A DNA stretch of 34,744 nucleotides. Source: Akkermansiaceae bacterium. Lineage in GTDB: Bacteria; Verrucomicrobiota; Verrucomicrobiia; Verrucomicrobiales; Akkermansiaceae. The stretch's first letter is position 1, and each line of letters begins with the position of its first letter. Location: contig CAIQXC010000600.1 of NCBI GenBank assembly GCA_903875675.1, positions 1 through 34,744 on the forward strand, written 5' to 3'. Below the pieces are notes generated by a model. The model did no database searches and was not told the DNA's origin. It saw only the letters and a list, made by a program, of their open reading frames with translations. Shown here piece by piece: positions 1 to 34,744 of this stretch. Position numbers and translations under genes: made by a program.

Positions 1-1
1 C

Positions 2-178
2 TATTTGTTGGTCAGAGATTCGGATAGGATGCCAAGACCAGAAGACTCCATTCGCCTTCTTCAAGCCGCCAATTCCTATTTCCAAGAGGTCAAAAGCCGA
101 TTTCCCAATTGGAAGGCAGAATTGGTCAATGCCAGAATTCAAAAGACCCAAGACGCAATTGCCGAGCTCATGAAATGA
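2..178 (+). CDS. 3' end of an unidentified protein (58 codons visible, truncated by window start)
   Basis: Frame 2 is open from the window edge to TGA at 176-178: YLLVRDSDRMPRPEDSIRLLQAANSYFQEVKSRFPNWKAELVNARIQKTQDAIAELMK*. It has a plausible soluble-protein composition and is convergent with the next operon. It is absent from the ORF track because its start is outside the window. Confidence 0.6.
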   Translation, partial: YLLVRDSDRMPRPEDSIRLLQAANSYFQEVKSRFPNWKAELVNARIQKTQDAIAELMK

Positions 179-277
179 ATTCGAAAATGAAATTGAAGCC
201 CCCACCGACTTTGTAGTGCCTTTTGATACGGATCCCTGCAAAATCAAGGGCTGCAGCCTCATAATAAGAAACTCGGG

Positions 278-2671
278 TTAGCGGACCAGAATGGCATTTT
301 CGGGGCAGACTTCGCGGCAGGCGTTGCAGCGGGTGCAGAGGTCTGGGATGATCCAATGCTTTTGATAGGGAGCCATTGGGATGGCGTTGACCGGGCAATG
401 TTGGGCGCAGAGAGTGCAACCGATGCAGGCATCAGTGACCGAATAGGTGATGAGATCACGACATTTGCCGGCGGGGCAGCGGCCGTGAAGGTGGGCCTCA
501 AATTCATCGCGGAAAAACCGCAGTGACGAGAGCACCGGGTTGGGGGCGGTTTTGCCGAGTCCGCAGAGGCTGGCGCGGCGCACCATCTCGGAGAGGGTTT
601 CCAGGTCAGTTAGGTCATGAGCCTTGGCCTTGCCCTTGCAGATGCGCTCCAAGATATCGAGCATGCGGCGGGTACCGACGCGGCAGAACGTGCACTTGCC
701 GCATGACTCACACTGGCAAAACTCGAGGAAATAGCGCGCCATCTGCACCATGCAATCGTTTTGATCGAGCACAATCAGTCCGCCAGATCCCATGATGGCC
801 CCCACCTTTGATAGAGATTCGTAGTCGATCGGTGTGTCGGCCAAGGCAGCCGGGACGCAACCGCCGGACGGGCCGCCAACGAGCACGGCCTTGAACGGCG
901 AACCGTCCGGGGTACCGCCGCCGATGTCCTCGACGACCTCGCGGATGGTGATGCCCATGGGCACCTCGATGAGGCCGCCACGGGCGATTTTTCCGGCCAG
1001 AGCGAACACCTTGGTGCCCTTGCTGGTGGCACTGCCGATGGCCGCAAACGCCTCGCTGCCGTTGCGCACAATCCATGGCACGTTGGCAAAGGTCTCGACG
1101 TTGTTGATCAAGGTCGGCTTGTCGTGATAACCCTGCTCGGCTGGATAGGGCGGCTTGAGCCGGGGAATGCCGCGGCGGCCTTCCATCGACTCTAACATCG
1201 CAGTCTCCTCGCCGCATACAAACGCCCCGGCACCTTCAAACACATCAAGGTCAAAGGCAAAGGCGGATCCGAAAATGTTAGGTCCTAGTACACCGCGCTC
1301 CTGGCACAGGCGAAGGGCTTCACGCAGTCGCCTGACGGCCGATGGGTATTCTGCCCTCACATAGAGATATCCTTTGTTAGCTCCGACAGCGTAGGCGGCG
1401 ATGGCCATGCCCTCGATCACCCGGAAAGGAAATGACTCCATGAGCATCCGATCCATGAATGCCCCGGGGTCACCTTCATCGCCATTGCAGATGACGTATT
1501 TGCCATCCGCTGGCATGCCATGCACCACCCGCCATTTTCGGGCAGTGGGAAACCCCGCGCCACCCCGGCCGCGCAAGCCACTGCGATCGATGGTCTCGAT
1601 GACCTCAATGGGCGTTAGGCCATTGAGGCACTGGCGAAGGCCGGCGAATCCATCGTGGGCGAGGTATTCATCGAGTCCGAGGGGGTCGAGTTTGCCATAG
1701 TGCTCGGTGGCGATGTGACGCTGGCGGCCGAAAAATGCAGTCACCCGTGGGCTCGGGTTATCGGCCGTTCGGCCCGCGCCGACGTGCATATCGGCGGTCT
1801 CGCCGGACAGCCAGTCGAGAGCACTGGCGGCCCCACGGCGGAGCCAGGGCAGGATGCCGCGCGGTTTGAAGTGACGCCACAGCAGGGCATCGACTCGTTC
1901 GGGATGGATGCCGGAGAATTGGATAGGCGGGTGATTGGGGCGGGCAATCTCGATCAAGGGCGTGCGGTCGCACATGACGACGCAGCCGACGCGTTTGATG
2001 GTGGCATTGAGGTGGCCGCGGGCGACGGCAGCCTGCAATGCCTCATGGGTTTTGCCGCAACCGCGGGCGATGCAGCAGGAATCCAGGCAGATACGGATTT
2101 CGCCATCGGGCTTGGCAGGAGGAGCTAGAGCCGGGATACTGATTTTGCGGCGCTTGCTTTCGCGTTGTTCGCGGCGCAGAAACTCGTCCAGCATTTTGGG
2201 TCCCTTCTCGCGGGTCAAGTGGGCGTAACTGTCGTCATTGATCTGGACGACCGGTGCGAGCGTGCAACAGCCGACGCAGAAGACTTTCTCGACGGTGAAG
2301 ATCCCATCCTTATCGGTGTCCTCGCCGTCGCCAATGTGCAGATGTTTGCACAACGACTCGTGAATATCTTCCGCGCCCTGGATGTGGCAGGCCGTGCCAT
2401 TGCACACCTTGACGTGATGGCGGCCCATCGGCCGATGGCGGAACTGCGCGTAAAATGTCGAGACCCCGTCCAGAGTGGCGGGTGGAATACCGGTGAGCTC
2501 ACAGACCCGGCGCATCGCCGCGTCGGGCAAATACCGGTAGTGGACTTGCAGCGCTTGGAGGATCGGAATCGCCTGTTCGGCGGTGCCGCCAAGGCGGCTA
2601 ACAACATCATCGACATAACTCAAGTCGAGAGCGGCGGCAGGCGGCGGCGAAATCTGTAACTTACTTGCCAT
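278..2671 (-). CDS. Fused NADH-oxidising flavoprotein: NuoE-like [2Fe-2S] + second thioredoxin-like [2Fe-2S] + NuoF-like FMN/NAD/[4Fe-4S] + C-terminal 2x[4Fe-4S] ferredoxin (HydC/HydB-like architecture)
   Basis: NuoE motif CNGTACHIQ...CVGCC; second TrxFd CLDSCCIARGC...VGCVVMC; NuoF GRGGAGFPTARKW and CESCGKCTFCRVGTRRM; C-terminal CIGCTLCAQHCPVNAI and CTRCNACREVCPENAI. Preferred start is MASKLQ at 2671, which overlaps the upstream gene's stop by 11 nt; the ORF-track start at 2758 would overlap it far more. Confidence 0.93.
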   Translation of the reverse strand: MASKLQISPPPAAALDLSYVDDVVSRLGGTAEQAIPILQALQVHYRYLPDAAMRRVCELTGIPPATLDGVSTFYAQFRHRPMGRHHVKVCNGTACHIQGAEDIHESLCKHLHIGDGEDTDKDGIFTVEKVFCVGCCTLAPVVQINDDSYAHLTREKGPKMLDEFLRREQRESKRRKISIPALAPPAKPDGEIRICLDSCCIARGCGKTHEALQAAVARGHLNATIKRVGCVVMCDRTPLIEIARPNHPPIQFSGIHPERVDALLWRHFKPRGILPWLRRGAASALDWLSGETADMHVGAGRTADNPSPRVTAFFGRQRHIATEHYGKLDPLGLDEYLAHDGFAGLRQCLNGLTPIEVIETIDRSGLRGRGGAGFPTARKWRVVHGMPADGKYVICNGDEGDPGAFMDRMLMESFPFRVIEGMAIAAYAVGANKGYLYVRAEYPSAVRRLREALRLCQERGVLGPNIFGSAFAFDLDVFEGAGAFVCGEETAMLESMEGRRGIPRLKPPYPAEQGYHDKPTLINNVETFANVPWIVRNGSEAFAAIGSATSKGTKVFALAGKIARGGLIEVPMGITIREVVEDIGGGTPDGSPFKAVLVGGPSGGCVPAALADTPIDYESLSKVGAIMGSGGLIVLDQNDCMVQMARYFLEFCQCESCGKCTFCRVGTRRMLDILERICKGKAKAHDLTDLETLSEMVRRASLCGLGKTAPNPVLSSLRFFRDEFEAHLHGRCPAGKCRDLITYSVTDACIGCTLCAQHCPVNAIPMAPYQKHWIIPDLCTRCNACREVCPENAILVR

Positions 2672-4457
2672 CCTTGGTGCCAATGCAGAACAGGTGCTTT
2701 TTGCCGCGCAGATAGATGCGGCCCGGAGCGAACGCCGGCGAGGCTCCAGTGCCTTCACCGAGGGCGGAACGAGCGGTTTCCTTGAAGCCTTCCTTGCTAG
2801 CCTCGCCGCTGATCATGATTCCTTTGCTTGTTAGAAGGTGAATACGCCCGTTGAACATGCTGGGGGATGCCTGGATGATGGCCTTGGTATCGAATTGCCA
2901 CAGGTGATCGCCGGTGAGCGCATCGAAGGCGTGGAGCTTGCCCATGTACACCGAGTACAGCCGCGGCCCGTCACACAACAAACTGCATATATCCGGCAAT
3001 CCGTTATCTTCCTGTTGCCAAGCAATTTTGCTGGCGGTCACGTCGCCGCTGCCGTCGGGCTTGATTGCGGCGATGCTGGTTTGATCGCAGGCGACATAGA
3101 CCAAATCATTGGCATAGGCAGGCGAGGTGGCGACGTCGCCGCGCATGCATTTGGCGCGCCACAGTTCCTTGCCGGTGGGCGGATCGTAGGCGATGACCAA
3201 GGGGTCTGCAGAGGTGATGATTTGTTCGCGGCCCGCGTGTTGGATGATGATGGGCGACGCCCACGAATTAGCGACCGGACGCGGCGTGGACCATACAGGT
3301 TCGCCGGTATTGGCGTCCAGCGCCATGATCTTTGACTTGCCATCCTTGGGTCCGCCTTGATCAAACACCACGATCACGCGGTTATGCCAGAGGGTCAGCG
3401 AGGTGGCGTGGCCATAGTTGTTTTGCGGCGTTCCAAGGCTTCGGGCCCACAGGTGCTTGCCGCCCGCGCTGAAGCCTGCGACGTCGCCATTGGCAAAGAT
3501 GGCGAACACGCGGCGACCGTCGGTGGCGGCGCTGGATGCGGCGAAGCCAGTGCTTTCATCGGGTTCCGGCGCTTCCTCGCCGGCACTTGGTGGCAGGACC
3601 ACCGGCTCCTTCCACAACTGCGTGCCTGTGGTGGCGTCGAAGCAATAGACTTCGCGGCGCTTGGCAGTAGCTCCTGTTAGGAAGACACGATTGCCCCAGA
3701 TGACGGGGGAATTTTCACCGGGCAGGCCGATTTCCGTTTGCCACAAAATGTTTTTGCTGGTGGTGCCGTCCCAATCGTCTGGCAGTTTGGGCAGGGCTGA
3801 GATGCCTGATCCGTTAGGCCCGCGGAAATACGGCCAGTTGTTAGCCACATCTTCGGCGCTGGGAAACCAGGCGGAGTCGATGGGTCCGTCGATAGCGGCG
3901 GCCGCAGGAACCGCTATGGACAATGATGATTTTGCTAGTGACGGCTGCCAGTGGCTGTCGTTGTCCCAGACGAGGGCGAGAGTGAGACCAGCGAGCCCGA
4001 GGGTGCTGCCGGTGACGGCCTTGGCGGCGAGAGCCGTGTTGCGCAGCGGGTCGGGAGGGCGCGTGGAGATATTAGGAATGGTCACAAGCGGGCGGCGCAG
4101 GTGGCGGGCGAGTTTGAGTGCGCCGAGGAACACTGCGGCACCAGCCAACAAGCACCAGGCACCCCGGTTGGCGAGTTTTTCGCGCCGGAAGTAATCTTCA
4201 CGCAGGTGCTGGTCGAGACCGCGGATCTTTTGTTTGAGGTCGTCGTTTTTCGGATCTTCGCGCAAGGTGGTTTTGAGTGGGGCAAGTTCGCGGGCCTCGA
4301 CGAGGCGCACCTTGCCATTGCCGAGGCCGCGATGCAGATAGACGGTGTTGACGACCAGCAAGGAGGCCAGCGCCAGCGAAAAAACCCCGGCGATGAGAGC
4401 GATGCGCGAACATGCCTGCGCCCAAACGACATGCAGCAATTTTTTAGGATGATCCAC
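2661..4457 (-). CDS. Membrane-anchored PQQ-like (BamB-like) beta-propeller protein
   Basis: Repeated propeller motifs (WPYFRGPNGSGIS, YCFDATTGTQLWKEP, IMALDANTGEPVWSTP, HAFDALTGDHLWQFD) and N-terminal hydrophobic helices. Likely GTG start (VDHPKKLL) at 4457, preceded by GAAGGAGG, rather than the ORF-track start at 4547. Confidence 0.85.
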   Translation of the reverse strand: MDHPKKLLHVVWAQACSRIALIAGVFSLALASLLVVNTVYLHRGLGNGKVRLVEARELAPLKTTLREDPKNDDLKQKIRGLDQHLREDYFRREKLANRGAWCLLAGAAVFLGALKLARHLRRPLVTIPNISTRPPDPLRNTALAAKAVTGSTLGLAGLTLALVWDNDSHWQPSLAKSSLSIAVPAAAAIDGPIDSAWFPSAEDVANNWPYFRGPNGSGISALPKLPDDWDGTTSKNILWQTEIGLPGENSPVIWGNRVFLTGATAKRREVYCFDATTGTQLWKEPVVLPPSAGEEAPEPDESTGFAASSAATDGRRVFAIFANGDVAGFSAGGKHLWARSLGTPQNNYGHATSLTLWHNRVIVVFDQGGPKDGKSKIMALDANTGEPVWSTPRPVANSWASPIIIQHAGREQIITSADPLVIAYDPPTGKELWRAKCMRGDVATSPAYANDLVYVACDQTSIAAIKPDGSGDVTASKIAWQQEDNGLPDICSLLCDGPRLYSVYMGKLHAFDALTGDHLWQFDTKAIIQASPSMFNGRIHLLTSKGIMISGEASKEGFKETARSALGEGTGASPAFAPGRIYLRGKKHLFCIGTKDGK

Positions 4458-5862
4458 GGTTCCCTCCTTCTGATGGTAATGACACGGGCAGGCCGCGGCG
4501 CAGCAATTCATACGGGCAAGCGGAAAAACAACGGGTGCATGAAACACAGCGGCCGCTGTCGGTTTCGTAATCGGGCGAGCTGGCAGGGAAGAAGATGCGG
4601 GCGAGCTTGAGCGCCAGCACCAGACCGAAAGCCACCCCGATCCAGCGGCCGAGGTATAGGAAGCGCGCTTCGAGCGCCGTGGCCCTCGAGAAGACGGTTA
4701 GGCGATCAGCGGCGTGCTGGCGAAACGCAGTGAGTTCGTCCGGCGGCGTTCCTATCAAAGTCCCTTGTTCCTGGGCTTGGACCAGAGTGGCGAGCTTGCC
4801 CTCAGGATGAAGGGCCAGCGAAGCGAGTCCGACTTTGCCGCCGAGCCAGCCAAAAAGCAGCGCAGCGAGCGGCAGCATCAGGGCCAGAAGCACGATGCGT
4901 TGGCGCCCGCTGGCAATGCGCTCGCGGCCTTGTTTGGCAGGCATCGGCGGGTTGAGCGCGCCAAACGGGCAGGAGCATTCGCACAAGCGGCATTGGGTGC
5001 AGGTGCCCGGGGTGACCGTCGGCCGCCATTTGGCGAAGCGCGCGGCCACACCTAACAAAGCGCCATAGGGGCAGAGATACCGGCAATACGGCCGCCCGAC
5101 AAACATGGATAGAACGAGCAGGGCGACGCCGGAGACGAGCATGACGCGCGGCCCGGCCATGCGGAAGATGCCGACAAATGGGTCGAACTTACAAATGAGA
5201 AACAGCGTGCCGGTAGCGGCTAACAACACCGCCAGCGCGAGGTGGATCCATGGCAGCACGCGCAAGCATTCATCGAGCCAGCCGGGCACCTTGAGCGGCT
5301 TGACGAGGACCAAATCCTGGAGTGCCCCGTGCGGGCAGACGCCGGCACAAAACCCACGGCCCCAGACCAGCGCCACCACCAAAGGAAGCGTGAACAAGGC
5401 GATCACCGCCAGTGGCACCGCATACGTTGGGTCAGCGATGCCGAGGGCCACATTTTGGATCGAGCCGATGGCACACACACAACCGCGCCGCCAAAACCCG
5501 AAATACGCCAGCGAGGCAAGCGAGAGGATGACGACGCCGCGACGCGAGCGTTGGCGCAGGCTCAGCCACGAGGCGACGGCGAGACCGATGGCCAGCACGG
5601 CGACATCGAGCCAGCCGGTGCTGCGAGGTTGGGGATTGGGAACGACCAACTGGGGCACGGCATGGCCGGAAAAATCCGGTGGTGGAAACCGCTCGACGCC
5701 AAAGACGGAGTCGGCCCCCATGAACAAGAGCAGCAGGACCAGCACAGGTAGCAGGCGGGCAAAGAGGCTGGCTGATAGGAAAACAGTCTTCCAGCCAGTG
5801 GTGGAAGACGGCGTCTCCCATGGCATGCGGGACGCCTGTGCTGCGGTGATGACGCGGCTCAT
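4444..5862 (-). CDS. Multi-TM polyferredoxin membrane protein, NapH/NosR-C-terminal-like
   Basis: Several TM helices; FCAGVCPHGALQDL, YCRYLCPYGALLG, CTQCRLCECSCPFGALNPP and C-terminal CVSCTRCFSACPYELL. Start MSRVIT at 5862 makes an ATGA overlap with the upstream stop. Confidence 0.9.
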   Translation of the reverse strand: MSRVITAAQASRMPWETPSSTTGWKTVFLSASLFARLLPVLVLLLLFMGADSVFGVERFPPPDFSGHAVPQLVVPNPQPRSTGWLDVAVLAIGLAVASWLSLRQRSRRGVVILSLASLAYFGFWRRGCVCAIGSIQNVALGIADPTYAVPLAVIALFTLPLVVALVWGRGFCAGVCPHGALQDLVLVKPLKVPGWLDECLRVLPWIHLALAVLLAATGTLFLICKFDPFVGIFRMAGPRVMLVSGVALLVLSMFVGRPYCRYLCPYGALLGVAARFAKWRPTVTPGTCTQCRLCECSCPFGALNPPMPAKQGRERIASGRQRIVLLALMLPLAALLFGWLGGKVGLASLALHPEGKLATLVQAQEQGTLIGTPPDELTAFRQHAADRLTVFSRATALEARFLYLGRWIGVAFGLVLALKLARIFFPASSPDYETDSGRCVSCTRCFSACPYELLRRGLPVSLPSEGGNRGSS

Positions 5863-6677
5863 TTGGCTGAGGCACCCTTTCCGCGCAGAAGGTAGGGTTT
5901 GGTGAGAGGCACCTGATGAAATGCTTGGGCCGGGCAGGCGGTGGCGATGGAGCAGATGTTGCAGTTGATGCAGCGGTCGTGGCACACTTGGAGGTAGAGC
6001 GAGCCGTTGCCAAACATGTTGCAACCCTTCACGCACTTGCCGCAGCCCACACATAACTCCTTGTTGATACTATATTCGTAGTACGGATCCTCGATAAACT
6101 CGCGTTTGATCGCACCGGTCGGGCATAACTGGTTTTCAGCACCCTCGTCGAGATTGATAGGTTCCGGTTCGAAGTAACCGGTGCATAACTTGCAGTAGCC
6201 GCACATGCCGTACGAGTGAACGCACTTGACGGCGGACACCTCCAGCACGCAGTCGGTGGCGCAGCGGCCGCACTGGATGCATTGGTTCGGGTCGATTTGC
6301 CAGCGGGTGGCGTCCTTGCTTTCGCGACCGCTCAAAAAGCCGGCGGCGGCGCCAAATCCGAGCAAGCTGGCACCGCGAGCGCCGCTTTTGAGCAACTCGC
6401 GGCGGCTGATGGCGTGGCGGGAGAACTGGGCGGCAGGGAGGGAGGCACTGGGGAGGGGCGGTTCATTGACGGAAGAGTGTTGGGCAGGATGCCCAACACT
6501 GCCGGCGGGACGCCGGCGCTCCCCAGCGTCCCGCTGGTTCTCCCCAGCGTCCCGCTGGTTCTCCCGATCGTCCCGCTGGTTCTCCCGATCGTCCCGCTGG
6601 TTCTCCCGATCGGGACGCTGGTTGTCTCCGGCGGGACGCTGATTCTCTCCGGCGGAGGTGGGGGCTTCTTCACTCAT
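5859..6677 (-). CDS. Tat-type polyferredoxin (NapG-like) with an unusual ~90-aa repeat-containing N-terminal extension before the RR motif
   Basis: SRRELLKSGARGASLLGFGAAAGFLSG Tat-like signal; CIQCGRCATDC, CGYCKLC, CVGCGKCVKGC, CINCNICSIATACP cluster motifs; ATGA overlap with the upstream gene at 6674-6677. Confidence 0.88.
   Translation of the reverse strand: MSEEAPTSAGENQRPAGDNQRPDRENQRDDRENQRDDRENQRDAGENQRDAGERRRPAGSVGHPAQHSSVNEPPLPSASLPAAQFSRHAISRRELLKSGARGASLLGFGAAAGFLSGRESKDATRWQIDPNQCIQCGRCATDCVLEVSAVKCVHSYGMCGYCKLCTGYFEPEPINLDEGAENQLCPTGAIKREFIEDPYYEYSINKELCVGCGKCVKGCNMFGNGSLYLQVCHDRCINCNICSIATACPAQAFHQVPLTKPYLLRGKGASAK
6476..6517. repeat. Two abutting perfect hairpins: AGTGTTGGGCA-gga-TGCCCAACACT and GCCGGCG-gga-CGCCGGC
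   Basis: 11-bp stem at 6476-6500 and 7-bp stem at 6501-6517, read directly; both lie in the 5859..6677 CDS. Confidence 0.9.
6504..6650 (-). repeat. Seven-copy 21-bp tandem repeat inside the Tat-ferredoxin coding region (heptapeptides such as RENQRDD, GENQRDA)
   Basis: Units on the coding strand such as GATCGGGAGAACCAGCGGGAC; peptide GENQRPA/GDNQRPD/RENQRDD/RENQRDD/RENQRDA/GENQRDA/GERRRPA. Confidence 0.9.
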
Positions 6678-7744
6678 TTGCGTTGCATGATGCGGATGAG
6701 GCCACTGACACTGTCGAGGACCAGCACGCGGCCTTGTGGGTCGATGGCGGCATAGACGCCTGAGCCGAGGGCGTCGGTGGTGCCGGCATTGGCGGCTTGG
6801 AGGTATTCTGGAAACGCGTCGGGGCCTGCGACGAGGCCGGTGAACTCTCCGGTGGAGTTATACAATTTCACTCGGGGCAGGCCTTTTTCGCAGGTGACGA
6901 AGCTGCCGTCGGGGAAGACGTCGAAGCTCACCGGATTGCAGCAACCGCAAAACCCCGCCACCGCAAACGACCCTTGGCCCCATGCCACCTCTAGATCGCC
7001 ATCCAAGGTGAACGCTTCGATTTGGTGCTCACCCGGATTGGCGATGCGCAGGAGGCCGTCGGGAGCCATGCGGACACAAAAGTACGGGCTGGGCACGACG
7101 AATCCCTTGAGGTTGCGGGCAGGATCTCGGGCACCGATGACGCCTAGTTTTTTTCCGCTGGCATCGAGTTTGAGGACCACCCGGTTGGCGGCATCCGCAA
7201 CAAACACCAAATCACCCGCCAATGCGATGGACGTCGGCAGCAGGTTCTCCGGCAAGCCGCTCCACACCGCCAGCACCGCTCCACTGGCATCAAGCACGGA
7301 AATTTTCCCCAACTGGCCGACCATCATTTCCCCGGATGCTCGCCATGCAATGGAATACACTGGCTGGTCCAACGGAATCTTGAGACCCGCCTCGCCCTTG
7401 GCCGAAAATTTGTGGATGCCACCACTGCCGCCGACGACAATTGTGGAGTCGGCAGCCACCGCCAAGGCCCGGGCGTGTTCCAGACCTGAGGCGAAGCGGG
7501 TGATTTCCTGGTACCGCAGCAACGCCGGATCAGACTTCTGAAAGCGTGCCACATCGTAGGTGAATTCATCGCCAAGCACCGGTTTGCGGGCGGGGGCAGC
7601 GGTTTGCTTGCGGGTTAGCCTGGCGATGGTCAGCCCGGTGAGTCCGCCGAGGCCGGCGATGCCACCGCCCCAAGCTGCCGCCAGCAGGAATGACCGGCGT
7701 TGGGGTGAAGCTGATGCACTCTTATGATCCGCGTCTTCAGACAT
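6674..7744 (-). CDS. Secreted NHL-repeat-like beta-propeller protein with Tat-like signal
   Basis: N-terminus SPQRRSFLLAAAWGGGIAGLGGLTG; NHL-like repeats (GSGGIHKFSAKGE, FVADAANRVVLKLDASGKKLG, RIANPGEHQIEAFTLDGDL, FVTCEKGLPRVKLYNSTGEF). Confidence 0.85.
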   Translation of the reverse strand: MSEDADHKSASASPQRRSFLLAAAWGGGIAGLGGLTGLTIARLTRKQTAAPARKPVLGDEFTYDVARFQKSDPALLRYQEITRFASGLEHARALAVAADSTIVVGGSGGIHKFSAKGEAGLKIPLDQPVYSIAWRASGEMMVGQLGKISVLDASGAVLAVWSGLPENLLPTSIALAGDLVFVADAANRVVLKLDASGKKLGVIGARDPARNLKGFVVPSPYFCVRMAPDGLLRIANPGEHQIEAFTLDGDLEVAWGQGSFAVAGFCGCCNPVSFDVFPDGSFVTCEKGLPRVKLYNSTGEFTGLVAGPDAFPEYLQAANAGTTDALGSGVYAAIDPQGRVLVLDSVSGLIRIMQRK

Positions 7745-8003
7745 GGCCTAACGTAGGTTTGATGCCACCACCTTTGCGGTCCGGCTGGATTTGGCTTTTC
7801 GTATCCAACGCCTTCGGCAGACTGCAGTCCCCAAATACCGGGCAGCCGCCGCATGGGTTGCTGCGCGGGCACTGGCCGTGGCGGCCGCGCCAACCGAGCG
7901 ATGCGGCGATGCCTCCGAGAGCGAGAAATCCGCTACAGCGCAGGCAAGTCCGGAGGATGTCCCGTCGATGAGTCATGCGGCCAATACCTTCGTTCGTGCT
8001 CAT
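7737..8003 (-). CDS. Small 88-aa protein with Tat/TM-like N-terminus and CX5CX2CX5C motif, function unknown
   Basis: MTHRRDILRTCLRCSGFLALGGIAASLGWRG then CPRSNPCGGCPVFGDC. The start overlaps the upstream stop by ATGA (8000-8003) and the stop overlaps the downstream start (7737-7744). Confidence 0.72.
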   Translation of the reverse strand: MSTNEGIGRMTHRRDILRTCLRCSGFLALGGIAASLGWRGRHGQCPRSNPCGGCPVFGDCSLPKALDTKSQIQPDRKGGGIKPTLGHV

Positions 8004-9403
8004 TTCTTTCGCAAGTCCAAACAGACCAAGCGGGTTAGATCTCTAACAATAAGACGACCGCCTGCCAGTGCCAGCGGCCCCCAGGCGTCGTGCCCGTCGA
8101 GCACCTTGGCATGGGCGAGCGGGTGGAACCCTTCTGGCGAGGCCTGGGCCATCGTCAGCTCACCGTTGTCGTCCATCACAAAAATCCGGCCTTGAGCGAC
8201 CATGAACGGGCCGAGGCCGAAGCGGTGGCTCATGCCGCTGGCCCAGATTTGTTTCCCTTGGAGATCGAGGCAGACGAGTTCGCCGTTGGGGCGCACGCCG
8301 TAGAGGTGGCCGTCGTTGAGGATGGGGGTTTGCTGGGTGGCGCCGAAGGTATCAGCATCGAGTCGGAACGCGGGCTTGGCCTCCCACTTGGCGGCAGCTC
8401 CGGTGAGTTCAAGCATCAAGCTACCGGCCTCGTAGCCGCCGGAGAGGAAGATTCGGTTATTGGGGACTGGCACGGGGGTGGACACGGTGGCGATGGAGAT
8501 TTTCCAATCCGGGGTTTCCCACAACAGGGATCCATCGTCGGCGGCCACGCCTGCGACGCCACGGTGACCGCAATAGACGTAGGATTTTCGACCTCCGATA
8601 TCCATTGGGGCGATGGAAACGTGGGTCATTTTCCAATCACGCGGATTGGGGGTTTTCCACAGCACCTTGCCGGTGGCCAGTTCCACCGCGATCATCAGGC
8701 TGCTGCCACCCGGTGCCAGAATCACCCGATCGCCGTCAATCAACGGGCACTGGCCCGCATACCAAGCCGGCACCGTGCTGCCATACTCCCTGACCAAATC
8801 GATTCCCCACTGGTATTTGCCGCTCACCGCATCGAGGCAACACACCTGGCATTTTGGCCCAAGGCTCACCACGTGTTCCTTGGTGACTGCCGGCACAGTG
8901 CGCGACATGCCGTGGTTGCGCTTGATCGAAAGCGGATAGGAAAATTTCCAAATCTCCTTGCCGTCCGCCAGCGACAGGCAGCGCAGGGCGTCGGCCTGCG
9001 CGCTGCGGTCGTAATCCATAAGATAGACCCGGCCGTTCAGCACGGCGGCCCCGGCATAGCCTTCGCCGACGTCGATGGACCACAGCGGCTTGGGCTCGCC
9101 GACGGCCCAGGCCTCGGCCAAGGGGGTGGTTTCGGCAGAGATGCCGTCGCGATTGGCACCGCGGAAGCCCGGCCAGGCACCAGGCAAATCACTGGCCGTC
9201 CCGTCAGCTACGCTCAGGCTGGTCTTGGTCAAGGGCGAGGCACCACTGGTATCGGCCGTGCCACCGCCGCCGGTTAGAGGCAGGCGCAGCGGCACCCATC
9301 CGTCAGGCAAGCCCGTGCACCAGATGTACGCCAGCACGGCGGTCGCCACGAATGCAATCGCCGCAGGCAGGACTGAGGCAATACTGAAGCGGCTGAGGTG
9401 CAT
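8000..9403 (-). CDS. PQQ-like beta-propeller protein with N-terminal membrane anchor/signal
   Basis: ASVLPAAIAFVATAVLAYIW hydrophobic segment; WPGFRGANRDGISAE, CLSLADGKEIWKF, AVELATGKVLWKT, CLDLQGKQIWASG repeats; first gene of the overlapping operon. Confidence 0.87.
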   Translation of the reverse strand: MHLSRFSIASVLPAAIAFVATAVLAYIWCTGLPDGWVPLRLPLTGGGGTADTSGASPLTKTSLSVADGTASDLPGAWPGFRGANRDGISAETTPLAEAWAVGEPKPLWSIDVGEGYAGAAVLNGRVYLMDYDRSAQADALRCLSLADGKEIWKFSYPLSIKRNHGMSRTVPAVTKEHVVSLGPKCQVCCLDAVSGKYQWGIDLVREYGSTVPAWYAGQCPLIDGDRVILAPGGSSLMIAVELATGKVLWKTPNPRDWKMTHVSIAPMDIGGRKSYVYCGHRGVAGVAADDGSLLWETPDWKISIATVSTPVPVPNNRIFLSGGYEAGSLMLELTGAAAKWEAKPAFRLDADTFGATQQTPILNDGHLYGVRPNGELVCLDLQGKQIWASGMSHRFGLGPFMVAQGRIFVMDDNGELTMAQASPEGFHPLAHAKVLDGHDAWGPLALAGGRLIVRDLTRLVCLDLRKK

Positions 9404-9706
9404 GCAATGGAACGGTTAGACAATATCTTGGAATCGCGCCGTGGCAGAAAACGCCGGGCGGTGCAGGGAGCGTGGATTGAAAAGCGCCATCGGTGAGAGG
9501 GGGGACGCACAGGGCGTAAGCCTTCGCCACGCCCATGTCAAGCAAGCTGACTTTGCCCCTCAACCATGAGCCATCCTCGAGCGTCATCCGAGCAACGAGG
9601 CGTTCGGCGTCAGCCGTCGCGGTGGAAATGTGAAAAGAAGCTGGAAAATCGCCGTCTGAGCCGTAGAAATGCCTGCGACATCGGTTTGCAGCTACCCACC
9701 CTTCTC

Positions 9707-12700
9707 ATGATCCAAATTTCCCATCGTTTGCTTCGTTTTTCCGTGCCATTGCTGGCGCTGGCTTTGAGTATGGCCTGCCTGCCGGACGCACAGGCCCTCA
9801 CCTGGGGCACGGCCGGATCGCTGGCCACCGGACGCGACAGCCACACCAGCACCCTGCTGGCCACCGGCAAGGTATTGGTGACCGGAGGCCGCAACACGGC
9901 GGGCACCGCGCTGACCACGGCGGAATTATTTGATCCAGCCACCAACGTCTGGACGCCGGGCCCCCCCCTCCCCGCCGCCCGGTTTTGGCACTCTGCTACC
10001 ATCCTGCTCAATGGCAAGGTGCTGGTGGCTGGCGGGTTTGATGGATTCGCCTCGCTGGCCAGCGCCGCCTTATACGACCCTGCCAGCGGCACATGGGCGG
10101 CCACCGGTTCGATGACGCAAGGCCGCGACTCGTTCACCGCCACTTTGTTGGGCAACGGCAAGGTACTGGTCAGCGGCGGGTACACCAACAACGGCATCAC
10201 CAACGGCGCGGAACTTTATGACCCGGCCACCGGCAACTGGTCGAGCACCGGCACCCTGGGCAGCGCCAGCGCGAATCACACCGCCACCTTGCTCAGCTCC
10301 GGCAAAGTGCTCGTCGCAGGAGGCGAAGCAAGTCCGGACGTTGGCACGTCGCGCACTGAGGTCTTTGATCCGGCCATGGGCACATGGTCCCCGGCCGCAG
10401 CGCTCGAAGCCCCCTGCTTTTATCACAGCGCGACGCTGCTACCCGACGGCACGGTGCTTGTGCTTGGCGGAAAATCCAATGAGACCACCTCACTGGCCAG
10501 CGCACAGGTGTATGATCCAAGCGCCGCCAGTTGGACACTCACCAGCCCCCTGCCAATCGGCCGATTCTCGCACAGCGCCAATTTGCTGCCCAACGGCAAG
10601 CTGCTAATTGTCGGCGGTTTCAATACCACCAGCGGCATGCTCGCCAGCGCCGTTCTTTACGACTACCTCACCGGCACTTGGAGCACGCCCGGCACCTTGG
10701 CCACCGCCCGTTTGGACCACTGCACCACGCTCCTGCCCAGCGGCAAGCTGCTCATCAGCGGTGGCTGGAACGACAACAGCGCCACCTCACTGGCCAGCAC
10801 GGAGGTCTTGGACACCGCCACCGCTGTGACTGGCGCCAGCGGATCGTTGCCGGTCCCCCGCACCCAACAGGCAGCCACCCTGCTGGCAAGCGGCAAGGTG
10901 TTACTGGCCGGTGGCTTCAGCAGCACTGCCCTCGCCAGCGCCGATCTCTACAATCCGGTCACGGCCACAGCAAGCGCCGCCAACCCGATGGCCGCAGCTC
11001 GCTTCCTGCATACACTCAGCCAGCTCCAAAGCGGCAAGGTTTTGATAGCCGGCGGCAACAACGGGTCAGCCACCCTTGGCAGCGCTGAAGTATTCGACCC
11101 CACCACGGCTGCTTGGACGAGCACCGGAGCCATGGCAGGTGCTCGCGAACTGCACAGCGCCACGGTGCTCACCGATGGCAGGGTGCTGGTCGCCGCAGGC
11201 CAGACAGGCAGCGCCTCCATCGCCACCGCCGAACTCTACAATCCCTCCAGCGGCACTTGGTCCTTCACTGGCTCCCTGGCCACGGCTCGCCAAGGACACA
11301 GCGCCACTCTCCTCGCCAATGGCAAGGTGCTGGTGGCTGGCGGACGCAACACCGTCGGCAACCCACTGGCGGTTGCTGAGGTGTATGATCCTGCCACCGG
11401 CGCATGGACCCCCACCGCCTCGCTCACCACCGCCCGCACCGCTCACACCGCCACTTTGTTACCCAATGGCAAGGTGCTGGTGGTGGGCGGTTTGTCAGGC
11501 AGCACCTATCTATCAAATTGCGAGATCTATGATCCCGGCACCGGCCTGTGGACCAGCTGCGCGTCGCTGACCGATGCCCGTAGCGCCCACACCGCCACCC
11601 TGCTACCCACCGGCAAGGTGCTGGTGGCCGGTGGGACCAATGGCAGCGCCGTGCTTGCCAGCAGCGAGTTATTTGATCCTGCCACAGCTAGCTGGACGGC
11701 CGGTGCCGTGCTGGGTAGTTTACGAAAAAATCACACAGCCACACTGCTGACGGATGGCCGGGTGTGGTTCGCCGGGGGATCCAGTGGCGCGGACCTTCAA
11801 GCCAGTTCTGAGATCTATGATGTGGGCCTTGGTTATCAGAGCGCCTGGCAGCCGCAACTGATCTCGCCACCCTCCTCGCTGCTGCTTGGCGGCAGTTTTT
11901 CACTCACCGGCACCCGCTTCCGCGGCATCTCCGGCGGATCCTCCGGTAACTCCCAAGACGCCCCGGCTAACATCCCCAGCATACAACTTTACAACATCGA
12001 AAGCGGCCGCACCGTGACGCCCACTGCCACTGCTTGGACTGACGCATCACTCAACTCAGCTCCGCTTCTCGGCCTGCCGGCCGGTGCCGCCATCCTAACC
12101 GTGACCGTCAACGGCATCTCCGGCGCATGCATCACCCAAATCTCCAAAACCCCCGCCAGTGTAAGCCTCAGCGGCCTTTCGCAAGCTGCAGATAGCAGTG
12201 CCAAAAGTGTGTCGGCGACGACCAGTCCCGCAGGCTTGTCCGTGACTCTTACCTACAATGGTTTGCCGACGCTGCCGAGCGCAGTGGGAAGCTACGCGGT
12301 GGTGGCCACCATCACGGATTCGAGCTACAGCGGCAGCGTCGGTGCCATTCTGGTCATCAGTGCAGCCACCCCTTTCACGTCAGGGGCGGCGATGAACAGC
12401 GGCCGCCGATACCATACCGCCACCCTGTTGAACAACGGCAAAATTTTGGTCTGCGGCGGGCAATTTGCGTCTATTTTAAACAGTGCTGAGTTATATGATC
12501 CGGCCACCGGAAGTTGGAGCTACACGGGCTCGATGACCACCGGACGCATCCACCACAGTGCCACCTTGCTGCCCAACGGCAAGGTGCTGGTCGTCGGCGG
12601 CCAAAGTGCCACTGCTTTGGCGAGTGCCGAGATATACGATCCGGCGTTAGGCACATGGAGCACCACCGGCAGCATGTCCGTGCCACGCGTCTATCACACC

Positions 12701-15154
12701 GCGACGCTTCTGGCCAGTGGCAACGTGCTGGTGACGGGCGGACAAACCACCGGCAGCGCCTATCTATTTAGCACTGAGATCTATGATCCCTCCAACGGCA
12801 GCTGGACCAAGAGCGAGGATATGGCAGGCATCCGATTCAACCATGCTGCCTGCGTGCTGCCCAATGGCAAAGTGCTGGTATGCGGCGGCCAGAGTGCCAC
12901 TGCGGCTTTGGCCACTGCTGAGTTATACGATCCAGAGTTAAACACCTGGGCAGCGACCACCGGCCCGCTGGTGACGGCGCGGGTCAACCACACAGCGACG
13001 CGTCTGGCCAATGGAATGGTGCTGGTGGCGGGAGGTTATACCAGTATCACCAGTCCTTTGGCCAGTGCTGAGTTATTTGATCCGGCCACCGGCAAGTTTA
13101 CCGCCACCGGCTACATGAAAAACGGCCGATACTATCATACGGCCTCCCTGCTCCCCAATGGCCGGGTGATTTGTACAGGCGGCAGCAAGTGGGTAGGAAA
13201 CTTAGCGGCGCAGGCCAGTGCCGACATCTACAATCCGGTCACCGGCACATGGGCGGCTGGATATCCTTCGCTGCTCGGCAAACGCTACGACCACACAGCC
13301 ACCCTGCTGGCTAACGGAAAACTCGTGATCACCGGCGGTTACGGTGACAGCAATCCCGTGCTTGCCAGCACTGAGTTATATGATAATGCGCTTGGCACAT
13401 GGGCGTCCACTGCGGCACCGGGCACGGCACGAACCCATCACAGCGCGAGCCTGCTGCCGGATGGCCGGGTGCTGGCAATTGGCGGCTGGGATGGCAGCAC
13501 CACCCACGCCAGCGTCGATATGTACCATCCCGTCACCGGGGTTTGGGCGTCGGCCACTGCGATGGTCACGGCTCGGCGCGATCACACCGCCACACTGCTT
13601 AAGACCGGCAATGTGCTCGTCCTCGGCGGGCACAGCACGTCCGCCCTGGCCAGCGCCGAACTCTACAACCCAACCGTCGGCGCTTGGCTGCCCGTCGCTA
13701 ACATGACCACCCCACGCTTCCTGCACACCGCCACCTTGCTCGCCGATGGCCGAGTGCTCGTCACCGGCGGAAAAAATGATGGCGGAGTACTCAGCAGCGC
13801 GGAAATCTATAACCCCATCACCGGACTGTGGTCGGCAACCGGCTCCCTGCTCGGTGCTCGTGATGCCCACTCGGCAACCCTGCTAAGCACGGGCAAGGTG
13901 CTCGTCACTGCCGGAGAAAATGCTGCAGGTGTGCTCGCCACCACCGAGCTGTTTGATCCGACCAGCGGCCTGTGGAGTGCCACCGGTGGCTTGAGCGCCG
14001 CCCGCCTTGGCCACACCACCACGTTGCTGCCGAGTGGCAAGGTGCTGGTGGCCGGTGGCAGCAACGGCATCACCTATCAGAATAGCACGCAGCTTTACAC
14101 CCCCGCCACCGGCACCTGGGCGGCGACCAGCAACGTGGCAACCTCCGCCACCACCACACTCGCACTGGCTCGCGCCTCGCACACGGCCAGTTTACTAACC
14201 AATGGCAAGGTACTCGTCACCGGTGGCACGGGCGCTAGCGGTGTGACCGAAACGGCGGAGATATTTGATCCTGCCACCGGCCTGTGGCAAAGCACCGCTG
14301 CCCTTACCAGCAAGCGTGAAAGCCACACCGCCACGCTCCTGATCAACGGGCGGGTGCTCACCATTGGCGGCGGCGGTAGCGCCGGACCTCTCAACAGCGC
14401 GGAATCCTATGACGTGGGATTGGGATTCGCCGCCGCATCCCAGCCGATCATCACCAGCGCACCCGCCTCGATCGTTCCGGGCAATATCCTGGCTCTGGTC
14501 GGCAGCCAATTCCGCGGCCTCTCCGCCGCCTCAGGTGGCAACAGCACCCAAAACTCGTCGAGCGACCTGCCGGTGATTCAACTTCGGGCACTCGATAGCG
14601 GCCTGACCAGCGTGTTGCAACCGGCGAGTTGGTCGGACGTCGCCATCTCCACAACCCTACCCACGAATTTCCCGCAGGGCTGCGCGCTGGTGACCGTGTC
14701 CGTCAACGGCATTCCCAGCGCTTCGGCGATTTTGAAAATCGCCGCTCCCGACCCACTGCCCTACACCATCTGGAAACTCAGCAAATTCACCACCGCCGAA
14801 CTCGCCGATCCGACCATCAGCGGCGATTCCTCCGATCCGGATCAGGATGGCATCACCAACCTCATGGAGTACGCCTTGGCGCTCGACCCCTTGTCTGCCG
14901 ATGCCAACGGGCTGCCCACCACCAGCCAACAAACCGGCTATCTAACTATGACCTACCGCCTCAACAAACAAGCCACCGACGTCCTCGTCGTTGTCGAGGC
15001 CAGCGCCGATCTGACGGCCAACTCGTGGTTCCCTGTAGCGGTGGAAACCGGCCGCGTTGACCTGGGCAGCTACTGGCTGGTGACCGTTAGAGACAGCATC
15101 CCAACCAGCAATTCCCCGCAACGATTCATGCGCCTGCAGGTAAAGACTCCCTAG
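9707..15154 (+). CDS. Giant secreted Kelch-repeat protein with 28 Kelch units in two 14-unit modules, each capped by an IPT/TIG-like domain
   Basis: Repeating unit ~ARxxHTATLLPNGKVLVxGGxxxxxLASAELYDPATGTWxxTGS counted by eye 14+14 times; signal peptide MIQISHRLLRFSVPLLALALSMACLPDAQA. Start at 9707 is preferred over the ORF-track start at 9566, which adds a charged non-signal leader. Confidence 0.93.
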   Translation: MIQISHRLLRFSVPLLALALSMACLPDAQALTWGTAGSLATGRDSHTSTLLATGKVLVTGGRNTAGTALTTAELFDPATNVWTPGPPLPAARFWHSATILLNGKVLVAGGFDGFASLASAALYDPASGTWAATGSMTQGRDSFTATLLGNGKVLVSGGYTNNGITNGAELYDPATGNWSSTGTLGSASANHTATLLSSGKVLVAGGEASPDVGTSRTEVFDPAMGTWSPAAALEAPCFYHSATLLPDGTVLVLGGKSNETTSLASAQVYDPSAASWTLTSPLPIGRFSHSANLLPNGKLLIVGGFNTTSGMLASAVLYDYLTGTWSTPGTLATARLDHCTTLLPSGKLLISGGWNDNSATSLASTEVLDTATAVTGASGSLPVPRTQQAATLLASGKVLLAGGFSSTALASADLYNPVTATASAANPMAAARFLHTLSQLQSGKVLIAGGNNGSATLGSAEVFDPTTAAWTSTGAMAGARELHSATVLTDGRVLVAAGQTGSASIATAELYNPSSGTWSFTGSLATARQGHSATLLANGKVLVAGGRNTVGNPLAVAEVYDPATGAWTPTASLTTARTAHTATLLPNGKVLVVGGLSGSTYLSNCEIYDPGTGLWTSCASLTDARSAHTATLLPTGKVLVAGGTNGSAVLASSELFDPATASWTAGAVLGSLRKNHTATLLTDGRVWFAGGSSGADLQASSEIYDVGLGYQSAWQPQLISPPSSLLLGGSFSLTGTRFRGISGGSSGNSQDAPANIPSIQLYNIESGRTVTPTATAWTDASLNSAPLLGLPAGAAILTVTVNGISGACITQISKTPASVSLSGLSQAADSSAKSVSATTSPAGLSVTLTYNGLPTLPSAVGSYAVVATITDSSYSGSVGAILVISAATPFTSGAAMNSGRRYHTATLLNNGKILVCGGQFASILNSAELYDPATGSWSYTGSMTTGRIHHSATLLPNGKVLVVGGQSATALASAEIYDPALGTWSTTGSMSVPRVYHTATLLASGNVLVTGGQTTGSAYLFSTEIYDPSNGSWTKSEDMAGIRFNHAACVLPNGKVLVCGGQSATAALATAELYDPELNTWAATTGPLVTARVNHTATRLANGMVLVAGGYTSITSPLASAELFDPATGKFTATGYMKNGRYYHTASLLPNGRVICTGGSKWVGNLAAQASADIYNPVTGTWAAGYPSLLGKRYDHTATLLANGKLVITGGYGDSNPVLASTELYDNALGTWASTAAPGTARTHHSASLLPDGRVLAIGGWDGSTTHASVDMYHPVTGVWASATAMVTARRDHTATLLKTGNVLVLGGHSTSALASAELYNPTVGAWLPVANMTTPRFLHTATLLADGRVLVTGGKNDGGVLSSAEIYNPITGLWSATGSLLGARDAHSATLLSTGKVLVTAGENAAGVLATTELFDPTSGLWSATGGLSAARLGHTTTLLPSGKVLVAGGSNGITYQNSTQLYTPATGTWAATSNVATSATTTLALARASHTASLLTNGKVLVTGGTGASGVTETAEIFDPATGLWQSTAALTSKRESHTATLLINGRVLTIGGGGSAGPLNSAESYDVGLGFAAASQPIITSAPASIVPGNILALVGSQFRGLSAASGGNSTQNSSSDLPVIQLRALDSGLTSVLQPASWSDVAISTTLPTNFPQGCALVTVSVNGIPSASAILKIAAPDPLPYTIWKLSKFTTAELADPTISGDSSDPDQDGITNLMEYALALDPLSADANGLPTTSQQTGYLTMTYRLNKQATDVLVVVEASADLTANSWFPVAVETGRVDLGSYWLVTVRDSIPTSNSPQRFMRLQVKTP
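9818..12150 (+). repeat. Kelch/IPT module 1 (14 Kelch units + cap domain)
   Basis: Units from SLATGRDSHTSTLL to LGSLRKNHTATLLTDGRVWFAGG, then YDVGLGYQSAWQPQLISPPSS...VTVNGISGACITQISK. Boundaries are approximate. Confidence 0.85.
12385..14745 (+). repeat. Kelch/IPT module 2 (14 Kelch units + cap domain), paralogous to module 1
   Basis: Units from MNSGRRYHTATLL to LTSKRESHTATLLINGRVLTIGG, then YDVGLGFAAASQPIITSAPAS...VSVNGIPSASAILKI. Boundaries are approximate. Confidence 0.85.
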
Positions 15155-15160
15155 CGAGGC

Positions 15161-15175
15161 TGCGCCTCAGGCGCA
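15161..15175. terminator. Short GC-rich palindrome TGCGCCT-C-AGGCGCA just after the Kelch gene stop
   Basis: 7-bp arms read directly, 6 nt downstream of the stop codon; no T-tract, so terminator function is uncertain. Confidence 0.4.
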
Positions 15176-15291
15176 AGACAGAAGACCGCTTCGCTCCAAG
15201 ACAAGAGCCGAGCTATTGGGCGGAGCATGGAGCTACTTCCTCTTGTCTTCTGTCTTGTAGTCTTCTGTCTTCCCTTCTTCTGTCTTCTGTC
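15174..15291. repeat. Degenerate AAGACAGAAGAC / GTCTTCTGTCTT inverted and direct repeat cluster
   Basis: CAAGACAGAAGAC (15174-15186) matches GTCTTCTGTCTTG (15245-15257) inverted; AAGACAAGAG (15198-15207) matches CTCTTGTCTT (15240-15249) inverted; further GTCTTCTGTCTT copies at 15260-15271 and 15276-15291. Confidence 0.85.
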
Positions 15292-15337
15292 AAAATTTCC
15301 GTTTGTGTTTCCCGGCTGAGACGCTAGGCTGCCGCCG

Positions 15338-15793
15338 ATGAAAACGAAATACTTTGTTTGCCTGCCGCTTGTGATGTTGTTGGCCTCCTGTGCTCAAGAC
15401 ACTCGAAGCGGCAACGTCTATCGGCAGGGTGATGTCCGTCAGGAACAGTCCGTGCGCTACGGGAAAATCACCTCCATCAGCCCCGTGAAAATCGAGGGCA
15501 ATCACGAGGCCGGCACCGTGCTGGGCGCCGTGGGTGGTAGCTTGCTCGGCAGCCAACTTGGCAGAGGCCATGCCGCTCACACCGCGGGAGCGATCGGTGG
15601 CGCGGTCGCCGGCGGCGTCATCGGGTCCAATGTGGAACAATCCATGGGCAACCGCAACGGCATCGAAATCAACGTGCGCCTCAATGAGGGCGGCTCGGTG
15701 TCGGTCGTGCAGGAGGTCAGCCGCGAGTATTTCAGAGTCGGCGACAGCGTGCGCGTCCTGAGATCCGGCAGTGGCACCCGCGTGGCTCACTAA
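15338..15793 (+). CDS. Outer-membrane-type lipoprotein with glycine-zipper 2TM domain (SlyB/17-kDa-antigen-like)
   Basis: Lipoprotein signal MKTKYFVCLPLVMLLASC; GTVLGAVGGSLLGSQLGRGHAAHTAGAIGGAVAGGVIGSNVEQ glycine zipper. Confidence 0.88.
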   Translation: MKTKYFVCLPLVMLLASCAQDTRSGNVYRQGDVRQEQSVRYGKITSISPVKIEGNHEAGTVLGAVGGSLLGSQLGRGHAAHTAGAIGGAVAGGVIGSNVEQSMGNRNGIEINVRLNEGGSVSVVQEVSREYFRVGDSVRVLRSGSGTRVAH

Positions 15794-15820
15794 GGAGGGG
15801 GGCTCACCAAGTTTGGCAGG

Positions 15821-15847
15821 GAGCGGGACTTGCGCAAAGTCCCGCTC
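15821..15847. terminator. Strong hairpin GAGCGGGACTT-gcgca-AAGTCCCGCTC between two convergent genes
   Basis: Perfect 11-bp stem between the lipoprotein stop (15793) and the lpdA stop (15936); consistent with a bidirectional terminator. Confidence 0.6.
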
Positions 15848-15935
15848 TCCCCCAACAGGCCGATGCATGACCATCTGGCAGGCAGCATCAGAACTCAGGG
15901 TTCGACCTCAAAAGCGGCACGGAGTCGATCCTGTG

Positions 15936-17318
15936 TTAGACGTGGATCGCGTGGCCCTCAGCCGCGAGTGCTGCTTCGTGGATGACTTCCGACATCGTCG
16001 GATGAGCGTGGATGGTGGCGTGAATTTCCTCGGCGGTGAGTTCCTGATCGAGGGCGAGCCCCATTTCGGCGATGAGCTCCGTGGCATTCTCGCCGATCAG
16101 GTGCGCGCCTAGCAATTCGCCATGTACCTTGCCGAACAATAGCTTGGCAAAACCCTCGGATTCACCGGAGGCGATCGCCTTGCCAATGGCTATGAACGGG
16201 ATTTTACCGACTTTATAGGCGATGCCAGCGGCCTTGAGTTCGCGCTCGGTTTTGCCGACCGAGGCCACCTGTGGGTGACAATACGTGCAGCCCGGGAAGT
16301 TCTTCACCTTGCGCGGAGTGTGACCGTGCAGATAGAGGCCCTCCACCGCCTGCACCGCCTCGAACGATGCGGTATGAGCCAACCACGGCGGGCCGGTGAT
16401 ATCGCCGGCGGCATAGACACCGGGCAGCGACGTTTCATAGCGGGCACCGATTTGGATATAGCCGCGTTCGGTGAGGGCCGGTTGCATGCCGCTGGGCAAT
16501 ACCGGTTGGATACCGATGGCAACGAGGCAGATATCAGCGCGAATGACGCCGTTTTCTTTGGGCCCCTCGACGGTGATTTCGACGTGGTCGCCGAGATCGG
16601 CGGCGGCAGTGATTTTGGTATTTGTGAGGCAGCGAATGCCCTGTTTGATCAGGGATTTCTCGAGGGTTTCGCCAACCTCGTCATCTTCCACCGGCAGGAT
16701 TCGCGGCAACATCTCCACCAGCGTCACTTTGGTCCCAAAAGCATTGTAAATATAGGCAAATTCAACACCGATGGCCCCAGCACCGATGATGACCAATTCC
16801 TTGGGCTGTGTGGCCAGCACCATCGCCTCCTTGGAACTGATCACCGATGTCCCATTGAAAGGCAACAACGGCAAGCCACGCGACTTGCAACCGGTGGCAA
16901 TGAGAATGTGCTGGGTCTCCAGAATCTGGGTGCTGCCATCCGCAGCCGCTACGCTGACTTTGCCAAGTCCTTCGATCGAGCCAGAACCCTTGATGTAATC
17001 GACCTTGTTCTTCTTCAGCAGAAACTCAATACCCCCTGCCAATCGCCCGGAAACCTTGCGCGAACGCCCAACCACTGCCGACCAATCGTAGGACAAACCA
17101 TCAATCTTCAAGCCGAATTCCGCAGCCTTGTGCCGCAGCGTGTGGTACAACTCCGCATTCTTCAACAGCGCCTTGGTCGGAATGCACCCCCAATTCAGGC
17201 AGGTTCCGCCTGCCCGGTCCGCCTCGACGCAGGCAACATTTTTCCCGAGTTGGGCGGCGCGGATGGCGGCGACGTAACCCGCCGGGCCACCGCCAATGAC
17301 AATGAGATCGTAAGCCAT
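15936..17318 (-). CDS. lpdA: Dihydrolipoyl dehydrogenase
   Basis: GGGPAGYVAAIRAAQLG, redox-active GGTCLNWGCIPTKALL, C-terminal HAHPTMSEVIHEAALAAEGHAIH. Confidence 0.97.
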   Translation of the reverse strand: MAYDLIVIGGGPAGYVAAIRAAQLGKNVACVEADRAGGTCLNWGCIPTKALLKNAELYHTLRHKAAEFGLKIDGLSYDWSAVVGRSRKVSGRLAGGIEFLLKKNKVDYIKGSGSIEGLGKVSVAAADGSTQILETQHILIATGCKSRGLPLLPFNGTSVISSKEAMVLATQPKELVIIGAGAIGVEFAYIYNAFGTKVTLVEMLPRILPVEDDEVGETLEKSLIKQGIRCLTNTKITAAADLGDHVEITVEGPKENGVIRADICLVAIGIQPVLPSGMQPALTERGYIQIGARYETSLPGVYAAGDITGPPWLAHTASFEAVQAVEGLYLHGHTPRKVKNFPGCTYCHPQVASVGKTERELKAAGIAYKVGKIPFIAIGKAIASGESEGFAKLLFGKVHGELLGAHLIGENATELIAEMGLALDQELTAEEIHATIHAHPTMSEVIHEAALAAEGHAIHV

Positions 17319-17396
17319 AGGTAATGCGTGATGAAGTGTGCCGCGACCTTGGCGCAGGACGCGGGGCTTGTCAAAGCAGGAAAACCGAGCCTAGGG

Positions 17397-17624
17397 TCAA
17401 GACTCGTGAGGTTCCTTGGCAGTGGGTTCCTTGGTTTTGACCTCAGTGGCGGCTGTGGTGATCTCGCGCTCGAAGTCTTCGCGGGCTTTTTTAAACTCGC
17501 CCATGCTCTTGCCAACACCGCGTGCCAGCTCGGGCAACTTCTTCGCACCAAACAGCAACATCACGATCAGCAAGATGACAATCCAATCCTGTGGCGAATT
17601 AATGAAGGCAATCTGGGGGTACAT
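17397..17624 (-). CDS. tatA: Sec-independent translocase TatA/E-family protein
   Basis: Short N-terminal TM then LFGAKKLPELARGVGKSMGEFKKAREDFE, the hallmark TatA amphipathic helix. Confidence 0.93.
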   Translation of the reverse strand: MYPQIAFINSPQDWIVILLIVMLLFGAKKLPELARGVGKSMGEFKKAREDFEREITTAATEVKTKEPTAKEPHES

Positions 17625-17772
17625 GGGCCAAAGCTAGGGGGTGGCCACCAGACACGCAACCTGTAATCCTCAAATCCGGGAACTTTTTTATACTGCCGGG
17701 AATATACGGGCGCTGGGATGACCCCCGGCTGCGGCTAATCCGGTTGAATCAGGCGGTGCAGGAATGAAGCAG

Positions 17773-17807
17773 GCAGAGGCACCGGGCAGGCTGCCCAGTG
17801 CCTCTGC
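17773..17807. repeat. 35-nt near-perfect palindrome GCAGAGGCAC-c-GGGCAGgCTGCCC-a-GTGCCTCTGC
   Basis: 10-bp and 6-bp arms with one central mismatch pair; intergenic, downstream of the PATR gene and upstream of tatA. Confidence 0.88.
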
Positions 17808-17840
17808 TCAAACAACCAACGTGCTAAGGAAACCCTCAAG

Positions 17841-17874
17841 GGCCGCAGCGGCCGGAGATCCGGGCGCTGCGGCC
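17841..17874 (-). terminator. Long GC hairpin GGCCGCAGCG...CCGGA-ga-TCCGG...CGCTGCGGCC immediately after the PATR protein stop
   Basis: 10-bp outer and 5-bp inner stems; stop codon at 17881-17883 on the minus strand; no U-tract. Confidence 0.5.
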
Positions 17875-17880
17875 ATGGGA

Positions 17881-20800
17881 TCATTCGGCAGCCACAACCC
17901 GCACAAACTTGCGTGGGCTGTCGAGCGGGATGAGGGCTTGCTTGCGCACATAGTCTGGCAGGTCTTGGACGGCATTGTCCGAGAGGGTTGCCGTGCTGGC
18001 GGACCACGAGCCTTCCATCAGAGTCGCACTTTCTTCCAGCGCATAAACGCCAGTGCCGGTGGCACGCTGATTCCAGCTCAGGATCAGGCCCGAGGGCGTT
18101 TTTTCCATCTGAGTGAGCGAGCCATTGTTCGCGATGGGCGAGGTGCCAAACAGGAACTCCTGAAGGTTGGTGAATCCATCGCCATCCGGGTCGGCATTGC
18201 GGCCACGCTGGTTGACATCGGTGATTTGAGCGGACCACACATCGTAGGGATCGGCCACCGGGCTCGCAGTAACGGTGAGGATGCCGGATCCGGAGAAGCG
18301 GCTGTCGTCCTGATAGGTGGCCGACGAGCTGGTGCTGCCGTAGGTGCCGGCGACTTGTTGGGTGGAGCCGAAAAACAGGGCACCGACGGATTCGTTGGCC
18401 GCATCCACAATCCCGAGTTTGCCGCCGTTGATCACCAGTTTGTTCGTATCAACGATGGAATCCCCGCTCACGATGAGTTCACCTTCGAGGATGGTGGTTT
18501 CTCCGGTGTAGGTATTGGCACCTGAGAGCAACATGGTTCCCGGACCGGTCTTGATGAGCGGCGAGGCATGGGTGGCGATGTCGCGCAGGATCGAGGAGAC
18601 CGTGAGGTCGGTGGCGCTGCTGGACGTGACATCGGCTACTTGGAACACGGTTCCCGGCTGACCATTGGAACCCAACGACGCATTGGCATACGGCCCGGCG
18701 ACGGGGGTGTGGATCTCCGCCGGCACGGTGCTGGAACCGCCGACCACCAGCGTTCCGACAAGCGCCAAATCGGTGCCGAAGTTGGCAGCGTTGCCACCGT
18801 TGGTGATTTCAATTTTACCGCCGTCGAGGGTGATATTGGTCACGAACGCCGTGGTGTTGCTGCCGCCCGAAAGCGTCGAATTCTCAGTGATCCGAACCGA
18901 CAACCCGTACTGGGGAAGGATGCCCGATTGGCCGAGCGGCGCGATGCCGTCGAGCGCCAAGGTGGCACCGTTGTTGACGGTAATGACGTTGGAGGGAGTC
19001 ATTAAACCGCCTGCACAATGTCCGCCGGCAGAGGTTCCTTCGCCGGCTCCCACAGCATTACCGCCCTCGAGAGCGAGGTAACCAAACCATTCGTGGTCAA
19101 CCACACCGACGGTGGTACCGCCGGACCAGGAGTTGTTGTTGCTGTTGATGCGCACGGCATTGACGCCATCGACGACGACATGGCCCTCACCGGAGATTTC
19201 CCGGTCAAAGCTGAGATCGCCGTTGATCTGGTGAAAATACAGGGTACCTGCGCTGTTGACGAGGACGTTGGAGCCGAAGCCATTATCGCCACTGGCGAAG
19301 GTGAGCTGGAGCGTGCCCTCGTTGATGGTGGTGAGGCCGTTGTAGCCGTAGCCCTGAACAGGCGTGTTGATGAATTCCTGGGTGCCAAGGCCGTTCTTGA
19401 TGAGGGACAGCGAGGCTCCGTCGTTATTGCGGATGATGCCGAAGAAGCTGTGGAAACTGCCGGTATCCGTGTTGATCGCCAATGAGCAGACCCCCGGATT
19501 GGTCGTGTAGCCTGGTGCCGTCGTCTCGTCATTCTGAACAATCGCTATGCGGTTGCCCGACGTGCTTTCCAGACCCCCTACCGCCTGATGAGTGCCTCGG
19601 AGGTTGACCTTGCCATTGACCGCTCCGGGGCCGGTATGGAACTTGATCAGCGATGTGGGAGCGAATTGGTTGTCAAAGTCCATGTTCGCCCAAATGTCAA
19701 AGGTGACGTTGCCCATCGTCAGGTCACTGGGCATCGAAATGCCGCTTGGGTTGGCCAGCTCAATGGTGCCTTGGTTGACGGTGATGCCTTGGGAGAAGGT
19801 GTTCGTGCCGGAGAACTCCAGCGTGTTATTGCCTTCTTTGACGAGTTTGACACCGCCGCTGAGGGCATCAGAGATGATGGCATCGCCATCGGTGGTGTCC
19901 AAGCCGAGGATGGCGGATGGATCGAAGCCGCCGGTGTTAAGCGCGACCACATCGGAACTGGTGAAATCACCGGGACCACCCATCTGGAGGGTTAGATCGC
20001 TGAACACAAGGATGTTAGAAGCGCTCCAGGATGCGGTGTTGCCATTGTAGAGGGACAGCCGCTTGCCCAATTTGAGTTCACCTGCGTTCACGGTAGTCGT
20101 GCCGGTGTAGGTGTTGGTTCCTTCCAGTGTCAGCGAGCCGCTGCCATTCTTGACCAGACTGCCGCGTGCCGAAGCGGATGCGTTGGCGATGGCCCCGGCA
20201 AAGGTGCCCGACGTTGAGTCGCCCACGCTCAGGCTGGTGGCGCTGCTGCCGCCTGTCACAGTGCCCAACAAGATGGTTCCGCCGGTACCCGAGATGCTGT
20301 TGACCCCAGGGCTGGCGGACATGAAGTTAGCCGTGCCTCCGGTGAGTGCCAACGCGGAGCTGCCCAAAGCGCCATCGCTGGCGAGGGTGAGCGTGCCGCT
20401 GTTGACCGTCGAACTTCCGGTGAGGAGGTTATCGACGCCGAGGGACAAGTTGCCGGTACCCGACACCGTGAGACCGGCGGCTTGCAGGGAGTTACCGAAA
20501 GCGACCGTGCCAGAACCGGTTAGCGTTACTTCGTTAGTGACTGTGAGCAATTGGCCGTTGAACGCATAGAAATGCGGGCTGTTGTTGGCGAAGGTCAAGC
20601 TGGCTGCGGTGATCGCGGCCGGAATGCTGATATTGGTGTTGACGCCGGTGTTGTCAAACGTCAGCGGCGCGATGCTGGTAAACGTCGAGCTCACACCCGC
20701 ATCCTTCCAATTGTTATCCGCATTGGTGGTCCAGTTGGCAAAGCCGCCGGAGCCGCTCAAGCCCGACCATGTGAGGGGGTTGGCCAGCGGCACGGCGCTA

Positions 20801-22476
20801 CCGAGGGCGATGAGTTCACGAAATCCGACATAGCCGTTTTCCTGGTTGTTGAAGACGTACTGGACGGCCCCCACGTTCGAGGCGAGAACGCCCGACGATG
20901 CGGCGAGGCGGCTATGGGTCGAGTTGATGGACGCCATGGTCGGATTGTAGATGTAATCCAACAGGATGAAGTTGGTTGGATCCGTCACTGTGGAATAATA
21001 GACCGCGTAGTTCTGGTCATCGCGGCCGCTGTCGCCCCAAGCACAGTAGCTATCGAGCGAGGTGAGGTTGTAGCCCTTGGTGTTAGTCAATGTGTCCAAG
21101 GGGAAAATGACGGAAGTGTTGTTGAGGGGCGCGACACTTTGCAATTGGGTGCCGGCGGAACCGAGGGACCCGTCGGTCAGCACCGTCCAATCGGAATTGG
21201 TGACATCGCCATTGCCATGGTTGGCGTCAGCGGCAACCGTAGGAGTTTTAGGCAGGGTATTGCTCAGCAGGTTGGTGCCGGTGGGCAGCGTCCAAAGGTT
21301 GGTGCTGTTGGCCTCGGTCAGAATGTGAGTGGCCAGTGGCGTATCACGCAGGATGAACTCGCGGAAACCGGTGTAGCCGTTTTCCTGGTCGTGGAACGTC
21401 ACTTGGATGGCGGCCACTCCCAAGGCCATCGGGCCACCATTGCCGGTCACCCGGGTGCGGGTGGACTTTCGGTTGTTAGGGCCATTGTATTCGGTGTGGT
21501 TGTACACCTCGGTGATCGCTAGGAACGTCGTTGGATCCGCCACCGTTGAATACGAGAGGGTATAGGTCTGGTCGTCGCGGCCATTGTTGCCCCATGCGCC
21601 GTAGGACTCGAAGGAGGTGATGTCATAGCCGCCGGGCTTGGCGGTTAGATCCAACGGATAGGTCACGGTCTGGCCATTGCCAGGAGTGCAGCTTGAGGCC
21701 GGTGTGGTGTAATCACCGAGGCTGCCATCGGTCAAGGTCGCCCAAGTGCCCGTCGAACCTTCTTGGATGGTCGGCGATGGGTCAGTCGGGGTGATACCGG
21801 CGAGGAGATTGGGTCCGACGAGGGCGGGCCAAGTGTTATCATCGCGGGACTGGTTATCGACGCAGACGACGGTAGGCGTGTCTTGGAGGACCAACTCGCG
21901 GTAGCCGACGTAGCCGTTTTCCTGGCGGTCGAAAATGAGCCTGATGGCAGCCACTCCACTGGCTAGAACGCCGGAGTTATCCGTGAGCCGGACGTGGGTG
22001 GAGCGGTCGTTGCCGGTGTGCCAACCGACGGTGGAGAGGTTGATAAAGGTGCCGGGATTGGCCACCGTGGAATACTGGATCATGTAATTCTGATCATCGC
22101 GGCCGCTATTGCCCCACGTGCTGTAAGAATCGAAGGAAGTGATGTTGTAGCCCTCAGGCTTGGCGGCGAGATCCAGCGGGAAGATGACCGACTCGCCATT
22201 GTTTGGCGTGCAACTGGTGGCGGGTGAACCGCCGGTATCACCGAGGGTGCCATCAATGACCGTGTTCCAAGTATTCGACGACCCTTCGTGGGTATTCGGG
22301 CTGGTTAAGGGCGTCCGGCCAGTGAGCAGGTTGGTGCCAGAGGGCAGTGTCCATTCGCCGGAGCCGTTGGACTCATTGGTGGAGACAACCGTACCGAATG
22401 CCGTGGCACAGGCGAGAAGAGGGGCAATGCAGACGACGAACGTCTGGGGAAGGTGGCGGAGATAGCGAGGTTTCAT
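17881..22476 (-). CDS. Large secreted autotransporter-associated beta-strand repeat (PATR) protein with three N-terminal discoidin-like repeats
   Basis: Signal MKPRYLRHLPQTFVVCIAPLLACATAFG (start 22476); three ~175-aa repeats with TWGNSGRDDQNYMIQYST...RQENGYVGYRELVLQDT; PATR motifs GSLVKNGSGSLTLEGTNTYTGTTTVNAGELKLG, LIKTGPGTMLLSGANTYTGETTILEGELIV; C-terminal DPDGDGFTNLQEFLFGTSP. Confidence 0.9.
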   Translation of the reverse strand: MKPRYLRHLPQTFVVCIAPLLACATAFGTVVSTNESNGSGEWTLPSGTNLLTGRTPLTSPNTHEGSSNTWNTVIDGTLGDTGGSPATSCTPNNGESVIFPLDLAAKPEGYNITSFDSYSTWGNSGRDDQNYMIQYSTVANPGTFINLSTVGWHTGNDRSTHVRLTDNSGVLASGVAAIRLIFDRQENGYVGYRELVLQDTPTVVCVDNQSRDDNTWPALVGPNLLAGITPTDPSPTIQEGSTGTWATLTDGSLGDYTTPASSCTPGNGQTVTYPLDLTAKPGGYDITSFESYGAWGNNGRDDQTYTLSYSTVADPTTFLAITEVYNHTEYNGPNNRKSTRTRVTGNGGPMALGVAAIQVTFHDQENGYTGFREFILRDTPLATHILTEANSTNLWTLPTGTNLLSNTLPKTPTVAADANHGNGDVTNSDWTVLTDGSLGSAGTQLQSVAPLNNTSVIFPLDTLTNTKGYNLTSLDSYCAWGDSGRDDQNYAVYYSTVTDPTNFILLDYIYNPTMASINSTHSRLAASSGVLASNVGAVQYVFNNQENGYVGFRELIALGSAVPLANPLTWSGLSGSGGFANWTTNADNNWKDAGVSSTFTSIAPLTFDNTGVNTNISIPAAITAASLTFANNSPHFYAFNGQLLTVTNEVTLTGSGTVAFGNSLQAAGLTVSGTGNLSLGVDNLLTGSSTVNSGTLTLASDGALGSSALALTGGTANFMSASPGVNSISGTGGTILLGTVTGGSSATSLSVGDSTSGTFAGAIANASASARGSLVKNGSGSLTLEGTNTYTGTTTVNAGELKLGKRLSLYNGNTASWSASNILVFSDLTLQMGGPGDFTSSDVVALNTGGFDPSAILGLDTTDGDAIISDALSGGVKLVKEGNNTLEFSGTNTFSQGITVNQGTIELANPSGISMPSDLTMGNVTFDIWANMDFDNQFAPTSLIKFHTGPGAVNGKVNLRGTHQAVGGLESTSGNRIAIVQNDETTAPGYTTNPGVCSLAINTDTGSFHSFFGIIRNNDGASLSLIKNGLGTQEFINTPVQGYGYNGLTTINEGTLQLTFASGDNGFGSNVLVNSAGTLYFHQINGDLSFDREISGEGHVVVDGVNAVRINSNNNSWSGGTTVGVVDHEWFGYLALEGGNAVGAGEGTSAGGHCAGGLMTPSNVITVNNGATLALDGIAPLGQSGILPQYGLSVRITENSTLSGGSNTTAFVTNITLDGGKIEITNGGNAANFGTDLALVGTLVVGGSSTVPAEIHTPVAGPYANASLGSNGQPGTVFQVADVTSSSATDLTVSSILRDIATHASPLIKTGPGTMLLSGANTYTGETTILEGELIVSGDSIVDTNKLVINGGKLGIVDAANESVGALFFGSTQQVAGTYGSTSSSATYQDDSRFSGSGILTVTASPVADPYDVWSAQITDVNQRGRNADPDGDGFTNLQEFLFGTSPIANNGSLTQMEKTPSGLILSWNQRATGTGVYALEESATLMEGSWSASTATLSDNAVQDLPDYVRKQALIPLDSPRKFVRVVAAE

Positions 22477-22573
22477 AGGCGGATTCGGGGATTTCGTTAT
22501 ATCAATTTTTGTTCTCCGCAGTTTCCACGATGGACGCCGCTGAGGAATCAAAACGCCTAGTCGAGAAAGCTAA

Positions 22574-22609
22574 TTTCGTAAACCTCCCTATTTATGGAGT
22601 ATTGCGAAA
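22574..22609. promoter_or_regulatory. 36-bp dyad (TTTCG-N5-CTCC-N8-GGAG-N5-CGAAA) in divergent intergenic region
   Basis: Symmetric arms read directly, in an AT-rich region between divergent genes. Confidence 0.5.
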
Positions 22610-22664
22610 CTCATTGAAAATAAAACAATTACAGCGAATAAGAGGTCGGGAATTACAAAAAATT

Positions 22665-22686
22665 AATCCTCCATAAACTAGGAGGT
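22665..22686. promoter_or_regulatory. Second, inverted copy of the CTCC-N8-GGAG-type site
   Basis: The reverse complement acctcctagtttatggaggatt matches acctccctatttatggagtatt (22582-22603) at 18 of 22 positions. Confidence 0.5.
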
Positions 22687-22750
22687 GGTAGCCTCGGTCA
22701 AACGGGTGTTCACTAGCCCGGACAAGCTGACGTTTCACGCCCTATCGCCC

Positions 22751-25700
22751 ATGAATTCGACCCGCAACCTGGGAATTTTCCGCGCCCTCCTACTGGCCAT
22801 CGTGCTTGGCCAGCCGGTGCAGGCGGCGTTGGAAGCGACGACGCTGCGCTGCGAATATCTAACCAATCCAACAGGCCTCGATGAAACCCAGCCGCGTTTG
22901 TCATGGGTGGTTGAATCGCTCGACCGCGGCGAGACGCAAAGCGCGTGGCAGGTGGTGGTTGCCTCTAGCCGGGAGCATCTAGCGGCCGACCAAGGAGACC
23001 TGTGGGACAGCGGCAAAGTTATTGGCAATGCCACCAGCCAGATTGCCTATGCGGGGGTTCCGCTGGTATCCCGAGCGACGTGCTTTTGGAAAGTCCGCTG
23101 CTGGAACAAGGACGACCAGCCCTCGCCCTGGAGCCGCCCGGCAAGTTGGTCGATCGGCCTGATCAACGCTGCGGATTGGAGTGCCAAATGGCTCGACGGG
23201 GCGACTTTCGGCGCGGCGGACGGCACTCCGCCGGTCATCGTCGCGGCTTATTATGAGGCGGTGTCGGGTGCCGGTTCGCTCAACGTCACCGCACAACTGG
23301 TGACGCTGGCCCAGGCGGGCAATTACGCGTTGGCGGTAACCAATGCGACCTTCGGCAGTGATCCGGCGTATGGCACAGTGAAGCAATTGCGGGTGCAGTA
23401 CCAGAGCGGAGGGCTGAGTGCGACGAAGACATTTCCCGAAAACTCCAGCATCGTATTTCCAGGCGATCTTCCGGCTCTAACCAAACCGGTGATCCAAAGC
23501 GCCCGCTACGAATCGGTGAGCGGCAGCGGCTTCCGCGACGTCACCGCCCAGATCGTCTCGGCGGCCCAGGCCGGTTCGTTTTCCAGCGTCGTCAACAACA
23601 CAAATTTCGGCCCGGACCCCGCGCTCAACCAGATCAAACGCCTGCGGATCAATTACACGCTCAACGGTGCCGCCGGTGTGTCTATCACCGCGGAAAACAT
23701 GACCTTCAACTATCCGGCCGACCTGCCGCCGCCAGTCACCGTCGTTTTCACCAACGCCCGCTACGAGGCCAACGACGGCTTTGGCACGCTGGACGTCACC
23801 ACGGATCTAGCAAACCGGGCTCTGGCCGGCAGCTTCACCCTCACCGTGAACAACACCAATTTCGGCGGCGACCCCGCAACTAACCATGCCAAGCGGCTGC
23901 GGATGGAATACACCTACAATGGCCGCTCGCTGGTGAAATATGTGGCAGAAAACACCTTGCTGAATTTCCCGGCGGATCTGGCCAAGCCGAGCACGCTGCC
24001 ATACCTGCGCAAGTCGTTCACGCTGGCCAAGCCGATCCGACAAGCGACCGTGTATGCCACCGCCTTGGGCCTCTACGAACTGCATTTGAATGGCAGCCGC
24101 GTCGGTGACCATATCCTCGCTCCGGATTGGACTGACTATTCGAAGCGGCTGCGCTATCAGGCGTATGATGTGACATCGCAGCTAAGTGTGGGTGAAAATG
24201 TGTTAGGCGCACAGGTGGCTAGCGGCTGGTACAGCGGTCATATCGGCAACGGCGGCTATCAATTCTGGGGCAGCACACCGGCCTGTCTGGTGCAATTGGA
24301 GGTTTCCTACACGGATGGCACCAGCGAGCGCATCGTTTCCGACGGCTCATGGAAAATGCAGGTCAGCCCGACCGTTGCGAGCGACTTCATGCTGGGTGAG
24401 GACTACGATGCCAGCCGCGAATTGGCGGGCTGGGCGTCGGCGGGTTACGACGATTCGGGCTGGGGCCAGGTATTGCTGCGAGGCGAGCCAGCGCATGTTC
24501 TCAACGGGCAGGTGATGGAGCCGGTGCGTGAGTTGCTGGAGATATCTCCCAAATCATTGGCTCAATCAGCACCCGGCAAATGGACCTACGACATCGGCCA
24601 AAACATGGTAGGCGTCGTGCGCTTGAAAATCACCGCCGCCACCGGCACCCGCCTGACGCTGCGCCACGCCGAAATGCTCAACCCCGACGGCTCGGTTTAC
24701 ACCGCCAACCTGCGCGGCGCACCATCCATCGATACCTATATCTGCAAAGGCGGCGGCGAGGAAATCTGGCAACCCAAGTTTACCTTCCACGGGTTCCGTT
24801 ATGTGGAGCTTTCTGGCGTGGCCAGCACCCCTCCGCTCGACGCAATCACCGGCATCGTGCTCGGCTCGGACAACTCCCATACCGGCGATTTTTCTTGCTC
24901 TAACGGCTTCATCAACCAACTCCACTCCAACATTCAGTGGGGCCAACGCGGCAACTACCTGAGCGTGCCCACCGATTGCCCGCAGCGCGACGAGCGCCTC
25001 GGCTGGATGGGCGACGCCGAGGTGTTTGTCCGAACCGCCACCTACAACGCCGATATCGCAGCCTTTTTCTCCAAGTGGCTCACCGATGTCACCGACGCCC
25101 AGCTCTCCGACGGCAGATTCACCGACGTCTCCCCCAATGCCGGCACATCCAGCGGAACCCCGGCCTGGGGCGACGCCGGGGTCATTTGCCCGTGGACAAT
25201 CTATCAGGCATACGGCGACCTGCGCCTGCTCGCCAAAAACTTTCCGGCCATGGTCCAGTGGATCGAGTGGTGCAAATCCCAAAGCTCCAACTCGATCCGC
25301 AGCGGCTCGCGCGGCAATGACTACGGCGACTGGCTCTCGATCAACGCTGATACGAACAAGGAACTCATCGGCACCGCCTACTATGCCTACTCCACCGGAT
25401 TGGTGGCGCAGGCGGCGGCCGCGCTGGGCAAGACCGCCGATGCTGCCACCTATGCCGCCCTGTTCCAAACCATCAAGACCGCGTTCATCAACAAGTACGT
25501 CAACCCGACCAGCGCTGCCATCACCGGCAGCACCCAGTGCGCCTATGCCATGGCCCTCAAGTTCGACCTGCTGCCCGAGGCCTTGCGCCCAGTCGCCGCC
25601 CAGTTGTTGGAGAATGATATCATTGCCAAGGGCGACCATCTATCCACCGGTTTTGTCGGCGTGAGTTATCTGCTTCCCGCACTCACCGCCGCAGGCAAGA

Positions 25701-26737
25701 CCGACACCGCCTACCGCCTTCTGCTCCAAGACACATTCCCCTCATGGCTGTTTTCAGTCAAACTCGGTGCCACCACCATCTGGGAGCGCTGGGACGGGTT
25801 GACGCCACAAAACGGCTTCCAGGACCCCGGCATGAATTCGTTCAATCATTACTCGTTAGGCTCGTGCGGTGAGTGGCTCTACTCCACCGTCGCCGGCATC
25901 GATCAGGACCCCTCAACCCCGGGCTATCAAAAAATCATCATCCACCCGAGGCCCGGCAGCCAGCTCACCAGTGCCAGCGGCAGCCTGCGCTCGATTCACG
26001 GCCTGATCACCACCGCCTGGCTCCAATACGCTGGGGGCTTTTCGCTCGTCACGAGCATTCCGGCCAACACCCGTGCCGTGATATATGTGCCGGCCAACTC
26101 CGCCGCCGAGGTGCAGGAAAGCGGCCGGCTGGCCACCACATCCGACGGTGTGACGTTTCTTCGCATGGAGGCTGGCGCGGCTGTCTTCGCGGTGGGTTCC
26201 GGCCGCTACCACTTCACGACCGGAAGCGCTGCGGAACCCGGTGCCGACCGTGTTACTCATGACCCTGGCACCACGGTTCGCATGAGCGTCGCCTCCCTTA
26301 TGGCCAATGATGGCGCAGGACCCTTCGACTTTCTATCAACCTCACCACTCAGCATCAACGGTGCCTCCCTCAGCGTGGCTAACGGCTGGCTTATCTACAC
26401 CCCTCGTCCCGGTGATGCCGCCCCGGACTCCTTTACCTACTCGATCCGCGACGCCCAAGGCGGAATCACGAATCTAACCGTCCAAATCACCCTCATCCCG
26501 CCAGACGCCCCGGTCCAACAAGCGCTCTCGATCCAGCTCCAGCCCGACGGCTCGAGCCGGGTCCTGTTTTCCGGGGTGGCGGGGCGGATCTATCGAATCC
26601 AGGCCAGTGACGCGCTCGCCGATCCCGCGGCGTGGATCACACGCGCCACCGTGTCAGCGGCAGCAGACGGCAGCTTCAGTTTTCTCGACGCGCAACCGCT
26701 GCCCGCCGCCCGCTTCTATCGGGCGGTGTTCCCCTGA
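22751..26737 (+). CDS. Alpha-L-rhamnosidase, GH78-type, with three tandem beta-domain insertions and a C-terminal Ig/cadherin-like extension
   Basis: LEATTLRCEYLTNPTGLDETQPRLSW N-terminus; signature DCPQRDERLGWMGDAEVFVRTA; GMNSFNHYSLGSCGEWLYSTVAGI. Start MNSTRNLGIFRALLLAIVLGQPVQA at 22751 gives a signal peptide; the ORF-track start is 22685. Confidence 0.94.
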   Translation: MNSTRNLGIFRALLLAIVLGQPVQAALEATTLRCEYLTNPTGLDETQPRLSWVVESLDRGETQSAWQVVVASSREHLAADQGDLWDSGKVIGNATSQIAYAGVPLVSRATCFWKVRCWNKDDQPSPWSRPASWSIGLINAADWSAKWLDGATFGAADGTPPVIVAAYYEAVSGAGSLNVTAQLVTLAQAGNYALAVTNATFGSDPAYGTVKQLRVQYQSGGLSATKTFPENSSIVFPGDLPALTKPVIQSARYESVSGSGFRDVTAQIVSAAQAGSFSSVVNNTNFGPDPALNQIKRLRINYTLNGAAGVSITAENMTFNYPADLPPPVTVVFTNARYEANDGFGTLDVTTDLANRALAGSFTLTVNNTNFGGDPATNHAKRLRMEYTYNGRSLVKYVAENTLLNFPADLAKPSTLPYLRKSFTLAKPIRQATVYATALGLYELHLNGSRVGDHILAPDWTDYSKRLRYQAYDVTSQLSVGENVLGAQVASGWYSGHIGNGGYQFWGSTPACLVQLEVSYTDGTSERIVSDGSWKMQVSPTVASDFMLGEDYDASRELAGWASAGYDDSGWGQVLLRGEPAHVLNGQVMEPVRELLEISPKSLAQSAPGKWTYDIGQNMVGVVRLKITAATGTRLTLRHAEMLNPDGSVYTANLRGAPSIDTYICKGGGEEIWQPKFTFHGFRYVELSGVASTPPLDAITGIVLGSDNSHTGDFSCSNGFINQLHSNIQWGQRGNYLSVPTDCPQRDERLGWMGDAEVFVRTATYNADIAAFFSKWLTDVTDAQLSDGRFTDVSPNAGTSSGTPAWGDAGVICPWTIYQAYGDLRLLAKNFPAMVQWIEWCKSQSSNSIRSGSRGNDYGDWLSINADTNKELIGTAYYAYSTGLVAQAAAALGKTADAATYAALFQTIKTAFINKYVNPTSAAITGSTQCAYAMALKFDLLPEALRPVAAQLLENDIIAKGDHLSTGFVGVSYLLPALTAAGKTDTAYRLLLQDTFPSWLFSVKLGATTIWERWDGLTPQNGFQDPGMNSFNHYSLGSCGEWLYSTVAGIDQDPSTPGYQKIIIHPRPGSQLTSASGSLRSIHGLITTAWLQYAGGFSLVTSIPANTRAVIYVPANSAAEVQESGRLATTSDGVTFLRMEAGAAVFAVGSGRYHFTTGSAAEPGADRVTHDPGTTVRMSVASLMANDGAGPFDFLSTSPLSINGASLSVANGWLIYTPRPGDAAPDSFTYSIRDAQGGITNLTVQITLIPPDAPVQQALSIQLQPDGSSRVLFSGVAGRIYRIQASDALADPAAWITRATVSAAADGSFSFLDAQPLPAARFYRAVFP

Positions 26738-26749
26738 GAACGTCTCAGG
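26733..26749. terminator. Palindrome CCTGAGA-acg-TCTCAGG spanning both stop codons of convergent genes
   Basis: Perfect 7-bp arms; contains the + strand TGA (26735-26737) and the - strand TGA (26745-26747). Confidence 0.45.
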
Positions 26750-27392
26750 ACTTGGCCTCTCGATGCATGTATTTGAGGATGGCCTCGCTGCGGGTCCGGA
26801 CCTGGAGTTTCCGATAGATATTGCCGAGGTGGAAGGCCACGGTATCGATGCGGATGCCCAGTTCACTCGCTATTTCCTTGTAGAAGAAACCTTTAACTAA
26901 CAGGTCGAGGGTTTCCTTTTCGCGCTGGGTCAGCTGAAAATCATCCCCCGGTTCGGGCACCGGCAGCTGGAAATGCTGCACCACCTTGCGGGCGATGGCA
27001 CTGGACATTGGCGCGCCACCGGCCAACACGTCATCGAGGGACTCTAGCAGCCGAGCATGCACATCGCGTTTCAAGACATAGCCGGAGGCCCCTGCGGCGA
27101 GCGCCTCAAAGACTTTGTCGGCATCCTCAAAAACCGTGACCATCAGAAATTGCGTGGCCGGACATTGCGGCTTGAGCTTTCTAACAAGCTCAATGCCGGA
27201 CATCCCGGGCAACTGGATATCGACAATAACCGCCTCCGGCGGATCCAAGAGGATGTCCTCAAGGGCCGATTCGGCGCGGACGTGGCAACCGACGACGGCC
27301 CAAGCGTCGGAGGCGGCAATGATTTCGAGGAACGATTCCCGGAACAGGGAATCGTCTTCGACGATGGCGACGCGGCGCGGGGTAGGTTGCAT
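26745..27392 (-). CDS. NarL/FixJ-family response regulator (receiver + LuxR-type HTH)
   Basis: VAIVEDDSLFRESF, VIVDIQLPGMSGIEL, C-terminal LTQREKETLDLLVKGFFYKEIASELGIRIDTVAFHLGNIYRKLQVRTRSEAILKY. Confidence 0.96.
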   Translation of the reverse strand: MQPTPRRVAIVEDDSLFRESFLEIIAASDAWAVVGCHVRAESALEDILLDPPEAVIVDIQLPGMSGIELVRKLKPQCPATQFLMVTVFEDADKVFEALAAGASGYVLKRDVHARLLESLDDVLAGGAPMSSAIARKVVQHFQLPVPEPGDDFQLTQREKETLDLLVKGFFYKEIASELGIRIDTVAFHLGNIYRKLQVRTRSEAILKYMHREAKS

Positions 27393-27401
27393 GGGATGAG
27401 A

Positions 27402-29945
27402 TCAGGGTAATGGATTTGAGTGCAGCGGACAGCGAAAAACCACGGAAGTGCCATGACCAAACACCGATTGGATTTCACAGGTACCATGGATTTCCACGGT
27501 GCGGGCGCTCAGGTTGCGCAAACCGTTGCCAGCCTTGGGATGAGCGGGATCAAAGCCGGCTCCCGTATCGGTGATGATCGCCACCAGGGTGTCGCCTTCG
27601 ACGGTGAGTTCCAGTGTGGCTTCGCAGGGGCCGGCATGCTTGAGGATATTGTGAAGGGCTTCCTTGACGATGAGTGAAAAATGGTGGCGGAAATCCGAGC
27701 GCAGCAGCAAGCCGGGCAGATCCATCGGTATCGCCAAACGCAAGGTGACGGGAGCGTCCCGAAAAATCTCCTGCGCCACACCCGACAAGTGGCTGGCAAG
27801 GTGCTCAAGGGTGTCGTTGGCGGGATTGACCGCCCACACCAGACCATCCATGGCCAGAACCAGATCGGAAGCGGCGGACTCCAAGCGCTGCACCTGACGA
27901 CTGGCCTGGGCCGAATCATGCTCGATGGCTTCGCGCACGACCGAGGCGGCGTGTTTCATCAGGGACACACGAGTGCCCAGATCGTCGTGCATGTCACGGG
28001 CAATGCGGGCTCGGTCCCTCTCAATCGCGTTGGCCTGCCTGATGGTGGCGATGCGGGCCCGGGCCCGGCGTCGGTAATTGCGAAATAACGCCCAGCCAAT
28101 GAACATGACCGCTGCCGCGGCGAGCAGGGGCAGAAACCACGCCTGTTGCCAAAACGGCTGGCGGATGACGATGGGAAACGCCAGTTGGCTGGTACCACCC
28201 AGCGGGCTATCAGCCACGGCGATGGCCCGAAAAGTATATTTTCCTGGGGGCACATTCAAGAAGGTGGAGCGCAGCAAGGAGCCGGAGATGACGTTGAATG
28301 CCTCCATCCAGGCCAAGCGAAACGTCTCGCCACCCGGCCCCGGCCGGACGCTTAGATTCTGGGTGCAAGTCCAAAATCCCGAGTGGTCTTGCTCGGCATC
28401 CAGCAGGCCGAGTTCGGGGCTGGCGCCTTGCATCACCCGGGCGATGGCTGGCTCGCTCCCGCCGCGGACCCAGCCGTCGGGGATGCCGCCGATTTGATCG
28501 GTGCGTTCCCCTTTGTCGAAACCGCCATTGGCCCACAGGTTCGCCTCGGGATTGCTGGAGCGCGTCAACGACAGGTCATCAATGACCCAGCAGCCGGTGG
28601 TATCCGGGGCACCTGAGGACATGACCACCCGGATGCGGCGGGAGTTTTCCGGGATAAACAGCGGCTCTATCCTCGGTGTGAGCCGTGAGTCCAAAACATC
28701 CCTGCCCCACCCCGAACTGGAACGAGTGGCAAAAAATTCGGTGCGGGCCAACAACTGGTCGTCTTGACCTATCATTTCAAACGTCAGCGTCATGCCGCTG
28801 GCAGCCGGATGCCAGTCCTCATCAAGACCATCAAGGCGGCATTTCACGGCAAGCGGATCGGCCTTTACGCCGACGGGAAAGCCGAAATCGAAATCCAAGC
28901 GGTGCAGCCCCGGCCCTAGAACCATCGGGGTTGCGTCCTGGCGCGGTGGCGCGATGCTATCATCCACAAACACCTGCCGCATCTTGAGCTCAGCCCGAGT
29001 CAACTGTCGATGGGCCGGCGTGAGTCGCGCCTCGGCCCGGGCCTTTGCCTCGGGGCTAACAAAGCAAAAATCATAGGGCCGCCTTGCGATGCGACTGATG
29101 CGCACCTCGTCGATGCTGCCCGGAAAATATTCAAACGGGCCGAGGTCGTTGAATTTTCCGGTGTTACCGATGGCGAAATCCCCGAGCTCACGGCGCAAGT
29201 CCGCCGACAGAGTGCCGCTGCCGATCTGATTGGCCGCCTCCGCTCCCGAACCCAAACGCGTCCAATAAAACCTGAGGTTGTTAGCCACGAATTTATTGCC
29301 GTCGTATGTGATGGCCACGTGGAACCAGTCGCGGGTATTGATGGCGTGTGGGCCGCTGGTCGGGATAGTTGCCAGCCCGCCGCCGCGGACTTCATCGCCG
29401 AAGAGCGGGACAAAGGACAGGAAGCCGGGTTTTTCGATCCGGAACAGGAACACCCGGTGATCGGAGGACTTGTGATCCATCGTGATGATATCCGCCGCGA
29501 ATCCCGGCGAGGCCGATGGCAGCATGTCGAGCTTAACGAGCGCTTCCATGGTGAAGGCACCGTCCTCACCCATCACCGGTATGGGTGTGCTCTCACCGCC
29601 GCCATCACTGATGCCAAGTTTCGGATTCGCCAATAAAATCGGACCGTATGGCCGATCCACACCTGGCTCGCTTTGAGCGGAATGCACGAAACGCACCGCC
29701 GTAGCGAACCCATCCAAGCCCGGCGCACCTCCCTGGGCCCCATTGAGCAGCCCCCACAGCAGGGTCGGTCTGCTGCCTAAATCTTGGAAGGGTGGAGCGG
29801 TCTCATCGAGGTGCCACAAGTGCAGCGTCTCAGGGTCCGCTGTGTAAGGAGTCGCCAGCGGTGCCGCCATCGACCATGCCGAACCGACGAGCAAGCAACC
29901 CGGCCATACCATCATCGCCAAGGCCCTGTGCATGCCATGGTTCAT
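27402..29945 (-). CDS. NarL-type sensor histidine kinase with periplasmic LamG (concanavalin-like) and beta-sandwich sensory region
   Basis: LamG-like segment (FTMEALVKLDML...DWFHVAITYDGNKFVANNLRFYW...FPGSIDEVRISRIARRP); Y_Y_Y-like FLNVPPGKYTFRAIAV...PFWQQAWF; TM; H-box RARIARDMHDDLGTRVSLMKHA; ATPase KEALHNILKHAG, DTGAGFD, GNGLRNLSAR. Start MNHGMHR at 29945; the ORF-track extension to 30077 translates repeat DNA. Confidence 0.92.
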   Translation of the reverse strand: MNHGMHRALAMMVWPGCLLVGSAWSMAAPLATPYTADPETLHLWHLDETAPPFQDLGSRPTLLWGLLNGAQGGAPGLDGFATAVRFVHSAQSEPGVDRPYGPILLANPKLGISDGGGESTPIPVMGEDGAFTMEALVKLDMLPSASPGFAADIITMDHKSSDHRVFLFRIEKPGFLSFVPLFGDEVRGGGLATIPTSGPHAINTRDWFHVAITYDGNKFVANNLRFYWTRLGSGAEAANQIGSGTLSADLRRELGDFAIGNTGKFNDLGPFEYFPGSIDEVRISRIARRPYDFCFVSPEAKARAEARLTPAHRQLTRAELKMRQVFVDDSIAPPRQDATPMVLGPGLHRLDFDFGFPVGVKADPLAVKCRLDGLDEDWHPAASGMTLTFEMIGQDDQLLARTEFFATRSSSGWGRDVLDSRLTPRIEPLFIPENSRRIRVVMSSGAPDTTGCWVIDDLSLTRSSNPEANLWANGGFDKGERTDQIGGIPDGWVRGGSEPAIARVMQGASPELGLLDAEQDHSGFWTCTQNLSVRPGPGGETFRLAWMEAFNVISGSLLRSTFLNVPPGKYTFRAIAVADSPLGGTSQLAFPIVIRQPFWQQAWFLPLLAAAAVMFIGWALFRNYRRRARARIATIRQANAIERDRARIARDMHDDLGTRVSLMKHAASVVREAIEHDSAQASRQVQRLESAASDLVLAMDGLVWAVNPANDTLEHLASHLSGVAQEIFRDAPVTLRLAIPMDLPGLLLRSDFRHHFSLIVKEALHNILKHAGPCEATLELTVEGDTLVAIITDTGAGFDPAHPKAGNGLRNLSARTVEIHGTCEIQSVFGHGTSVVFRCPLHSNPLP

Positions 29946-30020
29946 GATTTGGCTCCGTTCATCGGCAGGACTTTTAGTTCGGCCCGGCAGACGCGTCAAG
30001 TGAAGACAGACGAGTGTCTC

Positions 30021-30074
30021 CATCAAGGAAAGTGGGCATCTTGCCCACATCAAGGAGAGTGGGCATCTTGCCCA
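30021..30074. repeat. Two tandem 27-bp units (catcaaggaRagtgggcatcttgccca), each with a GTGGGCA-tct-TGCCCAC palindrome
   Basis: Units 30021-30047 and 30048-30074 differ at one base; palindromes at 30032-30048 and 30059-30075. Confidence 0.93.
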
Positions 30075-30171
30075 CATCTGCCCATGAGATGCGCAGTAAC
30101 AAGCCAGTCAATATCACCTCTACACTGCGCCCAGTGGGGCCGTAAAGATGGCTAAGTCATGCTTGGAAAAT

Positions 30172-30185
30172 CCACTGAGCAGTGG
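30172..30185 (-). terminator. Candidate rho-independent terminator CCACTG-ct-CAGTGG followed by ATTTTCC
   Basis: Located just downstream of the GH51 stop (30195) on the minus strand, followed by a short T-run. Confidence 0.5.
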
Positions 30186-30194
30186 CTCGCAAGA

Positions 30195-32588
30195 TCATTC
30201 CTTCTGCAACCTGAGCACGGTCACCGAATTGGCGGGAAACGTGTGGGTGAAACTCGGCGAGGCGTTAGAAATCTCGCCTTCGACGGGTGCCACCTTGGCT
30301 GGCTCCGCGATGGAATTCTCGTCCATCGCATTCTTGGAACTCAGCACAATCGCTTTGGCTCGGGCCGCGATTTTCTTAGCACCGTCCAGCTTGATGGTGG
30401 TGGCTTGGTCGCTGCTGGAAGCGTTGACGACCTTGAGGATGATCTCTCTGCCGTCGGCCGAGAGAGTTGAAGATACGTGAAGTGAGCGCACAGCGGGCCG
30501 CTCGGCTTTCTGGACGAGTTTGCCATCCAAATAACACTTCACACTGGAACCCATCACTTCCACCTTGATGTCATACCAGCGACCGGTCTCGACGTGGCCA
30601 TTTACGGTGGGGCTGCTGCCACCCGGCATCTCGATGCAATGCTTGGAATTCCCCCATCCGCCGATGTTCCACCAAGATTTTCCGGCTCCGCCATCCATCC
30701 CGAAAATCACCAGGAATCCCTCGTCGCCGCCAGTCTTGCGAGCCTTGAGCGTGTAGGTGTAGTTGCTCCAGCCAGGGTCGCCAGTGACGGCCCGGAAGTC
30801 TGTACCGCCAGCGGTCTGCCCTAACACCCCGCCGCTCACCTTCCACTCGCCGCCTTGAAGTTTCCAGCCTTTGGTGCCATCCGCAAAATCACACTTGAGC
30901 AGCGTATCATTGCCCCGCTGCACCTTGATATCCTTGTATTCAGCCTGTGTGTTCCATGTGCCCACCCCTACCATTCCTGTAATCGCATCAATCGTGTCCG
31001 ACGACTTGACATCGACGGGTAGAACAACGGCACCGCGGTGATCGGCAAACATTTTCTGCACATGATAGGACGGGATCCCATAAGCCTTCGCGCTATCGAA
31101 GTTGATCAAATCGGGGTTCCAGCGCTTGTGATTGATGTTGACAAACAGCGGCGCATACGAGGCGAGCACCACCACATCCGAGTTGCGCTCCAAACCCGTC
31201 ATGAACGCGGCCTCGCCGACGGCCCCACGCAAACTCCCCTGCCCCGTCCCCTCGGTCACCGCGTACTCACCTACAAATACCTTGAACTTGCTGCGATCAT
31301 AACTGTCGTACTTGTGCGAGTTGTTGATGAAAAATTCTGGATTGCTATAGTAATGCTCGTCCACAATGCCGATCTCTCGGTTAGAAGGCATGCCGCCCCA
31401 GACGTTGGCAATGAGTTGCATGTCCGGCCACTTGGCCTTGATCGCATCATGAAACAAGGCATAGCGCTCGTTGTATGCCGCACCACCGTTTTCGTTGCCA
31501 ATCTCCATCATCTTCAGGTGGAACGGCGCCGGATGGCCGGCCTTGGCACGCAGCGAACCCCATTTGCTGTCGGCCGGGCCGTTAGCATACTCGATGGCGT
31601 CGAGGGCGTCCTGGACGTATTCCTGCATCTGGTTCATGGGGACGGTTTCCCGGTGCGACATGCCGCAGTTGATGTCAAAAAGGGGTTCGGCACCGAGGTC
31701 TTCACACATCACCAGGTATTCATAATAACCGATGCCGTGGGTGGCCTTGTAACCCCAAATATTATTCTGAGTGCGCCGTTCCGAAATATCACCGATGGTC
31801 TGCTTCCAACGATAGGCTTCCTTCATCGTGTCCCCCTCAACCCAGCAACCACCGGGAAATCTCACAAATGCAGGCTTCAGCGCCACCAACATCTCAAAGA
31901 GGTCGCTGCGGAAACCATGACCTTTCCATGTCTTCTCCGGAAAAAGTGAAACCATGTCTAGCCAAAATGTGCCAGGCTTGCCGGAACTAATCACCAAACG
32001 CGCCTTCGGGTCGGTGGCCGCCGCCTTCAGCGATAATTTGTAGGGCTTCCACTCGGGCGTCAGGCCGTCAATTTGCCCGGTCGCGCACACCGCCCCGTCG
32101 GCAGCCTCCAGCGTGACCGTTAGAGGCCCGGCGAAATCCGCTCCGCCTCGGGCGTCCAGCGACAATTGATAGGTATCGTCCTTGATGACGGACATGCCAT
32201 AATAGCCGCTGTTGGCCACTCCCGCGCTGCCACTGCCAGTGACTGTGACCTTGAGCGAATGCGGGTTTTTGGCGCTCACTGGCTTGTCAGCCTCGACGGT
32301 CATTTCAGCCTTGGCGGTGCCGCCTGCCTTGATGGCCCAACTTTCCGGTTGGTCAGCATCCTCGAACGAGCGGTTCCTAACAAGCTCGGCGTACAGTCCG
32401 CCGTCAGCCGAGAGGTTGATATCCTCGAAGAAGATGCCCCAGAGCGTGGGACTCACCTTGATGCCGGGTTTATCAACGCTGACGCTGATGGTGGATTGCG
32501 CGGTGCATGCCGCAGCGCATGCCAGCAGGACGCTGGCGGTCCATGTTGCGGTGTTCTTCATTCCGGTGCGTTCGTATGGTTTTGACAT
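30195..32588 (-). CDS. Alpha-L-arabinofuranosidase-like protein (GH51-type) with inserted concanavalin/DUF1080-like domain
   Basis: GIFFEDINLSADGGLYAELVRNRSFE; acid/base LKMMEIGNENGGAAY; nucleophile region FKVFVGEYAV; signal peptide in MKNTATWTASVLLACAAACTAQ. Start may be 32588 or 32561; the ORF-track start is 32744. Confidence 0.9.
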   Translation of the reverse strand: MSKPYERTGMKNTATWTASVLLACAAACTAQSTISVSVDKPGIKVSPTLWGIFFEDINLSADGGLYAELVRNRSFEDADQPESWAIKAGGTAKAEMTVEADKPVSAKNPHSLKVTVTGSGSAGVANSGYYGMSVIKDDTYQLSLDARGGADFAGPLTVTLEAADGAVCATGQIDGLTPEWKPYKLSLKAAATDPKARLVISSGKPGTFWLDMVSLFPEKTWKGHGFRSDLFEMLVALKPAFVRFPGGCWVEGDTMKEAYRWKQTIGDISERRTQNNIWGYKATHGIGYYEYLVMCEDLGAEPLFDINCGMSHRETVPMNQMQEYVQDALDAIEYANGPADSKWGSLRAKAGHPAPFHLKMMEIGNENGGAAYNERYALFHDAIKAKWPDMQLIANVWGGMPSNREIGIVDEHYYSNPEFFINNSHKYDSYDRSKFKVFVGEYAVTEGTGQGSLRGAVGEAAFMTGLERNSDVVVLASYAPLFVNINHKRWNPDLINFDSAKAYGIPSYHVQKMFADHRGAVVLPVDVKSSDTIDAITGMVGVGTWNTQAEYKDIKVQRGNDTLLKCDFADGTKGWKLQGGEWKVSGGVLGQTAGGTDFRAVTGDPGWSNYTYTLKARKTGGDEGFLVIFGMDGGAGKSWWNIGGWGNSKHCIEMPGGSSPTVNGHVETGRWYDIKVEVMGSSVKCYLDGKLVQKAERPAVRSLHVSSTLSADGREIILKVVNASSSDQATTIKLDGAKKIAARAKAIVLSSKNAMDENSIAEPAKVAPVEGEISNASPSFTHTFPANSVTVLRLQKE

Positions 32589-32628
32589 AAGGTTCGGGGT
32601 TATGATGGATCGAGAGATGGGGACGGTT

Positions 32629-34744
32629 TCACTTGGCTTGGATGCGCAGGACGTTGACTGAATAAGGCGGCAGTGTGACTCGGAAACTCTTCGCGCAATG
32701 GTCCAAGGGCAACACCTGCGGCACGATGCGGTTAGGTGCATCAAGGGTGTTCTCGGCCTCCGGCTTATCGGCGCGAATGACGATATGCTGGCCGCTGGCA
32801 GCGACGCTGGTTACTCCGGCGAGTTGGATCGAGGCAACCAGCGGGGTGGCGTTGTAGTTGGTGGCCTTGACCACGACTGTGCTGTCCGTCTTCTGATAGC
32901 CGGAACTGGCAAAAAACGCCGGCAATACGTCCGCCTCAAGTTTGCTGACGCGTTTGCCGTCGAGCAGGGCCTCCGCCGAGTTATTCGTTAGGACAAGACT
33001 GATATCATACCAGCGCTCGTTGTCGATGGGGCCCTGAAGGTCGCCGCCGCCCTTGGTGGCAATGGTATTGGATGGGGTGCCCTGGATGGCAGAGAAGTGG
33101 TTTTGAGCGGCACCGTAGTTGCAGAACATGTAACGCTCCGGCCCGTCGGCATGGAAGAACATCAAAAATCCTTCGCTGCCACCGACCCGGCGTGCCTTGA
33201 CCGTGACGCGCCCGGACTTAAGCTTCTCCTTGAGGAACAAACTGATCGGGCCGCGAGTGGTGTCGGTTTGTTTGAGCACGCCATTCTCCGTTTTCCATTG
33301 GCCGATGCCCGGGGTTTCCCAGCGCTCCAGATTGGCGAAATCCTCGCTGAGCACGAGCTTGTTGTTGGCGTCATAGATGCGCAATTCCTTGAATTCATTG
33401 GCGGTATTCCATGAGCCGAGGCCGAACTTGCCTTCAAACAACGGTTGGGCAGGATCCGGCTTGGGCAACACTTCCACGGCTGTGGCCAGATTCACGTCGG
33501 GGCGGTTTTCGACGTAGGTCTTCTGCACCTGATAGGACGAGTGCACATAGCTGCGCGAGGAATCGAACTCGATGAGGTTCACGCCCCAACAACTGTTGTG
33601 GACGTTGACGAAGAGCGGCGCATAACTCGCCATCTTGACCAGATCGCCGTTGCGCTCCAACATCATCAGATAGACAGAGTCATCCATCGCCGAGCTCCAG
33701 TCGCCGCCACCGTGATGATGGGCGTATTCGCCGACATAGATCTTCCAAGGTTTTCGCGGGTATTTGTCGAAGTAATCAAAGTTGTTGCGGATCCAGCCCG
33801 ACGGCCGGTAGGAATGCTCGTCAACCACATCAATCGCCTCGTCGCCGGCCTTGGCGATGGCCGGCGGGTTGAGGCCGCTCCAGTACATGCTCATGATGAC
33901 GGTCATTTGCGGGTACTTCGCCTTGATCGCGGCCCGAAATTTCTTGTAGTAGTCGCCGTAGATCGCTGGCGGATGTTCGTTGCCAATTTCAATATATTTG
34001 AGGGGAAACGTCTTGGGATGGCCCATCTTGGCCCGCACCGCACCCCATTTTGAACTCACCGGACCGAGCGCGTATTCAATGGCATCAAGCGCCTGTTGGA
34101 TCACCGGGTCGAGTTGATCGACGGGCACGTTGTTGTCCGGATGAACGGTCATGCCGCAAAATGCCACATACATCGCGTCGGAGCCGATGTCCTCACAGAA
34201 TTGCAAGAATTCATGATAGCCGAAGCCATCGGTGGACCGGTATTGCCAATACCCCCACTGGCCGGGGCGTTCTTCCGGCGGGCACACCATCTTGCGCCAA
34301 TCCGGTGCCGATTCCCACGACAGGCCCTCCACATAACAACCACCGGGATAGCGGATGAACGACGGCTTGAGGGCCTCGAGATGCTTCGCCAAATCCACCC
34401 TCAGGCCATTGGGGCGGTTCTTGTAGGTCGGAGGAAACAACGACACCCAGTCCACCTGCAACTCACCGGTGCCGCGAAACGACAAAACAAAGCGCGCCTC
34501 AGGATCACTGGCCGTGGCTAGCAATTTTGCCGTTAGCTTCTGCCACGTATTGGCCGGGGAAATTTTTCCAAAATCGTGTTGGGCGAGCACCTTGCCATCC
34601 TTGGATTCGAGGGTGGCGGACACGGTGCCCTCGAAGGTGCCTGGGCGCAGGTACCATTTCAAATCATAACTGGTATTTGCCTGCACGGAGATCCCCCAGT
34701 AGCCACTGTTGATCAAGGTGCAGCGACCGGTGGACTCGCTGGGA
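32629..34744 (-). CDS. Second GH51-type alpha-L-arabinofuranosidase-like protein, 5' end truncated by window edge
   Basis: Same architecture as the neighbouring paralogue: FIRYPGGCYVEG, LKYIEIGNEHPPAIY, WKIYVGEYAHHH. The frame stays open past the TTG at 34716 to the window end (PSESTGRCTLINSGYWG), so 34716 is not the true start. Confidence 0.9.
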   Translation of the reverse strand, partial: PSESTGRCTLINSGYWGISVQANTSYDLKWYLRPGTFEGTVSATLESKDGKVLAQHDFGKISPANTWQKLTAKLLATASDPEARFVLSFRGTGELQVDWVSLFPPTYKNRPNGLRVDLAKHLEALKPSFIRYPGGCYVEGLSWESAPDWRKMVCPPEERPGQWGYWQYRSTDGFGYHEFLQFCEDIGSDAMYVAFCGMTVHPDNNVPVDQLDPVIQQALDAIEYALGPVSSKWGAVRAKMGHPKTFPLKYIEIGNEHPPAIYGDYYKKFRAAIKAKYPQMTVIMSMYWSGLNPPAIAKAGDEAIDVVDEHSYRPSGWIRNNFDYFDKYPRKPWKIYVGEYAHHHGGGDWSSAMDDSVYLMMLERNGDLVKMASYAPLFVNVHNSCWGVNLIEFDSSRSYVHSSYQVQKTYVENRPDVNLATAVEVLPKPDPAQPLFEGKFGLGSWNTANEFKELRIYDANNKLVLSEDFANLERWETPGIGQWKTENGVLKQTDTTRGPISLFLKEKLKSGRVTVKARRVGGSEGFLMFFHADGPERYMFCNYGAAQNHFSAIQGTPSNTIATKGGGDLQGPIDNERWYDISLVLTNNSAEALLDGKRVSKLEADVLPAFFASSGYQKTDSTVVVKATNYNATPLVASIQLAGVTSVAASGQHIVIRADKPEAENTLDAPNRIVPQVLPLDHCAKSFRVTLPPYSVNVLRIQAK

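Follow-up and report, generated by a model that had tools for sequence, protein, structure and literature searches.

Which redox process is served by a run of overlapping genes in which iron-sulfur proteins stand beside beta-propeller proteins? Such a run lies in the window, i.e., the whole 34,744-nucleotide stretch of Akkermansiaceae DNA analyzed here. The original prediction saw in it a route for electrons from NADH through the membrane to the periplasm and a candidate electron-export or bifurcating module. The analysis supports this layout, the candidate module, and the predicted composition of the operon. The seven genes, designated G1 to G7, and an eighth one, G8, probably form a machinery for electron transfer between the cellular NADH and ferredoxin pools on one side and proteins beyond the inner membrane on the other.

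The seven ORFs are all in frame and occupy positions 278-9403 of the minus strand. Each of the six predicted overlaps is present (8000-8003, 7737-7744, 6674-6677, 5859-5862, 4444-4457, and 2661-2671). The G5-G6 and G6-G7 overlaps hold only for certain start codons, as the ORFs at their longest would begin at 4547 and 2758. GTG4457 is preceded by AGAAGGAGGGAACC, a good ribosome-binding site, which supports a G6 start at 4457 over 4547. Pfam confirms the predicted composition: PQQ_2 in G1 and G6, NHL in G3, and Fer4 in G4, G5, and G7. The Pfam content of G7 is 2Fe-2S_thioredx, Complex1_51K, and NADH_4Fe-4S. The idea that the contig end cuts the operon off was rejected, since the gene after G7 is unrelated in three members of the genus.

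The cytosolic part is the most readily recognized. G7 (278..2671, 797 aa) is a fused BfuC(NuoE)-BfuB(NuoF) core of the bifurcating type. The BfuC domain (PF01257) covers residues 22-163 with E 2.8e-48. The BfuB domains PF01512, PF10589, and Fer4 score above their cut-offs, and an SLBB match (E 2.5e-5) reaches 24.4 bits vs a cut-off of 27. The closest solved chains are 9n5u_B (NfnB) and 9bov_B/8oh5_B, with E down to 7.5e-203. Predicted cluster ligands are C90, C95, C132, and C136; C199, C230, and C234; C657, C660, C663, and C703; C749-C759; and C779-C789. Spacing and alignment to solved homologues place the ligands of the B2 [2Fe-2S] cluster at C640, C678, H727, C732, and C737. In Bfu enzymes this cluster is held by one His and four Cys, one of which may be replaced by Thr. 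Virtually all BfuB proteins have the His, and homologues that do not bifurcate are reported to be without it (Schut et al. 2022, PMC9304861). The gene had been called NuoEF-type. Its NuoE and NuoF domains are indeed there, but the ligands mark it as a core of the bifurcating Bfu type rather than an ordinary NADH dehydrogenase. The best reading of G7 is a fused StnA/StnB- or HydC/HydB-like Bfu core handling NADH and ferredoxin. The G7 sequences form a single clade (support 0.98), which may be one of clades 1-17, left unassigned by Schut et al. 2022 (PMC9304861) among 57 clades and 1558 BfuB sequences.

A further subunit, overlooked in the original prediction, extends the set beyond seven. In relatives outside the genus of the window G7 is followed by G8, a StnC/BfuA-like Fe-S flavoprotein homologous to StnC/NfnA. 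In the genus of the window G8 belongs to another, distal operon (G9-GT-G8), and in this genome it is encoded in trans on contigs C778 and C516. The BfuA subunit is absent only in Type 4 Bfu (Schut et al. 2022, PMC9304861); a loss of G8 in the genus, which would make the enzyme "Type 4", was rejected because of the copy in trans. An alignment of G8 to 9bov_A reveals that about 140 residues, the NAD(P)H-binding subdomain, are missing between the two FAD-binding halves. In the sequences where both FAD motifs were matched, the motifs are 119-123 residues apart in 15/16 cases and 104 in the other. Pyr_redox_2 matches the second half of G8 only, and no convincing second Rossmann motif was found in G8. 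The absence of this subdomain makes NADPH unlikely as a third substrate.

A route from the cytosol to the periplasm may be offered by G5 and G4. G5 (4444..5862, 472 aa) is a polytopic NapH/NosR-like Fe-S membrane protein. Hydropathy and the positive-inside rule place its two C-x3-C-P and two CxxCxxCx3C motifs on the cytoplasmic side, and the conserved C128, C130, and C224 are predicted to be on the periplasmic side. G5 scores 59 bits with Fer4_5 and 44.9 bits with TIGR02163 (NapH), under the cut-off of 213; it has no sequence match to a solved structure at 0.001. G4 (5859..6677, 272 aa) is a predicted Tat-exported, NapG-like ferredoxin of the Fer4 families. Its 16 Cys in four [4Fe-4S] motifs are all conserved in 81 sequences, together with R92 and R93. 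The Tat signal of G4 is preceded by an N-terminal extension, within which TRF detects an in-frame tandem array of 21-bp units (6502..6655, minus strand); the array is five units shorter in a 97%-identical genome.

The other four proteins comprise three propellers and a small Cys protein. G1 (8000..9403, 467 aa) is a BamB-fold PQQ_2 propeller with a predicted membrane anchor at residues 5-33 and six conserved Cys (142, 185, 189, 219, 378, and 461). Its AF2 model (mean pLDDT 88.3) has E. coli BamB as the top Foldseek matches (E about 1e-18); an alcohol dehydrogenase and tetrathionate hydrolase are also in the list. G6 (2661..4457, 598 aa) is a PQQ_2 propeller with two hydrophobic helices at the N-terminus. 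G1 and G6 score 22 and 52 bits with TIGR03075, far under the PQQ-dependent dehydrogenase cut-off of 480. G3 (6674..7744, 356 aa) is a six-bladed NHL propeller with a conserved GCCNP motif at residues 267-271, a mean pLDDT of 88.8 in AF2, and a Foldseek match to TRIM2 NHL (E about 1e-14). G2 (7737..8003, 88 aa) is a twin-arginine protein with the motif C-x5-C-x2-C-x5-C-x-L-P and no family match in Pfam or NCBIfam; R13, R14, C45, C51, C54, C60, L62, and P63 are conserved in at least 90% of 49 sequences.

The operon had been said to contain no known terminal catalytic subunit, and this extends to the flanks of 80 loci. There, neither NapA/NapC nor any other terminal reductase recurs, and no protein with at least two CXXCH motifs was found, bar one mis-called ORF. 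A terminal haem enzyme in the flanks was therefore rejected. No description of the gene set was found in the main texts of the open-access literature searched.

The gene set is found in about eight bacterial phyla. The order G1-G3-G4-G5-G6-G7 recurs in contigs of Verrucomicrobiota, Planctomycetota, Poribacteria, KSB1, Omnitrophota, and others, and in another genus it is kept at protein identity down to 33-54%. Such preservation is more than chance. The prediction could have failed if the genes did not co-occur elsewhere; the neighborhood check demonstrates that they do so widely. Among loci with room for the gene, G2 is present in 48/72 and G6 in 61/62, and G7 is near G6 in 45/56. The genes also appear to be inherited together: inter-locus distances correlate for every subunit pair (r 0.58-0.88). 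A block of propeller, glycosyltransferase, and ABC/FtsX genes recurrently adjoins the gene set.

Among 59 related genomes, the seven that have G8 are precisely the seven that have G4 (chance 2.9e-9 with related genomes treated as independent). In a survey of 145 genomes of the phylum, every full-length or split G8 (11 in total) belongs to a G4-positive genome (Fisher 7e-11, kin treated as independent). G7 and G8 co-vary (4/4 vs 0/7) among 11 genomes chosen as having the operon without an adjoining G7, and seven genomes retain G1-G6 without a fused G7 or full-length G8. G7 and G8 thus behave as a pair that G1-G6 can do without. In these seven genomes either a different partner serves the membrane module or the connection between the two modules is a loose one. 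A substitute electron-input module downstream of G6 in G7-less loci was rejected, since the genes there are unrelated. In most G7-less genomes G7 has its best match in a NuoF-like gene; in the three loci inspected this gene is adjoined by HoxE/HoxU-type genes, an arrangement like that of NAD-reducing hydrogenase.

These data weaken the claim of strict co-translation of one complex. The overlaps vary among relatives: in locus L023 there are 42 nt between G5 and G6, and the G3 gene is on the opposite strand. G2 and G3 move in relatives, G8 is in trans in the genus of the window, and G7 and G8 are missing in 7/11 genomes whose operon has no adjoining G7.

As to metabolic context, ferredoxin-linked POR genes are present in 7/7 carriers vs 24/52 other genomes (p=0.011, related genomes treated as independent). 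The presence of a terminal oxidase fails to separate carriers from others, as COX1 is in 58/59 genomes. Carriers among the relatives encode haem-copper oxidases too, so the setting is not strictly anaerobic.

With moderate confidence, we favor the following interpretation of the sequence data. The operon would encode most of a transmembrane redox complex, in which a Bfu-type module is joined to a NapGH-like conduit with a propeller-rich periplasmic part. The cytosolic module would consist of G7 and G8, and the membrane and periplasmic module of G5, G4, the anchored propellers G1 and G6, the NHL propeller G3, and the small Cys protein G2, the two assembling physically. NADH and reduced ferredoxin would be oxidized jointly (confurcation) at the FMN of G7. 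Mid-potential electrons would then pass through G8, by contact with G5, to the cytosolic clusters of G5, cross the membrane from G5 to G4, and finally reach an extracytoplasmic acceptor docked on the propellers.

Several points speak against confurcation with export: seven genomes retain G1-G6 without a fused G7 or full-length G8, G5 and G4 are similar to NapH and NapG, whose electrons come from quinol, no terminal reductase or acceptor is recognizable, and the haem-copper oxidases of carriers argue against a strictly anaerobic setting. In a rival explanation, G5 and G4 exchange electrons with menaquinone, the Bfu module driving the quinone pool or being driven by it, and the periplasmic proteins form a side branch or a platform for docking. 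Such a role agrees with the two C-x3-C-P motifs that G5 has in common with the NapH/NosR group, and with the persistence of G1-G6 without G7 and G8, expected if quinol is an alternative donor; in addition, quinone is the predicted third substrate of Nuo-Bfu (Schut et al. 2022, PMC9304861). We nevertheless regard it as unlikely, because G4 with its Tat signal is among the most conserved parts, G4 and G5 travel with periplasmic propellers, and quinone alone leaves G1, G2, G3, and G6 unexplained.

The flow could also be reversed, with a periplasmic substrate oxidized at the propellers and its electrons bifurcated, via G4 and G5, to NAD+ and ferredoxin. Bfu enzymes are reversible (Schut et al. 2022, PMC9304861), and the fold of PQQ_2 propellers is also that of quinoprotein dehydrogenases, as the alcohol dehydrogenase and tetrathionate hydrolase matches illustrate. 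This seems quite improbable, however, given that G1 is closest to BamB and not to a dehydrogenase, and that inward electrons would run counter to the membrane potential. Finally, the operon might combine two separate machines: a soluble Bfu enzyme, made of G7 and G8 and acting on a third substrate that is itself soluble, and a NapGH/propeller system working on its own. The joint loss of G7 and G8 while G1-G6 stay would fit, and so would the location of G8 in another operon in the genus of the window. Yet full-length G8 without the NAD(P)H subdomain occurs only in G4-positive genomes within the surveys, G7 is usually near G6, and the G5/G6 and G7/G8 distances correlate; we consider this explanation very improbable.

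If the confurcating-export interpretation is true, the third partner of a bifurcating enzyme lies outside the cytoplasmic membrane, while known Bfu enzymes find their third substrate in the cytosol or, as predicted for Nuo-Bfu and Mbh-Bfu, at the membrane. Should electrons reach exported Fe-S proteins, many uncultured phyla could discharge electrons from NADH and ferredoxin past the inner membrane with no need of cytochromes. More tentatively, the gene set could represent a widespread, undescribed class of transmembrane confurcating complex, in which an NADPH-site-deleted flavoprotein and a NapGH-like wire lead to a propeller-organized periplasmic acceptor, possibly tied to envelope assembly. 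Some of the Bfu clades that had no assigned function in 2022 may be accounted for in this way, and several "PQQ-like" and "NHL" proteins commonly left hypothetical gain a context.

Several known systems share parts of this design. Rnf and Na+-NQR also connect a redox route across the membrane to NADH or ferredoxin, but no RnfD/NqrB-type or FMN_bind subunit was matched among the seven proteins in Pfam. With NapGH and NosR the set shares a polytopic Fe-S membrane protein with C-x3-C-P motifs and a Tat-exported four-cluster ferredoxin, and it differs from them in being without NapA/NapC or NosZ. The flavinylated NapH-like systems (PMC8238504) have an FMN-binding domain that is not present here. 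As for PQQ-dependent dehydrogenases, their family score is reached by neither G1 nor G6, and the fold of G1 is nearest BamB. By sequence, the closest solved relatives of G7 and G8 are StnABC and Nfn-Bfu (Sporomusa ovata 8oh5, PMC10482914; 9bov, 9n5u), which have the same N-terminal 2Fe-2S and GltD-type cluster layout. G8 is smaller (about 520 aa vs 963-1178 aa) and lacks the NADP(H)-binding subdomain of their GltD-type domain as well as the FdhF-like domain at their C-terminus. The main text of Schut et al. 2022 (PMC9304861) on the Bfu family does not mention PQQ, NapH, or propellers. G7 resembles this family (HydABC-type) in its BfuC and BfuB domains and bifurcating-core ligands, including the B2-site His, and G8 in its BfuA-type 2Fe-2S and 4Fe-4S domains. 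The set described here is set apart from it by the fusion of BfuC and BfuB in one chain, by a NapH-like membrane partner with an exported ferredoxin in place of Nuo or Mbh subunits, and by its periplasmic propellers.

The interval 9403-278 is filled, according to ORF calling, by seven genes on the (-) strand, and the gene overlaps described in the original prediction are all present. The genes encode a PQQ_2 propeller (G1), an 88-aa protein (G2), an NHL protein (G3), a Tat ferredoxin (G4), a NapH-like protein (G5), another PQQ_2 propeller (G6) and a NuoE-NuoF fusion (G7). The window is an entire contig (C600) of a 6.56 Mb genome in 952 contigs. The operon is 96-98% identical in the same-genus MAG Akkermansiaceae bacterium Umea1p3_bin-495, and the order G1-G2-G3-G4-G5-G6-G7 is kept in full within the genus. 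Protein identity falls to 33-54% in a second copy (L022) and in another family (L023), where G3 is relocated and an additional gene lies 3' of G7. Divergent from the operon is a gene for an 1862-aa protein of nearly only Kelch repeats (9566-15154); a similar gene adjoins the operon at L014. The region 22685-34743, encoding a rhamnosidase, a LuxR-type regulator with a LamG-containing histidine kinase and two arabinofuranosidases, is a cluster of the plant-polysaccharide type.

Judged by its sequence, G7 is a bifurcating core. Its nearest solved chains are NfnB (9n5u) and StnB-type proteins (9bov, 8oh5), followed by HydB of bifurcating hydrogenases; NuoF of complex I scores far lower. The core of the bifurcating Bfu family is defined as BfuC and BfuB, and the His of the B2 [2Fe-2S] site occurs in virtually all BfuB but is missing from non-bifurcating homologues (Schut et al., PMC9304861). 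In G7 the B2-site positions are C640, C678, H727, C732 and C737, and conservation among 44 sequences is 90% or higher for C640, H727, C732 and C737; the B1, B3, B4, B5 and C1 ligands are also present. Among the genomes sampled, G7 proteins form a single clade (support 0.98) separate from other NuoF-like proteins. The operon core fits those Bfu sequence features that could be tested.

In most other lineages an eighth subunit, G8 (~520 aa), is encoded 3' of G7. Its matches are StnC/NfnA-type proteins, and it comprises an N-terminal 2Fe-2S domain, a GltD-type cluster domain, an FAD-binding fold and C-terminal 4Fe-4S motifs. In the alignment to 9bov_A, a stretch of ~140 residues separating the FAD-binding halves is skipped; in this fold family that stretch is the NAD(P)H-binding subdomain. 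Both FAD motifs were placed in 16 of 40 G8 sequences, the motif search being too strict for the others; their spacing is 119-123 residues in 15/16 and 104 in 1/16. The G8 gene of the window's genome is broken between two contig ends, on C778 and C516; these have ~20 bp in common, and the pieces jointly match the intact 516-aa gene of a near-identical genome, where G8 follows another propeller (G9) and a glycosyltransferase in one operon.

G4 and G8 occur in an identical set of 7/59 relatives. In a phylum sample of 145 genomes G4 is found in 22 genomes (15/82 genera), and 11/11 full-length or split G8 matches are in G4-positive genomes; shorter G8 matches (positions about 3-305, in ORFs of ~670-850 aa) are common in G4-negative ones. 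At least 526 relatives were detected when 84,980 species genomes were searched with the G4 alignment. By record title, the best 80 belong to Verrucomicrobiota (with Lentisphaerota and Kiritimatiellota), Planctomycetota, Poribacteria, KSB1, Omnitrophota, Aminicenantes, Armatimonadetes, Firestonebacteria and one "Proteobacteria"; most are MAGs, so isolated odd titles may reflect mis-binning. At loci with sufficient flanking DNA, the genes found alongside G4 are G5 (72/72), G6 (61/62), G3 (65/69), G1 (48/62), G2 (48/72), G7 (45/56) and G8 (37/51), almost always in the same order and strand. For all pairs of subunits the distances between loci are correlated (r 0.58-0.88), to some extent as expected from relatedness alone.

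At 11 loci G1-G6 lack an adjoining G7. A genome search found a fused G7 elsewhere in four of these genomes and none in seven. If G8 tracks G7, it should follow this division: G8 is full-length or split in 4/4 genomes with a fused G7 and absent as such in 7/7 others (chance 1/330). This pattern of gene content suggests that G7 and G8 behave as one unit plugging into G1-G6, and, since G1-G6 occur without that unit, they must be able to take another donor. At three loci (L127, L131, L132) in genomes that have G1-G6 but lack a fused G7, the nearest NuoF-like gene adjoins HoxE/HoxU-type genes, as in NAD-reducing hydrogenase.

Hydropathy and the positive-inside rule, which do not amount to a structure, predict about eight hydrophobic segments in G5 and place its C-x3-C-P and both its CxxCxxCx3C motifs at the cytoplasmic face, opposite to C128, C130 and C224. 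The RR and 16 cluster Cys of G4 are conserved. Ahead of its Tat signal lies a 21-bp tandem array encoding a 7-residue repeat (6502-6655), shorter by five units (35 residues) with the frame kept in a 97%-identical genome. G1 is confidently predicted as a BamB-like propeller (pLDDT 88) and has six conserved Cys. The prediction for G3 is an NHL propeller, whose GCCNP motif is invariant; G6 has no conserved Cys. No recurrent multihaem protein or known reductase was found near the operon, in line with the earlier claim that a known terminal catalytic subunit is absent from the operon. The window's genome also has a second, smaller operon (L013, 8412-11998; contig C607) with a GCCNP-type propeller, a PhnD-like binding protein, a Tat ferredoxin (about 35-42% identical) and a NapH-like protein, without a NuoEF gene; related Tat-ferredoxin/NapH pairs are in L015, L019, L021 and L024.

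The simplest path would be the oxidation of NADH and reduced ferredoxin at G7, the passage of electrons through G8 and then G5, and the reduction of G4 outside the membrane. Rival explanations are a linkage to quinone, two separate machines and an inward flow of electrons; the membrane potential favours the outward direction to G4. Ferredoxin-linked (POR) genes are over-represented in genomes with G4 (7/7 versus 24/52 others, in a small and related sample), an excess that is weakly consistent with a ferredoxin-using metabolism.

Recurrent neighbours of the operon are G9, a glycosyltransferase, an ABC ATPase and a MacB/FtsX-type permease, which hint at an envelope function. The glycosyltransferase of this block is of group 1 and the permease has 1100 aa; parts of the block are found again next to the operon in a number of phyla (L038, L049, L051, L066, L067, L069, L078, L079, L090, L092, L093, L096, L103).

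As far as we searched the literature, a BfuA with a deleted NADPH site, a NapGH-like conduit and a propeller periplasm have not been described together.
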